From assembly GCF_016894445.1 (NCBI RefSeq), contig NZ_CP056775.1:4948001-5012000 (forward strand): 64,000 nt of DNA, in the 5' to 3' direction. The position numbers and the translations under genes were made by a program. Below, in pieces: positions 1-64,000 of this stretch (the first letter of the stretch is position 1; each line of letters opens with the position of its first letter). This DNA comes from Dyadobacter sandarakinus (GTDB taxonomy: Bacteria > Bacteroidota > Bacteroidia > Cytophagales > Spirosomataceae). The notes beneath the pieces are model-generated. The model did no database searches and was not told where the DNA came from. It saw only the letters and a list, made by a program, of their open reading frames with translations.

Positions 1-30
1 GTGTTTTGGGGTGGTTGTATTAAAAGTTTG

Positions 31-92
31 CCATGGTGGTCATTGGTGGTCATTTGTAGTCAGGTGTGGTCAGGTGTTGTTTGGAGTTGTCT
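31..92. repeat. Decamer-periodic intergenic repeat (first copy)
   Basis: About six successive 10-bp units resemble CAggtGTgGT. The GGT/AGT-CA core recurs every 10 bases (for example cattggtggt, catttgtagt, caggtgtggt, caggtgttgt). No reading frame explains it. A related array with the same 10-base spacing lies between rpsI and rpsB at 32249-32362. One unit per helical turn would place all cores on one face of the DNA. Function unknown. Confidence 0.7.
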
Positions 93-95
93 CAC

Positions 96-205
96 CTTTG
101 TCACCCTGAGCGCAGTCGAAGGGCAGGTGCGGCAACTATAAAGTACTTTCTTTCAAGCGCCTTGCTTCGACCGCCGTGCGGCCCGGCGCGTTCAGCACGA
201 CAAAG
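96..205. repeat. Imperfect inverted repeat, interspersed-repeat type
   Basis: The left arm starts at 96 (ctttgtcaccctgagcgc) and runs to gtcgaag at about 121. The right arm (163-205) ends in gttcagcacgacaaag and is the imperfect inverse. The CACCCTGAGCGCAGTCGAAGG word is, from memory, a common dispersed intergenic motif in Bacteroidota and other phyla. It is likely a non-coding, hairpin-forming dispersed repeat. The copy number in this genome cannot be seen here. Confidence 0.5.
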
Positions 206-236
206 CTGTTTGTAGAAAGAAAAATAGTATTTACAT

Positions 237-256
237 TTACATAATTAATTATGTAA
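237..256. promoter_or_regulatory. 20-bp perfect palindrome, candidate MarR operator
   Basis: TTACATAATTAATTATGTAA is perfectly self-complementary and ends six bases before the ATG of the MarR-GNAT gene. MarR dimers typically bind AT-rich palindromes of about 16-20 bp overlapping their own promoter. Position and symmetry suggest an autoregulatory operator. This is inferred; no second copy was noticed in the window. Confidence 0.6.
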
Positions 257-262
257 TTACCT

Positions 263-1216
263 ATGAAAATATTTAAGCGTACGGGCAAAATGGCGCTTGG
301 AAGCCGCCTACGGATGCTGACTGCAAAATTTACGGACGACGCAGCGGCGATTTATCGGCTTTACAACATTGATATGCAGCCGAAATGGTTTCCTGTGTTC
401 TATGTGTTGTCCGAGCGGGATGATGTGACGATTACGGAGATTGCGATGGAGATTGGGCATTCGCAGCCTTCGGTGAGCAAGATTGTGCGGGAAATGGCGG
501 CGAATGGTTTGGTGGTTGAGAACAAAGATTCAGCCGACGGGCGGCGGAATGTGGTGCAGCTTTCGGCCACCGGGAAAGAGATCATTGAGAAAATTCAGAA
601 TCAATACCAGGATGTGAATAATGCGGTGGAAGCGCTATCGGCGGAGGCGAACTATGATCTCTGGAAAGCAATTGAGGAGTGGGAGTTTTTGCTCGATCAA
701 AAATCGCTTTTCGAGCGGGTGCGTGAAACACGGAAGCGGCGGGAGAGCAGCTTTGTGGAAATTGTGCCTTATGAGGCGAAGTACCAGTCTGCTTTTCGTG
801 AGCTGAACGTAGCGTGGATTTCAAAATACTTCAAAATGGAGGGGGCTGATTACAAATCACTGGATTACCCGCAATCGTATATACTGGATCGTGGCGGCCA
901 AATCCTGGTTGCATTGTACCGCGGCGAGCCGGTGGGCGTTTGTGCATTAATTAAAATGGATGACCCGGAATATGATTTCGAGCTGGCTAAAATGGCTGTT
1001 TCGCCCAAAGCACAGGGGCAGAATATCGGCTGGCTGCTGGGCAATGCAGCCATTGAAAAAGCAAAGTCGCTGGACGCAAATGCACTTTATTTAGAAAGTA
1101 ATACGATTCTGAAACCTGCGATTAACTTGTATCATAAATTGGGATTCAGGAAAGTGACGGGTCGGCCAACACCTTATGAACGAGCCAATATTCAGATGGA
1201 GCTTCGGTTGCATTAG
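263..1216 (+). CDS. MarR-family regulator fused to GNAT acetyltransferase
   Basis: This 317-residue protein has two domains. Residues 1 to about 150 form a MarR winged helix, with the recognition region near residues 55-85 (TITEIAMEIGHSQPSVSKIV). Residues about 165-317 form a GNAT N-acetyltransferase with an acetyl-CoA loop near QGQNIGWLLGN and the ending typical of the fold (NLYHKLGFRKV). Fused MarR-GNAT proteins are a known bacterial architecture; their substrates are mostly unknown. The ATG at 263 directly follows the palindrome at 237-256, its likely operator. A NADAR gene follows after 24 bases and may be co-transcribed. The acetylated substrate cannot be named from sequence. Confidence 0.9.
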   Translation: MKIFKRTGKMALGSRLRMLTAKFTDDAAAIYRLYNIDMQPKWFPVFYVLSERDDVTITEIAMEIGHSQPSVSKIVREMAANGLVVENKDSADGRRNVVQLSATGKEIIEKIQNQYQDVNNAVEALSAEANYDLWKAIEEWEFLLDQKSLFERVRETRKRRESSFVEIVPYEAKYQSAFRELNVAWISKYFKMEGADYKSLDYPQSYILDRGGQILVALYRGEPVGVCALIKMDDPEYDFELAKMAVSPKAQGQNIGWLLGNAAIEKAKSLDANALYLESNTILKPAINLYHKLGFRKVTGRPTPYERANIQMELRLH

Positions 1217-1240
1217 GTTTAATCTTGAAAAAGGTACTTT

Positions 1241-1798
1241 ATGAAAAGCAAATACAACCTGAACTGGCTAATCCAGCAGGAAAGGAACGGAGCCGCATTG
1301 AAATACCTGCTCTTCTGGTCGCATATCCGGCGGCATGGTGAAGAAATTGGTAAATATTGTTTCAGTCAGTGGTTTGAGCTGCCTTTTGCAGTGGATGGCG
1401 TGACTTACCTTACGTCTGAGCATTGGATGATGGCAGCAAAAGCACAGTTGTTTGGCGACCTGAAAACGTACGAACAAATCATCCGGGCAGAAAAGCCGGG
1501 AGCTGCAAAGGAACTGGGACGACTTGTAATGCATTTCGATGAGAAAGTTTGGGAAAGGGAGCGGTTCCGGATTGTAGTCGAGGGAAATGTTCAAAAGTTC
1601 GGGCAAAATCCTGCCTATGCTGATTTTCTTGTAAAAACCGGAAACAGAATTCTCGTGGAAGCCAGTCCCCGCGATCCGGTATGGGGAATTGGGCTGGCCG
1701 AAGACGACGAAAATGCCCGTGATCCTGAACGTTGGCCCGGACTGAACCTGCTGGGATTTGCGCTGATGGAAGCCAGGGATATTTTGAGAAATCAGTGA
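1241..1798 (+). CDS. NADAR family protein (YbiA-like, DUF1768)
   Basis: This 185-residue protein spans the whole NADAR domain. Visible family signatures are the FWSH segment near residue 25, SQWFELPF, then YLTSEHWMMAAKAQLFGD at about 55-75, and a C-terminal RDPVWGIGL...WPGLNLLGFALM block. Characterised YbiA-type members are N-glycosidases that hydrolyse the C-N bond of early riboflavin intermediates to remove reactive by-products; other NADAR branches act on ADP-ribose derivatives. It lies 24 bases after the MarR-GNAT gene on the same strand, so a two-gene operon is likely. Which NADAR activity it has is not decided by the sequence. Confidence 0.88.
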   Translation: MKSKYNLNWLIQQERNGAALKYLLFWSHIRRHGEEIGKYCFSQWFELPFAVDGVTYLTSEHWMMAAKAQLFGDLKTYEQIIRAEKPGAAKELGRLVMHFDEKVWERERFRIVVEGNVQKFGQNPAYADFLVKTGNRILVEASPRDPVWGIGLAEDDENARDPERWPGLNLLGFALMEARDILRNQ

Positions 1799-1809
1799 GG
1801 GTTCTGAGC

Positions 1810-2148
1810 TCAGTGCGGTTTAGGAGGATACTGAAAAATCACCTCAAACCTTTCTTCAATATTCCGTTGGAAGTTCGCGGCAATCCTTGCCCAATCCAGC
1901 AAGTCTACAAGAATGGGAATGTTGCTTTCACGAATTTTGTCTTTTAATTCAAAGAAAACATCGGCGTCTAATTTTGACAAATCTTCGCTGCGAATAACCA
2001 GGTCCAGGTCGCTGCCATCATGCGCGGAGCCATTGACCCGGCTTCCATACGCCCAAACTTCTATCGGTACATTTACCGAGGCGAAAATTTCCTGTAATGC
2101 CTGAAAGTCTTTTGGTGGATGATCATAAAGTAATATTAATTTCTTATT
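1810..2148 (-). pseudogene. Nucleotidyltransferase-domain frame without canonical start
   Basis: An open frame of 112 codons carries a complete nucleotidyltransferase core: VWAYGSRVNG followed by SAHDGSDLDLVIR, the Gx13DxD metal-binding pattern of MNT/KNTase-like proteins, and then a second acidic strand, IPILVDLLDW. No ATG, GTG or TTG occurs in frame between the upstream stop (2149-2151) and the catalytic motif. An ATG at 2126 is in the neighbouring frame. One extra A in the four-base A-run (T-run 2110-2113 on the plus strand) would join it to this frame and give MIIHQKDFQALQEIF. It is therefore either a pseudogene, a sequence error, or a gene with a rare start. No HEPN partner is adjacent. 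Confidence 0.75.
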
Positions 2149-2299
2149 TCAGTATCTTATTTTACAATTGATGCAGTTGTAACATCTTGCAATCGTTATT
2201 AAAATCGGCCTGATTGACCAATTTAATTTCTGGACTTACCAGTTTGCATTTTTATGTAAAACATAGTTGCATGGTTAAGCTATTCTGTTCTAATATCTC

Positions 2300-3202
2300 T
2301 CAACGACATTGATACTCCCACTTCATTTGTATAGTATCCGAGCCCATAATGCGTATCGCGGAAATTGGATAGTTGGAATCATTGTATTGATAGACAATTT
2401 TATAAGGCACCCACCCTACCGGCCGTGGATTGGCTAAGTCGACAATATTTCCCAACTCGGAAAAATCCTCATTAAATGGCAGCAGATTCAATGCTTTCCA
2501 CTGAGCAGATCCCTTGGGACTTTTCTTACCATCATATTTGGTTATTGTATCAACATATTCAAACCGGATAATAGGTTCGTCAGCATAGTTCTCGACCTGA
2601 GAATTTATTTTTTTAGTGACGGTTAAATTTTGAACATCAACTAAATATTTGTTATTAGCAATGTGCTGAATTTCTTCCTTTATTGCCTTTTTATCCCAGA
2701 AGTTATTTTCTAAATTATATATTTCAAGAACGGATTCCATAAACTTTTCAAAGTTAGGATTGTAATATTTCTCAAGATGATGGATGCCTCCCGGAACCCA
2801 CGTACTTTGCATTAAATGGTTGTCAGCTGAATATTCAAAAAATATGTGATTGGTATTCAGCGGTACATCCCGGACATAGTCAATTCCTATTGATTTCAAA
2901 CGGTTTTGTGCATCATATGTAAATTTCGCATCCTTAAAAGTGAGATAGTTTGTTCTTTGTATCCGCCCTTTTGTATCGTATTCAATATCCACGTGATAAT
3001 TTGATTCTATCTTAATACTATCCAATAACGCTCTGGAATTATAAAAATAGTTTTCCTCATACCAGTCGTTCTCACGCCCAATAATATACGTTTTTACCAG
3101 GCAAGCTTCCGTACCTTGCGGCTCTGGTTCCTCGTTAATGTTGTTTTTGCAGGAAAAGAACAGGATAGATATGGTAATGCCAAGTAAAATTTTTAAGTGC
3201 AT
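2300..3202 (-). CDS. Lipoprotein with YD/RHS-like strands, function unknown
   Basis: This 300-residue protein begins with a lipoprotein signal ending in ILFFSC (Cys17), so it is expected to be membrane-anchored, on the outer-membrane side as is usual in Bacteroidota. The body contains the patterns YDTKGRIQRTNY and YDAQNRLKSIG, which resemble the YD-type beta strands seen in DUF4595-like and RHS-related lipoproteins. The C-terminal half is rich in tryptophan and tyrosine. The flanks are AT-rich and there is no operon partner. I do not recognise a specific family; it is a monocistronic surface lipoprotein. Confidence 0.75.
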   Translation of the reverse strand: MHLKILLGITISILFFSCKNNINEEPEPQGTEACLVKTYIIGRENDWYEENYFYNSRALLDSIKIESNYHVDIEYDTKGRIQRTNYLTFKDAKFTYDAQNRLKSIGIDYVRDVPLNTNHIFFEYSADNHLMQSTWVPGGIHHLEKYYNPNFEKFMESVLEIYNLENNFWDKKAIKEEIQHIANNKYLVDVQNLTVTKKINSQVENYADEPIIRFEYVDTITKYDGKKSPKGSAQWKALNLLPFNEDFSELGNIVDLANPRPVGWVPYKIVYQYNDSNYPISAIRIMGSDTIQMKWEYQCR

Positions 3203-3601
3203 TTGAGTCAGCCAGAGGATATGGGTTAATAAACATGTAAAGATAATTCGAAAAAAAAATCTTTTTCCTTAACATCTCTAAACCGGTGCGGATAACTGTT
3301 TAAACAATCTTTGAACCTGACTTTCAGTAAGCAACCAGCACTAACACGCACCTTCGTGATGCTAACTGCTTTCTAGACGTAATTGACGCCAACAAAGGTC
3401 GTCAAGGCATACTGCCGGGATGCAAAGGCGATTGCAATGATGAAATCACGTTGCTGGTGAAATTGCGAGATTCAGCAAATGAAAGTTTAATTGATTGTCG
3501 CAATCCACCCGCTTCAATGTCGTTTTCTCCGCCCGTGTGCTGGTAAAATCAGGGCTAGATTTGCATTGTCAAAACAGTGCAAACCTTTAAACAGCAACAT
3601 C
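3203..3601. other. 399-bp intergenic region
   Basis: This lies between the divergently oriented lipoprotein and reductase genes. The first part is AT-rich. The rest is more GC-rich and contains an open stretch of 72 codons (3331-3546, plus strand, no start codon near its beginning) that could be a decayed gene end but resembles no family I know. I see no convincing RNA gene or repeat. Promoters for both flanking genes must lie here. Confidence 0.5.
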
Positions 3602-4207
3602 ATGCGACGCATTATCATCAATGAGCATCTGAGTTTGGACGGTGTGATACAAGGCCCCGGCGGACCGGAGGAAGATACTACCGGCGGCTTTGAGCTGGGC
3701 GGATGGTCTCCGGAGTATGCGGATGAAATAACCGGACAGTCCATCATGGAAACCATTCATGAGCCTTATGACCTGCTTCTCGGTCGTTTTACGTACAAAA
3801 TATGGGACGAATACTGGCCTTTCCAGACTGGCTCGGTAGCGGAAAAGTTTAATAATATTACCAAATACGTAGCCACAAAAACGCTGCAGGAAACCAGCTG
3901 GGAAAATACTGTGCTACTGAATGGTGATGTGATTGAACAGGTGAAAGCCCTCAAAGCATCCGATGGAATGGATCTTCATCTCTGGGGCAGCGGCAACTTT
4001 GTTCAGGCACTACTGCAAAATGGCCTGATCGACCGGATGAATATCTGGCTTTACCCGGTGATTTTAGGAAAAGGAAAAAGGCTGTTTCTGGACGGGGCAG
4101 TGCCCGGCAGCTTCCGGGTTACCAGGCATGCGGTTACACCTACCGGCGTGGCGATCCTTTCGTATGAGGCAGATGGTAATATTAAAATCGGGCAGGCAAG
4201 TGCCTGA
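3602..4207 (+). CDS. Dihydrofolate reductase family protein (RibD C-terminal type)
   Basis: Starting at ATG 3602, this 201-residue protein shows the RibD-C/DHFR-like fold signatures: the N-terminal strand IINEHLSLDGVIQGPGG, a central LLGRFTYKIW motif, LHLWGSGNFVQALLQNGLID and LYPVILGKGKRLF. These match the YyaP/YwjB-like NAD(P)H-binding reductases, which are distinct from FolA. The frame extends upstream to 3491, but that extension (37 residues) has no similarity to the family and I exclude it. It converges with the DUF2306 gene, leaving 8 bases between stops. The substrate is unknown; such proteins are usually annotated as deaminase/reductase. Confidence 0.87.
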   Translation: MRRIIINEHLSLDGVIQGPGGPEEDTTGGFELGGWSPEYADEITGQSIMETIHEPYDLLLGRFTYKIWDEYWPFQTGSVAEKFNNITKYVATKTLQETSWENTVLLNGDVIEQVKALKASDGMDLHLWGSGNFVQALLQNGLIDRMNIWLYPVILGKGKRLFLDGAVPGSFRVTRHAVTPTGVAILSYEADGNIKIGQASA

Positions 4208-4215
4208 GCAGACAC

Positions 4216-5082
4216 TTATGCCTGGATGCCAGCCCACTTCAAAATGGCCGGTCCCCAATAGTAGAGCGTGAAATAATACGTGCCGACACCCAGAAAGCCC
4301 GTCGCACAAAGAAGCAATATAGAGGTAAAAATTTTTAATGAGGGCGCCGCGCGGAAAGTGCGGGCTCTGACCAGTGCTTCCACAACCAGCAGATTAGGAA
4401 TGTAAAAGAAAAAAGCCATGATCTGGTCAAACGGACCGCGAAAACCTTTGGCGTGCCCGAGACCATTGGTGAGCATGATCCAGAACCCGTAATCCATCCT
4501 GTACAACCATGATCCAATGGCCAGGGCATAAAGCCGGAGTGCCCAGAGCCGATGCGCTTCGGTATTTCTTTTTACGGCATGACGGTATGTCTGCACGGCG
4601 GAAAGTCCCATCAAAATACCGTACAAGCCAAATCCGATATTCATTACCGTGCCGCCGATGGTACCGGTAACTACAATGAAAATCAGGCCGCCGACTGATG
4701 CAAACAGGCAGGCCGTGATGTAAATGCGCCCGATCCACCGATGCGCAGCCGGAAACCGCAAACGAACCGAGTCAATCAGCTGGATGCTGCCTAAAATGAG
4801 AATGATGCCGCCTGCAGCAAAGTGCATACCGATCCCGGTAGTAGCAGTGGCTGCATTGGTTTGATAAAGTTTTGGCAACACACCATTCCACCGCTGCATA
4901 TCGCCCTGGTAAAGCGCAGCGGCATAAAAAGCCAGAATGTAAAGCCCGAATAAGCTGGCACTTGTCCATACAGTAACGGTCAGTATGCGGCTCGACCATT
5001 CCAGCATGCGAAAGCTCACCCTTTGCAGCATGGATTGCTGGGTGGATGCCGTAATGTTATCGCTTAGCATTTCGGTTTTCAT
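4216..5082 (-). CDS. DUF2306 integral membrane protein
   Basis: This 288-residue protein has about seven hydrophobic segments. The diagnostic centre is the HRWIGRIYITACLFASVGG segment followed by a histidine-bearing EAHRLWALRLYALAIGSWLYR segment. This arrangement of conserved histidines in a multi-pass membrane protein is typical of DUF2306, whose function is not known. A role in heme or electron transfer has been guessed but is not shown here. The start is ATG 5082. It is transcribed alone, convergent with the reductase at 3602-4207. Confidence 0.8.
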   Translation of the reverse strand: MKTEMLSDNITASTQQSMLQRVSFRMLEWSSRILTVTVWTSASLFGLYILAFYAAALYQGDMQRWNGVLPKLYQTNAATATTGIGMHFAAGGIILILGSIQLIDSVRLRFPAAHRWIGRIYITACLFASVGGLIFIVVTGTIGGTVMNIGFGLYGILMGLSAVQTYRHAVKRNTEAHRLWALRLYALAIGSWLYRMDYGFWIMLTNGLGHAKGFRGPFDQIMAFFFYIPNLLVVEALVRARTFRAAPSLKIFTSILLLCATGFLGVGTYYFTLYYWGPAILKWAGIQA

Positions 5083-5201
5083 AAAGGCAATTATTGAGTA
5101 AGTATTTTCAGAAAAAAATAAGGGTACTTCCGGTAAGTTTTTACCAAAAATAACCTCATTTTAAATCAATATCACACCACTTTTTACCCGTATTTAAATC
5201 A

Positions 5202-6146
5202 TTAATCCTGGTTTGAATCTGTGGTCGATCCGTGATTTGTGTCTGTAATCAGGGCTGGTTTCTTTTTTGAAAACAAACCGAGGATTTTGTTTTTTAAACC
5301 ACCAAAAAGAGTGACCAGTGCAAAAAGGATCAGCTTAATGTATTTGAGTGCAAATGCCAGGATACCCACCTTTGCAAGTACCTTACCAGCTACCAATCCA
5401 CCGATGGTATACGCCGCAACCTGGTCTACATCGGGATTGAAATCCTGGTACCGGCTGCCTTGTTTGAATTCGGCAATGTGAATAATATCGGGAATGTGTG
5501 TTTTTATATCTCCCAGTTGGCTTAATTCACCCACGGCATTCAAGCTGAGCACACCTTTGCGTCCGAGAATGCGCACATCATAATTCAGCGTAGTGTCGGC
5601 AGCCTGACCAAACCGCATTGATTTTGCCCAATGCAGAATATTATTTTGTTTATCGTAAAAAGGTTTTGCAGCCCAGCCCGTCATGTGAACCGGCTCGTAG
5701 CCAGCCTCGGTCCGGGCTGTATTTTCCTCCTCCTCACTGGCCTGCATTTCCTCCATCATTTCGTCATAATCAATGTCTTCTGCATCTTCATCCTTGACAA
5801 ATCCCGAATTTTCATAGCTGACAACAAAGGCCCAGGCTGCGGGATCTGCAATGGAATAGTCGTCCTTCACGATCATTCCCAGTACATCGTCGCGGCGCGG
5901 ATTTCCCCAATAATCAAAGATGACATATTCGGCATCGGGCCTGGTCATAAACTTATAGCCGGCAGGCACACGAAGCTTTACATCGGTATTCACATCAACT
6001 TGCCCGGTCTGATACCGGATCGCTTTATCGCGGTCAAGTATCTTCTGGAATTGCGCTGATTCTTCGGCGGATAATGAATCGGTATGCTGTGAAAAAGAAG
6101 GCAGGCTGAAAGCCAGGACACAGAAGAGCAGTAAAAACTTTTTCAT
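5202..6146 (-). CDS. DUF2167 membrane protein
   Basis: This 314-residue protein starts with a cleavable signal peptide (residues 1-19, ending PSFSQ). A periplasmic DUF2167 domain follows, with the hallmark VIFDYWGNPRRDDVLGMIV and MTGWAAKPFYDKQNNILHWAK segments. There is an acidic linker (DEDAEDIDYDEMMEEMQ) near residues 125-140, and one or two membrane helices near residues 250-290 (GGLVAGKVLAKVGILAFALK). DUF2167 proteins are membrane proteins of unknown role, scattered in Bacteroidota and Proteobacteria. Monocistronic. Confidence 0.85.
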   Translation of the reverse strand: MKKFLLLFCVLAFSLPSFSQHTDSLSAEESAQFQKILDRDKAIRYQTGQVDVNTDVKLRVPAGYKFMTRPDAEYVIFDYWGNPRRDDVLGMIVKDDYSIADPAAWAFVVSYENSGFVKDEDAEDIDYDEMMEEMQASEEEENTARTEAGYEPVHMTGWAAKPFYDKQNNILHWAKSMRFGQAADTTLNYDVRILGRKGVLSLNAVGELSQLGDIKTHIPDIIHIAEFKQGSRYQDFNPDVDQVAAYTIGGLVAGKVLAKVGILAFALKYIKLILFALVTLFGGLKNKILGLFSKKKPALITDTNHGSTTDSNQD

Positions 6147-6337
6147 TGAATAGATTTGGGGGAGGTTAAATTTCTATCCAAATTACAAACATTGTCACTC
6201 TGTGTTGACAGTTGAATTCAAGCTGACAGGAGTATTTATTTAACGGTAAAAAGTATAAAGTCCTGAAACATTCAACTGTCCTGCTACGCAAATTTCATCC
6301 CGAAACATTTCCTGAACGATCATTCACATCCGGTATT

Positions 6338-8563
6338 ATGAAGTACTTTACCCGACGATCCGTCCTGTTGCTGTTATCCATTTGTTTGAGCTGGAATGCG
6401 GATGCCCAGCAATTACTGGGTTTTCACTCCGAATCGGCCCGGAAACAATTAAGTCTCGAAGCTGCATTTGACAAACAATTACAGGCAAAAAACCTGAATG
6501 AATGGATGAAGCTGATGACCGCCTATCCCCACCAGGTCGGTTCGGCTTACGGTTTAAAGAATGCATTATTTATCAAAGACAAACTCGCATCCTGGGGATT
6601 CGAGGCTAAGATCGATACGGTACAAGTGCTTTTTCCCACACCCAAAGTCCGTATTGTTGAACTGACGGAACCTACCAAATTCAAAGCTGCTTTACTCGAA
6701 AAGTCATTCAGGGAAGACGCTACTTCCTCCCAGACCAAAGACGTGCTGCCGCCCTACCACGCCTACTCTGCCAGGGGCGATGTGACAGCTGAGCTGGTTT
6801 TTGTGAACTATGGAATTCCCGCGGATTATGACGAACTCGAAAAGCTCGGCATTGATGTAAAAGGGAAGATTGTGATTGCCAAATACGGTAACTCGTGGCG
6901 TGGCATCAAACCAAAAGTAGCTTACGAAAAAGGTGCGATCGGCTGCATTATTTATTCCGACCCGAAAGAAGACGGGTACTTCCAGGGCGATGTTTATCCG
7001 AAAGGTCCCTACAAAAATGAAACAGGTGCGCAGCGCGGTTCGGTCGTGGATCTGCCCCAGGCGCCAGGTGACCCGCTGAGCAATGGTTTTTATGCCGCGG
7101 GCGACAAAAAGCGGCTGACGGTGGAGGAAGCTCCGGCCATGATGAAAATTCCGGTTCTGCCGGTTTCCTATGCCGATGCCCTGCCGCTGCTCAAAGCATT
7201 GGGTGGCCAGGTGGCGCCTGCCAGCTGGCGCGGTGCATTGCCAATCACTTACCACATCGGCCCGGGTCCCGCGAAAGTGCATCTCAAACTTGATTTCAAT
7301 TTCGATATCGTGCCCTGCTACAATGTGATCGGCACGATCAGGGGCAGCGACTTCCCCGATCAATGGATTTTGCGCGGCAATCACCATGATGCCTGGGTTT
7401 TTGGTGCAGCCGACCCGGTGAGCGGCGCCGTAGCGGAAATGGAAGAGGCGAGGGCGATCGGCGAGCTGCTGAAAACGGGCTGGAAGCCAAAGAGGAGCAT
7501 TGTGTATTGCTTCTGGGACGGAGAGGAGCCGGGCTTGCTGGGATCGACCGAGTGGGTGGAAAAGTATGAAAGCGATTTGAAAGAAAAGGCGGTGGTTTAT
7601 GTCAATTCCGATGGAAACGGACGTGGGTACCTGGGGGCTGCGGGCTCACATACGCTGGAAAAATTTATCAATCAGGTCGGGCGCGACGTCATGGACCCGG
7701 AAAAAGGCACGAGCGTGCTGGAAAGATTGCGTTCAAAAATGATTGTGGAAGGTAAAGCTGAGGCGCGCTCCCGGGCCGACCTCCGCATTGGTGCACTGGG
7801 TTCCGGTTCAGACTATACGCCGTTCATTCAGCACCTCGGTATTGCTTCGCTCAACCTGGGTTTTGGGGGCGAAGATGAGGGCGGTGACTACCACACGATC
7901 TTTGATTCCTACGATGATTTCGTCCGGTTTAAAGACGCTGACTTTGCCTATGGGATTGCACTGTCAAAAACTGCCGGCCGCACCATCCTGCGCTTTGCCA
8001 ATGCAGATATCCTGCCTTTCGAATTCGGCAATTTTTCCAATACCGTAAATGGGTATGCAACCGAAGTGAAAAAGCTGCTCGAAACCACCCGTACTTCGGC
8101 GGAGGAGCATAACAGATTGCTGTCAGAGGGCCGCTTTGAAGCCGTAGCCGATCCGAAAGAGGCCAGGCAAATGATCAAACCCATGCCGGTTGCTCCTTAT
8201 CTGAATTTTGCGCCCCTTGAAAATGCATTGATCGGGTTACAGGAAAGTGCAGATGCCTACACCAGAGCAATTGCTGATCCGGGCAATATTTCAGCGGGTA
8301 CAATCGCGCAGGTGAATCAAATCATTTATAAAACCGAAAGATTTCTAATCAATGAAAAAGGTTTGCCCAAACGTCCGTGGTATCGTCATCAGATTTACGC
8401 GCCCGGCTTTTATACGGGTTATGGCGTAAAAACATTGCCAATGATCCGCGAGGCAATTGAACAAAAGAACTGGCGTGAAGCCGAAGAAGGAATTATGCGG
8501 GTTTCGGAAGTTTTGCAGCAGTTCAGTGCTGAGATAAACAAAGCAATTGTACTTTTGAAGTAA
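6338..8563 (+). CDS. Secreted M28 metallopeptidase, glutamate carboxypeptidase II-like
   Basis: This 741-residue secreted protein has a signal peptide (ending NADAQQ), a PA domain inserted near residues 135-310, an M28 zinc peptidase domain, and a C-terminal transferrin-receptor-like dimerisation domain from about residue 590. Predicted zinc ligands by alignment to the family are His349 in GNHHDAWVFG, Asp359 in ADPVSG, Glu397 in DGEEPGLLGS (Glu396 as base), Asp425 in NSDGNG and His519 in DYHTIFDSY. All are present, so it should be active. Family members remove C-terminal acidic residues or dipeptides; a role in peptide scavenging is inferred. Confidence 0.92.
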   Translation: MKYFTRRSVLLLLSICLSWNADAQQLLGFHSESARKQLSLEAAFDKQLQAKNLNEWMKLMTAYPHQVGSAYGLKNALFIKDKLASWGFEAKIDTVQVLFPTPKVRIVELTEPTKFKAALLEKSFREDATSSQTKDVLPPYHAYSARGDVTAELVFVNYGIPADYDELEKLGIDVKGKIVIAKYGNSWRGIKPKVAYEKGAIGCIIYSDPKEDGYFQGDVYPKGPYKNETGAQRGSVVDLPQAPGDPLSNGFYAAGDKKRLTVEEAPAMMKIPVLPVSYADALPLLKALGGQVAPASWRGALPITYHIGPGPAKVHLKLDFNFDIVPCYNVIGTIRGSDFPDQWILRGNHHDAWVFGAADPVSGAVAEMEEARAIGELLKTGWKPKRSIVYCFWDGEEPGLLGSTEWVEKYESDLKEKAVVYVNSDGNGRGYLGAAGSHTLEKFINQVGRDVMDPEKGTSVLERLRSKMIVEGKAEARSRADLRIGALGSGSDYTPFIQHLGIASLNLGFGGEDEGGDYHTIFDSYDDFVRFKDADFAYGIALSKTAGRTILRFANADILPFEFGNFSNTVNGYATEVKKLLETTRTSAEEHNRLLSEGRFEAVADPKEARQMIKPMPVAPYLNFAPLENALIGLQESADAYTRAIADPGNISAGTIAQVNQIIYKTERFLINEKGLPKRPWYRHQIYAPGFYTGYGVKTLPMIREAIEQKNWREAEEGIMRVSEVLQQFSAEINKAIVLLK

Positions 8564-8605
8564 TACTATTTATACAAACCACAACTCAAACGAAACGCTT
8601 AACAA

Positions 8606-9625
8606 ATGTTTAAAAGTTTAAAGTACGCTTTATTAATTGCCATTGGTCTTGCCGGATGTACGCTTGAAGATCACGTTGTGCCGGATCAGACAGAACAAAC
8701 TTTGCGGCGTCAGATTGAACAGAGGTTGGAATCATATAGCGGCCTGGCATTTCGCGAGCTGCCGGTAAAAATATATGAGGCAAACTTTGATAGCCGCAAT
8801 ACACAATACAGGATGATCTCAGACCTTGAAAAGATTTTATCAATTTCATATAAAACAGCAGAAAGTGTCCCGCAGCAGGTTGTTGATAAAATAGATAATG
8901 CAAGTGTTGCAGGAGGGGTTTATTCAGAACAGTGGCGCGATTCAACCAATCAGTTTAACAATAATCTGCGGGTTGATTACACGCTTCAGGGAAAGTTTTA
9001 CTCTTTGATAAACGGAATGTCCAACGGATCGGAATTTACGTATCTCACCGGCCGGTACGAAGCTACCTATCAGCTGGATAAATTATCAAATCTGCCGCAA
9101 AAAGCGCAGGATTTTATCAATGAAAGAGCTGTTCCGAATTCCGAGGAAGTACTTAGCCTGTCTCTTAATGCATCATTCAAAAATGCGATCATTAACAATA
9201 ATGAGCTGAAATTTGTAAACGCTCAGGTATATCATCTCCCAGGTGGTAAAAGGCAGTATGAAACCAGGGTGTCTTATTATGGAGCAACGGTGCTGTCTAT
9301 CTTTTTTGACGAATCCGGAGAAATCCTATGGGTAGCTTCATTCGACAAATTGAAGAAGTTCATCAAAACAATGGACCTTGCAGATAACCCGCAACTGGCA
9401 TACTCCAATTTTTCACCAGATGATATTGCAGAATTCGAAGCCTACTTTGCAGCTGATCCTTTGTATGATGATTTCTATTTTGATAACAGTCCTGCCAACT
9501 GGAAATCCGACTATGAAGGTGTTGTCGGATACGAACTGGTTTTGAAAAATAAATCCAATAGTGAGCAATGGTATTTCAGATTTGACGGAAATAAGAAAGT
9601 AGTGACAAGCTCCTTTAATTTCTGA
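8606..9625 (+). CDS. Lipoprotein of unknown function
   Basis: This 339-residue protein begins with a lipoprotein signal ending in LAGC (Cys18). The remainder alternates helical and beta segments that look like repeated PepSY-type units (for example DFINERAVPNSEEVLSLSLN, then a strand-rich YETRVSYYGATVLSIFFDESGEILW). Resemblance to PepSY-like folds is only impressionistic. It follows the M28 peptidase by 42 bases on the same strand and could be read through from it. I do not recognise a characterised homologue. Confidence 0.72.
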   Translation: MFKSLKYALLIAIGLAGCTLEDHVVPDQTEQTLRRQIEQRLESYSGLAFRELPVKIYEANFDSRNTQYRMISDLEKILSISYKTAESVPQQVVDKIDNASVAGGVYSEQWRDSTNQFNNNLRVDYTLQGKFYSLINGMSNGSEFTYLTGRYEATYQLDKLSNLPQKAQDFINERAVPNSEEVLSLSLNASFKNAIINNNELKFVNAQVYHLPGGKRQYETRVSYYGATVLSIFFDESGEILWVASFDKLKKFIKTMDLADNPQLAYSNFSPDDIAEFEAYFAADPLYDDFYFDNSPANWKSDYEGVVGYELVLKNKSNSEQWYFRFDGNKKVVTSSFNF

Positions 9626-9668
9626 TCTCTGAGGTCACCAACATAGCCGATCCAAATTACCGGCAAAA

Positions 9669-10379
9669 CTAAAAGGGCAGCTGAGCGTTTTTATATTTAT
9701 CCGCTTTCAGCTGCTCTTTCATGTTTGTAAAGCTTTCAATAGGCCCCTGGGCCGAAAGCGAATTCACAAGCCAGGCCGGGATCACACCTCCCGGATCAAC
9801 CTGCAAAGTATATTGTACCTGCGTGTTTTTCGCATCTGCCGGGGTAAGTGTCCAGGTACCTGTGGATTGGGTGATCCGCACGATGCCTTTCCTGACGGGA
9901 ACCCAACCCGGAACCGCCGGTGCATCCACCGTCACGATTCTGGTCGCAGGATCCAGTGATACGCGTATACGTGCCACAAAATCGCGGTTTTCGAGTGGCC
10001 AGGGCAAACTCACTTCGGAATAGTAATACAGTTCGGAAGGAGAAATCTTGCGGACGAGCTTGCAGGATTTGGTATGTGATACCCACTTTGTAGCCGCATC
10101 CAGATCCATCAGCAAGGCAACAATCTGCGCCACGGATCCGGGCATCGTGCATTTAACCTGAAGTGCCTTTATTTTTGAATCCGGTACTGCTCTGGAATAA
10201 ACCCGGATGCCTTGTTTTTCGATAACAAACTTCCATTCGCCACCCGGCTGCGCCATGCATACAGGACTTGAAGTAAGTATTTGTATTAAAATGCTTATCC
10301 AGAGCAGCATTGTAAAGCAGCCGGATCTGACTGCTATCGGCTGACGTGTGAATTTTCTTTTCAAAGCAATAAGGAACAC
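9669..10379 (-). CDS. START-domain (lipid-binding) secreted protein
   Basis: This 236-residue protein has an N-terminal hydrophobic signal (ending SSPVCMAQ at about residue 44) and a START/SRPBCC domain. Recognisable pieces are WKFVIEKQGIRVYSR, VAQIVALLMDLDAATKWVSHT, YYYSEVSLPWPLENRDFVA and YTLQVDPGGVIPAWLVNSL. START domains hold a hydrophobic ligand such as a sterol or phospholipid in a deep cavity. The 5' end is uncertain: the frame opens with GTG at 10379, while an internal ATG at 10310 leaves a shorter signal. It lies 42 bases after the metallo-beta-lactamase gene, with a strong hairpin between them. Confidence 0.83.
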   Translation of the reverse strand: MFLIALKRKFTRQPIAVRSGCFTMLLWISILIQILTSSPVCMAQPGGEWKFVIEKQGIRVYSRAVPDSKIKALQVKCTMPGSVAQIVALLMDLDAATKWVSHTKSCKLVRKISPSELYYYSEVSLPWPLENRDFVARIRVSLDPATRIVTVDAPAVPGWVPVRKGIVRITQSTGTWTLTPADAKNTQVQYTLQVDPGGVIPAWLVNSLSAQGPIESFTNMKEQLKADKYKNAQLPF

Positions 10380-10384
10380 TCATG

Positions 10385-10422
10385 GAAGTAAGCCCGGGTG
10401 ACAGGCAGCCCGGGCTTGCTTC
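10385..10422. terminator. Strong hairpin between MBL and START genes
   Basis: Arms of 14 bases (10385-10398 and 10409-10422) pair with one G-T position around a 10-base loop; the core is AGCCCGGG/CCCGGGCT. It begins at the stop codon of the MBL-fold gene (minus strand). No U-run follows on the minus strand, so it may be a weak terminator, an attenuator or an mRNA-stabilising stem. Confidence 0.6.
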
Positions 10423-11177
10423 TATTTTATTGTATACCAGTCTCTCAGGCGCACGTCTACCGACTTGCTGCCCGCATTTACCAGTTTCTTGAACTCAGCC
10501 GTGTCACTCAGGCCGTCGGTGCCGCGGTAGTGATACGGATACACGATTTTCGGCTTAAAATCCAGCACGGCCGAAGCTGCCTCCTTGACATCCATCGTAT
10601 AAGGCAGGTTCATGCAGACAAACGCAACGTCAATGCCTTTCAAAGAGCGCATTTCAGGAATCCCGGCCGTGTCGCCGCTCAGGTAAACCGTCTTTCCGCC
10701 CATTTTAAGCACATAACCATTCCCGCGGCCTTTGGTATGCTTGGCATCGGCAGATTCGGGCAGGTTGTACATCGGTACGCCTGTGATGGATATTCCCATT
10801 TTTTCAATGGTCTGTCCATTGGCAACCACCGTCGTTTTTGCTTTCAGTGCGTCTGACATTTTATCTGCCACTGCCTGCGGCGCCACGATAACTACATGGG
10901 TCAGGTCGAGGCCATCCATTGTTTTTGTATCAAAATGGTCAGGGTGAATGTCTGTGATCAGGATCAGGTCGGGCTTGGCGATACCCTCAAACGTTTTCGG
11001 TCCCTGGTACGGGTCCGCATAGATCGTCTTGCCGTTCCAGGTCAGAGCAAGGGTTGCATGGTTAAGCGGCTGGATGCGCAGCGGCCCTTTTGAGGTGGAA
11101 ATGTCATCGGGTTTGGGCAGCTGGGCAAAGCAGCATGCAGCCACGAGCAGCAACAGGAGTGTGAATGCAGATTTCAT
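10422..11177 (-). CDS. Secreted MBL-fold metal-dependent hydrolase
   Basis: From ATG 11177 this is a 251-residue protein with a signal peptide (MKSAFTLLLLLVAACCFAQ). It then has a metallo-beta-lactamase fold of the UPF0173-like type: LILITDIHPDHFD carries the metal-binding H-x-D-H element, and later metal ligands appear in VYLSGDTAG and IVYPYHYRG. The frame could extend to 11294, but that extension lacks a signal peptide character and would bury the obvious one. Substrate unknown. The START-domain gene follows after a hairpin. Confidence 0.86.
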   Translation of the reverse strand: MKSAFTLLLLLVAACCFAQLPKPDDISTSKGPLRIQPLNHATLALTWNGKTIYADPYQGPKTFEGIAKPDLILITDIHPDHFDTKTMDGLDLTHVVIVAPQAVADKMSDALKAKTTVVANGQTIEKMGISITGVPMYNLPESADAKHTKGRGNGYVLKMGGKTVYLSGDTAGIPEMRSLKGIDVAFVCMNLPYTMDVKEAASAVLDFKPKIVYPYHYRGTDGLSDTAEFKKLVNAGSKSVDVRLRDWYTIK

Positions 11178-11431
11178 TTTTTCGTTGATTAAGATTTGAT
11201 GAGCATATTGTTTGTGCAATTTATTGATCTGGCGGTACCTGTATGCAACTTTCCGGTTATTTATCTTCTCCGGGCCATCGAATACTTGTCGCATCCGGCC
11301 CCTTAAAGAGTCTCTTTTACACCGCCTTTAATTTGTAAAGAGCTGCTAAACTTGCATTTAAAAGCCGGGTCCCGACAAACCCCTGCATCAGAGATTTCAG
11401 AACAGCTATTTTACATCAAACCAGCACGACA

Positions 11432-11857
11432 ATGAAAAATGACATTTATCCCTGTTTGTGGTTCAATGGGCAGGCGCGGGAAGCGGCAGAGTACTATTGT
11501 GGTATTTTCAAAAATGCCCGTATACTCGATTCAAACCCGATTGTGACCACCTTTGAAGCCAATGGAAACCGGTTTATGTGCCTCAATGGAGGGCCGGAGT
11601 TCCGGTTCAGCGAGTCCGTCTCCTTTGTGGTCAGCTGCGACTCGCAGGAAGAAATCGATTACTACTGGGATGCACTCACTGCCGATGGCGGGCAGGAGTC
11701 TCAATGCGGCTGGCTGAAAGATAAGTTCGGGCTTTCCTGGCAGATCATCCCTGCAATGCTCGGCTCGCTCATGTCGGATCCGGAAAAAGGCCGGCGTGTG
11801 ATGGAGAAGCTGCTCAAAATGAAAAAGCTCGAACTGCCGGTATTACAGAGTGCATAG
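11432..11857 (+). CDS. VOC family protein, PhnB-like
   Basis: This 141-residue protein matches the glyoxalase/bleomycin-resistance superfamily branch annotated PhnB or 3-demethylubiquinone methyltransferase-like. Signatures are YPCLWFNGQAREAAEYYCGIF at the N terminus, ANGNRFMCLNGGPEFRFSESVSF in the middle, and CGWLKDKFGLSWQIIPAML near residues 96-114. The branch is widespread and mostly uncharacterised. It may act as a small-molecule binding or modifying enzyme. It is monocistronic and ends in a long bidirectional terminator. Confidence 0.85.
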   Translation: MKNDIYPCLWFNGQAREAAEYYCGIFKNARILDSNPIVTTFEANGNRFMCLNGGPEFRFSESVSFVVSCDSQEEIDYYWDALTADGGQESQCGWLKDKFGLSWQIIPAMLGSLMSDPEKGRRVMEKLLKMKKLELPVLQSA

Positions 11858-11874
11858 GGGAAAGCAGTGTGTTA

Positions 11875-11920
11875 TAAAACAAAAAACGGTTCTGAGATCT
11901 CAGAACCGTTTTTTGTTTTA
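11875..11920. terminator. 46-bp perfect palindrome, bidirectional terminator
   Basis: A perfectly self-complementary 46-base sequence. Its core AACGGTTCTGAGATCTCAGA is flanked by an A-rich left arm and a T-rich right arm, so both strands present a GC stem followed by a U-run. It lies between the convergent VOC gene and the small coiled-coil gene, and its right end contains the latter's stop codon (11918-11920). It would terminate both transcripts. Confidence 0.92.
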
Positions 11921-12208
11921 TTCCTGGGTGTGAATTTCCAGGAGCATTTCGTCTGTAATATTATTTTTCGTCTTGAAATCTGCGAGCGTCTCTGTGAAGG
12001 AGGTCTGAAGGCTTTCAACCTGTTCCAGATTTTTATAAACGCCGTCATAAATCTCTCCCAGCGACTTATCCAGGTTCTGGACATTCACATTCATATTCTC
12101 AGTTTCGATCTGGCCTATTTTCTTGATCACGGCCGTTTCGCTATTTTTCAAATCTTCAATTTCACGGAGTATTTTCTCCATGCTTCTAAACTTTTCAATC
12201 TTGTCCAT
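11918..12208 (-). CDS. Small coiled-coil protein, unknown
   Basis: A 96-residue acidic, charge-rich protein without Cys or Pro runs or a signal. Heptad-like spacing (IEKFRSMEKILREIEDLK, then VQNLDKSLGEIYDGVYKNL and LEQVESLQTSFTETLADFK) suggests a helical, coiled-coil molecule. Codon pattern, ATG start and its own terminator argue that it is real. No known family is recognised. It diverges from the secreted esterase gene at 12280. Confidence 0.65.
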   Translation of the reverse strand: MDKIEKFRSMEKILREIEDLKNSETAVIKKIGQIETENMNVNVQNLDKSLGEIYDGVYKNLEQVESLQTSFTETLADFKTKNNITDEMLLEIHTQE

Positions 12209-12279
12209 AAGTTTTAGTTTGAGTTTATGGTAAAGGAGAAAATATCATACCAGCAAGCAGCTATCTTTTTTATTTTGTA

Positions 12280-14220
12280 ATGAAAATCAATGCGTTTCCC
12301 CTCCATATTTTTGTTTTGCTGTCTCTGTTTGCCACGCCTGCACCTGCACAGGACGATGAGCAGGTAACCCGCTGGAAAGGCTTTGAAAAGGTGACCTTTA
12401 CCTTCCGGGACCGTGCCGCCTGGTACGTCAGGCCAGCCCATGCGAAGGAAGGAAATCCCTGGGTATGGCGTGCACACTTCCCCGACTGGCATACCGAGAT
12501 GGACAGCATTTTGCTGACGCGTGGCTTCCACATTGCCTATGTGAATACCAATGACATGTTTGCCCACCCCGCGGCCATGCAGGTGTGGGATGCATTTTAT
12601 GATTTTCTGGTAAAAGAAAAACATTTTTCGCCCAGGGTCGCGCTGGAAGGCGTGAGTCGCGGAGGCCTTTATGTATATGGCTGGGCCAAAAGAAATCCGG
12701 ATAAGGTAAGCTGCATTTATGCCGAAGCCCCCGTATGTGATCCCAGAAGCTGGCCTGGCGGCAAAGGTAAAGGACCAGGTTCGGAGAGTGACTGGCAAAG
12801 CTGGCTCCGCCTGTTCGGCAAAAAGGAGGCAGAGGCGGCTGCATTTACCGACATTCCGTTAAACGATCTGGAAGGACTTGCTGCATTCAAAGTACCCGTA
12901 CTGCATGTGCTCGGACTGGACGATCAGCTGGTTCCTCCTTCCGAAAACAGCGACCTGCTGATTCAAAATTACCTGCGCGCAGGCGGACCGGTAAGTGTAT
13001 ATCCGATGACCCGCGGCCCGCAGACCTTACAGGGTCATCACTTCCCGATTGAACACCCCGCCCGGTTTGCAAACTTTATAGAACAGCATAGCTTTCCGGT
13101 ATCCAGGCCGCTGGATCGTACAGCTTACATACAACCTAATGCGGGCCTGGGAAATGCATTTGAAAAGTTCAGAAAAGAGAAAAAAGGGACTGTGGCATTT
13201 CTGGGCGGATCGATCACGCATAATCCCGGGTGGCGCAACAAGGTTATGCAGTACTTGCAGGAGCATTTTCCGGATACTGAATTTAATTTTATTGCCGCTG
13301 GAATTCCCTCCCTGGGCAGTACCCCGCATGCATTCCGGTTTGAGAAAGATGTGCTCGCAAAAGGTATCCCCGACCTGCTTTTTCTGGAAGCTGCCGTGAA
13401 TGACCGTACCAATGGCTTTTCCGAAAAAGCGCAGGTACGTGCCCTGGAAGGTATATTGAGGCATTTGTATAAAAAAAATCCCAAGGCAAATGCCATTCTG
13501 ATGGCTTTCGCTGATCCGGATAAGAATGCGGACTTTGCGGCTGGCAGGGTGCCCCGGGAAGTAGCCGTGCATGAGCAGGTAGCCCGGCATTATGGGGCCG
13601 CATTTATCAACCTCGCCAGAGAAACTTACGATCGCATCCAGGCAGGAGAATTTACATGGGAATACGATTTCAAAGACCTGCATCCCTCACCTTTCGGACA
13701 GGAAATCTATGCACAAACGATTAAGGAATTGCTGAAAATGGAACCTGCACCTTCCAATATGCCAGCCAAGCTTCCCGCACTCCTGGATCCTTTTTCATAC
13801 GAAAACGGTCGCTATCATTCCGTTAGTGAAGCGAAAAAGCTGGACAGGTTCTCGGTGGTAAATGCGTGGCATCCCCGCGATTCGACGGGTACCCGCCCGG
13901 GGTTTGTGGATGTACCCGTGCTTGCCGGGGAAGATGCAGGAGCCGCGTTTGATTTTACATTTAGCGGAAGAGGCGTGGGGATCGCGATTGTATCGGGTCT
14001 GGACGCAGGCAGTATTACATTTTCAGTGGATGGTAAAAAGCCGCAGCACCTCGACCTTTTCACAACATGGAGCCCGCAGCTGCACCTGCCCTGGTACCTT
14101 ATGCTCAACGATCAGCTGCCGCCCGGCAAGCACCGCCTTCATGTCACGATTGATCGCAAAGCCAATGCGAAAAGCACGGGAACAGCCTGCCGGATTGTTT
14201 ACTTTCTGGTAAATGAGTGA
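12280..14220 (+). CDS. Secreted two-domain esterase: alpha/beta-hydrolase plus SGNH hydrolase
   Basis: This 646-residue protein has a signal peptide (to about residue 23) and two different hydrolase folds. Residues 25-275 form an alpha/beta-hydrolase with nucleophile Ser126 in GVSRGG, an Asp in LGLDDQLVPP and a His in GHHFPIEHP. Residues 300-490 form an SGNH hydrolase with Ser311 in LGGSIT, a block-III Asn in LEAAVNDR, and Asp466/His468 in DLHPS. A C-terminal beta-rich segment (residues 510-646) looks like an accessory binding domain. Both catalytic sets are complete. Removal of acyl groups from plant or algal polysaccharides is a reasonable inference. Confidence 0.85.
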   Translation: MKINAFPLHIFVLLSLFATPAPAQDDEQVTRWKGFEKVTFTFRDRAAWYVRPAHAKEGNPWVWRAHFPDWHTEMDSILLTRGFHIAYVNTNDMFAHPAAMQVWDAFYDFLVKEKHFSPRVALEGVSRGGLYVYGWAKRNPDKVSCIYAEAPVCDPRSWPGGKGKGPGSESDWQSWLRLFGKKEAEAAAFTDIPLNDLEGLAAFKVPVLHVLGLDDQLVPPSENSDLLIQNYLRAGGPVSVYPMTRGPQTLQGHHFPIEHPARFANFIEQHSFPVSRPLDRTAYIQPNAGLGNAFEKFRKEKKGTVAFLGGSITHNPGWRNKVMQYLQEHFPDTEFNFIAAGIPSLGSTPHAFRFEKDVLAKGIPDLLFLEAAVNDRTNGFSEKAQVRALEGILRHLYKKNPKANAILMAFADPDKNADFAAGRVPREVAVHEQVARHYGAAFINLARETYDRIQAGEFTWEYDFKDLHPSPFGQEIYAQTIKELLKMEPAPSNMPAKLPALLDPFSYENGRYHSVSEAKKLDRFSVVNAWHPRDSTGTRPGFVDVPVLAGEDAGAAFDFTFSGRGVGIAIVSGLDAGSITFSVDGKKPQHLDLFTTWSPQLHLPWYLMLNDQLPPGKHRLHVTIDRKANAKSTGTACRIVYFLVNE

Positions 14221-14245
14221 ATGATATTACCAGCTTTTACTTAAA

Positions 14246-14509
14246 TTGAATGAAAATAAAAGACTAATCATAAGTCAAAGCGATTTGAAATCAAACCTGC
14301 ATGCATTGATCGACAGTATTGATAATCCTGCGGTTTTGCAGGCTTACCTGATTCTTTTGTCCAGGGAAGCCAGATCAAATGATGACTTTTGGGATGCGCT
14401 CGACGCTGATGCAAAAGCATCTATCCAGGAGGGTATAGCAAATTTTCACGATGGAAAGCATGTTGATTTTTTTGATTACATGAAGTCAACGCATGGCATT
14501 GATCGTTAG
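14246..14509 (+). CDS. Putative antitoxin of a RelE/ParE-type pair
   Basis: A small acidic protein (87 residues) with predicted helices (SQSDLKSNLHALIDSI, LQAYLILLSREAR, FWDALDADAKASIQEGIANF), followed with overlap by a RelE/ParE-like toxin frame. The size, the order antitoxin then toxin, and the 17-base overlap fit a type II toxin-antitoxin operon. The open frame has only a TTG start at 14246. An ATG at 14250 lies in the next frame and would join it (MKIKRLIISQ) if the A-run 14258-14261 had one more A. So the start is uncertain. Confidence 0.68.
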   Translation: MNENKRLIISQSDLKSNLHALIDSIDNPAVLQAYLILLSREARSNDDFWDALDADAKASIQEGIANFHDGKHVDFFDYMKSTHGIDR

Positions 14510-14779
14510 GCTGACTGATCAGGCACGCGCTGACATCGAGCATATTGCCGAATACCTTTCCAGTCACTGGTCCGAAAAACAAAAATGGATTTTCTGGCAC
14601 GGTTAACCGGACAAATTGATCTGATTAGTCGTATGCCCTACCTCTATCGGGTTTCTGCTAAACAGCCTAATGTAAGAGAATGTATACTCAACAAGCATAC
14701 AATCATCTATTATCAGGTTGTAAATGACGAAAAGGTAGTGATACTAACCATTCGGAATACCAGGCGGGCTAATAGTTAA
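14493..14779 (+). pseudogene. RelE/ParE-family toxin, frameshifted
   Basis: The ATG at 14493 opens MALIVRLTDQARADIEHIAEYLSSHWSEKQK, a typical ParE/RelE N terminus, but this frame stops at 14604-14606 after 37 codons. The adjacent frame continues the same family with DFLARLTGQIDLISRMPYLYR, VRECILNKHTIIYYQ and VVILTIRNTRRA to the stop at 14779. One additional A in the five-base A-run 14581-14585 restores a continuous protein of about 95 residues. It is either a truly inactivated toxin or an undercalled homopolymer. The upstream antitoxin frame overlaps by 17 bases. Confidence 0.85.
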
Positions 14780-14859
14780 GAGCAGCAAGAATTAATGTTC
14801 CGTTCCTTGGCTTAACGTGCCTTTGCCGAACAAGTAAATAATGCAGCTTTCCGCTACCC

Positions 14860-15663
14860 TCAACTCGCCGACAGCTCCCGTGATCTTTTCTGTGCTGCCA
14901 GGATGCCCTGTTCCAGGGTTTCACCCATCTTGCCGCTGCCAAATTCCCGCAATGCGGCCTCGGTGGTTCCTCCTTTGGACGCTACCGCTTTAATCAGTTC
15001 GTCCAGTGATTTATCGGCTGTATTGATCAGGTGATAGGAACCCAGCATGGTCTGTTTAACCAGCAGTGCCGCCACAGCTTCGTCAAAGCCCATTTGTTTT
15101 CCGGCTTCAATCATGGCTTTTACCACGTAAAAGAAGTAAGCCGGCCCGCTGCCGCTCAATGCAGTGACCGCATTCAGCTGCTCCTCATCTTCCAGGAAAA
15201 CAGAGCGGCCCGTGGCATTGATCAGGTTTTCAATTTTACGTAAAGCATTGATGTCGACCTCCGGAGAAGCCGAGTAGGCCGTAATGCCCATGCCGAGCAT
15301 AGCGGGCGTATTGGGCATTGCCCGGATCACCGGCTTGTGCGTCAGGGCAGTTTGTATGTTCTGGATCGTGACGCCGGCCATGATTGAAAGGATTACCTGG
15401 TGCGGCCGGACAACCTCCGCCAGCGGCACCGCCACCGACTGAAAATCCTGGGGTTTCACAGAAAGTATGATCAGGTCGTACTCGCTGATCTGCGGACCGA
15501 TCACGCCGGTGATCACACCGGGGCGAAAGCTCTTGAGCCCGTCCAGCCGGTCATCGCTTTTTTCGACCAGCAGGAAATCTTCATTTTTTACCAGATCAAA
15601 TTTGAGAAAGGCACGCGCAAATGCCATTCCCATGTTGCCGCAGCCGATAATTGCAATTTTCAT
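14860..15663 (-). CDS. proC: Pyrroline-5-carboxylate reductase
   Basis: ProC catalyses the last step of proline synthesis, reduction of 1-pyrroline-5-carboxylate with NAD(P)H, in the cytoplasm. The 267-residue protein has the N-terminal dinucleotide-binding glycine motif IAIIGCGNMGMAFARAF, the central VIRAMPNTPAMLGMGITAY motif, and the C-terminal signature ALSGSGPAYFFYVVKAMIEAG with VASKGGTTEAALREF. Length and motifs are standard. It is transcribed alone, divergent from the transglutaminase cluster across about 300 bases. Confidence 0.96.
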   Translation of the reverse strand: MKIAIIGCGNMGMAFARAFLKFDLVKNEDFLLVEKSDDRLDGLKSFRPGVITGVIGPQISEYDLIILSVKPQDFQSVAVPLAEVVRPHQVILSIMAGVTIQNIQTALTHKPVIRAMPNTPAMLGMGITAYSASPEVDINALRKIENLINATGRSVFLEDEEQLNAVTALSGSGPAYFFYVVKAMIEAGKQMGFDEAVAALLVKQTMLGSYHLINTADKSLDELIKAVASKGGTTEAALREFGSGKMGETLEQGILAAQKRSRELSAS

Positions 15664-15960
15664 TTCGCAGGTTAACCAATGGAGTTTAAGGTACAGGCGA
15701 ATTACGCAAACTTTCAGGGAATTATTCAGCAGGTTTTTCTAAATACAGGTGGAATGAAATATGCAGGTGCCATATTTGACATGAAAAGGTTTCTCAACCG
15801 GCCACTACTTTGCTGCAATCCTTTGTTTCTGTAAGAAGAATATTTTGCAGAGAACAATTATAGCAAGCATAAATTTTGAAAGCTTGTACGAATACTGTTT
15901 TTTAGATTCAGGTAAAATTCGTACTGCCAAATTATCCTATCATAAAGCAATACTCCAACT

Positions 15961-18900
15961 ATGGCTATAAAAGTTGCTATTTCGCATAAAACCAAGTACA
16001 AGTTTGACCGGAGTGTTTCGCTGTCGCCCCATATTTTCAGGCTGCGGCCTGCGCCCCATTCCAGGACGCCTATCGAAGGGTACTCGCTGAAAATAAAGCC
16101 TGAAAATCATTTCATTAACTGGCAGCAGGATCCATTTGGAAATTACCAGGCGCGGGTAGTGTTTCCCGAAAAGACAACCGAGCTCAGCATTGATGTAGAG
16201 GTGATCGCCAAGCTGCAGGTCATTAATCCCTTCGACTTTTTTGTGGAGGATTATGCCGATATGTTCCCGTTTGATTACGATGCGGGGCTGAAAAAAGAAC
16301 TGGGCCCCTACCTGGAACCGCGGGAAGCTGGTCCGAAGCTGATGAACTGGGTCAGCAGCATGAAGATGGCCAGGTCCATGAAGACGGTTGATTTCCTGGT
16401 TCATCTCAATCGGGAGCTGTACAATGCGATCCGCTACAATATCAGGATGGAAGCCGGTGTACAAACCTGTGAAGACACGCTCAACATCCAAAGCGGTTCC
16501 TGCCGCGACTCGGCCTGGCTGCTCGTACAAATCCTGAGGCACCTGGGCATTGCGGCCCGGTTTGTGTCGGGGTACCTGGTGCAGCTTACTTCGGATATCA
16601 AGTCGCTCGACGGTCCTTCCGGCCCTGAGGAAGACTTTACGGATCTGCACGCCTGGACGGAAGCCTATGTGCCGGGAGCGGGCTGGATCGGGCTCGATCC
16701 TACTTCGGGACTTTTTGCGAGTGAGGGGCACATTCCTCTTTGCTGCACACCCGATTATGCGAGCGCAGCACCGGTTTCGGGCGCTACCGACATTTGCGAA
16801 GTGACTTTTGAGTTTGATAACCGCGTTTTCAGGATACATGAAGATCCGCGCGTCACTAAACCGTATACCGAGGAGCAATGGGCTACGGTCATGCAGGTAG
16901 GAGAGGATGTGGAGCGCGACCTGCAGGAAAATGACGTGAGGCTCACCATGGGCGGAGAGCCCACATTTATCTCCATCGACGACTATGAATCGCCGGAATG
17001 GAATACTGCAGCCGACGGACCTCTGAAGCGGCAGCTGGCGTACGATCTTTCACTTCGCCTCAAAAAACGGTTTGCCCATGGCGGCCTGCTGCATTTTGGT
17101 CAGGGTAAATGGTACCCGGGCGAAGCTTTCCCGCGCTGGCAGTATGCATTGTACTGGAGAAACGACGGTGTGCCCATGTGGCGGAATGACGAGCTGGTAG
17201 CTAAAGAAGCGCAAACGAAATATAGCTTTCAGGATGCAGAACGGTTTATGACCGAGCTGACGAGGTTTCTGGGCATTGATCCCAATAATATTACTCCTAC
17301 CTACGAAGATCCAGTTTACTGGGCTATGGAGGAAGGTAAGCTGCCCGTCAATGTGGATCCATTGAAGGTCAACCTGAAAGATTCAATTGAAAGGAGAACA
17401 CTGGCCAGACTGCTCGAAAAAGGGCTTAATAATCCCACAGGCTTTGTTTTACCTGTAAAATGGGACGAAAAAAAGCAGCACTGGTCCAGCACGGCTTGGC
17501 AGTTCCGGCGTAACCACTGTTTCCTGGTGCCGGGCAACTCTGCCATAGGCTACCGCCTGCCGCTCGACTCACTCCCTGAAATTGCAAAAGAACACCGCGA
17601 GCAGCCCGTGGAACGGAGCCCGTTTGAGGACCTGCCTTCCCTGGGCGATTTCCGGGCGGGTGTGCAGGCGAGGTACGGAGCGGTGGCACCAGCTTATGAG
17701 CTGCCTCTGAATGTTTTGGAAGGGGGAGAAGAGGAAGAAGGGAGGAAGGAGGAGGGAGTAAAGGAAAACAAATTGTTGTTTGATGTGCCGGTTATCAAAA
17801 CGGCATTGTGCGTGGAGGAGCGCGATGGTATCCTCTATATTTTTCTCCCGCCTACTGATTACCTGGAATATTACCTGGACCTGATTGCATCCATTGAGGC
17901 AACTTCCGAGAAGCTGGGAATGCCCGTACGCATAGAGGGATATCCTGTACCTTCCGACAGCCGCGTACAGAAGCTGATCGTAACGCCAGACCCGGGTGTG
18001 ATCGAGGTGAACATTCACCCGGCCAAAAACTGGCAGGAGCTGGTCGACAATACCAGTGCATTGTACGAAGAGGCATTCTTTTCAAGACTGGGAACCGATA
18101 AGTTCATGGTGGATGGTCGCCACGTAGGTACCGGCGGCGGCAACCATGTGACCATTGGCGGCGCCAAACCTTCGGACAGTCCGATCCTCAGGCGGCCCGA
18201 CCTGCTGAGGAGCCTGGTAACTTACTGGCAGCACCATCCGGCATTGAGCTACCTGTTTGCGGGGCCATTTATCGGGCCCACCAGCCAGGCTCCGCGCATT
18301 GACGAAGGCCGGGATGAAAAGTTATACGAGGTAGAAATCGCATTTGAACAGATCCCGGAAGACGGAGAAGTGCCTTTCTGGATGGTGGACCGCATTTTCA
18401 GGAACTTGCTGGTGGATATTACCGGCAATACCCACCGTTCCGAATTTTGCATGGACAAGCTTTATTCTCCCGATTCATCGTCGGGCAGACTGGGGATACT
18501 GGAATTCCGAGCATTCGATATGCCGCCGCACAAGCATATGAACCTGGTGCAGACACTGCTGGTGCGTGCGCTGATTGCCAAGTTCTGGAAGCAGCCTTAC
18601 AAGCACAAGCTGATCCGCTGGGGAACTGAGCTGCACGACCGTTTCCTGCTGCCGCATTTTGCTTATATGGATATGGTGGATGTTGTCAATGACCTGAAAG
18701 AGGCCGGCTACCATTTTGATATCTCCTGGTTTGATCCCTTTTTCGAGTTCCGCTTTCCGCATTATGGAGGGATCAAAGTGGATAATATTGAACTGGAAAT
18801 CAGGCTGGGCATTGAGCCCTGGCATGTGCTCGGTGAGGAGCTTTCCAACTCGGGTACTGCGCGGTTTGTGGATTCGTCACTGGAAAGGATACAGGTAAAA

Positions 18901-19383
18901 GTGAGTGGTTTTGTAGAAGGCCGCCATATCCTGGTTTGTAATGGATGCCGGGTTCCGCTTCGCTCCGCGGGTATCAAGGGAGGTTTTGTGGCCGGAGTAC
19001 GCTACAAAGCCTGGAATCCGCCCTCGGCTTTGCATCCCACGATCGGGGCGGATGCTCCGCTGACCTTTGACATTGTAGATACGTGGAACAACCGGATCCT
19101 GGGCGGATGTACTTACTTTGTTTCCCACCCGGGCGGACGCAGCTTTGATACGCATCCTGTTAATAGCTTTGAAGCAGAGTCCAGGAAAATCGCCCTTTTC
19201 CAGGGATTCGGGCATACGCCTTCTGCCCGGCAGGAGGTGCCGATTCTTGAAAAGAATACCGGTAGCGTGTCGCGGTTTGTAGCCGAAACCAAAAAGGATA
19301 TGAAGAGCGATACGCCCATTGAGCTCATTGATCCCGAGTATCCGAATACTTTGGATTTGCGTAAATTCTGGAAATCGAAATAA
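15961..19383 (+). CDS. Transglutaminase-like protease domain fused to DUF2126 ligase-like domain
   Basis: This 1140-residue cytoplasmic-looking protein begins with a transglutaminase N-terminal strand domain (1-80) and a transglutaminase core with Cys181 (GSCRDSAW), His230 (LHAWTEAY) and Asp246 (LDPTSG). From about residue 310 it continues as DUF2126/COG4196 (LTMGGEPTFISIDD, VDGRHVGTGGGNHVTIGG near 720, HRSEFCMDKLYSPDSSSG near 825-842, LEFRAFDMPPH). DUF2126 was proposed in comparative genomics to be a circularly permuted glutamine-synthetase-like ligase. It is followed by the ATP-grasp/Alpha-E gene after 51 bases. Together they suggest ATP-dependent peptide-bond formation plus peptide cleavage or transfer. 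A low-complexity Glu/Lys insert lies near residues 590-605. Confidence 0.93.
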   Translation: MAIKVAISHKTKYKFDRSVSLSPHIFRLRPAPHSRTPIEGYSLKIKPENHFINWQQDPFGNYQARVVFPEKTTELSIDVEVIAKLQVINPFDFFVEDYADMFPFDYDAGLKKELGPYLEPREAGPKLMNWVSSMKMARSMKTVDFLVHLNRELYNAIRYNIRMEAGVQTCEDTLNIQSGSCRDSAWLLVQILRHLGIAARFVSGYLVQLTSDIKSLDGPSGPEEDFTDLHAWTEAYVPGAGWIGLDPTSGLFASEGHIPLCCTPDYASAAPVSGATDICEVTFEFDNRVFRIHEDPRVTKPYTEEQWATVMQVGEDVERDLQENDVRLTMGGEPTFISIDDYESPEWNTAADGPLKRQLAYDLSLRLKKRFAHGGLLHFGQGKWYPGEAFPRWQYALYWRNDGVPMWRNDELVAKEAQTKYSFQDAERFMTELTRFLGIDPNNITPTYEDPVYWAMEEGKLPVNVDPLKVNLKDSIERRTLARLLEKGLNNPTGFVLPVKWDEKKQHWSSTAWQFRRNHCFLVPGNSAIGYRLPLDSLPEIAKEHREQPVERSPFEDLPSLGDFRAGVQARYGAVAPAYELPLNVLEGGEEEEGRKEEGVKENKLLFDVPVIKTALCVEERDGILYIFLPPTDYLEYYLDLIASIEATSEKLGMPVRIEGYPVPSDSRVQKLIVTPDPGVIEVNIHPAKNWQELVDNTSALYEEAFFSRLGTDKFMVDGRHVGTGGGNHVTIGGAKPSDSPILRRPDLLRSLVTYWQHHPALSYLFAGPFIGPTSQAPRIDEGRDEKLYEVEIAFEQIPEDGEVPFWMVDRIFRNLLVDITGNTHRSEFCMDKLYSPDSSSGRLGILEFRAFDMPPHKHMNLVQTLLVRALIAKFWKQPYKHKLIRWGTELHDRFLLPHFAYMDMVDVVNDLKEAGYHFDISWFDPFFEFRFPHYGGIKVDNIELEIRLGIEPWHVLGEELSNSGTARFVDSSLERIQVKVSGFVEGRHILVCNGCRVPLRSAGIKGGFVAGVRYKAWNPPSALHPTIGADAPLTFDIVDTWNNRILGGCTYFVSHPGGRSFDTHPVNSFEAESRKIALFQGFGHTPSARQEVPILEKNTGSVSRFVAETKKDMKSDTPIELIDPEYPNTLDLRKFWKSK

Positions 19384-19434
19384 GTATGCAGTGCCCGGAA
19401 GCCCTCTTGAACCATCATTTATCCTGAAAGTACA

Positions 19435-21990
19435 ATGCTGACCGATGTTGCCGTGAACCTTCTGCAGGCTTACCGGAGTGGACTGGCTTCCTATGATGAA
19501 GTCCTGGATATGCATGGACGTGTGAAGCCGCACTGGAATGCACTTTTTTCATCATTGGAAAAACTGGGCATCCATGAGCTGAAAAGCAGGAATCAGGAGA
19601 TTATCAGCAAGCTGCGGGAAAACGGTGTTACCTATAATGTGTACGGCACGCCTGACGGCATGAACCGCCCCTGGCAGCTAGACCCTATTCCTTTTCTCAT
19701 TGAACAGAAAGAATGGAACGGGATCGCCAAAGGCCTGCAGCAAAGGGCCGGGCTGCTCAACCTGATCATGAAAGACCTTTACGGTCCCAGAAAGCTGGTC
19801 AGGGATGGCATTATCCCTGCAGAGCTGGTGTACGATAATACAGGGTTTTTCAGGAGCTGTGCCGATGTACGCCTACCCGGCGAGCAGCTGGCGCTTTTTG
19901 CAGCGGATATGGCCCGCGGTCCCGACGGGCAGATGTGGATTGTTGATAACCGTACCCAGGCACCTTCGGGATCGGGGTATACCCTTGAAAATCGGATCGT
20001 GATGAGCAAGCTGCTGCCTGAGCTGGCGGATGGGATGTATGTGAGCAAACTTTCACCTTTTTTCAACAGCCTGCAGAACAAGGTTTCCGTGTTGTCGAAT
20101 AAAAGTAAGGATGCTCCCAATATCGTATATCTCACTCCCGGCCCGAACAATGAAGCCTATTTTGAACATGCTTACCTGGCTTCGTACCTGGGCTACACGC
20201 TTGCACAGGGAGAGGATCTGCTTGTCAGGGATGGTTGTGTGTGGCTGAAATCCATTGATGGTTTACAAAAAGTAGATGTGATCGTACGCCGGATCGACGA
20301 CGACTGGTGTGATCCGCTGGAACTCCGGGAAGATTCACGACTGGGCGTACCCGGACTTTTACAGGCGATCCGGATGGGTAATGTGCATGTACTGAATCCT
20401 CCGGGATCCAGCGCATTGGAGAACCATGCATTTCTGGCATTCATGGAAAACATCTGCCAGTATTTTCTGAAGGAAAAACTACTGATGCCCTCCGTGGCAA
20501 CCTGGTGGTGCGGACATACCAAGGAGCTCAGCTATGTGCTGGACCACCTGGATGAGCTCATCATCAAAAAAGCCAACCGTAAGACCCGGTACCGCTCGCG
20601 GTATGGCCGGCAGCTGAGCGCTGCCGAAAAAGATGAGCTGCGGCGCGAGATACTGGCGAGGCCGCGGGAGTTTATAGCGCAACAGGAAGTAAGCCTCTCT
20701 ACCACCCCCTCACTGATCGACGGGCACATTGAACCCCGCTATGCCGTGCTCAGGGCATTTCTGGTAGCCGATGAAAACGGGTACCATGTAATGCAGGGCG
20801 GATTGACGAGGAGCTCGGCGGTAAAAGACCGTTTTGTGGTGTCCAATCAGTATGGAGGATTGTCCAAGGATACCTGGATTGTGTCGGACAAGACGCAGGG
20901 AATGCAGGAAAAGATCGTTCTGGCTGCTCCGCCGCCTGTCAACAAGCATATTTCGCTTCCAAGCCGGAGTGCCGAAAACCTCTTCTGGGTAGGCCGCTAC
21001 TGTGAGCGTACCATGGCGGTGATCAAGTTTATGAACATTACCATTAACGTGCTCAACCTCGACCGCAACTTCGGGGGGTATGCACGGCAGGAGCATATTA
21101 AAATACTTTTACAATCACTGACCCATCTTTCAGCTGCCTACCCGGGCTTTCTGGATGAGCAGGAGCAACTATGGGCTGACCCTTACAGGGAAATTATTGA
21201 TCTTGTATCCAATACTTCCAGGCCCGGTACCATCGCATCCAATATCGGGTCGTTCCTGAATGCAGTGGGCGCAGTGCGCAATCAATGGGATCTGGAAGTG
21301 TGGCGTATCGTAGACCTGATTGACAAGGGATACCGTGAAATCCGCAATGCGCAGGCGCTGGTAAACAGCAACAATATTCAGCGGACACTCGACAGTTTGT
21401 ACAACAACATGCTGACCTTCCTGGGCGTAATTACGGAAAGTATGCCGCGCGACAACAGCTTTCTGCTGCTCGACACGGGCAAGCTGATTGAGCGGATCAT
21501 GTCGCGGGTAAGTGTCATACAGTCCAACTTTGGTACAAAAAATACGGAAAGTGTTGAAAGTGAACTCATAGAGGCTACATTGATCAACCACCACCTGCTC
21601 GTGAACTACCGGCAGATCTACAAGTCTCAGCTGAATGCAGAGGCAATGCTGGATATGATCCTGCTGGAAAGTTCGCTGCCTTTTTCATTGGTACATATGC
21701 TCGATGAGCTCGAACGCAATGTGGCCCGGCTGCCTGCCACCACGCGCGGCGAGCGGCTCAACGAGGCCCAGAAGCATGTATTGCAGGCTTCTACGCTGAT
21801 CAAACTGGCCAATATTCAGGACCTGACCAGGCACAATGCACAAATGGAGCGGGAAAAGTTATTTAACCTGCTTTCCGAAGTAGCGGGGCTGATCTCGTCT
21901 GTGTCGGTTACATTGACCAATCTTTATTTTACCCACACCATGCCGCATTCGTTTTTTGAACCGGTGGATTACGAAAAAGATGAAATATAG
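19435..21990 (+). CDS. Circularly permuted ATP-grasp fused to Alpha-E domain
   Basis: This 851-residue protein joins two families often encoded separately. Residues 1 to about 500 are the circularly permuted type 2 ATP-grasp (COG2308): NGVTYNVYGTPDGMNRPWQLDP, LKLVRDGIIP-like and VLNPPGSSALENHAFLAFM elements. Residues about 510-850 are the all-helical Alpha-E domain (COG2307), opening with SRSAENLFWVGRYCERTM. ATP-grasp enzymes activate a carboxylate as acyl-phosphate and couple it to an amine; the Alpha-E role is unknown. The stop overlaps the next transglutaminase gene by 11 bases, showing translational coupling. Confidence 0.94.
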   Translation: MLTDVAVNLLQAYRSGLASYDEVLDMHGRVKPHWNALFSSLEKLGIHELKSRNQEIISKLRENGVTYNVYGTPDGMNRPWQLDPIPFLIEQKEWNGIAKGLQQRAGLLNLIMKDLYGPRKLVRDGIIPAELVYDNTGFFRSCADVRLPGEQLALFAADMARGPDGQMWIVDNRTQAPSGSGYTLENRIVMSKLLPELADGMYVSKLSPFFNSLQNKVSVLSNKSKDAPNIVYLTPGPNNEAYFEHAYLASYLGYTLAQGEDLLVRDGCVWLKSIDGLQKVDVIVRRIDDDWCDPLELREDSRLGVPGLLQAIRMGNVHVLNPPGSSALENHAFLAFMENICQYFLKEKLLMPSVATWWCGHTKELSYVLDHLDELIIKKANRKTRYRSRYGRQLSAAEKDELRREILARPREFIAQQEVSLSTTPSLIDGHIEPRYAVLRAFLVADENGYHVMQGGLTRSSAVKDRFVVSNQYGGLSKDTWIVSDKTQGMQEKIVLAAPPPVNKHISLPSRSAENLFWVGRYCERTMAVIKFMNITINVLNLDRNFGGYARQEHIKILLQSLTHLSAAYPGFLDEQEQLWADPYREIIDLVSNTSRPGTIASNIGSFLNAVGAVRNQWDLEVWRIVDLIDKGYREIRNAQALVNSNNIQRTLDSLYNNMLTFLGVITESMPRDNSFLLLDTGKLIERIMSRVSVIQSNFGTKNTESVESELIEATLINHHLLVNYRQIYKSQLNAEAMLDMILLESSLPFSLVHMLDELERNVARLPATTRGERLNEAQKHVLQASTLIKLANIQDLTRHNAQMEREKLFNLLSEVAGLISSVSVTLTNLYFTHTMPHSFFEPVDYEKDEI

Positions 21991-22858
21991 GCTGCTCCAT
22001 AAAACCGAATACAAGTATGCCGAGCCGGTGAACAATTACCAGAGCCTGCTTTGCATTACACCAAGGACTTTGCCCGGGCAGCTTTGCAGCAGTTTCAGCA
22101 TGTCGGTTACGCCGGAGCCATCGCAGATTGTGGAGCGGACGGATTTTTATGGTAATACCGTGCATTACTTTTCACTGCACTCGCCCCACAAGAAGCTGAC
22201 CGTACTGGCAGAAAGCATTGTAGAGCGGCTGGGCGAGGGTACCGGCTCCCTGTTCAGGCAGTCGCAGCTGACTTGCGCGGCAGCCAGGGAGCGTGTGGCG
22301 GCAGACCGGAGCTTACGCATTTCACTCATGGAGTACATGCTGCCCAGTCCGCTGGTCACGTGGAACGATGATATTGCCGGATTTGCCCGCGACTGTTTTG
22401 CAGAGCATACCCTGTTGTTTGATGCGGTACATGCATTATGCAGGAAAATTTATACCGAGTTTGCGTTTGTGCCTCACTTTACAACTGTGAACACGCCTGT
22501 GCGTGAGGTACTGGCCAGCAGGAAAGGGGTATGTCAGGACTTTTCACACCTTGCAATCGCGTGTATACGGAGCTGCGGCTTTGCGGCCCGGTATGTGAGC
22601 GGCTACCTCGAAACCCTGCCGCCCCCCGGCAAGGCCAAGTTGCAGGGGTCCGACGCCTCACATGCCTGGATATCAGTCTACATTCCCGATTATGGCTGGT
22701 GCGATTTTGATCCTACCAATAACATGGTGCCCGGTGAACGGCATATTGTCACTGCATGGGGCCGCGATTACAGCGATGTGCCTCCGCTGAAAGGCATAAT
22801 TTTCAGTTACGGAAAGCATTCATTGTCGGTGGAAGTGGACGTGATACCACTTTCCTGA
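21980..22858 (+). CDS. Transglutaminase family protein (COG1305)
   Basis: From ATG 21980 this 292-residue protein has a transglutaminase N-terminal beta domain (MKYRLLHKTEYKYAEPVNNY) and a papain-like core with Cys185 (GVCQDFSH), His228 (DASHAWIS) and Asp244 (CDFDPTNN). An intact triad suggests an active peptidase or acyl-transferase. An in-frame ATG at 21956 lies deeper in the preceding gene and lacks family similarity. It is the third gene of the ligase cluster; after its stop there is a 198-base gap before pdhB and no Anbu-type peptidase. Confidence 0.93.
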   Translation: MKYRLLHKTEYKYAEPVNNYQSLLCITPRTLPGQLCSSFSMSVTPEPSQIVERTDFYGNTVHYFSLHSPHKKLTVLAESIVERLGEGTGSLFRQSQLTCAAARERVAADRSLRISLMEYMLPSPLVTWNDDIAGFARDCFAEHTLLFDAVHALCRKIYTEFAFVPHFTTVNTPVREVLASRKGVCQDFSHLAIACIRSCGFAARYVSGYLETLPPPGKAKLQGSDASHAWISVYIPDYGWCDFDPTNNMVPGERHIVTAWGRDYSDVPPLKGIIFSYGKHSLSVEVDVIPLS

Positions 22859-23056
22859 CTTTATGAAGGTATCCTTTTCTTTTAGGGCAAAGGCTGCGGG
22901 AAAGATTTGAGAATTGACCTTGTTTCTCTAATTTTACCTCATCATATCAAATAAGTATACATAACCTCTTTTATGTAACCGCTAAGCCCCGAATCAACAT
23001 CTACTGCCTGATTTCAGCTTTGGTTTCTGCAAAGAATTAATAATTATAAATCACGA

Positions 23057-24037
23057 ATGAAAGAAATAGCATTCAGAGATGCCATTCGCGACGCTATGTC
23101 GGAAGAAATGCGCCTTGATAAGAGCATATTTTTGATGGGTGAAGAAGTTGCAGAGTACAACGGCGCGTACAAGGCCAGCCAGGGAATGCTGGATGAATTC
23201 GGTCCGGAGCGGGTCATTGACACGCCTATCGCTGAGCTTGGTTTTGCGGGTATCGCTGTCGGTGCAGCCGGAAACGGCCTTCGACCGATCGTGGAATTTA
23301 TGACCTTTAACTTTTCACTGGTCGCGATTGACCAGATTATCAATAGTGCTGCCAAGATCCTGTCGATGTCGGGCGGGCAGTATGGCTGCCCCATCGTATT
23401 CCGCGGACCAACCGGAAACGCCGGCCAGCTGGGTGCGCAGCACTCTCAGAACTTTGAGAACTGGTTTGCCAACACACCCGGTCTGAAAGTAGTAGTGCCT
23501 TCCAATCCCTACGATGCCAAAGGCTTGCTGAAATCGTCTATCCGCGATAACAACCCGGTTATTTTCATGGAGTCGGAGGTCATGTACGGCGACAAGATGC
23601 AGGTTCCGGAAGAGGAATATCTGATCCCGCTGGGAAAAGCAGATATCAAGCGCCAGGGAAAGGATGTTACCATTGTTTCTTTTGGTAAAATGATCCCCCG
23701 GGTGGTGATGCCTGCAGTGTTGCAGCTGGAAAAAGAAGGCATTGACGTGGAGGTAGTTGACCTCCGCACTGTTCGTCCGATTGACTACGCGACGGTTGTT
23801 GAATCGGTAAAGAAAACCAACCGGTGCGTGATCGTGGAAGAAGCATGGCCACTGGCTTCAATCTCTACAGAAGTAACCTATCATGTTCAGCGTCATGCAT
23901 TTGACTACCTGGATGCTCCCGTGATCCGGATCACAAACCGGGATGTTCCGCTGCCATATGCTCCCACACTGATCGAGGAAGTATTGCCAAGTGTAAAACG
24001 GGTGACCGAAGCTGTAAAATCGGTACTTTACAAATAA
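23057..24037 (+). CDS. pdhB: Pyruvate dehydrogenase E1 component, beta subunit
   Basis: This 326-residue protein is the beta subunit of the thiamine-diphosphate-dependent pyruvate dehydrogenase E1, which decarboxylates pyruvate and passes the acetyl group to E2. It starts with REIAFRDAIRDAMSEEM-like residues. It carries IFLMGEEVAEYNGAYKASQGM, FGPERVIDTPIAELGFAGIAVGAA (with the ThDP-facing Glu) and the transketolase C-terminal domain ending VPLPYAPTLIEEVLPSV. The alpha subunit is not adjacent, which is usual in Cytophagales. A terminator-like hairpin follows at 24053-24092. Confidence 0.95.
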   Translation: MKEIAFRDAIRDAMSEEMRLDKSIFLMGEEVAEYNGAYKASQGMLDEFGPERVIDTPIAELGFAGIAVGAAGNGLRPIVEFMTFNFSLVAIDQIINSAAKILSMSGGQYGCPIVFRGPTGNAGQLGAQHSQNFENWFANTPGLKVVVPSNPYDAKGLLKSSIRDNNPVIFMESEVMYGDKMQVPEEEYLIPLGKADIKRQGKDVTIVSFGKMIPRVVMPAVLQLEKEGIDVEVVDLRTVRPIDYATVVESVKKTNRCVIVEEAWPLASISTEVTYHVQRHAFDYLDAPVIRITNRDVPLPYAPTLIEEVLPSVKRVTEAVKSVLYK

Positions 24038-24052
24038 CATGCATCATGCATA

Positions 24053-24092
24053 CAATGAAGCCATTTCCCCTCCGGGATGTGGCTTTATTGTT
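24053..24092 (+). terminator. Terminator after pdhB
   Basis: Inverted repeat of about 18 bases per arm (24053-24070 and 24075-24092) around the loop CTCC, with a few G-T or mismatched positions. The descending arm ends TGGCTTTATTGTTTG. It lies 15 bases after the pdhB stop and probably ends that transcript. Confidence 0.75.
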
Positions 24093-24145
24093 TGTAAGCA
24101 GGTATCCGGGGCACTTTCCTGCGGGAAAGTCAGCGCTTAAATATA

Positions 24146-24178
24146 TTGTTCAGAATAAGGTAAATAGTACTATTTTTG
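24146..24178 (+). promoter_or_regulatory. Bacteroidota-type promoter for the DksA-like gene
   Basis: TTG at 24146-24148, a 22-base spacer, then TATTTTTG at 24171-24178. This matches the phylum's primary sigma factor consensus (TTG at -33 and TAnnTTTG at -7). Transcription would start a few bases on, about 35-40 bases before the ATG at 24224. Confidence 0.6.
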
Positions 24179-24223
24179 TATTTCAATTAGCTCCTTAACA
24201 GCTTCATAAAATTACCTAAGACT

Positions 24224-24607
24224 ATGCAAGACGAACGGACCCGGTATTCCGAAGAGGAACTCAAGGAATTTGAAGAACTCATACGTGGAAAACTTGAAGC
24301 GACTATGAGTGAGCTTAATTATATCAAGGGTGGACTCAGCAAGAAGAATGATACAGGCACCGACATTACCGCAGGAGCCGCCAAGCTCGTGGAAGATGGT
24401 GCCGATGCAAGTGAGCGTGAAAATCTGAGCCAGCTGGCTGCAAGGTTGCAGAAATATTCAGTTCAGCTGGAAAATGCCCTGATCCGGATTAAAAACGGTA
24501 CTTACGGCATTTGTATTGATACCGGTAAATTGATCCCCAAAGAGCGCCTGCGCATCGTACCGCATACCCAGCAGACCATTGAAGCGAAGCTGCGGAGAGC
24601 AAGCTGA
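24224..24607 (+). CDS. TraR/DksA-family protein with degenerate zinc finger
   Basis: This 127-residue protein has a long helical hairpin (residues 10-90: ELKEFEELIRGKLEATMSELNYI, then ENLSQLAARLQKYSVQLENALIRI) and the DksA C-terminal motif GTYGICIDTGKLIPKERLRIVPH. DksA-type proteins enter the RNA polymerase secondary channel and modulate initiation together with (p)ppGpp. Here only one of the four zinc-binding cysteines is left, so the finger must fold without zinc, as in cysteine-poor DksA paralogues. It has its own promoter and a terminator 20 bases after the stop. Confidence 0.88.
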   Translation: MQDERTRYSEEELKEFEELIRGKLEATMSELNYIKGGLSKKNDTGTDITAGAAKLVEDGADASERENLSQLAARLQKYSVQLENALIRIKNGTYGICIDTGKLIPKERLRIVPHTQQTIEAKLRRAS

Positions 24608-24630
24608 CCATTGATTTATTGCAATAAAGA

Positions 24631-24660
24631 AAGGCTATCCTGTACTGACAGGATAGCCTT
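24631..24660 (+). terminator. Rho-independent terminator after the DksA-like gene
   Basis: A perfect 13-bp stem, AAGGCTATCCTGT with its complement (24631-24643 and 24648-24660), loop ACTG, followed by a T-run on the plus strand. It lies directly upstream of the lipoprotein gene, whose start at 24695 is therefore downstream of it. Confidence 0.93.
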
Positions 24661-24694
24661 TTTAGTAGAAACTCACCCAATCCTCTGTTTTAAA

Positions 24695-26527
24695 ATGCAT
24701 TTTAACTCTATCCGGCTCATGCTGGCACTTGCTGCCTGCTCTCTCCTGTTTTTTGGTTGTGGCAAAACCATTGATCCACGTGTTACCACCGGCGATATGT
24801 TTGTCACGGTTTACTCCTCCGACGGGTTCGGCGGCGCAGCCAAAAATGTAAACGTATTTACCAAGCCCCAAAGCATTCAGGGTGTTACTGACGAATTCGG
24901 AAGCGTGCTCCTGAAAGGAATTCAGCCGGGATCCTATGAGGTATTTGCCAATCAGTCGGGCGTAGGTTCCGGGAAGTCGGTGGGTACGGTTCGTAAAGAT
25001 TCATTAACTAATGTGCTTGTTTACATTGTAAAAGGGGTCAGTACCGGCATAACACCCGAGATTAAGCTCGTACTTCCTGCATTGCCGGCTACTTTTGCAG
25101 AAGGGGAATCAATCCCTTTTTCTGCGGATGTGGAAGACCAGGACACATCGCCTGGTGATATTACCGTAAAATGGGAAAGCAGTATCGACGGTCTTTTCCA
25201 TACGTCCTCTCCCGATCAGAATGGAAATGTTGCTTTTTCAAAAGCATTGTCAAAAGGACTTCACCTGATCACCGTCACCGCAACAGATAAGGATAAGTAT
25301 ACCGCTACAATTACCTTTCAACTGGCCACCAATGCTCCCAAAGCCGTAAAGCTGGTGAGTGCTGTGAAGCAGGGCGCCAATGTTGCCCTGACCTGGAACA
25401 AGTACACCGCTGCAGACTTCAAGACCTACGAAGTTTATCGCAGCGAAGAGCAGAACTCCAGTAATGTTACGCTGGTAGGTTCCGCAGCCAACAGCAACAC
25501 GCTGACAATGACCGACTCCCTCGCACCTTTCCTGCCGCAGGCTTATTACTTTGTACGGGTAGTAACCACCGAGGGACTTTTCAGTAACAGTAATTCATTG
25601 AAAGTCGACAATCCGGCCGGCTCGGTGTTTTTCTTTACACCCTTTGATGTGGTGATGCACCCGACACGAAACAAGCTGTACATGGTCGACAACGGGGCCG
25701 GGAAACTCCGGCTGATTGATATTGACTCATTTACAGAAGTAGCGAGCACCAGTCTGCAGGGTACAGCAGGGAATATTGATGTGGCCGATAACAGCTTTGG
25801 AATGGAAGTATACGTACCCAGCAGCGACGGGTGGATATACATTTACGATGCTGAAAAACTGACCCTGAAAAAATCGATCAGTACGGGTCTTTCCACACCG
25901 TGCGTTGTTACCAATGGTCATGGATATATTGCTGCATCCGTCAGGCCGTCGCCCTGGTGGGAACAGCCGGTCCGGACTTATTCGAGGGCTACGGGTATCA
26001 ATATTGACGGAAACGGCGATTTTGAGGGCGACAGGCTCCGGTTTGTTCCAGGGCAGGAAAAAATCATTTCAATATCTACATCCGTCAGTCCGATTGACAT
26101 GGAATATTTTGAACTGACCAGTAAGGGAGCAATTTCGCTGCACATGGATGATACGCAGCACGGCAGTTATCCGCTGGATCCCAATATATTCAGGATCTCG
26201 CCAACCGGTGATTATGTGGTTACAGGCAGTGAAGGCGCAGTATACCTGGCTACCCGCTCCATGGAGTACAAGGGTCTGATACAAAGAGGAAGTCTGGCAT
26301 TTTCCGACTTTGCTTTCAGTGAAGATGGTAAAACGATTTACGCTGCAACTCAAAACCGCAAATCAATTCAGATTGCGCGTTACCCGCAGCTGACCCGCGA
26401 CAATGAAATTTTGCTGCGCGGTACGCCGAAGTTTATTTTTTACCGCAATGGAAACCTGATCTCTGTAAGTATGATAGAAGATCAGGTGAGCCGCTTTGGT
26501 ATTGAGGTGGTCAAGGCCAAAAAATAA
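24695..26527 (+). CDS. Large lipoprotein with fibronectin-III-like and beta-propeller regions
   Basis: From ATG 24695 this 610-residue protein has a lipoprotein signal ending LLFFGC (Cys22). It is followed by a carboxypeptidase-regulatory-like strand region (GFGGAAKNVNVFTKP...YEVFANQSG), an Ig/PKD-like domain, and a fibronectin-III-like domain near residues 215-300 (VALTWNKYTAADFKTYEVYR). The C-terminal half has YncE/Lvp-like blades (KLYMVDNGAGKLRLIDIDS, YVPSSDGWIYIYDAEKL, GKTIYAATQNRKSIQIARY). It is expected on the cell surface; the ligand is unknown. The frame extends upstream to 24611 but that part lies in the preceding terminator. Confidence 0.85.
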   Translation: MHFNSIRLMLALAACSLLFFGCGKTIDPRVTTGDMFVTVYSSDGFGGAAKNVNVFTKPQSIQGVTDEFGSVLLKGIQPGSYEVFANQSGVGSGKSVGTVRKDSLTNVLVYIVKGVSTGITPEIKLVLPALPATFAEGESIPFSADVEDQDTSPGDITVKWESSIDGLFHTSSPDQNGNVAFSKALSKGLHLITVTATDKDKYTATITFQLATNAPKAVKLVSAVKQGANVALTWNKYTAADFKTYEVYRSEEQNSSNVTLVGSAANSNTLTMTDSLAPFLPQAYYFVRVVTTEGLFSNSNSLKVDNPAGSVFFFTPFDVVMHPTRNKLYMVDNGAGKLRLIDIDSFTEVASTSLQGTAGNIDVADNSFGMEVYVPSSDGWIYIYDAEKLTLKKSISTGLSTPCVVTNGHGYIAASVRPSPWWEQPVRTYSRATGINIDGNGDFEGDRLRFVPGQEKIISISTSVSPIDMEYFELTSKGAISLHMDDTQHGSYPLDPNIFRISPTGDYVVTGSEGAVYLATRSMEYKGLIQRGSLAFSDFAFSEDGKTIYAATQNRKSIQIARYPQLTRDNEILLRGTPKFIFYRNGNLISVSMIEDQVSRFGIEVVKAKK

Positions 26528-26533
26528 TCTGCA

Positions 26534-26568
26534 TAGCCCGGGCCGCTTTGATTATGCAGCCCGGGCTA
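26534..26568. terminator. GC-rich hairpin between convergent genes
   Basis: Ten-base arms TAGCCCGGGC and GCCCGGGCTA (26534-26543 and 26559-26568) around a 15-base loop. It sits between the convergent lipoprotein (+) and sbcD (-) stops and probably serves both as a terminator, though neither strand has a long U-run. The core AGCCCGGGC is the same as in the hairpin at 10385-10422. Confidence 0.65.
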
Positions 26569-27786
26569 CTCATCATCTGTCCCCAAAACTTCCCTGAAAA
26601 CCGACAACAAGCCTGTGGATGGTTCCTGGCCTTTGTTTTTGGTTTTAAAATATTCCTGGAACAACTTCTCCATACTAAGCGAGAGGTCAATGTCGCCCAC
26701 TTCCTCAGCGAGCTCACTTTTTTTGATCCGTGGTATGATCTGTACAATGCCGGAGTGCGCTTCATTGAGCCGCTTCTTGTCGGCTGCTTCCAGGTAGTTG
26801 TCAGACACGATGGTCAGCTCTATCAGATCATCGCGATGCTCGCCGAGCCAGCTGATAGCTTCCTCAATGTCATCAAAGCTTTTTCGTCTCAGCTTTTTGC
26901 CTCTTTCAAGCAGCCTTGGCTGGTAGTTTATCAGCCTGCCGGCCTTAGCCTCCAGTATAACCACATACTTGTTCTGGTTGGCTTCGGAAAAACTATATGC
27001 AAGCGGACTGCTGGAATACACCGCCGGTGCCGGATTTTTGTCTACTACCTGGTATCGGTGCAAATGTCCGAGGGCAATGTAATGAACTGCTTTCGGGAAG
27101 TTCTCGGTAAAAACCGCCTGTGCTCCTCCTACATGGAGGATAGGGCGCTCGTCATCAGGCTCTTCGGGCATGGGGCCGCCATTTTTCATGACATACAAAT
27201 GCGTAATGAGCATATTGAAACCCTGATCGTCCAGGTACAGGTCCGAGAGCTGCTGCCAGTGCTCCTGCAAATGCAGCCGTAAGGCTTCTTCTGAGTCTTC
27301 CATACCGAGAAATGCTTTCAGGCGCTGCTCGTTGGCATAAGGTGTATGCAGTATCCGGAGCGGTACAGGAGTGTTGGGGAGCTTTAATTCAATAAAACCT
27401 TTGGCCGAACGCAGTACCTCTACCTTTTCACGGGTACAAAACGGGATTATTTCTGCATTGGGAAAACCGACAAATATGATCCCGCACACACGTGCGAGCG
27501 CATCGGGTACCTGAATACGCTCGGGAGAATCATGGTTGCCCGCAATGGCGATAACCGCGCGGCTGCCGTTTGCAGAAAGCCGGTGCAGCGTGCTGTACAA
27601 CAGTTCGGTAGCTTCGGACGAGGGATTGAAATTATCAAAAAGGTCACCCGCAATGACAACAGCATCTACTGCCTCCGATTCGGCAATCATACATATTTCA
27701 TCCAGGACCAGCTTTTGTTCTTCAAGCCTTGAAAAGCTGTCGAGGCGCTTGCCAATGTGCCAGTCGGCCGTGTGAAGGATTTTCAT
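26566..27786 (-). CDS. sbcD: Exonuclease subunit SbcD (Mre11-like)
   Basis: This 406-residue protein has all the calcineurin-like nuclease motifs: LHTADWHIGKRL (I), AGDLFDNFNPSS (II), AGNHDSPER (III), TH in MLITHLYV (IV) and ALGHLHRYQ (V). An SbcD C-terminal domain follows from about residue 275. SbcD is the nuclease partner of the SbcC ATPase and opens DNA hairpins and protein-blocked ends. sbcC is usually the next gene but is not here: the downstream neighbour is the convergent lipoprotein. Start ATG 27786. Confidence 0.94.
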   Translation of the reverse strand: MKILHTADWHIGKRLDSFSRLEEQKLVLDEICMIAESEAVDAVVIAGDLFDNFNPSSEATELLYSTLHRLSANGSRAVIAIAGNHDSPERIQVPDALARVCGIIFVGFPNAEIIPFCTREKVEVLRSAKGFIELKLPNTPVPLRILHTPYANEQRLKAFLGMEDSEEALRLHLQEHWQQLSDLYLDDQGFNMLITHLYVMKNGGPMPEEPDDERPILHVGGAQAVFTENFPKAVHYIALGHLHRYQVVDKNPAPAVYSSSPLAYSFSEANQNKYVVILEAKAGRLINYQPRLLERGKKLRRKSFDDIEEAISWLGEHRDDLIELTIVSDNYLEAADKKRLNEAHSGIVQIIPRIKKSELAEEVGDIDLSLSMEKLFQEYFKTKNKGQEPSTGLLSVFREVLGTDDE

Positions 27787-27869
27787 TTCTATTATTTTAG
27801 CGAAAATAACATATCAAAAACTAACATTTGCCCTATCCAGCTCCATACCCAGCATTTCGTACCGTTTTG

Positions 27870-28661
27870 ATGTCCGTGTGCATCAGCCTGGCAGGCATGC
27901 TGTTTTCGTGTCAGCCGGCTATTGACCGCCAGAATGCCGGAGTCGCCATTTCTTTTGACGATCAGTTTATCCATGAATGGCACAGCCTGCGTCCCTTGTT
28001 CCGGAAGTATGGAGCCCGGGCAACTTTCTTTGTGACCTGCGGGGATACGCTCACCCGGGAGCAGGTGATCAAGTTACAGGAGCTGGAAAATGATGGCCAT
28101 GAAATAGGTTTTCACGGGTCAATTCATGGGAAATCTACGGAGCTGATCAATGCCCTGGGACCTGCTAAATATGCCGAGCAGGAGCTGTCGCCTGGTCTGG
28201 GTTACCTGGCAGCAGCAGGTTTTCATCCGCGCAGCTACGCACATCCCGGCGGCAACCACAATGCACAGGTCGACTCGGTACTGTTTTCAAAAGGTTTCAG
28301 CATACTGCGGGATGTGGCAGTTTCAAAGAGAAGGCTTTTTGGATTTCAGTGGTATGCAGTAGCGCCCCGGCTGATCAGAAGTATTTTTTACCATTTTGAC
28401 CAACAAAAAGAAGTAAATGCATTGCTGATTGACACGGATCAGCAACTGTCCGGAGCGGAAATCGCTGAGGCGATACAAGCCGCCAGTGAAAATGGAGACG
28501 CGCTACTGCTTTTTGGCCACAAACCTTTACACAAAAAACCGCAGGCCGGCGAGTACGGTTTTGATGTAGCATTACTTGAAGCAATTTTGAAAGAAGCGGC
28601 AAGGCAGCAGGTGAAGTTTTACACCATGTCTGAACTGCCCGGAATCAGCAGGGAGGAGTAA
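27870..28661 (+). CDS. Polysaccharide deacetylase family lipoprotein (NodB-like)
   Basis: From ATG 27870 this 263-residue protein has a lipoprotein signal (SLAGMLFSC) and a NodB deacetylase domain: motif 1 ISFDDQFIHEW, motif 2 HEIGFHGSIHG with the two metal-binding histidines, motif 3 RSYAHPGGNHN. It ends in a less conserved region with LLLFGHKPLH. NodB enzymes remove N- or O-acetyl groups from sugars of peptidoglycan, chitin or xylan. The frame also opens at a TTG at 27828; the ATG gives the better signal peptide. It is convergent with the acyltransferase gene (2 bases between stops). Confidence 0.85.
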   Translation: MSVCISLAGMLFSCQPAIDRQNAGVAISFDDQFIHEWHSLRPLFRKYGARATFFVTCGDTLTREQVIKLQELENDGHEIGFHGSIHGKSTELINALGPAKYAEQELSPGLGYLAAAGFHPRSYAHPGGNHNAQVDSVLFSKGFSILRDVAVSKRRLFGFQWYAVAPRLIRSIFYHFDQQKEVNALLIDTDQQLSGAEIAEAIQAASENGDALLLFGHKPLHKKPQAGEYGFDVALLEAILKEAARQQVKFYTMSELPGISREE

Positions 28662-28663
28662 GC

Positions 28664-29779
28664 TTACCTTCCGAATTTGCGGTCCTTGAATGCAAGCAGC
28701 GGTTTTTCCAGAAAAGCAAAGGAGAGCGATGCTACACCGACAGATCCCCCCAATGCAAGCAGATACAGCACAACCTGGTACTGTACAGTACTCCAATGCG
28801 GTGCCACCCGGCTCAGTATATTGATTACCAGAACAATGACTGCTACGTGGTAAATGTAAAGTCCATAGGAGATTTTTCCCAGGTGGTTCATGACCGGGTT
28901 TTCCAGGCTGATCACCGTAGCCGGGTTACAGGAGACATTGAGCACGAAGAATGCAAAAAACAAGGCATATACTTCCAGGAAGCCGGTAAAGTGTACGCCG
29001 GAAAAAAACAGCAAGGCTAATATCAGGTAGGTAGTCCATTGGACATCTTTCCTGAAAATAAAACTCAGAAAACGGTCCTTTTGTTTGAAAACGATCCACG
29101 CGCAAACTCCGCCGAGTGCCATTGTCTGGATCCTGAACTGGCCGATAAATGTTGTGATCATCGCATATTTTGCATCTTCTCCGGCATCGCTGTAATACAA
29201 ACCCAAAAGAAGGAGCAAAGCTGTCACTGCAAGAAAGAAAACGAAGATCAGCAGCCTTTTGCGCGGGTATTTGATCAGCCAGGGCCACAGGTAATAAAAT
29301 TGCTCTTCGACACCGATGGACCAGGTTTGGGCGCACCAGTAGGGAAGGTCGTACAGGACAAATGCATAGTTGGGCAAAACCAAAAAGAGTAATCCCAGTC
29401 GCTCGGCGGCATGCGTGTGCAGCTTCGGCGCTGTGCCGGGATAATGCATCAGGTCAAGATGCGGGAAAATAAAGAAGGAGAGGATAATGATTACAAAGTA
29501 AACAGGCCAGATCCTGAAAATACGTCTCAGGTAAAACTTGCCCGTATCCACATTACCAAACCGGGATTTTTCGTCGAGCAGCAGATAAGTAATGAGGAAG
29601 CCGCTTAAAACGAAGAACAATCCGACTCCCAGCCGGCCGGCATGCTGCACAATAGGCTGCTCGTACAGGTTGGTAATACCGAGTGCATGTTTGGCCTGTT
29701 CAAGATGGTGTACAACCACGAGTAATGCAGCAATGCAGCGTATTCCGTTGAGATTGGGGAAGTAACGTCTTTTTTCCAC
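28664..29779 (-). CDS. Acyltransferase 3 family membrane protein (OafA/YrhL-like)
   Basis: This 371-residue protein with about ten membrane helices begins at GTG 29779. It shows the family opening YFPNLNGIRCIAALLVVVHH with the catalytic-region His, RLGVGLFFVLSGFLITYLLL near residues 50-70, and the WSIGVEEQFYYLWPWLI motif. Such enzymes move acyl groups across the inner membrane to O-acylate surface sugars. It is the last gene of a probable minus-strand operon with the KdsC-like and DUF2520 genes (24 and 63 base gaps). Confidence 0.93.
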   Translation of the reverse strand: MEKRRYFPNLNGIRCIAALLVVVHHLEQAKHALGITNLYEQPIVQHAGRLGVGLFFVLSGFLITYLLLDEKSRFGNVDTGKFYLRRIFRIWPVYFVIIILSFFIFPHLDLMHYPGTAPKLHTHAAERLGLLFLVLPNYAFVLYDLPYWCAQTWSIGVEEQFYYLWPWLIKYPRKRLLIFVFFLAVTALLLLLGLYYSDAGEDAKYAMITTFIGQFRIQTMALGGVCAWIVFKQKDRFLSFIFRKDVQWTTYLILALLFFSGVHFTGFLEVYALFFAFFVLNVSCNPATVISLENPVMNHLGKISYGLYIYHVAVIVLVINILSRVAPHWSTVQYQVVLYLLALGGSVGVASLSFAFLEKPLLAFKDRKFGR

Positions 29780-29803
29780 GCGTGCGTTTTGCTCAGTCAG
29801 GAT

Positions 29804-30325
29804 TTAGTCAAACCACGACATCCATTTACCCTGAACTTTCATAACCTGCTCAATAAGGTCGCGGACCGCGCCGTGCCCGCCATTTTTTGGAGAAATATAA
29901 TCTGCCAGCGCCAGGATTTCTTCGGAGGAGTCGGCCGGACAAGCTGCAAGGACGCCGGTGCGCATCACTTCATAGTCGGGCAGGTCGTCGCCCATGAAGA
30001 CGATCTCATCCTCCGACAAATTCATTTTTTGCAGATATTCTTTGAAAACAGGGAGCTTTCCGTCCGGCGAGGTGCCGATAAAAATGTCTGTCACACCAAG
30101 GTATTCGAGCCTCTTGCGAACACCAAGCTGATTTTGAGCTGAAATAATAGCAACGCGGTATCCCAGTTTCACTGCGCGGTTAATGCCATAGCCGTCTTTC
30201 ACATTAAATGTCCTGGGTTGCTCACCGGTTTCCAGTGCAATCACACTGCCGTCCGTCATCACCCCGTCAATGTCAAAAATGAAAGTAGTAATTCGTGCGA
30301 GGCGCTCGGTCAGCTCTGGGTTCAT
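29804..30325 (-). CDS. KdsC-type HAD phosphatase
   Basis: This 173-residue protein is a C0-type HAD hydrolase without a cap: nucleophile motif FIFDIDGVMTDGSV, then IISAQNQLGVRKRLEYLG, and MGDDLPDYEVMRTGVLAACP. It matches 3-deoxy-D-manno-octulosonate 8-phosphate phosphatase, which gives free Kdo for lipopolysaccharide. In Bacteroidota this family also includes acylneuraminate-type phosphatases, and the neighbours do not include kdsA or kdsB, so the substrate is inferred. It lies between a DUF2520 gene and an acyltransferase gene on the same strand. Confidence 0.86.
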   Translation of the reverse strand: MNPELTERLARITTFIFDIDGVMTDGSVIALETGEQPRTFNVKDGYGINRAVKLGYRVAIISAQNQLGVRKRLEYLGVTDIFIGTSPDGKLPVFKEYLQKMNLSEDEIVFMGDDLPDYEVMRTGVLAACPADSSEEILALADYISPKNGGHGAVRDLIEQVMKVQGKWMSWFD

Positions 30326-30388
30326 GCAGGATCATATTGGTGTACCGTGCAAATATAGGCGAACTTTTCCCTGCACAAATGGCGGTGC

Positions 30389-31192
30389 CTATTTTGCAAT
30401 GTAGAAGTCCCTGATTTTGTCGGTCAGGACCCGGTAAATTTCTATCCAGTCTTGATTGGTTTCCTGCAGGTATTCGAGGTGGCGGGATGTTGTTTTCCAA
30501 TCACCGCGGCGTGCCGGCCCGGTCTGGCCGGGAGCCGGGTCGACAGCCAGCAGTACTTTGTTGACGGTAGTCCGGATCAATGGTTTGAGGAGTTCAAAGC
30601 TGATCTGCTCGCGTTCGAGGAGGTTATGCGAAACAGTAAACAGGTAGTTGGTAAAGTTGCTCGCAAAAACGGCTCCTACATGCAGGATAAAACGCTCATC
30701 AGAGTCCATGCGCGTCACGGAATCACTGATGCTTTCTGCCAGCTTTATGAGCCGGCTTTCTATCAGCTCATTCCGGGATTCAATGCAGAAGGGAATTTCC
30801 CTGTAGTACATCTCTACTCCCTTTGTGAATGTTTGTAAGGGATAAAATACGCCGGTATGCACATACACGTCACTATATACCTCAACCAGCTTCTGAAATT
30901 CGGCCAGGGAGCGGGTACCCGAGGTGTGCGCCAGGATGGCATTCTCGGGAAGTACGATCTGCTCGATGACATGCTCGATCGCGTCGTCGGATACAGCGAT
31001 GATGATCAGCTCGGCCTCACTTTCTGAAAAGTTGAGGTCCGGCTGGACGTTGGTATCATACAGGCTGGAAGCAAGCAGCCGGGCATGATCGGGATTGCGG
31101 CTATATACTTCGCAAATCCAGTGCCCCGCATTTTCGAAGGCCTGTGCCAGATGCCAGGCTACGTTTCCGGCGCCTATGAAGGAGATTTTCAT
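30389..31192 (-). CDS. Rossmann-like / DUF2520 domain protein
   Basis: This 267-residue protein starts at ATG 31192 with a dinucleotide-binding motif, ISFIGAGNVAWHLAQAF, and resembles F420/NADP oxidoreductases over about 120 residues (LIIIAVSDDAIEHVIEQI, ILAHTSGTRSL). The C-terminal half is the helical DUF2520 (FASNFTNYLFTVSHNLLE and the segment TGPARRGDWKTTSRHLEYLQ). The reaction is unknown; the fold suggests NAD(P)-dependent reduction. Pairing with a KdsC-like phosphatase downstream is, from memory, recurrent in Bacteroidota. Confidence 0.86.
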   Translation of the reverse strand: MKISFIGAGNVAWHLAQAFENAGHWICEVYSRNPDHARLLASSLYDTNVQPDLNFSESEAELIIIAVSDDAIEHVIEQIVLPENAILAHTSGTRSLAEFQKLVEVYSDVYVHTGVFYPLQTFTKGVEMYYREIPFCIESRNELIESRLIKLAESISDSVTRMDSDERFILHVGAVFASNFTNYLFTVSHNLLEREQISFELLKPLIRTTVNKVLLAVDPAPGQTGPARRGDWKTTSRHLEYLQETNQDWIEIYRVLTDKIRDFYIAK

Positions 31193-31302
31193 GCAGCAGA
31201 ATAGATGGTTGGATCAAGATATCGGGATAAAACGGGCTTCGCAAATGTGCCTGACCTAAAAAGGGCCTTGTAGCTTCCTTTCGTACGAATTTCCGGACTT
31301 AC

Positions 31303-31333
31303 TTGTAATTCAATTTGTTAAACTCTATATTTG
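31303..31333 (+). promoter_or_regulatory. Promoter of the rplM-rpsI block
   Basis: TTG at 31303-31305, a 20-base spacer, and TATATTTG at 31326-31333 fit the Bacteroidota housekeeping consensus very well. The resulting leader to the GTG start at 31406 would be about 65-70 bases and AT-rich. Confidence 0.8.
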
Positions 31334-31405
31334 CACTCCCATTTTCCAATGGACTGTCTTGTTGCAGTGTAAAATATTGAAAATCAATCAAATTTTTTGT
31401 TAATC

Positions 31406-31849
31406 GTGGATACGTTAAGCTACAAAACCATCTCGGCGAACAAAAACACAGTGAACAAGGAGTGGATAGTTGTGGATGCTAAAGATGCAGTTCTTGGCCG
31501 TTTGGCCAGTGAAATTGCGAAAATCATCAGAGGCAAACACAAGCCAAGTTACACTCCGCATGTTGACTGTGGTGATAACGTTATCGTTATCAACGCCGAT
31601 AAAATCAAGTTGACAGGTAAAAAACTGACGGACAAGATCTATGTACGTCACACAGGTTACCCGGGAGGTCAGCGTTTTCAGACTCCCCGTGAGTTGCTCG
31701 AAAAGCATCCTGAGCGTGTGATCGAGAAAGCCGTACGCGGCATGCTTCCAAAGAACCGTTTGGGACGTCGTTTATTTACAAACCTGTTTGTTTACGCTGC
31801 CGCAGAACACCCGCACAGCGCACAGCAACCAAAGCAAATCCAATTGTAA
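31406..31849 (+). CDS. rplM: 50S ribosomal protein L13
   Basis: L13 is an early-assembly protein of the large subunit. The 147-residue product starts at GTG 31406 ([16 protein letters not shown], the usual Cytophagales start; a TTG at 31397 is less likely). It carries [39 protein letters not shown], the signature RHTGYPGG and [13 protein letters not shown] near residues 110-122. rpsI follows after 3 bases in the conserved rplM-rpsI order. Confidence 0.98.
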
Positions 31850-31852
31850 TTC

Positions 31853-32239
31853 ATGGAAGTGATCAACACAATAGGTAGAAGAAAAACAGCTGTGGCACGT
31901 ATCTACATGGTGCCAGGCAAAGGAGATATCAAAGTAAACGGCCGCGATTACAAAGAGTATTTCCCATTTGAAGTACACCAGATTGTTCTTCAGCAGCCTT
32001 TCGCTACGATCAGCGGAGGTAATGGATACGACATTAAAGTAAACGTAAGAGGTGGTGGTATTTCAGGTCAGGCGGAAGCAATCCGTATGGCGGTTTCCCG
32101 TGCCCTGGTTGAATACAATGCTGAGTTCCGCGGACCATTGAAGAAAGAAGGATTCCTTACCCGCGACCCGCGTATGGTTGAGCGTAAGAAATACGGACGT
32201 GCTAAGGCCCGCCGCAGATTCCAGTTCTCGAAACGTTAA
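31853..32239 (+). CDS. rpsI: 30S ribosomal protein S9
   Basis: This 128-residue protein is complete: TIGRRKTAVARIYMVPGKG at the start, the signature GGGISGQAEAIRMAVSRAL near residues 65-83, and the basic C-terminal tail KYGRAKARRRFQFSKR that reaches the tRNA anticodon in the ribosomal P site. It forms a two-gene unit with rplM. A large decamer-repeat inverted structure begins 10 bases after the stop. Confidence 0.98.
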   Translation: MEVINTIGRRKTAVARIYMVPGKGDIKVNGRDYKEYFPFEVHQIVLQQPFATISGGNGYDIKVNVRGGGISGQAEAIRMAVSRALVEYNAEFRGPLKKEGFLTRDPRMVERKKYGRAKARRRFQFSKR

Positions 32240-32248
32240 TAGTAGGGG

Positions 32249-32362
32249 GTCATTTTTAGTCAAAAGAGTCAAGTGTAGTCAGGAGTGGTCATTTGTTGTT
32301 TTTTTAGTTTTAAACAACACTTGACAATACATGACAAAACCTGACAACAAATGACCAAAACT
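32249..32362. repeat. Decamer-periodic inverted repeat between rpsI and rpsB
   Basis: The left arm (32249-32300) has GTCA starting at 32249, 32259, 32268, 32278 and 32288. The right arm (32311-32362) has TGAC starting at 32322, 32332, 32342 and 32352. The arms are inverted relative to each other, with an 8-base core GTCATTTGTTGT/ACAACAAATGAC matching, around a T-rich loop. Pairing is imperfect (roughly two thirds). It belongs to the same family as the array at 31-92. It may affect termination after rpsI or act as a binding array. Confidence 0.75.
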
Positions 32363-32438
32363 TGTCCAGACAGTACTTATCGTGCCCGATGTGCTGTGCT
32401 GCGTAAATGAAAAAACTATTCTAAAACAAAATTTGGCA

Positions 32439-33260
32439 ATGGCACAAATAGAGTATAAAGAACTATTGGATGCAGGTGTGCATTTTGGCCACCTTACCCG
32501 TAAATGGGATCCGAAAATGGCTCCGTATATATTTATGGAGAAGAACGGTATCCACATCATTGACCTGAATAAAACTTTGAGCTGCCTTAATGATGCAGAA
32601 GCCGCATTGAAGCAGATCGTTCGTTCAGGACGTAAGATCATGTTTGTTGCTACCAAGAAACAAGCTCAGGAAATTGTAACCGAAGAGGCAAAACGTCTGA
32701 AGATGCCTTACGTTACTGATCGCTGGCTGGGTGGTATGCTTACAAACTTTGGCACGATTCGCAAGTCTTTGAAAAAAATGCAGACTCTCGAGAAGATGCT
32801 GAAAGACGAAACCACGGTTAGCAATATCGCGAAGAGAGAACGCCTGATGCTTACACGTGAAAAGGATAAACTGGAACGAGTACTGGGTGGTGTAGCGGAC
32901 CTTACTCGCCTTCCGGCAGCCCTTTTCATCGTTGATGTGAAACGTGAACACATTGCAGTTGCAGAAGCAAAAAGATTGAACATCCCTATTTTTGCAATCT
33001 GCGATACCAACTCCAACCCTGAACTGGTTGATTTCCCGATCCCAAGCAATGACGATGCTTACAAAGCCATTTCATTGATTACCCTGGCGGTTGGTAAAGC
33101 GATCGAAGAAGGTCTGATGGAGCGTAAACAAGATAAAGACGATCAGCGTCTGGTTGAAGAAGAAGAGGCAAAACGCCAGGTTGACAAAGGCGGCGAAGAA
33201 GCTGCTGCTGCACCTCAGGCGGCTGCCAGCGTGGAAGTAGCTGAAAGTGATGAAGAGTAA
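32439..33260 (+). CDS. rpsB: 30S ribosomal protein S2
   Basis: From ATG 32439 this 273-residue protein shows [75 protein letters not shown] and [24 protein letters not shown], all standard. The C terminus carries a 35-residue acidic, Ala/Glu-rich tail ([10 protein letters not shown]...VAESDEE) typical of Bacteroidota S2. An upstream in-frame ATG at 32382 gives a non-homologous extension and is rejected. It is followed by a clear terminator. Confidence 0.98.
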
Positions 33261-33310
33261 TCAGGGCGATAGGGAACTGGCGTAAAAACCGGTCCTGTTG
33301 GAACGATAAA

Positions 33311-33340
33311 GTAGCCCATAGCCAATTTGCTATGGGCTAC
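33311..33340 (+). terminator. Terminator after rpsB
   Basis: A perfect 12-bp stem, GTAGCCCATAGC and complement (33311-33322 and 33329-33340), with a 6-base loop, then AG and seven T. It lies 50 bases after the rpsB stop, so tsf at 33440 is likely to have its own promoter or to depend on read-through. Confidence 0.93.
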
Positions 33341-33439
33341 AGTTTTTTTAGATCAGAGCGGACTAATTTGTTAACCATTTGATCATCATGGTTTAACAAC
33401 AACATTCCAAATTCATTTATAAATAATTTCATTCAAATC

Positions 33440-34276
33440 ATGGCAATTACTGCACAAGATGTAAACAAACTTCGTCAGATGACTGGCGCAGGCATGATGG
33501 ACTGTAAAAAGGCACTTCAGGAAGCTGATGGTGACTTTGACAAAGCTGTCGATATTCTCCGTAAGCAAGGACAGAAAGTAGCAGCCAAACGTGCTGACAA
33601 TGCAGTTTCCGAAGGTACTGTACTGATCAAAATCAGCGAAGACGGAACAAACGGCAAGCTTATTGCCCTGGCTTGTGAAACAGAGCCTGTATCCAATGTC
33701 GAGGATTTTAAAAATCTTGCACAAAGCATTCTTGACAAAGCTGTTTCGGATAACATCAGCGATAAGGAAGCATTGCTTTCAGCTACCTTGGCTGACGGGC
33801 GTCCTGTGTCCGAGCACATCGTTGACCTGGTTGGAAAGCTGGGCGAAAAGCTGGAAATCATTGCATATGAAAATGTTACAGCTGACAAGGTTGTTCCTTA
33901 CATCCACTCCAATGGTAAACTGGGTGTGCTGGTAGCATTTGAAGGTGCAAACGACGCGGATGTAAGTGAACTGGGCAAAGATGTTGCCATGCAGATTGCA
34001 GCCATGAAGCCGATCGCACTTGACAAAGATGGTATTGATGCAGCTACTATCGAGCGTGAAATTGAAGTTGGAAAAGAGCAGGCACGTGCAGAAGGCAAGC
34101 CGGAAGCCATGCTTGAGAAAATCGCTCAGGGTAAACTTCAGAAGTTCTATAAAGACAATACGCTGCTGAACCAGGAGTTTGTAAAAGACGGATCACTTAC
34201 AATCCGCCAGTTGCTGGAGAAAACAGCTAAGGGTTTAAATGTCAAGACCTTTAAGCGTATCGCTATCGGAGGATAA
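33440..34276 (+). CDS. tsf: Translation elongation factor Ts
   Basis: EF-Ts exchanges GDP for GTP on EF-Tu. The 278-residue protein has the UBA-like N terminus (VNKLRQMTGAGMMDCKKALQEADGD), the core with VALACETEPVSN-like strand (LIALACETEPVSNVEDF), IHSNGKLGVLVAFE, DVAMQIAAMKPIAL and a C-terminal module ending TAKGLNVKTFKRIAIGG. Standard length. rpsB-tsf order is universal in bacteria, though a terminator separates the two here. Confidence 0.98.
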   Translation: MAITAQDVNKLRQMTGAGMMDCKKALQEADGDFDKAVDILRKQGQKVAAKRADNAVSEGTVLIKISEDGTNGKLIALACETEPVSNVEDFKNLAQSILDKAVSDNISDKEALLSATLADGRPVSEHIVDLVGKLGEKLEIIAYENVTADKVVPYIHSNGKLGVLVAFEGANDADVSELGKDVAMQIAAMKPIALDKDGIDAATIEREIEVGKEQARAEGKPEAMLEKIAQGKLQKFYKDNTLLNQEFVKDGSLTIRQLLEKTAKGLNVKTFKRIAIGG

Positions 34277-34302
34277 GTTTTTAAAATAAAATAATAACGA
34301 CA

Positions 34303-34334
34303 AACGCCTGGTATATACTTGTATACCAGGCGTT
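34303..34334 (+). terminator. Terminator after tsf
   Basis: A 13-bp perfect stem, AACGCCTGGTATA and complement (34303-34315 and 34322-34334), loop TACTTG, then G and seven T. The ECF sigma gene starts 59 bases later. Confidence 0.93.
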
Positions 34335-34392
34335 GTTTTTTAATATTTACGGAATAAGTAAGACGAAAACTACACACGCTTACCGAAAACGC

Positions 34393-34974
34393 ATGATTGA
34401 ACCTTCTACCCACACCACACGTCGTACACTGTCTGACGAAGAGCTGATCAGACTTTTTCTTACCTCCCGCGACAATGCTCATTTCGAGCGGCTTTACAAA
34501 CGCTATGTTGTAAAGGTGCACCAAAAATGCCTGACTTTGATCAAGGATCCGGTGCTGGCGCAGGATCTCACCCAGGAGGTTTTTTATAAGCTTCACCAAA
34601 AGCTGGACACCTTCAGGCAAAGTGCGCGGTTCTCTACCTGGCTTTATTCCATTACTTACAACATGTGCATGGATCAGGTACGTATTTCGGGCAGAAACAT
34701 CATTAATCTCCATGGCGACATGACGGAGTTTGAGGATGCGTCAGAGGACCTGATGCTGGATGAAGGAGAGCTGAGTATCGACATGCTGAGAAGTGCGCTT
34801 ACCAAGCTCAAACTCGACGAAAGGGCCATGCTTTACATGAAATACCTCGACAACAAAAGCATCCGGGATATTGCGCAGATCTTTGAGATCAATGAAAGTG
34901 CAGTGAAAATGCGCCTGATGAGATGCCGTGAGAAGCTCAGGAAAAAGTACTTTCAATCCCTTCATTTTAATTAA
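34393..34974 (+). CDS. ECF-type RNA polymerase sigma factor
   Basis: From ATG 34393 this 193-residue protein has sigma region 2 (DNAHFERLYKRYVVKVHQKC, LAQDLTQEVFYKLHQKLDTF, STWLYSITYNMCMDQVR) and region 4 (LTKLKLDERAMLYMKYLDNKS, IRDIAQIFEINESAVKMRLMR). Between them lies a short acidic linker. Regions 1.1 and 3 are absent, as in the ECF group. No anti-sigma gene is next to it. An alternative start at 34333 lies inside the tsf terminator and is rejected. Targets are unknown; the nearest candidate is the DUF3078 gene downstream. Confidence 0.93.
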   Translation: MIEPSTHTTRRTLSDEELIRLFLTSRDNAHFERLYKRYVVKVHQKCLTLIKDPVLAQDLTQEVFYKLHQKLDTFRQSARFSTWLYSITYNMCMDQVRISGRNIINLHGDMTEFEDASEDLMLDEGELSIDMLRSALTKLKLDERAMLYMKYLDNKSIRDIAQIFEINESAVKMRLMRCREKLRKKYFQSLHFN

Positions 34975-35109
34975 GAATCCTTTTTCGGATTGATGGAAAT
35001 TGCGTTAATTAACAGCGCAAAGCCATTTTTTTACAGCATTATGTCTCCTCAGATTGTTCATTCGGAAGGAGGCAGGCCATGCTTGTAAAGTTTACAAAAT
35101 CCATTGAGA

Positions 35110-36039
35110 ATGAATTTACAATTGAAGCCGGTCCTTCTGGCTTGCGCTATTTTTATGTCCGCCGCGCTGGCAGGACACGCGCAGAACACCGTTGACCTTA
35201 CCAATGCCATCAATGCTGCAAGATTCAAGGCTGCCAAAGATACCGTCTGGAAAAAAATGGAATTTGGAGCAAATCTTAATCAGGGATCATTCAGCTCAAA
35301 CTGGACAGGCGGCGGTGTTAATTCCGTAGCTGTTGGCTTGATGTTCAATGCATTAAGTGAAAGGAAGCAAGGTAAAAATGCCTGGCGAAATGATTTTCAG
35401 TCGCAATACGGGGTAGTACGCAACAAGGGCCAGCAAAGCCGCAAAAACCTGGATCGCATTTTCTTTGATACCAAATACAATCGCGAGCTATCTCATAAAT
35501 GGAGCCTGTTTGCCAACCTGAACCTGCTGTCGCAATTTGCCCCGGGTTACGACTACCAAACAATCGGTGATTCTATCAGTATCAAAAGGAAGGTGTCGGG
35601 TCTGTTTTCACCGGCTTACCTCACAGAGGCGGTCGGTATCGAGTTTCGTCCGGTTCCGTACTTCTTTCTTGATTTCGCGCCTGGTGCATTGCGCCAGACA
35701 ATCGTAGCCGACAAGGATCTTTATGTAAATACACCCGATCAGAAGAATTATGGCGTGCCTATCGGCAAGACTGTGCGTACCGAAGCGGCATTAATTCAGC
35801 TTGTAGCTAATTTTGACAAGGATATTGCAAAGAATGTGAATCTGAAATTCCGGTACCTGATGTATTCAAGCTTCCGCGATCCATTAAATGCCGATCAGCG
35901 GCTGGATGCCATGCTGACTGCAAAGATCAATAAGTACGTCAATGTCAATCTGGGTGCAATACTGGTTTATGATGAGGACCAGAGTGACAGAATACAGTTT
36001 GCCCAGGCACTAAGCATAGGGTTTCTTTATTCCTTCTGA
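35110..36039 (+). CDS. DUF3078 domain secreted protein
   Basis: From ATG 35110 this 309-residue protein has a signal peptide (ending LAGHAQ, about residue 25). The DUF3078 body has alternating beta strands with aromatic residues (GANLNQGSFSSNWTGGGVNS, FFDTKYNRELSHKWSLFANL, FFLDFAPGALRQ, NVNLKFRYLMYSSF) ending in Phe. This looks like an outer-membrane beta-barrel, typical for the family, whose function is unknown. It is preceded by the ECF sigma gene (135 bases) and followed by a terminator. The frame begins at a TTG at 35104. Confidence 0.87.
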   Translation: MNLQLKPVLLACAIFMSAALAGHAQNTVDLTNAINAARFKAAKDTVWKKMEFGANLNQGSFSSNWTGGGVNSVAVGLMFNALSERKQGKNAWRNDFQSQYGVVRNKGQQSRKNLDRIFFDTKYNRELSHKWSLFANLNLLSQFAPGYDYQTIGDSISIKRKVSGLFSPAYLTEAVGIEFRPVPYFFLDFAPGALRQTIVADKDLYVNTPDQKNYGVPIGKTVRTEAALIQLVANFDKDIAKNVNLKFRYLMYSSFRDPLNADQRLDAMLTAKINKYVNVNLGAILVYDEDQSDRIQFAQALSIGFLYSF

Positions 36040-36185
36040 TTTCCAATTAATTTTAGCTTACCTGCATTCAGGAACTTCAAACGTTTAGTCCCAAGGGAAT
36101 GTAGCTGGTCTGATGGGCAGAAGTAATTGGTGCTGTTTTTAAAAAGATCATCCTACCGTAGACCAGGTTTAAAGAAGATTATAAG

Positions 36186-36210
36186 AAAGAGGCTGCCCGG
36201 CAGCCTCTTT
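36186..36210 (+). terminator. Terminator between the DUF3078 gene and murD
   Basis: An 11-bp perfect stem, AAAGAGGCTGC and complement (36186-36196 and 36200-36210), with a CCG loop, then a short T-rich stretch. It isolates the murD-ftsZ operon from upstream genes; a promoter-like TACCTTCG lies just after it near 36260. Confidence 0.85.
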
Positions 36211-36302
36211 TTATTTGGCCGGACCTACCGCAGGGTAACTTTTTTTACGGAAAACGCATACCTTCGTATTGTTTCGGGCATATCAACTTTAACCATTATT
36301 CG

Positions 36303-37649
36303 GTGCAAAATAAGGTTACAATTCTTGGTGGAGGTGAAAGCGGAGTAGGAGCAGCTATTTTGGCTGCTGCGCAGGGTTTTGAGGTTTTCTTGTCAGACTC
36401 CGGGCCGATCAGCGATAAGTACCTAGCGATATTGGACGAGCGGGAAATCTTTTTCGAGCAGGGCGGACATTCACCGGCAAGAATACTTGAAAGTGACCTT
36501 GTTATCAAAAGTCCGGGTATTCCCGACAGTGTACCCCTGGTTCGGGCACTGCTGGATAAAGGTACTCCGGTAATATCAGAAATAGAATTTGCATCAAGGT
36601 ACACCAATGCCAGGCTGATTGCCATCACCGGAAGCAATGGAAAAACTACCACTACTTTACTGACTTACCATTTGCTGAAAACTGCCGGGTTGCAGGTAGG
36701 ATTGGCGGGAAATGTCGGGGACAGCTTTGCCTGGCAGGTAGCTGAGCAGCATTTTGACCACTACGTGCTGGAAGTCAGCAGCTTTCAGCTGGACAATATT
36801 GACAAGTTCAGGCCTTATATCTCCATTCTGTTGAACATTACGCCCGATCACCTGGATCGTTACGGCTACGAATTCCAGAACTATGTGGATTCCAAATTCA
36901 ACATCATACGCAACCAGACTCCGGACGATTTCCTCATTTACTTTGACGGAAGCGACGTCATAAAAAAAGAGCTGGAAAAAAGGGCTGTCCAGCCCGAGCC
37001 GGTAGCTATATCCATTGAGCATGAGGTGCAGGCGGGATCTTATCTTTCCGGCAACACACTGATCAGTCAGATACAGGGAAGAAAATTTGAACAATCATTT
37101 TCAGAACTACCGGTCAAAGGTCCGCATAATGCGATCAATGCACTGGCTGCCATCTCCGCTGCCATGCTGGTAGGTATTGAAGAAAATGTGATACAGGAAG
37201 GAATGAAATCCTTCAAAAATGCTCCGCACCGGCTGGAAGAAGTAGCTGTAAGTGCTGGTGTCACATACATTAACGATTCGAAAGCGACGAACGTCGATTC
37301 CGTATATTATGCATTGGGAAGTTTTGACAAGCCGGTGATCCTGATTGCAGGAGGAGTGGATAAAGGGAACGACTATGACCAGATCAGGGATATGGTGCAG
37401 GATAAAGTGAAAGGGCTTATCATTCTGGGTAAAAAAATTGACAAGCTGCGGGATTACTTTTCAGGAATAGTTTCTGAAATTTATCCTACACAGGACATAC
37501 AGGATGCGGTACGCAAGGCCAGAGAATGGAGCAATCCCGGTGATATCGTGCTGCTTTCGCCCGCCTGTGCCAGTTTTGATCTTTTTAAGAATTATGAAGA
37601 CCGGGGTGATCAGTTTAAGGCTGCTGTCCGGAGTATGATCGGGGAATAA
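36303..37649 (+). CDS. murD: UDP-N-acetylmuramoyl-L-alanine:D-glutamate ligase
   Basis: MurD adds D-glutamate to UDP-MurNAc-L-Ala in the cytoplasm. The 448-residue protein (GTG start at 36303) has a Rossmann N-terminal domain (VTILGGGESGVGAAILAAAQG), the Mur ligase P-loop AITGSNGKTTTTLLTYHLL near residues 110-128, the carbamylated-lysine region and TPDHLDRYGYEFQNYVDSKF, and NDSKATNVDSVYYAL at about residue 325. It is the first gene of the seven-gene cluster. murE and mraY, which usually precede it, are absent. Confidence 0.97.
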   Translation: MQNKVTILGGGESGVGAAILAAAQGFEVFLSDSGPISDKYLAILDEREIFFEQGGHSPARILESDLVIKSPGIPDSVPLVRALLDKGTPVISEIEFASRYTNARLIAITGSNGKTTTTLLTYHLLKTAGLQVGLAGNVGDSFAWQVAEQHFDHYVLEVSSFQLDNIDKFRPYISILLNITPDHLDRYGYEFQNYVDSKFNIIRNQTPDDFLIYFDGSDVIKKELEKRAVQPEPVAISIEHEVQAGSYLSGNTLISQIQGRKFEQSFSELPVKGPHNAINALAAISAAMLVGIEENVIQEGMKSFKNAPHRLEEVAVSAGVTYINDSKATNVDSVYYALGSFDKPVILIAGGVDKGNDYDQIRDMVQDKVKGLIILGKKIDKLRDYFSGIVSEIYPTQDIQDAVRKAREWSNPGDIVLLSPACASFDLFKNYEDRGDQFKAAVRSMIGE

Positions 37650-37668
37650 GGCTAGTTGAGGATACAGA

Positions 37669-38823
37669 ATGAATTTTTTACAAAAGCTCAGGGAAGATAC
37701 GCAGGTATGGTTTATCAAAAACCTCAAAGGTGACCCCTGGATCTGGGGTACCTGCATTGTCATGCTTTTCTGGAGTGTGGTAGTGGTGTACAGCGCGAGT
37801 GTCAAAGATGCTTACAGCCAGATGGGCGGTAATACGGAGTACTTCCTGTATAAACATGTGCTGTTATGCATTATTTCACTGGTGGTCATGTACTTCGTGC
37901 ATAAGATACCCTACATCAAGTTTGTATATGTTACCCGGCTGGCACTTTGGAGCTCAATCCTGCTGCTGCTCTTTACACTTTTTTTTGGTACCTCGGTCAA
38001 TGAAGCCGCACGCTGGATCGAGATCCCGGTGATTGGTCAGCGGTTTCAACCTTCGGAATGGGCCAAAGTCGCCCTGATTGCCCACTTATCCTTGATCCTT
38101 GCACGCCATATCAAAGGTGGCTGGAATACCCGCGAACTGCTTCTTGAACCCCTGGCTCTGGTAGCGCTCGTTTGTGGCCTGATTTTCAGCAGCAATGTAT
38201 CTACCGCGGTTATGCTGGCAGGAATATGCTTTATGCTGATGTTTGTAGGAAAAGTACCTGTCCAGTACCTGCTGTTTACTATGCTTGGACTGGTCTTCTT
38301 TGCCGCGTGCGCTATTTTACTTAAAAAAACACAGCGTTCCGGCACAGCTCAGAGCAGGATTGCCACTTTCCTTGACAATGATGTGGTAGTGTACCAGTCA
38401 CAGCAATCCTATATGGCGATGGCCAGGGGCGGATTATATGGAGAAGGAGTGGCAAAAAGCCGCCAGCGCCGCTTTCTGCCTGAACCACAGAAAGATTTCA
38501 TCTTTGCCGTGGCCGTGGAAGAATATGGTACGCTGGGCGGATCTTTCCTGATTGTTTTGTACCTCATACTGCTCTATCGCGGTCTCAAAGCCATTGAAGC
38601 CACGAAGAGGCCATTTGGAGGGCTGCTATCTGCCGGATTGACGTTTGTCATCGTGAGTCAGGCATTTTCGGCTATGGCTGTTACGGTAGGGCTGGTACCG
38701 GTAACCGGGCAAACACTTCCGTTTTTCAGTCAGGGAGGAACGTCCCTGATTTTTACAGGTATATCCATGGGGATGATCCTGAGTGTGAGCCGGGGAGAGA
38801 TTGTTGAAGAAAAAAGAATTTAG
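37669..38823 (+). CDS. ftsW: Septal peptidoglycan polymerase FtsW (SEDS family)
   Basis: This 384-residue protein has about ten membrane helices. Signatures are the SEDS motifs NEAARWIEIPVIGQRFQPSEWAK, NVSTAVMLAGICFMLMFVG, a periplasmic loop with YQSQQSYMAMARGGLYGEGV, and EPQKDFIFAVAVEEYGTLGG. It ends in LPFFSQGGTSLIFTG. FtsW polymerises lipid II glycans at the septum with its partner penicillin-binding protein. It lies 19 bases after murD and 3 before murG. Confidence 0.97.
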   Translation: MNFLQKLREDTQVWFIKNLKGDPWIWGTCIVMLFWSVVVVYSASVKDAYSQMGGNTEYFLYKHVLLCIISLVVMYFVHKIPYIKFVYVTRLALWSSILLLLFTLFFGTSVNEAARWIEIPVIGQRFQPSEWAKVALIAHLSLILARHIKGGWNTRELLLEPLALVALVCGLIFSSNVSTAVMLAGICFMLMFVGKVPVQYLLFTMLGLVFFAACAILLKKTQRSGTAQSRIATFLDNDVVVYQSQQSYMAMARGGLYGEGVAKSRQRRFLPEPQKDFIFAVAVEEYGTLGGSFLIVLYLILLYRGLKAIEATKRPFGGLLSAGLTFVIVSQAFSAMAVTVGLVPVTGQTLPFFSQGGTSLIFTGISMGMILSVSRGEIVEEKRI

Positions 38824-38826
38824 TCA

Positions 38827-39924
38827 ATGCCGAAACGCGTCATTATCAGCGGTGGAGGCACCGGTGGTCATATTTATCCTGCTATTGCGATTGCCACTGC
38901 CTTACAGCAGCTGGAACCCGACCTCGAGGTTTTGTTTGTAGGAGCTTTGGGGAAAATGGAAATGGAGAAAGTCCCCCGTGCAGGATATGAGATCGTGGGC
39001 TTGCCTATCGTGGGAATAAAAAGATCTTTATCTCCTTCCAACCTGGCTTTTCCAGTCAAGTTGTTTAAAAGTCTTTCCAAAGCAAGACAAATTATCCGCG
39101 ACTTCCGGCCTGACGCTGCCGTGGGAGTTGGTGGCTTTGCAAGCGGTCCTTTGCTGATGATGGCCTCTCTGGCAGGCATTCCTACTCTTATCCAGGAGCA
39201 GAATTCCTATGCGGGCATTACCAACAAGCTCCTGGCCAGAAAAGCCAGGAAGATTTGTGTTGCATACCCGGGAATGCAGGCCTTTTTTCCTGAGCAAAAG
39301 CTTGCCGTACTGGGTAACCCGGTGCGCAATGATATTATTGATATTTCCACCAAAAAAGCCCAGGCACTCGAATACTTTAAGCTCGATCCTAACCGGCAAA
39401 CGCTGTTTGTAATGGGTGGCAGCCTGGGGGCGCGCTCTATCAATGAAAGCATTAATGCAGGCATTGGAGAGCTTGTAAGTTCGGGTTACCAGGTGATCTG
39501 GCAAACCGGTAAGGACTTCGCTGAGAAGGCCGGGATCACGGCAGCATTCTCCGGGAATGATCAGGTACGTGTTTTTGACTTTATATACCAGATGGACCTG
39601 GCATACGCGATTGCTGACGTAGTCGTATCGCGTGCAGGCGCGCTGTCGGTGTCTGAATTATGCCTGGCAGCGAAGCCGGCAATCCTTGTTCCTTATCCTT
39701 ATGCCTCAGAAGATCACCAGACTAAGAATGCGGAGGCCCTGGTGCAGGAGAAGGCGGCAATTTTGATTGAAGACGGGCAAGCCCGGAAAACGTTGGTAAG
39801 CAAGGCAATCGGGCTTTTGCAGGACCCGGCCAGGCAGCAGCGATTAAAGGAAAATATCAGCAAACTGGCGAAACCTTCCGCAGCACGGGATATTGCTTTG
39901 GAAGTATTGAAGTTGATTAACTAA
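38827..39924 (+). CDS. murG: UDP-GlcNAc:lipid I N-acetylglucosaminyltransferase MurG
   Basis: MurG converts lipid I to lipid II on the inner face of the membrane. The 365-residue GT-B protein shows IISGGGTGGHIYPAIAIATAL at the N terminus, AAVGVGGFASGPLLMMASL, TLIQEQNSYAGITNKLL, FVMGGSLGARSINESI and the nucleotide-sugar motif SRAGALSVSELCLAAKPAIL with PYASEDHQTKNAEAL. All are normal. It forms a tight operon with ftsW (3-base gap) and murC (13-base gap). Confidence 0.98.
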   Translation: MPKRVIISGGGTGGHIYPAIAIATALQQLEPDLEVLFVGALGKMEMEKVPRAGYEIVGLPIVGIKRSLSPSNLAFPVKLFKSLSKARQIIRDFRPDAAVGVGGFASGPLLMMASLAGIPTLIQEQNSYAGITNKLLARKARKICVAYPGMQAFFPEQKLAVLGNPVRNDIIDISTKKAQALEYFKLDPNRQTLFVMGGSLGARSINESINAGIGELVSSGYQVIWQTGKDFAEKAGITAAFSGNDQVRVFDFIYQMDLAYAIADVVVSRAGALSVSELCLAAKPAILVPYPYASEDHQTKNAEALVQEKAAILIEDGQARKTLVSKAIGLLQDPARQQRLKENISKLAKPSAARDIALEVLKLIN

Positions 39925-39937
39925 TAAAAAGAGCAGT

Positions 39938-41341
39938 ATGTCGTCGTCCCTCACAAATTGGAAAAACATATACTTTGTCGGCATCGGTGGCATCGGCATG
40001 AGTGCACTTGCGCGGTGGTTCAATGCCAATGGATTTCATCTTGCGGGTTACGACAAAACGATGACACCACTGGTAGGTGCATTGGAGCAGGAGGGCATAG
40101 AAGTCACCTTGAATGATGCAATTGAAACCATACCGCAGGCATTTCGTGAAAATCCGGATGAAACCCTCGTGATTTATACGCCGGCCGTACCGGTGAAGCA
40201 TGTTCAGATGAATTTTTTCAGGGACAATAATTTTATGATCCTGAAAAGGTCGCAGGTACTCGGTTTACTGACGCGGAATCTGAGAACGATAGGTGTGGCA
40301 GGAACACATGGAAAAACGACTACTTCGTCCCTTGTAGCACATATCCTCCGGCATGCCGGGGTTAACAGTACCGCATTTCTGGGCGGTATTACACAAAATT
40401 ATGGGACCAATCTCCTGCTGAACGAGCCTACGGATGAGCTTGAGTCCGTTTTCTGCGTGGTGGAAGCCGACGAATTTGACCGTTCTTTTCTGACTTTATT
40501 TCCGGAAATAGGCATTGTGACCTCTACGGACGCAGATCATCTCGATATCTATGGAGAACATAGTGCCGTGCTGGAATCATTTCGCGAGTATGTGGGTCAG
40601 ATTGACGAGGACGGGATCCTGTTTATGAGAGCAGGGCTTGAAATAGCCAATGCGGCCAAGGCAAAGGTGCAGACGTATGGCCTGAACGAAGGTGACTACC
40701 GTGCTGCCGGCATCCGTATTGACCAGTCCAGATTTGTATTTGACCTGATATATCCGGATGGTACAATTGAGGGCATCCGGATGAGTATACCCGGGTACCA
40801 CAATATTGAAAATGCGATAGCAGCCAGTGCGGTGGCGCTGTACCTGGGTGTTGCAGGTAAACAGGTCAGGAATGCGCTGGAAAGCTATAAGGGCGTGAAA
40901 AGGCGTTTTGAGTACCAGGTCGAGGATGAGGCACACGTTTATATTGATGACTATGCCCATCACCCATCCGAAATTGAAGCATTCCTTACTTCTGTCAAGG
41001 GTTTGTATCCGGGGCGGCACATTACAGCCATTTTCCAGCCTCATCTTTTTACAAGAACGCGTGACTTTGCAGATGGTTTTGGTCAAAGTCTCTCACTGGC
41101 AGACAGGCTTCTTCTGATGGATATCTATCCGGCCCGTGAACTGCCCATTGAAGGAATCACTTCCGAAATGCTGCTTGATAAGGTTTTGATTGATGATAAA
41201 AGGCTTGTAGCCAGAGATGAGATCCTGGATATTTTGCGCAGTCAGGAGACTGATATTGTCGTGACAATAGGTGCCGGAGACATTGATACTTTGGTTACTC
41301 CGATTAAAGACTTGCTTGCCAGTTCATTTACGAATAATTAG
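39938..41341 (+). CDS. murC: UDP-N-acetylmuramate:L-alanine ligase
   Basis: MurC attaches L-alanine to UDP-MurNAc, the first peptide step. This 467-residue protein has the N-terminal YFVGIGGIGMSALARWFNAN motif, the P-loop GVAGTHGKTTTSSLVAHILRH near residues 123-143, VVEADEFDRSFLTLFPEIGIV, TSTDADHLDIYG and the C-terminal IDDYAHHPSEIEAFLTSVK. Length and motifs are standard. It is the fourth gene of the cluster; ftsQ follows after 25 bases. Confidence 0.98.
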   Translation: MSSSLTNWKNIYFVGIGGIGMSALARWFNANGFHLAGYDKTMTPLVGALEQEGIEVTLNDAIETIPQAFRENPDETLVIYTPAVPVKHVQMNFFRDNNFMILKRSQVLGLLTRNLRTIGVAGTHGKTTTSSLVAHILRHAGVNSTAFLGGITQNYGTNLLLNEPTDELESVFCVVEADEFDRSFLTLFPEIGIVTSTDADHLDIYGEHSAVLESFREYVGQIDEDGILFMRAGLEIANAAKAKVQTYGLNEGDYRAAGIRIDQSRFVFDLIYPDGTIEGIRMSIPGYHNIENAIAASAVALYLGVAGKQVRNALESYKGVKRRFEYQVEDEAHVYIDDYAHHPSEIEAFLTSVKGLYPGRHITAIFQPHLFTRTRDFADGFGQSLSLADRLLLMDIYPARELPIEGITSEMLLDKVLIDDKRLVARDEILDILRSQETDIVVTIGAGDIDTLVTPIKDLLASSFTNN

Positions 41342-41366
41342 CAATAGCGTTTTTAATATTACTGAG

Positions 41367-42143
41367 ATGTTACGTAAATTTGACTATCCATGGCTTTTGT
41401 TGAAACGCAGTTTGTGGCTGATTTTGCCAATTGCAGGGATAGGAATGGCCGAAAATAAGCTTGGCAGCCAGCGGTGTAACAATCTGGTAATTTCGATTCA
41501 GGGCGACTCAGGTACCCGGTTTTTGAATCAGATGGATGTACGTATGCTGGTCACTGAAAACGGCGGCGACCCGCTGATGGGCAGCCGGCTGAATGATGTG
41601 GAGCTTCACGAACTGGAACGAAGAGTTCGTCGAAGTAAGTTGATAAAAAAGTGTCAGATATTTCGCGATCTTAGGGGTGACGTTGTGATTGAGGTAGAGC
41701 AGGAAAAGCCGCTTGCGCGATGGATTAACAGTTCGGTAAACGGGGAAGTACGCAACACGTCGGGATACTATATCAGTGACGAGGGCGTTTTTTTTCCATT
41801 ATCGGACAGCTATTCAGCCCGCACGCTCCTTGTTTCAGGGCCCTATTTTAACAATCCTGAAAATCTGAAATCCGGGGAAGGAGCTTCTCTGATGGAGCTG
41901 CTCAAGTACCTGAACGAGGATCCATTCTGGCGGGCACAAGTGTCTGAGCTGATCGTGGACAGGGATGGTGAAATCAGCCTGATGACGGTTTTGGGAGATC
42001 AGGTGATAGAGTTCGGAAAGGCCGATGCATACCAGGCCAAATTCTGGAAGCTGCGGACTTTTTACAATAAGGTTCTGAGTCGGGATTGGGGCAGGTACAA
42101 AAGAATAAATGTTAAGTTTCAGGATCAAATAGTTTGTGAATAG
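41367..42143 (+). CDS. ftsQ: Cell division protein FtsQ
   Basis: From ATG 41367 this 258-residue protein has a short cytoplasmic start, one membrane helix (SLWLILPIAGIGMAENKLG, with unusually few hydrophobic residues at its end), and periplasmic POTRA and FtsQ-type beta domains (LVISIQGDSGTRFLNQMDVRM, ELERRVRRSKLIKKCQIFRD). Sequence is poorly conserved in the family; position between murC and ftsA decides the call. A longer in-frame start at 41271 overlaps murC and is rejected. FtsQ links early and late divisome proteins. Confidence 0.92.
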   Translation: MLRKFDYPWLLLKRSLWLILPIAGIGMAENKLGSQRCNNLVISIQGDSGTRFLNQMDVRMLVTENGGDPLMGSRLNDVELHELERRVRRSKLIKKCQIFRDLRGDVVIEVEQEKPLARWINSSVNGEVRNTSGYYISDEGVFFPLSDSYSARTLLVSGPYFNNPENLKSGEGASLMELLKYLNEDPFWRAQVSELIVDRDGEISLMTVLGDQVIEFGKADAYQAKFWKLRTFYNKVLSRDWGRYKRINVKFQDQIVCE

Positions 42144-42159
42144 TATTCACCATAGAGGT

Positions 42160-43515
42160 ATGGCACACGAAAAGATTGTAGTCGGGGTTGACATTGGTAG
42201 TACCAAAATCGCCGTCATTGCTGCCCAGGGTGCCCCTTCCGGTTCTCGTCAGAGCAATATAGAAATTCTAGGTTTCAGTGAAGTTCCCGTACCCGCGGGA
42301 GCTGTAGTGAATGGATCTGTTGAAAATATAAAACAAGTAGGTACTGCTATACGCGAGGCACTTGCCGAAACTGCATCCCGGTCCGACCTTGATATCGGGG
42401 TTGTAAATGTAAGCTTCGGAGGCTCACATGTCAAGATCAGCCCGCAAAGTGACGGAGTAATCCGTCCGTCTGCATCCTCGGGCGAAGAAGTTACCCAGCG
42501 CGATGTTGACCAGCTTGTGGACGATATGTACCGTGCCAGGATCGAGCCCAACTACGACGTACTTCATGTGCTGCCGATGGAGTTTACGGTTGACAATTCC
42601 ATGGGTGTGCGGGAGCCTGTAGGCAGAACCGGCATTAAACTGGGAGGTAACTTTCTGGTGGTATCCGGTAACACGCAGTCCATTCAGCGCACAAGGAAAA
42701 GTCTGGCAGATGCTGACCAGGCACTGAAATGCGACAAAATGGTGTACGGGCCGCTTGCAACGAGCCTGGCAGTGCTCAATGACAATGAAATGAAGGCTGG
42801 GATCGCTATGGTCGACATTGGTGATCATACGACGGATCTGGTCATTTATCACGATCGCATTATCCGCTATATCACGTCTTTTCCGATCGGTGGCAGGCAC
42901 ATTACCAATGACCTTGCTATCGGCTGCGGCATACAGGCCGAAAATGCGGAGCATCTGAAAAAGGAATATGGCGCAGCCATATCGGCCGAAATTCCCTTGA
43001 ACATAGAGATTCTGGTGAACTTCCTTGCGGGAAGGCCGCCAAAGCATGTTTTAAAGAAAAACGTAGCACTGATTATTGAAGAACGCCTGAAAGAGATTGC
43101 TGCAATGGTTTATGCGGAAATCGTAAAATCAGGATACATCGACAAGCTGATCGGTGGTCTTGTGCTCACAGGCGGATCTGCCAATATTGAAAATATTGAA
43201 AATCTTTTTGCCAGGATCACGGGCATGTCGGTGCGGGTGGGATATCCTGAAAACCTGGAACGTACAGCCAAAGCGGACGCAGTGAGCAATGCTTCCTTCA
43301 GCACGGCCATCGGGCTCGCGCTGGCCGGGCTGAAATCGATCGATCCCCGGATCAGGTCGGTATGCAGACCTGTGACCGCATTTAACACCGGCAATCTCGT
43401 CCAGCAAAAAGATCCTGTGAAAGAGGTAAAGGAACCTGTGAAAAAGAATGGTACTTTCTGGGACAACATCAGCAGTATGATTGGTAAGAAAGATGATAGC
43501 TTAGGGGATTACTGA
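42160..43515 (+). CDS. ftsA: Cell division protein FtsA
   Basis: From ATG 42160 this 451-residue actin-like ATPase has IVVGVDIGSTKIAVIAAQ (phosphate 1), the SHS2 insertion near residues 85-165, GIAMVDIGDHTTDLVIY (phosphate 2) and LVLTGGSANIENIENL (adenosine). The C terminus ends NGTFWDNISSMIGKKDD, an amphipathic region compatible with membrane attachment. FtsA tethers FtsZ filaments to the membrane. An earlier GTG at 42136 overlaps ftsQ and is not needed. ftsZ follows after 31 bases. Confidence 0.97.
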   Translation: MAHEKIVVGVDIGSTKIAVIAAQGAPSGSRQSNIEILGFSEVPVPAGAVVNGSVENIKQVGTAIREALAETASRSDLDIGVVNVSFGGSHVKISPQSDGVIRPSASSGEEVTQRDVDQLVDDMYRARIEPNYDVLHVLPMEFTVDNSMGVREPVGRTGIKLGGNFLVVSGNTQSIQRTRKSLADADQALKCDKMVYGPLATSLAVLNDNEMKAGIAMVDIGDHTTDLVIYHDRIIRYITSFPIGGRHITNDLAIGCGIQAENAEHLKKEYGAAISAEIPLNIEILVNFLAGRPPKHVLKKNVALIIEERLKEIAAMVYAEIVKSGYIDKLIGGLVLTGGSANIENIENLFARITGMSVRVGYPENLERTAKADAVSNASFSTAIGLALAGLKSIDPRIRSVCRPVTAFNTGNLVQQKDPVKEVKEPVKKNGTFWDNISSMIGKKDDSLGDY

Positions 43516-43546
43516 AAATCAACGTGCACTATCAACATTAAAAAAT

Positions 43547-44977
43547 ATGGATTCAAGTTTGTTCCACGCTTTAGATCAGGACTACATTGTGAAAGAAATT
43601 ACCAAGGAGCAACCCAATGGGGGCAGGACAGAGCCCGCCATTATCAAGGTAATCGGAGTAGGCGGGGGAGGCAGCAATGCTGTAAACTACATGTATGAAA
43701 AAAAGATCAAGGATGTAGAATTTGCAGTTTGTAACACAGACAGACAGGCGCTGGCCAATAGTCCTGTACCAGTGAGGATCCAGCTGGGTGCTATGCTTAC
43801 GCAAGGGTTAGGAGCGGGTACCGATGCCACCAAAGGCAAGGAAGCAGCACTTGAAACAATCGAAGAAATCAAAGGTTTGCTGGGAGGAACAACCCAGATG
43901 GTATTTATCACAGCCGGTATGGGCGGTGGTACAGGTACTGGTGCAGCCCCGGTTATTGCGCAGCTTGCCAAAGAAATGGGTAAGCTTACCGTAGCCGTGG
44001 TTACAGCACCTTACACCTGGGAAGGTCTTGATAAAAAGGAGCAGGCGCTGGAAGGTATTGAGCAATTAAAAGAATACAGCGATACAGTTCTTGTGGTTTT
44101 GAATGACAAACTGGAAGAATTGTATGAAGATATGACGTTGACCCAGGCATTTGCCGAAGCCGATGGCATTCTGCTCAATGCAGTCAAGAGTATTTCCGAA
44201 ATTATCACTACCAATGGTAATATCAACACTGACTTCAAGGATGTTGAAAAAGTACTGAAAAGCGCAGGTCAGTCTGTGATGGGTACTTCCGAGGCGACGG
44301 GTACAGACCGCGCCCAGGTAGCCATTAAAGAAGCGCTTGACTCACCTTTGCTGAATGACCGGGATATCCGCGGTGCCAAACGTATTCTTGTCACGCTTGC
44401 TACGAGCAAGAAGAAAGAGGCTACGATGAAAGAGCAGAAAGAAATCTGGCAATATGTGCTTTCGCAGGTTGGGGGAGAAGCCCGGATGTTTAAGCTAGGT
44501 ACCATTACCGATGATTCATTGGGTGAAAAACTCCGCGTTACTATTGTAGCGGCAGGTTTTGACAGCATAGAATCACCTATTCCCGGTATTTCTCTTAAAA
44601 ACTCATTTAAAGAGGAAGTGAAGCATGTGCCCGTAAGAGAAGAAGTCGTGATACCTGTGCCTGTGAAAGAGGAGGAACTGGTACTGGCATCGGAAATGGA
44701 AGAAGTTACTCATACCGGCATGGTGGAGCTACTTCTTGAAGATGAAGCTGTAACCCCTGTGCCACATTCGGTAAATATTTCAGTAACCGAGCTGCAACCG
44801 CAGGAGGACTCCTGGGACGAGGAGCTTCATCGCATTGAAATGATGGTTAAATCATTTAAGGACGGACTTGTGAAGTTTCCTGATCTGGAAGGACCAGCAT
44901 TCAGGAGAAGTCAGGTAGAGCTTTGGAAAAGGCCTGCGATACCAGCCGGAGAAATGGAACAGCATTGGCTTAAATAG
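43547..44977 (+). CDS. ftsZ: Cell division GTPase FtsZ
   Basis: This 476-residue tubulin homologue forms the Z-ring. It has IKVIGVGGGGSNAVNYMY, the tubulin signature GGGTGTG at residues 126-132, NTDRQALA, and the T7 loop region NINTDFKDVEKVL. A long variable linker rich in Val and Glu (residues about 345-440) leads to a conserved tail, DLEGPAFRRSQVELWKRP, where the usual FtsA-binding peptide lies. An extra N-terminal segment precedes the core by about 30 residues. A terminator 3 bases after the stop ends the cluster. Confidence 0.98.
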   Translation: MDSSLFHALDQDYIVKEITKEQPNGGRTEPAIIKVIGVGGGGSNAVNYMYEKKIKDVEFAVCNTDRQALANSPVPVRIQLGAMLTQGLGAGTDATKGKEAALETIEEIKGLLGGTTQMVFITAGMGGGTGTGAAPVIAQLAKEMGKLTVAVVTAPYTWEGLDKKEQALEGIEQLKEYSDTVLVVLNDKLEELYEDMTLTQAFAEADGILLNAVKSISEIITTNGNINTDFKDVEKVLKSAGQSVMGTSEATGTDRAQVAIKEALDSPLLNDRDIRGAKRILVTLATSKKKEATMKEQKEIWQYVLSQVGGEARMFKLGTITDDSLGEKLRVTIVAAGFDSIESPIPGISLKNSFKEEVKHVPVREEVVIPVPVKEEELVLASEMEEVTHTGMVELLLEDEAVTPVPHSVNISVTELQPQEDSWDEELHRIEMMVKSFKDGLVKFPDLEGPAFRRSQVELWKRPAIPAGEMEQHWLK

Positions 44978-44980
44978 CAG

Positions 44981-45004
44981 AAAAGGGAGCAAGAGCTCCC
45001 TTTT
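44981..45004. terminator. Terminator after ftsZ
   Basis: A 10-bp perfect stem, AAAAGGGAGC and GCTCCCTTTT (44981-44990 and 44995-45004), loop AAGA, with a T-run on the plus strand and an A-run on the left. It lies between ftsZ and the convergent FMN reductase gene and is likely to serve both. Confidence 0.92.
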
Positions 45005-45008
45005 TGCA

Positions 45009-45551
45009 TTAAAAATGAATAATCTGACCAGCCTGGATTTCGAGCAGCTCGCGGTACAATGGATTTGTAATCGTATGCTCACTATAATGCGAGCGGATTT
45101 GCGAAAGCTTGATCCTCATTGCCAGCGTATTCATTCCCAGGTAGCTGAACACATCATTGAGGTGGCTGAGCGCGATGGCGGCGCCCTGCATGTTTGATGA
45201 AATACCCACCAGTGCGGCCTTTTTGTTTGTAAAACTGTTCGGATAAGGCAGCCCGTCAATAAAAGCCTTCAAAACTCCCGGGTAAGACCCATTATATTCC
45301 GGTACGATAAAAACAAACTTGTCTGTCTGTTCCAGCAGCGACTTCAAAGCATTGAAAGCCTCATTCTTGCCGGAGTTTTCGTACATAGCCGAAACCGTAA
45401 AGTCATGTGGCAGATCAACCAGGTCGAGTATGATGCTTGGTGCATTGAGCTGGTGGAGGATTCCTTGATAATAATCGGCTATTTTCCGCGACATCGAACC
45501 GGGACGATTTGTGCCTGCGATGATCACGATAGGGGCAGTAGATAGATTCAT
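45009..45551 (-). CDS. NADPH-dependent FMN reductase family protein
   Basis: From ATG 45551 this 180-residue flavodoxin-like protein has IVIIAGTNRPGSMSRKIADYY (FMN phosphate loop), FVFIVPEYNGSYPGVLKAFID (FMN ring-binding loop) and ALVGISSNMQGAAIALSHL. These are the hallmarks of NAD(P)H-dependent FMN/azo/chromate-type reductases. The physiological acceptor is unknown. A longer start at 45614 adds residues without similarity. It shares its terminator with ftsZ. Confidence 0.92.
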   Translation of the reverse strand: MNLSTAPIVIIAGTNRPGSMSRKIADYYQGILHQLNAPSIILDLVDLPHDFTVSAMYENSGKNEAFNALKSLLEQTDKFVFIVPEYNGSYPGVLKAFIDGLPYPNSFTNKKAALVGISSNMQGAAIALSHLNDVFSYLGMNTLAMRIKLSQIRSHYSEHTITNPLYRELLEIQAGQIIHF

Positions 45552-45711
45552 GTGAGATAATTCGGAGAACTGCGGTAGTGGATCCGGGTTCTGAATGCAT
45601 TGGTCAAACAACAAAATAAAAGAGAAATTGTTCCCCCGGTGACTTGTCTGCCATGTTCCGGTACTTTTTTGAAGGCAGGATTGTATTTCTTATTACGAAT
45701 GCAATTATTAC

Positions 45712-45719
45712 TATATTTG
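45712..45719 (+). promoter_or_regulatory. Likely -7 element of the accD promoter
   Basis: TATATTTG at 45712-45719 matches the Bacteroidota -7 consensus TAnnTTTG. No good TTG is found at the expected distance upstream, so it is a one-element match only. The leader to ATG 45795 would be about 70 bases. Confidence 0.5.
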
Positions 45720-45794
45720 AAACTTAGTTCATCATGAAACTGGAATAAAAGGCCGCTGTTTAAAGCCTTTGACGCATTAACCTCACTAAACTTT

Positions 45795-46637
45795 ATGTCC
45801 TGGTTTATAAGGAAAGAGAAAGGTATCAACACGCCCACCGAGATGAAGCGCGAGGCGCCGGACGGACTATGGTACCAGTGTTCTAATTGCAAGAAAATCA
45901 CTCCCACCAGAGAACATAAGCAAAATGCATATACATGTCCGCATTGTAACTACCATGAAAAAGTAGGCTCCGATGTGTACTTTAGCTTGCTCTTTGACGA
46001 TAACGAATTTATAGAGCTGGACCCTAATCTTACCTCAGGCGATCCGCTGCACTTTGTTGATACAAAAGCATATCCTGACAGGATCAAGTCCACGATGGCC
46101 AAGACCGGGCTCAAAGATGCCGTACGGACAGGACATGGCAAGATGAACGAGCTCGATATTGTAATAGCCTGTATGGATTTCAACTTTATAGGCGGCTCAA
46201 TGGGCTCGGTTGTGGGTGAAAAAATCGCACGGGCAATCTCTTATGCGATTGAAAGAAAAATCCCTTTCCTGATGATTTCCAAGTCCGGCGGTGCCCGGAT
46301 GATGGAGGCGGGTTTTTCACTCATGCAAATGGCAAAAACCTCGGCCAGGCTGGCACAGCTCTCTGATGCCGGTGTACCCTATATTTCATTGCTGACGGAT
46401 CCTACCACAGGTGGTGTAACAGCATCCTATGCAATGCTCGGCGATTTTAACATTTCTGAACCCGAAGCACTCATCGGTTTTGCCGGACCAAGGGTTATTC
46501 GTGAAACCATCGGGAAAGATCTTCCCAAAGGATTTCAAAGTGCGGAGTTCGTTCTGGAACATGGTTTCCTCGACTTCATCGTTGACCGGAAAGATTTGAA
46601 GGATAAACTTACAAGTCTGCTCAACATGCTCCGATAA
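45795..46637 (+). CDS. accD: Acetyl-CoA carboxylase carboxyltransferase subunit beta
   Basis: AccD forms, with AccA, the carboxyltransferase that makes malonyl-CoA for fatty acid synthesis. The 280-residue protein has the N-terminal zinc ribbon with Cys29, Cys32, Cys48 and Cys51 (QCSNC and CPHC) and a crotonase-fold core with [60 protein letters not shown] and [12 protein letters not shown]. All zinc ligands are present. A radical SAM gene begins one base after the stop. Confidence 0.98.
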
Positions 46638-46638
46638 T

Positions 46639-47616
46639 ATGCGTCTGGTTTCCCACCCGGTACTTTGCAATTACTACGTTACGTACCGTTGTAATGCTTC
46701 ATGCAGCTTCTGCGACATTTGGGAAAAACCTTCGCCCTACATTACGGTAGAAAATCTGAAACAGAACCTCCGGGACCTGAAAAAGCTCGGGGTAAAAGTC
46801 ATTGACTTTACCGGTGGCGAGCCGCTGCTGCACCGGGAGCTCCCTGCATTGCTGCAAGAAGCCAAAGCCCAGGGAATGATCACTACGGTAACCAGCAATG
46901 GTCTGCTATACCCGAAGAATGCGGAAAAGCTCAGCGGGTTGATAGATATGCTGCATTTTTCGCTCGACTCTCCTGACCGCGATGAGCATGATCAGTCGCG
47001 CGGGGTAAAATGCTTCGATAAAGTCATGGAGTCGATTGAGGTGGCCCGTGCATTGGGTGAGCGTCCTGACATCATTTTCACTGTTTTTGAAAATAATATA
47101 GAACAAATCGAGCAGCTCTGGCGGGATGTATGTCTGCCTAATAATCTTGTGCTGATTCTTAATCCTGTTTTTGAATACAATCAGGTGGGATCCGCTCTCT
47201 CCAAAGAGTCACTGGACAAGCTGGCATGGTGGGCCCGCCAAAAAAACATTTACCTCAACGAAGCATTCATTCAGCTCCGGATTGACGGCGGCAATCATGT
47301 TGATAATCCGGTATGTAAAGCTGCCAGCACAACCATTGTAATTTCTCCAGAAAACAAGTTGATCCTGCCTTGTTATCATCTGGGCATGAAGGATTTTGCG
47401 ATTGATGGCGACCTCTTTAACCTGTACCACTCCGACGAAGTACAAAAGCTGGTGGCGCTCGAAGGAAAGCTGCCGGCATGTGAAGGTTGTGCGATCAATT
47501 GCTATATGCAGCCCTCATTTGCAGTAGAGGTAAACAAATACTGGTGGAAAGCACTGCCGAGCACAATCAAATACAACCGGATGAAAGGCACCTGGAAACA
47601 AATGGTGCGATTCTAG
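46639..47616 (+). CDS. Radical SAM protein, substrate unknown
   Basis: This 325-residue protein has the radical SAM motif YRCNASCSFC (Cys18, Cys22, Cys25), TGGEPLLH, a SFDS-like DMLHFSLDSPDRDEHD, and a C-terminal four-cysteine region (CYHLGMKDF ... ACEGCAINCYMQPS) that could bind an auxiliary iron-sulfur cluster as in SPASM or twitch-type enzymes. Radical SAM enzymes cleave S-adenosylmethionine to start radical chemistry. It is co-transcribed with accD (1 base between stop and ATG). I cannot name a substrate, and no obvious precursor peptide lies nearby. Confidence 0.9.
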   Translation: MRLVSHPVLCNYYVTYRCNASCSFCDIWEKPSPYITVENLKQNLRDLKKLGVKVIDFTGGEPLLHRELPALLQEAKAQGMITTVTSNGLLYPKNAEKLSGLIDMLHFSLDSPDRDEHDQSRGVKCFDKVMESIEVARALGERPDIIFTVFENNIEQIEQLWRDVCLPNNLVLILNPVFEYNQVGSALSKESLDKLAWWARQKNIYLNEAFIQLRIDGGNHVDNPVCKAASTTIVISPENKLILPCYHLGMKDFAIDGDLFNLYHSDEVQKLVALEGKLPACEGCAINCYMQPSFAVEVNKYWWKALPSTIKYNRMKGTWKQMVRF

Positions 47617-47617
47617 A

Positions 47618-48076
47618 TCATTGGCAATTGTCTTTGCGCCGGGTGTCCGTAATGCCGGTTATCTTCCATTGGTTTCCGTTTTGTAAAAGTGTAAATACAT
47701 TAACACCGCAATGTGAGAATGTTCCTCCAAGATAGAATTTGTAAGGTGCCCACACCACAGCCATAGGTCCGTCTGTAAGTAGCTTTACGTTGTAAATGCG
47801 CTCATCCCATTGCTTTGCATGCGGCGTTCCCACCGCTTTTATAAATGCGTCTACCGACTCGGCATGCAGGGCTGCCTGTCCTGGTTTATCTGCAGAAATG
47901 CTTTGCAGGGTAGCGCCTGCTGCAAATACATTGCTTACCATGGATGAATCGCCCCTGCGCATGCCGTCAAAGAGTTTGTCTACGACATGTCGTATGTCAG
48001 TCTCCGCATTTTGGGCGTGGAGATCAGGAGAAGATACCAGAAAAAGGATTGTCAGGATTGTAAAAAGGTAGTTCAT
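47618..48076 (-). CDS. NTF2-like (SnoaL/DUF4440-type) secreted protein
   Basis: This 152-residue protein has a signal peptide (ending DLHAQ) and a cone-shaped NTF2-like domain: VVDKLFDGMRRGDSSMVSNVF, TLQSISADKPGQ, ESVDAFIKAVG, VWAPYKFYLGGTFSHCGVNVF and WKITGITDTRR. Family members bind small hydrophobic ligands or act as isomerases. No catalytic set is evident. It converges on the radical SAM gene with only one base between stops and diverges from smpB. Confidence 0.86.
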   Translation of the reverse strand: MNYLFTILTILFLVSSPDLHAQNAETDIRHVVDKLFDGMRRGDSSMVSNVFAAGATLQSISADKPGQAALHAESVDAFIKAVGTPHAKQWDERIYNVKLLTDGPMAVVWAPYKFYLGGTFSHCGVNVFTLLQNGNQWKITGITDTRRKDNCQ

Positions 48077-48139
48077 TGTCCGGATTGGTATAGTTTTAAC
48101 AAAAACTTAATTTTACCCTCTTTTAAATCGAGTTTAGCT

Positions 48140-48598
48140 ATGTCTGAAAAAATAGTCAAAAAAGTAGATATCCGTAACCGCAGGGCTTCCTTCGAGTACT
48201 TTTTTCTGGAAGAATTTACCACAGGCATTGTGCTGACCGGCACGGAGATCAAATCTATCAGGCAGGGTAAAGTTAACTTTCAGGATGCATATTGCCTTTT
48301 CATGGATGATGAGCTATATGTTCGCAGCCTGCACATTTCCCCATATACCGAAGGTACGCACTACAACCACGACCCAATGCGTGACAGAAAGCTGCTGATC
48401 ACCAAACGCGAGCGGAGAAAACTGCAGGAGAAGCTGAAAGACCAGGGATTGACGATCATCCCGGTTCGCATGTTCACCAGCGACCGTGGTTTTGCCAAGT
48501 TGCACATTGCATTGGCGAAAGGGAAAAAATTGTACGACAAGCGGGAAACGATCAAAGAACGGGATGTAAAAAGAGAAACGGACCGGGTAAATTACTGA
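48140..48598 (+). CDS. smpB: SsrA-binding protein SmpB
   Basis: SmpB delivers tmRNA to stalled ribosomes. From ATG 48140 this 152-residue protein has NRRASFEYFFLEEFTTGIVLTGTEIKSI, VNFQDAYCLFMDDELYVRSLHISPY, and the basic tail KGKKLYDKRETIKERDVKRE that occupies the mRNA channel. The frame is open back to 47987, but that extension has no family similarity. The tmRNA gene is not in this window. Confidence 0.97.
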   Translation: MSEKIVKKVDIRNRRASFEYFFLEEFTTGIVLTGTEIKSIRQGKVNFQDAYCLFMDDELYVRSLHISPYTEGTHYNHDPMRDRKLLITKRERRKLQEKLKDQGLTIIPVRMFTSDRGFAKLHIALAKGKKLYDKRETIKERDVKRETDRVNY

Positions 48599-48749
48599 TC
48601 ATTTCTCTGCCTGCAGATGCACTTTACACTTTGTGAGATCAGCTGCATGTTCCTGAGCTTCAGTCTAATTTTCGCAATAATAGGAAATCTGATAGCGTTC
48701 TTTTCGCACAGAAGTTAGTATATTGTGAGAACTAACTACCTCAAGGCTC

Positions 48750-49259
48750 ATGGGTAAGGTACTTGTTCTTAATCAAGATTATAGTGCGTTAAGTGTTTGC
48801 ACAGTTCCAAAAGCATTTTTGTTAGTATACATGAACAAAGCTGAAATGCTGGCCGAATCTCCGGGCGAGCATCTCAGGACAGTTAACGACCGCTACCCGA
48901 TGCCTGTGGTCATACGCTTGCACCGCTACATACATATTCCATACAGGGGCGTGGTGATGACCAGGCAAAACCTCTTCAAGCGGGACGGAAACCGGTGTCA
49001 GTATTGCGGAACTCACGACAATCTTACCCTCGACCACGTTATCCCGAAATCCCGGGGCGGCAAAACAACCTGGGACAATCTCGCAACTGCCTGCAAACGC
49101 TGCAATTCGAGAAAAGGCGACCATACTCCCGAAGAAATTGGAATGCCTCTCCGCCAACGTCCTTTCCGGCCCTCTTTCCTCATGTTCATCAGAGATTTTT
49201 CAGGATTGGCTGATGATATCTGGCTACCCTACCTGGGATCAAAGGAAAGAACCTACTAA
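48750..49259 (+). CDS. HNH endonuclease family protein
   Basis: This 169-residue protein has an N-terminal strand region (VLVLNQDYSALSVCTVPKAF) and a HNH domain at residues 70-125: RCQYCGTHDNLTLDHVIPKSRGG with paired cysteines, and ATACKRCNSRKGD for the second zinc pair and metal site. The full set of Cys/His residues is present. This family (McrA-like, ubiquitous in Bacteroidota genomes) is single-copy and of unknown cellular role. Both flanks are free-standing genes. Confidence 0.9.
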   Translation: MGKVLVLNQDYSALSVCTVPKAFLLVYMNKAEMLAESPGEHLRTVNDRYPMPVVIRLHRYIHIPYRGVVMTRQNLFKRDGNRCQYCGTHDNLTLDHVIPKSRGGKTTWDNLATACKRCNSRKGDHTPEEIGMPLRQRPFRPSFLMFIRDFSGLADDIWLPYLGSKERTY

Positions 49260-49326
49260 CGTTCACCTCCCGGGAAGTCCTTACTCCTTTCTTGTCTGAT
49301 TTTTGCCTTCAATTAAATCCGGAGCA

Positions 49327-49359
49327 TTCGGGATTTAAATTGGAAAACATGTACCTTTG
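49327..49359 (+). promoter_or_regulatory. Promoter and leader of rpsA
   Basis: TTCG at 49327-49330 and TACCTTTG at 49352-49359 (21-base spacer) match the Bacteroidota promoter pattern. The leader of about 85 bases contains a small inverted repeat, TCAGCT/AGCTGA (49399-49404 and 49417-49422), just upstream of the ATG at 49450, possibly used for S1 autoregulation (inferred). Confidence 0.65.
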
Positions 49360-49449
49360 CGCTCTATTTTTTGTAAAAAGTTCTTGTTTAACTTATTTTC
49401 AGCTATTTAGCTCGTGAGCTGATGTATCAAAGAGCAGCAATTCCTATTT

Positions 49450-51255
49450 ATGTCAAAGGAAAACCAAAATCAAGTATTTCCCGATTTCGATTGGGATAAG
49501 GCAGAAGACAAAGGTTTCGGTACAGGGTATTCATCCTCCGATCGCCGGAACCTTGAACAAATGTATGAGACAACCCTTTCCCCTGTTCAGGAAAAAGAGG
49601 TTGTAAAAGGTGTTGTTGTGGGAATAACAGACCGTGAAGTAATCCTGAACATCGGTTTCAAATCCGACGGTATCGTTTCATTCAACGAATTCCGCGATTT
49701 GCCGGGAATGAAAATCGGGGATGAAGTGGAAGTTTACGTGGAAAACCAGGAGGATGCACAAGGTCAGCTGGTATTGTCCCGTAAAAAAGCGAAAGTAATT
49801 ACTGCATGGGATAACATTCAGAAATCGTTTGATGAGGATGTTGTGATCGATGCTAATGTCAAAAGAAGGACCAAAGGTGGTCTTATCGTTGATATATTCG
49901 GAATCGAGGCGTTCTTGCCAGGTTCTCAGATCGACGTTAAACCGATCCGTGATTTCGACATTTTCGTTGGAAAACGCATGGAGGTTAAAGTCGTTAAGAT
50001 CAACTACGCAAATGATAACGTGGTTGTATCTCACAAAGTCCTGATCGAAAAAGATCTGGAAGCACAACGTCAGCAAATCCTGAACAACCTTGAAAAAGGT
50101 CAGGTACTCGAAGGTGTGATCAAGAACATGACCAACTTTGGTGTGTTCATCGACCTTGGTGGTGTTGACGGACTTCTTCACATTACAGATATTTCGTGGG
50201 GCCGTATCAACCATCCGTCCGACCTGCTGGCTTTGGATCAGAAACTCAATGTGGTTGTATTGGATTTCGACGAAGAGAAAAAACGTATCTCTCTCGGCTT
50301 GAAACAACTTCAGTCGCATCCATGGGATTCACTGGACGAAGAAATCCAGGTTGGATCGAAAGTTACAGGACGTATCGTCAATGTGGCTGATTATGGTGCA
50401 TTCCTTGAAATCAAACCAGGTGTTGAAGGTCTGATCCACGTGTCTGAAATGTCTTGGTCACAGCATCTGCGCAATCCGCAGGAGTTTATGACAGTAGGTG
50501 ATGAAATCAATGCAGTAGTATTGACGCTGGATCGTCAGGAACGCAAAATGTCCTTGGGCATCAAGCAGCTTACCGAGGATCCTTGGACTCAGGCTTCCCT
50601 GAAAGAGAAATATGCAGTAGGAACCCGTCACAAAGGTGTTGTACGTAACCTTACCAATTTTGGCTTGTTCATCGAGCTGGAAGAAGGTATTGATGGCTTA
50701 GTACACGTTTCTGACCTTTCCTGGACGAAAAAGATCAAGCATCCTTCCGATTTCGTGAAAGTAAGCGATGAACTGGAAGTGGTTGTTCTTGAACTTGACG
50801 CTGAAAACCGTCGTCTGGCTTTGGGTCACAAACAGCTTGAAGAAAATCCATGGGATACTTTCGAAACAATTTTTGAAGTAGGCTCAGTACATAAATCTAC
50901 CATCGTTGCCAAAGGTGATAAGTTTGCAACGCTTGAACTTCCTTACGGAATCGAGGGTGTATCTGCAATCAAAAACCTGACAAAAGAAGATGGTACAGTT
51001 GCAGAAGTAGGTGAAAGCCTTGATTTCACAGTTCTTGAATTTCTGAAAGACGAGAAGAAAATTGTTCTTTCACACTCAAAAGTGAAGTCTGCTCCTGTAG
51101 AAGAGAAAAAAGAGGATAAATCTCCAAGAAGTGGTAACAAAGCACCTGCTGATACCACACCGAAAGAAGCAGAAAAATCAACTTTCGGAGATCTGAGTGT
51201 TCTTTCTGCATTGAAGGAACAAATGGAGGAAAGCGAGAAAAAAGGAAAAAAGTAA
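49450..51255 (+). CDS. rpsA: 30S ribosomal protein S1
   Basis: S1 helps bind and unfold mRNA on the small subunit. The 601-residue product has six S1 repeats, beginning near residues 52 (VVKGVVVGITDREVILNIG), 135, 218 (EGVIKNMTNFGVFIDLGGVDG), 304 (VTGRIVNVADYGAFLEI), 392 (HKGVVRNLTNFGLFIELEEG) and 479 (KSTIVAKGDKFATLELPYG), then a charged tail. Repeats 3 to 5 are the closest to consensus; the first two are more diverged. In Bacteroidota, where Shine-Dalgarno sites are rare, S1 is especially important for initiation. Confidence 0.97.
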   Translation: MSKENQNQVFPDFDWDKAEDKGFGTGYSSSDRRNLEQMYETTLSPVQEKEVVKGVVVGITDREVILNIGFKSDGIVSFNEFRDLPGMKIGDEVEVYVENQEDAQGQLVLSRKKAKVITAWDNIQKSFDEDVVIDANVKRRTKGGLIVDIFGIEAFLPGSQIDVKPIRDFDIFVGKRMEVKVVKINYANDNVVVSHKVLIEKDLEAQRQQILNNLEKGQVLEGVIKNMTNFGVFIDLGGVDGLLHITDISWGRINHPSDLLALDQKLNVVVLDFDEEKKRISLGLKQLQSHPWDSLDEEIQVGSKVTGRIVNVADYGAFLEIKPGVEGLIHVSEMSWSQHLRNPQEFMTVGDEINAVVLTLDRQERKMSLGIKQLTEDPWTQASLKEKYAVGTRHKGVVRNLTNFGLFIELEEGIDGLVHVSDLSWTKKIKHPSDFVKVSDELEVVVLELDAENRRLALGHKQLEENPWDTFETIFEVGSVHKSTIVAKGDKFATLELPYGIEGVSAIKNLTKEDGTVAEVGESLDFTVLEFLKDEKKIVLSHSKVKSAPVEEKKEDKSPRSGNKAPADTTPKEAEKSTFGDLSVLSALKEQMEESEKKGKK

Positions 51256-51286
51256 CGGATTAATGTCTTACAGACAAAAAATTTGA

Positions 51287-51294
51287 TACTTTTG
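51287..51294 (+). promoter_or_regulatory. -7 element of a tRNA-Cys promoter
   Basis: TACTTTTG at 51287-51294 matches TAnnTTTG and lies about 47 bases before the mature tRNA-Cys. Between them is a 10-bp hairpin (51305-51314 with 51322-51331), which would fall in the tRNA 5' leader. Confidence 0.6.
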
Positions 51295-51340
51295 CACCCG
51301 GTTTAACTGCCAGTCCCGGCGACTGGCAGTTACCTTACAA

Positions 51341-51411
51341 GGTTCCGTGGCCGAGTGGCTAGGCAGAGGTCTGCAAAACCTCGTACAGCGGTTCGAATCC
51401 GCTCGGAACCT
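51341..51411 (+). tRNA. tRNA-Cys (GCA)
   Basis: The 71-base sequence folds into a complete cloverleaf. The acceptor stem is GGTTCCG with CGGAACC, the D arm is GCCG...GGC-like, the anticodon stem is GAGGT/ACCTC with loop CTGCAAA giving anticodon GCA, and the T arm is GCGGTTCGAATCCGC. The discriminator base is U, the known identity base of tRNA-Cys. CCA is not encoded. Only tRNA gene found in the window. Confidence 0.97.
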
Positions 51412-51463
51412 CATCCAATTAGATTGCATTATTTCAGACACCGGCAATCAAAAAATTAGTAGA

Positions 51464-51513
51464 AAAATACCATTTGTAGTCCACCTCAACGGGGAAGCTG
51501 CAAATGGTATTTT
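51464..51513 (+). terminator. Terminator after tRNA-Cys
   Basis: Arms of 16 bases (51464-51479 and 51498-51513) pair almost completely (AAAATACCATTTGTAG against CTGCAAATGGTATTTT, one wobble), with an 18-base loop and a T-run on the plus strand. Confidence 0.85.
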
Positions 51514-51599
51514 TTTGTTAAATACTTTTGAATGAAAACCTCGTTTTCAGGCCTGAGAGCGTGAAAAATGACCATAAATTAGACAAATTATAAATAAGT

Positions 51600-51631
51600 T
51601 TGGGGGGCAAAATATCGCCTAAATACTTTTG
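51600..51631 (+). promoter_or_regulatory. Promoter of the act-cox operon
   Basis: TTG at 51600-51602, a 21-base spacer, and TACTTTTG at 51624-51631 match the Bacteroidota consensus. The leader would be about 50 bases before ATG 51687. It is the only good promoter found ahead of this long operon. Confidence 0.75.
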
Positions 51632-51686
51632 TGGATAACGAATCGTGAGCTAGTTTTGTCTGTTGAAGAATAATGAATAGTTAATT

Positions 51687-52982
51687 ATGAATATACCATT
51701 GCAAATGGACTTCAGATTTTTTTCCTTCCCAAATCTCTCCAAAACGCTTCTGTCTTTTCTAATTGCGGCTCTGCTAGTTGTACCAAATCTAGTTTCAGCT
51801 CAGGACAGTACAGCAGCGGCAGGTGCTCCTGCAGCGGGTGGCGGGGATGCTGCAAAGGGGGAAACAATCTTTAAAAACAACTGTGCGCAATGCCACTCAG
51901 TAACAGATGAGCGTGTAGTAGGCCCTGGTCTGAAGGGAGCCAGCTCACGTCATGATTTTGCGTGGCTTACCAAATGGGTACGTAACTCGCAGGCTGTCAT
52001 AGCATCAGGCGATCCTTATGCCGTTAAGATTTACAATGAGTACTCAAAAGCTCAGATGACAAGCTTTCCCAACTTGTCGGAAGATGATATCAAAAGCATT
52101 TTTGCGTATGTAGACAATGCATCCAGCGCGGCTCCTGCAGCGGCAGCTGGTGGTGCAGCGGCTCCTGCTGCAGCGGCAGCGGGTTCTGCGCAAGGCGGTG
52201 CACCTTCGGACATGTTCATTCTTGTGCTGGTTGCACTTGTGGTTGTCATGTTGCTGGTTCTTGGCGTATTGCTGGTAATTGTTTCCTTGTTGTCCAAGGC
52301 TGTTACAGGGGAGACGGTTGAGCCGGTTAGAGGTGATTTTGCCAGTCGTCTTGGTGCATCTTTAAAGAAAATGGCTGGCGACCCGGCTATCCGGTCAGCT
52401 ACGATCTGGATTTTCCTTCTGCTTGTTATTAAAGCTACGATTGACGGTGCTTACAGTGTTGGTGTTCAGCAGGGTTATGCACCAAAGCAGCCAATTTCCT
52501 TCTCACATAAGCTACACGCAGGAGAATACAAGATTGATTGTAATTACTGCCACACCGGTGTAAACAGGGGTAAGTCTGCTCACATTCCTTCGGCAAACAT
52601 CTGTATGAATTGCCACGGTGTGATCAAGAAGGAATCACCTGAAATCCAGAAGATTTATACTTCTATCGAGAACAACCAGCCTATTGAATGGGTGCGTGTA
52701 CACAACCTGCCTGACCTGGCTTACTTCAACCACGCTCAGCACGTGAATGTAGGTGGTCTGGAATGTCAGAACTGCCACGGTGAGGTTGAAAAAATGGAAG
52801 TAATACAACAACGTTCATCATTGACGATGGGATGGTGTATAGACTGTCACCGCAAGACGGAGGTTAATACAAAGGACAACAAGTACTATGACAAGCTGGT
52901 GCAGTTGCATGCTGAGGGAAGCAAGGAAGCTTTGAAAGTAGCTGATATTGGTGGTTTGGAATGTTCAAAATGCCACTATTAA
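51687..52982 (+). CDS. actA: Alternative complex III multiheme cytochrome c subunit ActA
   Basis: This 431-residue protein has a signal peptide (ending VSAQ near 39), an Ala/Gly-rich linker, a class I-type cytochrome c domain (CAQCH at 66-70), another Ala-rich linker, a membrane helix near residues 176-203, and a C-terminal pentaheme domain with CNYCH, CMNCH, CQNCH, CIDCH and CSKCH (the last two residues from the end). Six CxxCH motifs in all. ActA carries electrons from quinol oxidation in the Act complex to the oxidase. It is the first gene of the operon; actB follows after 46 bases. Confidence 0.94.
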   Translation: MNIPLQMDFRFFSFPNLSKTLLSFLIAALLVVPNLVSAQDSTAAAGAPAAGGGDAAKGETIFKNNCAQCHSVTDERVVGPGLKGASSRHDFAWLTKWVRNSQAVIASGDPYAVKIYNEYSKAQMTSFPNLSEDDIKSIFAYVDNASSAAPAAAAGGAAAPAAAAAGSAQGGAPSDMFILVLVALVVVMLLVLGVLLVIVSLLSKAVTGETVEPVRGDFASRLGASLKKMAGDPAIRSATIWIFLLLVIKATIDGAYSVGVQQGYAPKQPISFSHKLHAGEYKIDCNYCHTGVNRGKSAHIPSANICMNCHGVIKKESPEIQKIYTSIENNQPIEWVRVHNLPDLAYFNHAQHVNVGGLECQNCHGEVEKMEVIQQRSSLTMGWCIDCHRKTEVNTKDNKYYDKLVQLHAEGSKEALKVADIGGLECSKCHY

Positions 52983-53028
52983 GAGAGAAATAACACCCGG
53001 ATACATAGCATTGTATTGAATAAGTTTT

Positions 53029-56000
53029 ATGGAAAATACTGATAAAAGATACTGGCGGGGACTTGAAGAGCTGCGGAATGATGAGAAGTTTGTAAAGGAT
53101 GCAAGTTCTGAGTTCGGTAGCGAGCCGATCGGTGAGAAATATGAGAGTTTAATAGATGGAGCAGGTAGTCACCGACGTGATTTCCTGAAAGTACTTGGTT
53201 TCGGTATGGCAGCTGTATCTCTGGCAGCCTGCGAAACTCCGGTAAAGAAGGCAATTCCTTATGTAAATAAACCAGAAGGAGAATTTCCAACCATTGCAAA
53301 CTGGTATGCTTCTACCTATTCAGAAGGTGGAGAATATGCCAGTATTCTGGTTAAAACAAGAGAAGGCCGCCCGGTTAAGATAGAAGGTAACTCCCTGTCG
53401 AAAGTATCTGCAGGAACGGGTGCGAGGGTACAGGCGTCACTGCTTGGCCTGTACGACAATGAAAAACTAAGAGGACCGAAAAAGGGTGAAGATACCAAGG
53501 TATCCTGGGAAACGGTTGATAAAGAAATTACCGCGCAACTCGGACAGATCGCTGCAAAAGGCGGAGCAATCAGAATTTTGTCATCAACAATTCTCAGCCC
53601 GTCAACCAAAGCCGTTATAGCTGATTTTACTGCAAAATACCCAACTACGACACACGTAGTATACGATGCAAATTCCTCAGCCGCAATCCTGAAGGCCAAT
53701 GAGCTTTCCTTCGGTAAGGCTGTTTTTCCTTCGTACGATTTCAGCAAAGCGAAAGTAATAATAGGGATTGATGCTGACTTTTTGGGTACCTGGGTGGCGC
53801 CGGATGGTTATGCCAAAGCTTACGCAGCAACCCGCCGGGTGAGCAGCGAAGCAGGTGGTAAGAAAGATATGTCGCGGCATTACCAGTTTGAATCGGGTTT
53901 GTCCGTGACGGGTAGTAATGCAGATTATCGTGTAGCAGTTAAGCCTTCCCAGATCGGTTTGGTAGCCGCTGCGCTTTACAATAAAGTAGCCGCCAAATTA
54001 GGTGGTACTTCAATCAGTGCTGCGGCACTGCAAATCCCTGACCTGGACAAAGCTGCTGCCGAATTGGTTGCTGCAAAAAGCCAGGCATTGGTAGTAAGCG
54101 GCATTAATGATCCGGCTGTACAGGTTGTGATCAACGCATTGAATGGTTTGCTCGGCAGTTATGGCACAACCATTAATCTAGACAAGCCTGTAAATTTCCG
54201 TCAGGGAAATGACATCGCGATGAATCAGTTTATCGACGATGTGAAAGGTGGAAAGGTCAGCGCATTATTCCTGCTTGGTGCGAACCCTGTTTATGATCAC
54301 CCCCGTGGTGCTGAGTTGGTATCTGCATTGCCGAGAGTTACTCTTAGTGTTTCTTTCAGTGAGCGGGCCGACGAAACTTCATCTCTGTTGAAATACATCT
54401 GTCCTGCGCCTCATTTTCTTGAATCTTGGGGAGATGCAGAACCAGTTGCCGGATCTTACAGTCTTATACAGCCTGCAATCAGCCGCATATTCACGACCCG
54501 TCAATCTCAGGAGAGCTTATTGAAATGGGCTGGCTTGCCAACCGATTTCCATGCATATGTGCGTTCGTACTGGAGAAAGAATGTGTTCCCGCAATCAGGC
54601 GCTGGTGATTTCGAGAAATTCTGGATCAAATCACTTCATGACGGGGTATTTGATATAAATACTACTGCTATTGCAAATGGCGCCACGTTTGCCGGTGACC
54701 TTACAGGCGCAGCATCAGCTATTTCTAAAAACTACAAGGCATCTTCATCCGGAATCGAGTTGATGCTGTATGAGAATGTTGGTATAGGTACAGGTTCAAC
54801 AGCAAACAACCCTTGGTTGCAGGAACTTCCTGATCCGATTACAAAAGCTTGCTGGGACAATTACGCTTGTATTTCCCAGAAAACGGCAACTGATCTTGGC
54901 CTGTCACAAGGTGATGTAGTTAAAGTTGACCTGAAAGGTAAATTGGTTGAAGTACCTGTTGTTATCCAGCCAGGCCAGGCAAACGGAACAGTAGCGATTG
55001 CCGTAGGATACGGTCGTGAAAAAGCAGGAAAATCTGCAAATGGTGTAGGTAAGAATGTATTTCCATTTGCTACATCAACCGGTGGGTACATTTCATTTAA
55101 CCCGGGAGAAGTTACCGTAACCAAGACGGGCGATACACGTGAAATCGCTCAGACGCAGACGCACAGTACTGTAATGAATCGTAAGTCGGTTCTGCAGGAA
55201 ACCATCCTTTCTCATTTCCAGAAAGATCCGATGGCCGGTAGGTTCAAACCGGAAATCCAGACTGCTGAAGGTCCGGTAGATGCTACCGACCTGTCGTTGT
55301 GGAATGGTCATAAATATAAAAACCATTCATGGGGAATGGTCATTGATCTCAATACCTGCTTTGGTTGCGGATCATGCGTAGTAAGCTGTCAAGCTGAAAA
55401 CAACATTCCGGTAGTAGGTCGCCAGGAAGTGATTAACAGTCGTGAGATGCACTGGATCAGGATTGACCGCTATTACAGCAGCGATGCTGATGCCGAAGAT
55501 CTTCGCGGATTGGAAATTGCATCGGAAAATCCGGAAGTTACATTCCAGCCAATGCTGTGCCAGCATTGTAACAACGCTCCGTGCGAGACGGTTTGTCCAG
55601 TTTTGGCAACAACCCACAGCTCAGAAGGATTGAACCAAATGACCTACAATCGTTGCGTAGGTACGCGTTATTGCGCAAACAACTGTCCTTACAAAGTACG
55701 TCGTTTCAATTGGTTCAAATATTTTGATAATGATAACTTCGATTATCATTTCAATAATGATTTGGGTAAAATGGTGATTAACCCTGATGTAACGGTACGT
55801 TCACGTGGAGTAATTGAAAAATGCTCAATGTGCGTACAGAGAATTCAGGAAGCCAAGCTGACAGCGAAAAAAGAAAGAAGACGTATTGTGGATGGTGAGG
55901 TAAATGTGGCTTGTGCTTCTGCATGTCCAACTGATGCTATTACGTTTGGCGACATGAACGATCCTGAAAGCAGGGTTTCCAAGTTGCTTGAAGTAGAGCG

Positions 56001-56124
56001 CGAAGGCCGTGCATTCCACATGCTCGAGGAAATTAACACTCGTCCGCAGCTGGCATATCTTAGCAAGATCCGTAACAAGGAAGCGGGAGTTGCTAAGGCA
56101 GGTGCAGAGAAGGAACACGCTTGA
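53029..56124 (+). CDS. actB: Alternative complex III iron-sulfur subunit ActB
   Basis: This 1031-residue protein has a twin-arginine motif after an unusual N-terminal extension (SHRRDFLKVLG, RR at 49-50) and a lipobox-like LAAC (Cys68), pointing to Tat export. A long molybdopterin-oxidoreductase-like domain without cofactor-binding features follows. The C-terminal ferredoxin domain (from about 770) has CFGCGSCVVSC, CQHCNNAPCETVCP, CVGTRYCANNCPYK and CSMC...CASACP, fitting three [4Fe-4S] and one [3Fe-4S] clusters as in the Rhodothermus and Flavobacterium complexes. It transfers electrons from the ActC side toward ActA. Confidence 0.96.
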   Translation: MENTDKRYWRGLEELRNDEKFVKDASSEFGSEPIGEKYESLIDGAGSHRRDFLKVLGFGMAAVSLAACETPVKKAIPYVNKPEGEFPTIANWYASTYSEGGEYASILVKTREGRPVKIEGNSLSKVSAGTGARVQASLLGLYDNEKLRGPKKGEDTKVSWETVDKEITAQLGQIAAKGGAIRILSSTILSPSTKAVIADFTAKYPTTTHVVYDANSSAAILKANELSFGKAVFPSYDFSKAKVIIGIDADFLGTWVAPDGYAKAYAATRRVSSEAGGKKDMSRHYQFESGLSVTGSNADYRVAVKPSQIGLVAAALYNKVAAKLGGTSISAAALQIPDLDKAAAELVAAKSQALVVSGINDPAVQVVINALNGLLGSYGTTINLDKPVNFRQGNDIAMNQFIDDVKGGKVSALFLLGANPVYDHPRGAELVSALPRVTLSVSFSERADETSSLLKYICPAPHFLESWGDAEPVAGSYSLIQPAISRIFTTRQSQESLLKWAGLPTDFHAYVRSYWRKNVFPQSGAGDFEKFWIKSLHDGVFDINTTAIANGATFAGDLTGAASAISKNYKASSSGIELMLYENVGIGTGSTANNPWLQELPDPITKACWDNYACISQKTATDLGLSQGDVVKVDLKGKLVEVPVVIQPGQANGTVAIAVGYGREKAGKSANGVGKNVFPFATSTGGYISFNPGEVTVTKTGDTREIAQTQTHSTVMNRKSVLQETILSHFQKDPMAGRFKPEIQTAEGPVDATDLSLWNGHKYKNHSWGMVIDLNTCFGCGSCVVSCQAENNIPVVGRQEVINSREMHWIRIDRYYSSDADAEDLRGLEIASENPEVTFQPMLCQHCNNAPCETVCPVLATTHSSEGLNQMTYNRCVGTRYCANNCPYKVRRFNWFKYFDNDNFDYHFNNDLGKMVINPDVTVRSRGVIEKCSMCVQRIQEAKLTAKKERRRIVDGEVNVACASACPTDAITFGDMNDPESRVSKLLEVEREGRAFHMLEEINTRPQLAYLSKIRNKEAGVAKAGAEKEHA

Positions 56125-56169
56125 TTCTGAGGTTGAATTAGAAGATCAAAACAATAAATTGATATTAGT

Positions 56170-57603
56170 ATGCATGTTACTTCACCTGTAAGAGAACCCC
56201 TGATTCAAGGCGGGAAAACGTACGCAGACGTAACGGAAGATATTTGTCGCCACGTTGAAGGAGCGCCGACCAAGGAGTGGAAGATCGCATTTGGTATTTC
56301 CCTGATTGTTCTGGCGTATGGTACAGTATGCCTTGCCTGGACCTGGTGGGAAGGACTTGGCGTGTGGGGATTGAACAAGACAGTAGGCTGGGCGTGGGAC
56401 ATTACCAACTTCGTATGGTGGGTAGGTATTGGTCACGCAGGTACATTGATCTCAGCGATTTTGTTGCTTTTCCGTCAGAAATGGAGAACGTCTATCAACC
56501 GTGCAGCGGAAGCGATGACGATCTTTGCGGTTCTTTGTGCTGCGTCTTTCATTCTGATGCACATGGGCCGTCCATGGTTGGCATATTGGGCTTTGCCACT
56601 TCCAAACGCATTCGGATCACTTTGGGTGAACTTCAACTCACCGCTGGTATGGGACGTTTTTGCGATCAGTACTTACTTCTCTGTTTCATTAGTGTTCTGG
56701 TACATTGGTCTTATTCCTGACCTTGCCACAATCCGCGACAGAGCAACCAGCAAAGTTTCACGCTTCATGTACGGCACTTTTGCTATGGGCTGGGATGGTT
56801 CAGCTAAAACATGGGCACGTTACGAATATATCAGCTTAATTCTTGCTGGCTTATCAACACCGCTCGTACTTTCCGTTCACACAATTGTTAGTATGGACTT
56901 TGCAACGTCCGTTATTCCGGGATGGCATACTACAATCTTCCCACCTTACTTTGTTGCAGGAGCGATTTTCTCGGGTTTTGCGATGGTACAAAACCTGATG
57001 CTGATTACTAGGGTAGTTTACCGGTTGGAAGACTATATCACACTGGAGCACATTGAAACCATGAACAAGGTAATTACCCTGACCGGTTCGGTAGTAGGTG
57101 TTGCCTATATCACTGAGTTCTTCATTGCATGGTATGGTGGTGTTGAATACGAATATTATGCATTCTTCAATCGTATGACCGGTCCTTACTGGTGGGCATA
57201 CTGGGCTATGATGACCTGTAACGTAATATCTCCACAGCTGTTCTGGTCAAGAACACTGCGCAGAAGTATCACTTTTACGTTCTTCATTTCAGTAGTGGTA
57301 AATATTGGGATGTGGTTTGAACGCTTTGTAATTATTGTGACGTCACTGCACCGCGACTACATTCCTTCAAGCTGGACGATGTTTTCTCCAACCAGGTATG
57401 ACATTGGTGATTACATATTCTCATTCGGGCTTTTCTTTACACTCTTCCTGTTATTCTCGAAATATCTGCCGGTTATAAACATGGCCGAGGTAAAAGCCGT
57501 ACTGCGCTCAACTTCTGCCCAGCTTCCGGGAAAAATTGCTGGTGTAGCGAAAGTACGTCAGCGTGGAACAGCTGAGCCGGCGTATAATAAGGATAAAGAA
57601 TAG
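56170..57603 (+). CDS. actC: Alternative complex III membrane subunit ActC (NrfD-like)
   Basis: This 477-residue integral membrane protein belongs to the NrfD/PsrC family with about ten helices. Features are WDITNFVWWVGIGHAGTLISA, the loop RPWLAYWALPLPN, and IVSMDFATSVIPGWHTTIFPPYF. ActC is the quinol-binding and possibly proton-translocating subunit. It follows actB by 45 bases; actD follows by 38. The C-terminal tail is cytoplasmic and charged. Confidence 0.96.
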   Translation: MHVTSPVREPLIQGGKTYADVTEDICRHVEGAPTKEWKIAFGISLIVLAYGTVCLAWTWWEGLGVWGLNKTVGWAWDITNFVWWVGIGHAGTLISAILLLFRQKWRTSINRAAEAMTIFAVLCAASFILMHMGRPWLAYWALPLPNAFGSLWVNFNSPLVWDVFAISTYFSVSLVFWYIGLIPDLATIRDRATSKVSRFMYGTFAMGWDGSAKTWARYEYISLILAGLSTPLVLSVHTIVSMDFATSVIPGWHTTIFPPYFVAGAIFSGFAMVQNLMLITRVVYRLEDYITLEHIETMNKVITLTGSVVGVAYITEFFIAWYGGVEYEYYAFFNRMTGPYWWAYWAMMTCNVISPQLFWSRTLRRSITFTFFISVVVNIGMWFERFVIIVTSLHRDYIPSSWTMFSPTRYDIGDYIFSFGLFFTLFLLFSKYLPVINMAEVKAVLRSTSAQLPGKIAGVAKVRQRGTAEPAYNKDKE

Positions 57604-57641
57604 AAATTTAGACGACTTAGAAAGTTTCAATTAGTATAAAC

Positions 57642-58172
57642 ATGGCAGAGTTATCTGGTAAATATTTGGTCGGGGTTTACGACGACGATGATACTGTTCT
57701 TCATGCAGTGCCAAAGCTGCGGAAGGCCGGAGTTAAGATCAAAGAAGTTTATTCACCCTTTCCGATTCACGGAATGGATGAAGCCCTTGGGCATCCCAGA
57801 ACAAGAATCGGTATTGCCGCCTTTATGTTTGGTGTTACAGGCTGCTGCTGCGCATTGGCATTGATGATCTGGACTATGGGTATTGACTGGCCGATGATTA
57901 TTGGTGGTAAAGATCCTATTTCGATCCCAAACTACATTCCTATTACCTTTGAGCTTACGGTACTATTCACAGCATTTGGAATGGTAACTACCTTTTTTGT
58001 ATCTAATGGACTCGGACCCGGTACGCATGCTCACCCAAGGTTTGATGAGCGTTCTACTGATAACAAGTTTGTGATGGCAATTGAGCTTGGTCGCAATTCT
58101 ATGACGGTTGACGAGATTACCCGGGCTTTGAGAGACAGCGGCGCAGAAGAAGTCAATGTTAAGCAATTTTAA
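57642..58172 (+). CDS. actD: Alternative complex III subunit ActD (DUF3341)
   Basis: This 176-residue protein has DUF3341: an N-terminal cytoplasmic alpha/beta region (YLVGVYDDDDTVLHAVPKLR, VYSPFPIHGMDEALG) and two membrane helices (residues 60-80 with GCCCALAL, and 105-125). It closes with GAEEVNVKQF. ActD is a small accessory subunit that packs next to ActC and ActF. The gene end and the beginning of actE are separated by only 13 bases, or overlap if an earlier actE start at 58156 is used. Confidence 0.95.
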   Translation: MAELSGKYLVGVYDDDDTVLHAVPKLRKAGVKIKEVYSPFPIHGMDEALGHPRTRIGIAAFMFGVTGCCCALALMIWTMGIDWPMIIGGKDPISIPNYIPITFELTVLFTAFGMVTTFFVSNGLGPGTHAHPRFDERSTDNKFVMAIELGRNSMTVDEITRALRDSGAEEVNVKQF

Positions 58173-58185
58173 AAGCGTGTTCGTA

Positions 58186-58794
58186 ATGAGATTTAAAGGT
58201 TTATATAGATTTTCCCTGATTGCTGCTACGCTTTTTTTGGCAGTTACTGCCTGTAAGCGTAAGCCTAATGACCCTGGAAAAGAGTATGCTCCCAACATGT
58301 ACCTGCCAGTAGGGTACGAACCTTACAAGCAGGAGAAAGCAAACCCAATCAATCCGATGGGTTTGACAATGAGACTTCCTGTTGCTGGTACAGTAGCCCG
58401 TCGGAATTATCGTACATCCTTTGGAGAGTCAGACTCAGTGAGTACCGATCTGATGGTTTACAATGTTCCTGCCGATAGCATTACGATTTCGGAACGCGTG
58501 TTGAAGAATCCAGTGCCTCTTAATGAGCAGTCATTAGCAGAAGGTAAAGTACTTTACGATCGGTACTGCCAGCATTGCCATGGCGCTACGGGAGCTGGTG
58601 ACGGAAAAGTTGGAGCGATGTATAAGGGTGTTCCGAATTATGCGAGTGATGCTTACAAGAATTTGAATGAAGGACATATTTTCCATGTAATTACCTACGG
58701 AAAAGGCAGAATGTGGCCGCATGGGTCGCAGATTAATCCGGAGGAACGTTGGAAGATTGTACACTACGTTCAGAAGTTACAGAAGGGCGCTTAA
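58186..58794 (+). CDS. actE: Alternative complex III monoheme cytochrome c lipoprotein ActE
   Basis: From ATG 58186 this 202-residue protein has a lipoprotein signal (LAVTAC), then a periplasmic class I cytochrome c with a single CxxCH (YCQHCHGATGAGDG near residue 130) and a distal ligand region (YGKGRMWPHGSQINPEERWKIVHYVQ, with Met as axial ligand). It relays electrons to the oxidase. A start at 58156 would overlap actD by 17 bases but add an un-signal-like leader. It lies before actF (32 bases). Confidence 0.94.
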   Translation: MRFKGLYRFSLIAATLFLAVTACKRKPNDPGKEYAPNMYLPVGYEPYKQEKANPINPMGLTMRLPVAGTVARRNYRTSFGESDSVSTDLMVYNVPADSITISERVLKNPVPLNEQSLAEGKVLYDRYCQHCHGATGAGDGKVGAMYKGVPNYASDAYKNLNEGHIFHVITYGKGRMWPHGSQINPEERWKIVHYVQKLQKGA

Positions 58795-58826
58795 CGAAAT
58801 TTGAATAACAGAGAAATTAAAATATA

Positions 58827-60176
58827 ATGGCATCAGCACATTCGATTCCTTCTATTGAAGAGCGGTTTGAATTTACATCAGGAGCTAAGAAGAGTTTGTT
58901 GATTGGCGGTGGCGTAGGTGTTGCCCTGATTTTACTTGGAGCTTATCTTGCGGCAACAGGTAGCGGTCATGAAGTTGCGGCTCATGGTGCAGAACATGCA
59001 GCACAAGCTGCAGGGCATGCCGCTGCACATGGCGGAGGCCATGAAGCTGCTGCGGAAGGCGGGCATCATGCAAAAGGTTTGATGGCACGCATCTGGGCCA
59101 ATCTTTGGGTTAATGGCGTGTACTTTACAGGTATGGCGGTTGTAGGAATGTTTTTCTTGTCCTATAACTACCTGGCTCAGGCTGGATGGTCTGCGGTTTT
59201 CAAGAGAGTTCCTGAGGCGCTGCCAGCATTCTTGCCAGTTACGGGTGTTGTGCTAATCGTTACATTCCTTTTTGGTGGACACGATTTATTTCACTGGACG
59301 CATGAAGGATTGTATGAAGTTGGTGGTCCTGAGTACGACGCAATCATTGCTGGTAAAAGAGGCTACTTGAATACGCCTTTTTACCTGATACGTCTTGTTC
59401 TTTACTTCGCATTGTGGTACGGTTTGTGGCGTGTGATTCGGAACTTGTCTTTGCAGGAGGATGAGATTGGTGGTACTGATTTTTATGAAAAATCAATCCG
59501 TTTTGGAACTGCATTTTTGGTTGTATTCGGTGTAACTTCTTCCACGTCGGCCTGGGACTTTGTAATGTCAGTTGACACACACTGGTTCAGCACAATGTTT
59601 GGATGGTATACACTTGCAAGCTGGCACGTAGCCGGGTTAGCAGTTATCACGCTGACTATCGTTTTACTTCGTGAACGTGGTTATTTGCGTGCGGTTAATT
59701 CAAGCCACCTGAGAGACCTTGGTAAGTTTGTATTTGCTTTCAGTATTTTCTGGACATATGTATGGTTCGCCCAATTCCTGTTGATTTACTACGCCAACTT
59801 ACCGGAAGAAACGATTTACTTCATTGAGCGTTTCCGCGGACATGGTGGATTCTTCAAAGCCCCTTTCTTTATTACCTTGTTCCTGAACTTCTTCTTTCCT
59901 TTTCTGGTCTTAATGACAAGGGATGCAAAGTTTACCCATTCTATTTTGAAAGTTGCTTGCTGGAGTGTGATTATAGGTCATTACTTGGATTTCTACACGA
60001 ACATTATGCCTGGTTCCATGGGTGCCAGTGCAGGGTTTGGACCGCTGGAAGTCGGATTCTTTATTTTGTTCCTCTGCGCGTTCGGTTATTCGATTGCTAA
60101 CCAATTGACGAAAGCTAATCTGATTCCGAGAAATCACCCTATGCTGGAAGAGTCGTTGCATCACGACATAGCTTAA
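58827..60176 (+). CDS. actF: Alternative complex III membrane subunit ActF
   Basis: This 449-residue NrfD-like membrane protein is the second large membrane subunit. After a short cytoplasmic start and a first helix (SLLIGGGVGVALILLGAYLA), there is a His/Ala/Gly-rich loop at about residues 48-80 with roughly a dozen histidines. Further helices follow, with LPAFLPVTGVVLIVTFL, TSAWDFVMSVDTHWFSTMFGWYTLA and FPFLVLMTRD. ActF probably supports proton movement. It is followed by coxB after 19 bases. Confidence 0.95.
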   Translation: MASAHSIPSIEERFEFTSGAKKSLLIGGGVGVALILLGAYLAATGSGHEVAAHGAEHAAQAAGHAAAHGGGHEAAAEGGHHAKGLMARIWANLWVNGVYFTGMAVVGMFFLSYNYLAQAGWSAVFKRVPEALPAFLPVTGVVLIVTFLFGGHDLFHWTHEGLYEVGGPEYDAIIAGKRGYLNTPFYLIRLVLYFALWYGLWRVIRNLSLQEDEIGGTDFYEKSIRFGTAFLVVFGVTSSTSAWDFVMSVDTHWFSTMFGWYTLASWHVAGLAVITLTIVLLRERGYLRAVNSSHLRDLGKFVFAFSIFWTYVWFAQFLLIYYANLPEETIYFIERFRGHGGFFKAPFFITLFLNFFFPFLVLMTRDAKFTHSILKVACWSVIIGHYLDFYTNIMPGSMGASAGFGPLEVGFFILFLCAFGYSIANQLTKANLIPRNHPMLEESLHHDIA

Positions 60177-60195
60177 TCGAAAATCAGTCATCATT

Positions 60196-61305
60196 ATGTA
60201 TATAGTTATCGCATTAATTGCTCTTGTTTTTGTCGTGCTCACGGGTGTTGTGATCGCCCGGCTTCAGAAAGTTCTGAAAAGTATTAATCGATCGGACGAG
60301 TACTCTGCGGTTCCTTCAGGAAACAAGGTCAACGGAGCGTTGTTCATTGTTATATTAGTTCTGGGAGCAGTATCTATTACCTGGTCCTACCTGCATGCAC
60401 GCGAATTCTTCCTGCCGGAGGCATCTTCAATACATGGCAGGAGAACTGATGACCTGTTTTGGTTTTCAATGGGAATTTTGACGATACCATTTATCATTGT
60501 CAACTTTCTGATATTCTTCTTTTCCTGGAAGTACCAGCACAAGCCTAATACCAGGGCGTCGTTTTATCCTGAAAATCACAGGTTAGAGTTGATCTGGACA
60601 ATTGTTCCTGCTATTGTTATGGCACTTTTGGTATTTACCGGATGGAGAGCATGGTCTGACATTACTTCGGAAGCGCCAAAAGATGCCGAAGTGATTGAGA
60701 TTACAGGAAAGCAGTTTAACTGGATTGTACGTTACGGAGGTGTTAAGGATAATACATTGGGTGATTACAATTACAAGCTGATCGACTCACAAAATGAAGT
60801 AGGTATTGATCTCTCCGATGAAAACTCGTTTGATGATTTTACCACTCCAAGTGAAATGCACATCCCGGTTAATCGCCCGGTGTTGCTGAAGATTAGAGCT
60901 CGCGATGTGTTGCACAGTGTGTTCATCCCTCACATGCGTGTCAAAATGGATGCAGTTCCAGGTTTGCCAACCAGGTTTTGGTTCGTGCCTGATAAGTCGA
61001 CAGCTGACATGCGTGCAGAACTGAATAACCCGAACTTTGACTATGAAATTGCCTGTACAGAAGTTTGTGGGCAAGGACACTTTTCAATGAAAATACGCCT
61101 TATCGTTGAAGACGAAGCATCTTACAAGAAGTGGTGTGCTGAGCAGCCAAGTTTCCTCCAGACTTATCCGGAGTACTTGGCGAAGGTTCCTGAAAATCTG
61201 AAAGCCAAGGCTATGAAGTTTGTTCCTGCTGAGGCAGCAACACCAGCGGCGGATAGTTCAGCAGCTTCAGGGAGTGTAGGTGGAGGAGCAAGCAGTCTTC
61301 GCTAA
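60196..61305 (+). CDS. coxB: Cytochrome c oxidase subunit II
   Basis: This 369-residue protein has three N-terminal hydrophobic segments, the standard pair of membrane helices (near 90-120 and 135-155) and a periplasmic cupredoxin domain. The CuA ligands are visible: His240 in RDVLHSVFIPHMRV, then Cys287, Glu289, Cys291, His295 and Met298 in CTEVCGQGHFSM. It ends in an Ala/Ser/Gly-rich tail. CuA receives electrons from cytochrome c or directly from the Act complex. No C-terminal heme c domain is fused. Confidence 0.96.
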   Translation: MYIVIALIALVFVVLTGVVIARLQKVLKSINRSDEYSAVPSGNKVNGALFIVILVLGAVSITWSYLHAREFFLPEASSIHGRRTDDLFWFSMGILTIPFIIVNFLIFFFSWKYQHKPNTRASFYPENHRLELIWTIVPAIVMALLVFTGWRAWSDITSEAPKDAEVIEITGKQFNWIVRYGGVKDNTLGDYNYKLIDSQNEVGIDLSDENSFDDFTTPSEMHIPVNRPVLLKIRARDVLHSVFIPHMRVKMDAVPGLPTRFWFVPDKSTADMRAELNNPNFDYEIACTEVCGQGHFSMKIRLIVEDEASYKKWCAEQPSFLQTYPEYLAKVPENLKAKAMKFVPAEAATPAADSSAASGSVGGGASSLR

Positions 61306-61332
61306 TTTTGAAAAATCTAATACAATAATTAT

Positions 61333-63216
61333 ATGTCAGCTATTGAAGGATTAGATTCAGCTCACCAACATGTTGTCGAGCATGAACATCATCATGAAGA
61401 GCCTAACTTCTGGAAAAAATATATTTTCTCAGAAGATCATAAAGTCATTGCAAAGCAATATCTGATCACTGGTATCCTCTGGGCTGTTATAGGCATTTCC
61501 ATGTCTGTTATATTCCGGATACAACTTGGTCTTCCGGATTCTAACCTTTCATGGTTAAAACCGGTACTTGGAGGTTGGATTAGTGATACAGGTAAGCTGG
61601 ATCCTAACTTTTACCTTGCGCTTGTTACCATGCACGGTACCATTATGGTATTCTTTGTGCTTACAGCCGGGTTGAGCGGTACTTTTAGTAACTTCTTAAT
61701 TCCATTGCAGATTGGTGCCCGGGATATGGCTTCGGGCTTTATGAACATGCTTTCCTACTGGTTCTTTTTTCTTGCCAGTGTTATCATGTTCGCCTCACTG
61801 TTTTTACAGCAGGGACCTGCTGCGGGTGGATGGGTTATTTATCCCCCACTAAGTGCGCTTCCGCAAGCACACCCGGGATCAGGCATGGGTATGACCCTAT
61901 GGCTGATGAGTATGGCTTTCTTTATCGTATCTCAGCTACTAGGTGGTATTAACTACATTACTACGGTTATCAATTTGCGTACACGCGGTATGTCATTTGA
62001 CAGGCTGCCACTCACAATCTGGTCTTTCCTGATTACAGCGGTACTCGGTCTTATTTCGTTCCCGGTTCTTCTTTCGTCCGTATTGCTTCTCATCTTCGAC
62101 CGTCACTTCGGTACCAGCTTTTATCTTTCAGATATATATATCAATGGAGAAGCATTGCCGAACGTAGGTGGTAGCCCTATTTTGTTCCAGCACCTTTTCT
62201 GGTTCCTGGGTCACCCTGAAGTTTACATCGTTCTTCTGCCAGCACTTGGTATTACTTCAGAAGTAATTGCAACAAACTCGCGCAAACCGATCTTCGGTTA
62301 TCGCGCCATGATTGCATCTATGCTGGGTATTGCATTTTTGGCATTCATCGTTTGGGCTCACCACATGTTTGTGACAGGTATGAATCCATTCCTTGGCTCA
62401 GTGTTCATGTTCCTGACGCTGATCATTGCCGTACCTTCCGCAGTAAAAGGGTTCAACTATATTACTACGCTTTGGAGAGGTAACATCGTTTTTACGCCGG
62501 GTATGCTCTTTTCAATCGGATTGGTTTCTCTGTTTGTGTCAGGAGGTTTAACCGGGATTATTCTTGGTAACAGTGCCCTTGATATCCAACTGCATGATAC
62601 GTACTTTGTTGTTGCCCACTTCCACCTTGTAATGGGTGCGGCTTCGGCCTTTGGATTATTTGCGGGAGTTTACCACTGGTTTCCTAAAATGTTTGGAAGA
62701 ATGATGAATACCAGCCTCGGACAGCTACACTTTTGGTTGACTTTCCTGGGCGTATATCTGGTGTTTATTCCAATGCACTATGTAGGTATCGCTGGTTTTC
62801 CTCGTCGATATTATCAGTTCACAAGCTACGACTTTACCCATAAGTTCATGGACATGAATATGTTCATTTCCGTAGCTGCGATTTTCGCTTTTCTTGCTCA
62901 GTTTATCTTCCTTTGGAACTTCTTCTACAGCATTTTCAAAGGTAAGAAAGCGCCTCAAAATCCGTGGAGATCGAATACGCTTGAATGGACAGCTCCTGTC
63001 AACCCAGGTCATGGTAACTGGGAAGGTGATCTTCCTGCAGTGTACCGCTGGTCTTATGATTACAGCAAGCCGGGTGCAAAGGAGGATTTTATCCCTCAGA
63101 ACGTTCCATATTCTCAGACACTGGAATCTAACTTCCCGCATGAGAATGAACTGATTGCCACAGAAAAGGCTATTGAGTCGCAGAATTTTAATGACCAATT
63201 TAAAGTCTCACATTGA
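61333..63216 (+). CDS. coxA: Cytochrome c oxidase subunit I (heme-copper, aa3-type)
   Basis: This 627-residue protein has 12 or so membrane helices. Ligands are visible: an early heme-a His in TMHGTIMVFFVL, the CuB set His294 with Tyr298 in GHPEVYI (the cross-linked pair), His343-His344 in WAHHMFVTGM, and the heme a/a3 pair in HDTYFVVAHFHLVMG. Residues for the D and K proton paths (for example the D-path Asn/Gly loop) need alignment. It reduces oxygen to water with proton pumping. The stop (63214-63216) lies inside ctaA, which begins at 63191. Confidence 0.97.
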   Translation: MSAIEGLDSAHQHVVEHEHHHEEPNFWKKYIFSEDHKVIAKQYLITGILWAVIGISMSVIFRIQLGLPDSNLSWLKPVLGGWISDTGKLDPNFYLALVTMHGTIMVFFVLTAGLSGTFSNFLIPLQIGARDMASGFMNMLSYWFFFLASVIMFASLFLQQGPAAGGWVIYPPLSALPQAHPGSGMGMTLWLMSMAFFIVSQLLGGINYITTVINLRTRGMSFDRLPLTIWSFLITAVLGLISFPVLLSSVLLLIFDRHFGTSFYLSDIYINGEALPNVGGSPILFQHLFWFLGHPEVYIVLLPALGITSEVIATNSRKPIFGYRAMIASMLGIAFLAFIVWAHHMFVTGMNPFLGSVFMFLTLIIAVPSAVKGFNYITTLWRGNIVFTPGMLFSIGLVSLFVSGGLTGIILGNSALDIQLHDTYFVVAHFHLVMGAASAFGLFAGVYHWFPKMFGRMMNTSLGQLHFWLTFLGVYLVFIPMHYVGIAGFPRRYYQFTSYDFTHKFMDMNMFISVAAIFAFLAQFIFLWNFFYSIFKGKKAPQNPWRSNTLEWTAPVNPGHGNWEGDLPAVYRWSYDYSKPGAKEDFIPQNVPYSQTLESNFPHENELIATEKAIESQNFNDQFKVSH

Positions 63217-64000
63217 GCCAAAAGCTAACCGTCGTTTTCGGCGGTTAGCTTTAAATACAATCATTGTACTCTACCTGCTTATTGTCGCGGGTGGAGTAGT
63301 GAGGAGTACAGGCTCCGGCATGGGTTGTCCGGATTGGCCCCGCTGTTTCGGAAGATGGGTTCCACCTACCGAGTTGAGCGAGCTACCTGCTGATTACAAG
63401 GAGGTTTACCGCGGAAAGCTGAAGGGCGAGGTTATATTCAATCCGGCAAAAACCTGGACTGAATATGTAAACAGACTGATAGGAGCTTTTACGGGAGTTA
63501 TGATTTTCCTCCTGCTCCTAGCTTCACTTCCATTCCTGAAAAGAGGTCCCAGGAAAATATTCTACTACAGCCTTTCCGCTTTCCTTCTTGTTGGGTTTCA
63601 GGGTTGGCTTGGTGCAAAGGTAGTTTCATTTGAACTTGCACCTGTTGTAGTTACGTTGCACATGTTACTGGCTATTGTAATCGTCTTTTTGGTACTATAC
63701 CTTTTTACCTGGGCGAGATTTTTTGGTCAGAGTGACATCAACAATGTTAAAGACAAAGCAGGGCTAAGTGGATGGGGTGTTGCTGCCATGAGCCTTTCTC
63801 TGGTACAAATCCTGCTGGGTACCCAGGTACGTGAGACGATGGACGTCACTATTGCTGCTTTGGGTTATGATCAGCGGGCACTCTGGATAGGGTCACTTGG
63901 TACCGAGTTCTATATTCACCGGTCTTTCTCAATATTGCTGGTGCTTATAAATGGACTCTGGATCTATAAGGTCCTGCAGGTTGAGCAGGCTGGCTCAATC
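63191..64000 (+). CDS. ctaA: Heme A synthase, partial at the window edge
   Basis: The ATG at 63191 opens a frame of 270 codons that runs off the right end. It has FRRLALNTIIVLYLLIVAGG, the COX15/CtaA signature RSTGSGMGCPDWPRCFG, EYVNRLIGAFTGVMIFLL, THMLL-like VVTLHMLLAIVIVF, GTQVRETMDV and FYIHRSFSILLVL; histidines bind the heme substrate and cofactor. CtaA oxidises heme O to heme A for the oxidase above. It overlaps coxA by 26 bases, showing translational coupling. A 14-bp hairpin lies in its first codons. The 3' end is not seen. Confidence 0.93.
   Translation, partial: MTNLKSHIEPKANRRFRRLALNTIIVLYLLIVAGGVVRSTGSGMGCPDWPRCFGRWVPPTELSELPADYKEVYRGKLKGEVIFNPAKTWTEYVNRLIGAFTGVMIFLLLLASLPFLKRGPRKIFYYSLSAFLLVGFQGWLGAKVVSFELAPVVVTLHMLLAIVIVFLVLYLFTWARFFGQSDINNVKDKAGLSGWGVAAMSLSLVQILLGTQVRETMDVTIAALGYDQRALWIGSLGTEFYIHRSFSILLVLINGLWIYKVLQVEQAGSI
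63221..63252 (+). promoter_or_regulatory. 14-bp hairpin at the coxA/ctaA junction
   Basis: AAAGCTAACCGTCG pairs with CGGCGGTTAGCTTT (63221-63234 and 63239-63252; one T-G wobble) around TTTT. It begins 4 bases after the coxA stop but lies inside the 5' part of ctaA. It could slow or end transcription after coxA, or tune ctaA translation. No T-run beyond TTT follows. Confidence 0.7.

What the first reader, a model, noticed from the sequence alone, without database searches (positions are those of the whole stretch)
15961..22858. Transglutaminase + DUF2126 / ATP-grasp + Alpha-E cluster without its peptidase
Three co-directional genes, the last two overlapping by 11 bases, encode a transglutaminase-DUF2126 fusion, an ATP-grasp-Alpha-E fusion and a second transglutaminase. 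Both transglutaminase triads (C181/H230/D246 and C185/H228/D244) are intact. Comparative genomics (amidoligase analysis by Iyer, Aravind and colleagues) predicted that a circularly permuted ATP-grasp, a circularly permuted glutamine-synthetase-like ligase (here taken to be DUF2126) and Alpha-E, with the Anbu peptidase, form a peptide-tagging or peptide-synthesis system. Anbu is not seen next to this copy. Product and target are unknown to me.
Basis: partly seen in the sequence, partly recalled or inferred. Interest (0 to 1): 0.8.

Follow-up and report, generated by a model that had tools for sequence, protein, structure and literature searches.

The report
Degenerate ligase paired with transglutaminase
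A bacterial three-gene cluster thought to join amide bonds carries what looks like a worn-out copy of its ATP-using ligase, tied to a cysteine enzyme, while an intact-looking ligase and the partner peptidase sit elsewhere in the same genome.

Summary
Three co-directional genes encode transglutaminase-DUF2126 (1140 aa), CP-ATP-grasp-Alpha-E (851 aa) and a second transglutaminase (292 aa from ATG 21980, 11-bp overlap); both triads are intact. 'Without its peptidase' is true only locally: the same genome holds two Anbu-like genes (one beside a separate Alpha-E) and a separate CP ATP-grasp with intact motifs.

The main new point is that the window's ATP-grasp is a degenerate paralogue. Separate ATP-grasps (45 sequences) keep E-x-N-x-R, a GGYG loop and further polar residues. 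Fused ones (60 sequences) have lost them: Asn kept in 0/60, Arg instead in 55/60. The two groups are the sides of one fully supported branch. The fused gene is followed, usually overlapping, by the small transglutaminase in 55/60 loci. That pair persists without DUF2126 (10/10 loci read), and the fused copy nearly always shares its genome with a separate one (9/9; 20/22).

My reading: the fused protein is a non-catalytic partner of the cysteine enzyme, acting on whatever the intact ATP-grasp/Alpha-E makes; DUF2126 is a separable module. Product and target remain unknown. The overall kind was predicted by Iyer et al. 2009 (recalled; text not held). The GS-like fold of DUF2126 is inconclusive here.

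The parts
15961..19383 (+). transglutaminase (aa 1-247, triad C181/H230/D246) fused to DUF2126 putative amidoligase (aa 277-1134)
   Evidence: triad kept in 100/100; many invariant polar residues in 53 aligned sequences
19435..21990 (+). fused circularly permuted ATP-grasp (aa 86-460) plus Alpha-E (aa 508-832), degenerate paralogue ('FUS')
   Evidence: AlphaFold model mean pLDDT 86.4, best fold hit 3n6x
19945..19959 (+). degenerate presumed metal/ATP motif of the ATP-grasp: D171-N172-R173-T174-Q175 where separate copies have E-D-N-x-R
   Evidence: same ungapped pairing in the pairwise alignment with 3n6x
20584..20595 (+). lost glycine loop: T384-R385-Y386-R387 where separate copies have GGYG
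21980..22858 (+). small transglutaminase-like cysteine enzyme ('TGLw', 292 aa from ATG 21980; TTG 21956 is the upstream alternative start), triad C185/H228/D244, overlaps the gene before by 11 bp
   Evidence: next to FUS in 55/60 loci

Best explanation
The cluster belongs to the widespread bacterial circularly-permuted-ATP-grasp / Alpha-E / transglutaminase / DUF2126 amide-bond system. Shown here: its ATP-grasp-Alpha-E fusion belongs to an old branch that has lost the residues conserved in the separate branch, among them the presumed Mg/ATP motif; it stays under purifying selection and overlaps the gene of a small transglutaminase-like cysteine enzyme with an intact triad; a separate ATP-grasp with intact motifs, a separate Alpha-E, a third transglutaminase and two Anbu-like genes lie elsewhere in the same genome. 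Inferred: the fusion does not use ATP. It works as a binding or scaffold partner that presents a substrate (probably the peptide or isopeptide product of the intact ATP-grasp/Alpha-E pair) to the coupled cysteine enzyme, which cleaves or transfers the amide. DUF2126 is a separable module, probably an ATP-dependent ligase. The chemical identity of substrate and product is not known.
For: Residue loss: E172/N174/R176 of separate copies kept 45/45, 45/45, 44/45 but in fused copies 1/60, 0/60, 2/60; GGYG, D437, N468, Q471 and D328-D329-K330 also lost, while 14 of 37 near-invariant polar columns stay at >=54/60. Fused and separate sequences are two sides of one 100%-supported branch. pN 0.114 against pS 0.74 with a genus relative, so it is not a decaying gene. 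FUS is followed on the same strand by TGLw in 55/60 loci, many with -4/-1/-11 overlaps; pair kept in 10/10 loci read (of 12 genomes) that lack DUF2126. Genomes with the fused copy also hold a separate one: 9/9 and 20/22 genomes behind named loci, classed by frame length. Fold: 3n6x, glutathione synthetases, YgiC, GspS. An Anbu-operon ATP-grasp is reported to release phosphate from ATP (PMC6376114, passages).
Against: No biochemistry here; some enzymes with altered metal sites still act. D158, K378 and R440 of the fused copy are mostly kept (53, 53 and 59 of 60), so some ligand binding may persist. Residue roles rest on motif position, recalled GspS residues and a passage on yeast glutathione synthetase (PMC2845819); the profile match to the GspS family is not significant (E 0.26). 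Two genomes behind named loci (MAGs, L097 and L138) show the fused copy without a separate one. FUS lacks an adjacent TGLw in 5 of 60 loci (L087, L119, L143, L144, L158; some at contig ends), and TGLw occurs without FUS in three of 99 loci (L064, L103, L147). A substrate link between the two ATP-grasp types is inferred only; Anbu-operon proteins did not pull each other down in the one published test (PMC6376114).
Confidence: 0.5

Rival explanations
1. Both ligase domains of the cluster are active and together make or attach a peptide.
For: Fold and Pfam membership; DUF2126 has many invariant acidic, His and Arg residues in 53 sequences; D158 and K378 of the ATP-grasp mostly kept.
Against: Loss of E-x-N-x-R, GGYG, D437 and other polar residues in nearly all of 60 fused sequences.
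Confidence: 0.2
2. The fused protein is an enzyme with a new, metal-independent or otherwise changed chemistry that uses the R173/Q175/E296/R313/W358/G360 positions conserved only in its own branch.
For: These positions are newly conserved in the fused branch; purifying selection.
Against: No precedent was looked for; the same pattern would arise from a conserved binding surface.
Confidence: 0.15
3. The fused copy is a regulator of the separate ATP-grasp (a non-catalytic subunit), and its pairing with the transglutaminase gene is incidental.
For: It occurs almost only in genomes that hold a separate copy (9/9; 20/22).
Against: It travels with the transglutaminase: overlapping or adjacent pair in 55/60, kept without DUF2126 in 10/10; the separate copy can be far away, as in this genome.
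Confidence: 0.15

Closest known systems
Anbu operon (ATP-grasp, Alpha-E, transglutaminase, Anbu), as described in PMC5666114 and PMC6376114 (passages)
   Same: Same three protein families next to each other; this genome also carries an Alpha-E-Anbu pair and the other parts at separate places.
   Different: Here ATP-grasp and Alpha-E are fused and degenerate, DUF2126 is added, and Anbu is not at the locus.
Amidoligase / peptide-tagging system predicted by Iyer, Abhiman, Burroughs and Aravind 2009 (recalled; full text not held)
   Same: CP ATP-grasp, DUF2126, Alpha-E and transglutaminase in one neighbourhood, found in several phyla.
   Different: The ATP-grasp at this locus lacks the conserved presumed metal/ATP residues, so the prediction of two active ligases does not fit it. 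I could not check whether the 2009 paper noted inactive copies.
Glutathionylspermidine synthetase / YgiC / eukaryotic glutathione synthetase (circularly permuted ATP-grasp ligases)
   Same: Fold: Foldseek hits to 2io7/2io8, 7uk8, 3kal, 2hgs.
   Different: E-x-N motif absent in the fused copy; extra Alpha-E domain.
rlo operon of Pseudomonas (RloA peptidase, RloB inactive transglutaminase, RloC ATP-grasp; PMC12239564, passages)
   Same: Genetic pairing of an ATP-grasp protein, a transglutaminase-fold protein and a peptidase.
   Different: There the transglutaminase is the inactive membrane part; here the transglutaminase triad is intact and the ATP-grasp is degenerate; homology beyond superfamily was not tested.

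Membership tests
Predicted CP-ATP-grasp / Alpha-E / DUF2126 / transglutaminase amidoligase system | CP ATP-grasp domain present | tested here: met
   Pfam 486.5 bits; fold hit 3n6x E 2.7e-32
Predicted CP-ATP-grasp / Alpha-E / DUF2126 / transglutaminase amidoligase system | ATP-grasp conserved site residues complete at this locus | tested here: not met
   E-x-N-x-R, GGYG and D437 lost; the roles of these residues are partly recalled
Predicted CP-ATP-grasp / Alpha-E / DUF2126 / transglutaminase amidoligase system | A CP ATP-grasp with intact motifs in the same genome | tested here: met
   ORF ending at L019 9172 (C1 5553.7-5555.2 kb), motifs intact
Predicted CP-ATP-grasp / Alpha-E / DUF2126 / transglutaminase amidoligase system | Alpha-E domain present | tested here: met
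   172.9 bits; ER motifs kept, REN-x-R motif lost in the fused branch
Predicted CP-ATP-grasp / Alpha-E / DUF2126 / transglutaminase amidoligase system | DUF2126 has a glutamine-synthetase-like ligase fold | tested here: inconclusive
   no GS among the 50 of 674 Foldseek rows shown; profile score against GCS2 24.6 (cut core) or 25.6 (whole), column-shuffled null of the cut core max 25.3 of 60; positive control GS-GCS2 28.0
Predicted CP-ATP-grasp / Alpha-E / DUF2126 / transglutaminase amidoligase system | ATP-dependent peptide or amide synthesis | not testable with these tools
   no assay
Anbu operon | Anbu adjacent to the ATP-grasp/Alpha-E/transglutaminase genes | tested here: not met
   no Anbu among the neighbours; the genome's two Anbu-like genes lie elsewhere
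Anbu operon | Anbu in the same genome with conserved N-terminal Thr and Asp | tested here: met
   two genes, 59% identical; T2 and D18 kept 21/21, K31 20/21 in the set
Transglutaminase-like cysteine enzymes | Cys-His-Asp triad | tested here: met
   100/100 and 56/56

The most novel reading that the evidence does not exclude
The fused degenerate ATP-grasp-Alpha-E and its coupled transglutaminase form a two-gene 'reader and eraser' (or reader and transferase): a dead ligase that kept its substrate pocket recognises the product made by the intact ATP-grasp/Alpha-E ligase and hands it to a cysteine enzyme, an alternative to Anbu in the same pathway.
Probability: 0.25. Interest if true: 0.75.

Novelty: new variant of a known kind. 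Interest (0 to 1): 0.5.

Why it matters
Anbu, Alpha-E, the CP ATP-grasp and DUF2126 are found in many bacteria and their function is still open (PMC8665760 says that no function is known for Anbu; passages). Showing that one of the two ATP-grasp branches has lost its conserved site residues, and that it is tied to a cysteine enzyme and nearly always shares its genome with a separate copy, tells an experimenter which protein to assay for ATP use, which pair to purify together, and which double mutants to make.

Tried and rejected
Considered: the small transglutaminase simply replaces Anbu. The local association of Anbu with the fused gene is negative (6 both, 10 Anbu only, 41 fused only, 15 neither; Fisher p = 0.015, 72 of 99 loci with at least 5.5 kb on both sides) but six loci carry both, so strict exclusion is rejected.

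Considered: the fused gene depends on DUF2126. In the phylum sample all 9 genomes with a fused-length copy have DUF2126, but in the family sample 11 of the 12 genomes with a second CP ATP-grasp and no DUF2126 carry a fused-length copy and one (G421) a broken one, so strict dependence is rejected. Conversely a few DUF2126 genomes have only one CP ATP-grasp (G064, G158, G162; G313, G315, G338, G352 and the incomplete G307).

GS-like fold of DUF2126: single-sequence and small-profile comparisons and two fold searches did not settle it. The motif order GGEPTF - E682 - GGNHVT - LEFR looks to me like that of GCS2 (read by eye), but scores lie within or at the edge of a shuffled null. Promoter and terminator scans of the locus were at or below chance, and a Bacteroidota-type promoter pattern (recalled) had no match near it. 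Paper searches: DUF2126 gave no paper; inactive or pseudo ATP-grasp wording gave two listings, neither opened; Anbu with ATP-grasp from 2018 on gave none; family names gave 20 listings, of which I saw passages of four (PMC3597751, PMC5491218, PMC12316311, PMC8407117). Iyer et al. 2009 is not held, so absence of this observation from print is not shown.
Full report
OBSERVATION. The window (G000:C1:4948001-5012000 of a single-contig 6.07-Mb genome, 99.6% complete) holds three ORFs on the + strand at the stated place: 15961-19383 (1140 aa), 19435-21990 (851 aa) and 21956-22858 (300 aa from TTG; 292 aa from ATG 21980). Pfam gives Bact_transglu_N, Transglut_core and DUF2126; CP_ATPgrasp_1/2 and Alpha-E; and Bact_transglu_N with Transglut_core. 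Upstream lies a proC-like gene on the other strand, downstream a pyruvate dehydrogenase E1-beta gene.

THE REST OF THE SYSTEM IS IN THE SAME GENOME. A proteasome-family search of the whole genome gives three hits over the cut-off: an HslV-like gene (named by its look, from recall) and two Anbu-like genes, 59% identical to each other. One Anbu (C1 about 3906.5-3907.2 kb) lies directly behind a separate Alpha-E gene; a third transglutaminase lies 5-6 kb away on the other strand. The other Anbu (C1 about 755.9-756.6 kb) follows a diacylglycerol-kinase-like gene. A separate CP ATP-grasp lies at C1 5553.7-5555.2 kb. DUF2126 is single-copy. So the title 'without its peptidase' holds for the locus, not the genome.

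DISTRIBUTION. DUF2126 occurs in 12 of 296 genomes of a phylum sample, in 74 of 200 of a family sample (one of these, G448, only a fragment with stops) and in all 34 genomes of the genus in that sample, own included. In the same 296 genomes Anbu occurs in 22 and a CP ATP-grasp in 117, one of them partial. All 12 DUF2126 genomes and all 22 Anbu genomes are among the 117. DUF2126 and Anbu share 7 genomes (G000, G190, G064, G154, G158, G162, G283); five DUF2126 genomes (G091, G126, G202, G226, G137) have no Anbu match. This sample leans to close relatives of the query.

NEIGHBOURHOODS. I read 20 further stretches from unnamed relatives (L062-L081) and the 80 named loci; one of the 100 (L155) showed no DUF2126 ORF and was dropped, leaving 99. 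Genes are ORFs of at least 120 aa. A fused ATP-grasp-Alpha-E ('FUS') is in 60 of the 99, Anbu in 18. The small transglutaminase is the next gene on the same strand after FUS in 55 of 60 (two contig ends, three other), many with overlaps of 4, 1 or 11 bases; DUF2126 is the gene before FUS on the same strand in 48 of 60. In the 72 loci with at least 5.5 kb on both sides, FUS and the small transglutaminase go together (44 both, 3 FUS only, 2 transglutaminase only, 23 neither; p 1.8e-13), Anbu goes with a separate Alpha-E (15 both, 1 Anbu only, 25 Alpha-E only, 31 neither; p 4e-4) and is rarer beside FUS (6, 10, 41, 15; p 0.015). FUS shows no association with a separate ATP-grasp or Alpha-E at the locus itself (p 1 and 0.63). 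The loci are related by descent, so these p-values are only guides.

THE FUSED ATP-GRASP IS DEGENERATE. I aligned 60 fused sequences (59 loci and the window; one cut-short ORF, L087, left out) and 45 separate ones (44 loci and this genome's own). Numbers of separate copies follow the 482-codon stretch from L019:7724 used in the scripts, which begins six codons before the likely ATG (7742). Separate copies keep E172 45/45, N174 45/45, R176 44/45, G383 and G384 45/45, G386 44/45, D437, N468 and Q471 44/45. In fused copies E172, N174 and R176 are kept in 1, 0 and 2 of 60, D437, N468 and Q471 in 0, 2 and 2; the loop is variable (G384 kept in 19). The Asn position is Arg in 55/60 and the Arg position Gln in 54/60. 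The window has D171, R173, Q175, T384-R385-Y386-R387, V438, S470, Y473. Of 37 polar columns that are 44/45 or better in separate copies, 14 stay at 54/60 or better in fused copies, 13 lie between 27 and 53 (D159 and K377 at 53), and 10 fall to 2/60 or less: R87, E172, N174, R176, D328, D329, K330, D437, N468, Q471. The pairwise match of the window protein with PDB 3n6x, made by another program, pairs the same residues of this motif without a gap. New positions are conserved only in the fused branch, among them R173, Q175, E296, R313, W358, G360. A CP ATP-grasp of fused length on S. meliloti pSymB shows the same change (LSDRTEAPSG), a separate one in Sphingomonas the intact motif and GGYG; the Azospirillum stretch fetched (L166) gave no motif match and was not assessed.

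WHY THESE RESIDUES MATTER. The AlphaFold model of the fused protein (37 sequences, mean pLDDT 86.4, pTM 0.84) hits 3n6x, eukaryotic glutathione synthetases, YgiC and E. coli GspS. A passage in PMC2845819 names Asp130, Glu146, Glu386 and Glu442 as Mg-handling residues of yeast glutathione synthetase. That E. coli GspS uses Asp318, Glu330 and Asn332 is recalled, not read here. The separate-copy profile pairs D159, E172 and N174 with these GspS positions, but the match is not significant by itself (E 0.26). The role of the lost residues is therefore well motivated, not proven.

ONE OLD SPLIT, STILL UNDER SELECTION. In a tree of the 105 sequences the fused and separate groups lie on the two sides of one branch (100% SH-aLRT; quick method; 0 of 500 shuffles as clustered; many rows with unlike letter make-up). 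Against a genus relative (L078), pS/pN are 0.70/0.066 for gene 1, 0.74/0.114 for the fused gene and 0.79/0.163 for gene 3 (dS 2.0 for gene 1, saturated for the others). The Alpha-E part of the fused copies (61, window included) mostly keeps the ER motifs but has lost the REN-x-R motif (R91, E92, N93, R95) and R175 of the 48 separate copies.

WHAT TRAVELS WITH WHAT. Class here is by frame length, not by alignment. In the phylum sample the 9 genomes with a fused-length frame (857-905 codons) all have a separate copy and DUF2126. I then searched 36 genomes. Of these, 24 lie behind named loci: 16 of 17 loci with FUS and no local separate copy, and 8 of 15 with DUF2126 alone. In them 22 have a fused-length frame (833-927) and 20 of the 22 a second match (in G511 in a 983-codon frame, class not checked); the exceptions, L097/G498 and L138/G502, are MAGs. 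The other 12 are the family genomes that one search showed with a second CP ATP-grasp and without DUF2126, so their having two copies is no test; 11 have a fused-length frame (one, G426, of 780 codons) and one (G421) a broken copy. I read ten of these 12 loci: the fused gene and the small transglutaminase are adjacent in 10 of 10 with the same DNRTQ motif, and a translated search with gene 1 found only its transglutaminase part. The fused-transglutaminase pair is thus the minimal unit, and DUF2126 an added module.

FUNCTION HINTS FROM PRINT. In Burkholderia cenocepacia a cluster with DUF404/407, DUF403 and two transglutaminase proteins depends on NtrC (PMC5491218, passages). In Pseudomonas putida PP_2685 (proteasome beta) and PP_2688 (CP ATP-grasp) are in a table of genes that respond to the nitrogen source (PMC8050072, passages). 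A marine metagenome study found these domains together with urea metabolism domains (PMC3597751, passages). The Yersinia bercovieri Anbu-operon ATP-grasp releases phosphate from ATP, and Anbu showed no peptidase activity and no specific complex with the other operon proteins (PMC6376114, passages). In a Sinorhizobium meliloti association study a regulatory region on pSymB of strain SM11 lies by a COG2308 gene (PMC8407117, passage); whether that gene is the fused one was not checked. I saw nothing in print on the fused type as such, but opened only some of the listed papers.

MECHANISM. Shown: gene content, residue loss, the split, adjacency and overlap, and the presence of the other parts elsewhere. 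Inferred: no ATP use by the fused protein; a complex with the small transglutaminase; action on the product of the intact ATP-grasp/Alpha-E. DUF2126 is probably the one ATP-dependent ligase of this cluster (many invariant acidic, His and Arg residues in 53 sequences), but its GS-like fold was not confirmed: Pfam scans of ten members give no glutamine-synthetase-type family; its model is weaker (mean pLDDT 79.1); of 674 PDB fold matches the 50 shown are mostly transglutaminase-fold proteins, none a GS; the viral library gave nothing at E <= 0.001; and profile scores against GCS2 are within or at the edge of a shuffled null.

TAXON. The organism was not identified.

Noticed in passing
L018 8805-10604 (C1 about 754.8-756.6 kb): A second Anbu-like gene stands behind a diacylglycerol-kinase-like gene, away from the other parts of the system.
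   Followed up: partly
L017 8258-11043: The Alpha-E/Anbu pair is divergent from a HerA-like helicase gene (HerA_C 585 bits).
   Followed up: no
L168 1269-11525: On a Sphingomonas plasmid an ATP-grasp, Alpha-E and transglutaminase operon lies near arginyltransferase, threonine ammonia-lyase and urea-carboxylase-associated genes.
   Followed up: no
G490, G304, G308, G448 and G421 (family sample): DUF2126 in pieces or a fragment, or the fused gene broken, in a few family members, which may mean ongoing loss; contig ends may explain some.
   Followed up: no
L097: A contig titled as a Helicobacter pylori MAG carries DUF2126, the fused gene and the small transglutaminase; the title looks like a naming error.
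   Followed up: no
window 12280-14220: A single gene joining an alpha/beta-hydrolase-like part and a GDSL-like lipase part.
   Followed up: no
window 36303-43515: A run of co-directional ORFs with an FtsW-like and a Mur-ligase gene among the two scanned, looking like a division and cell wall cluster.
   Followed up: no
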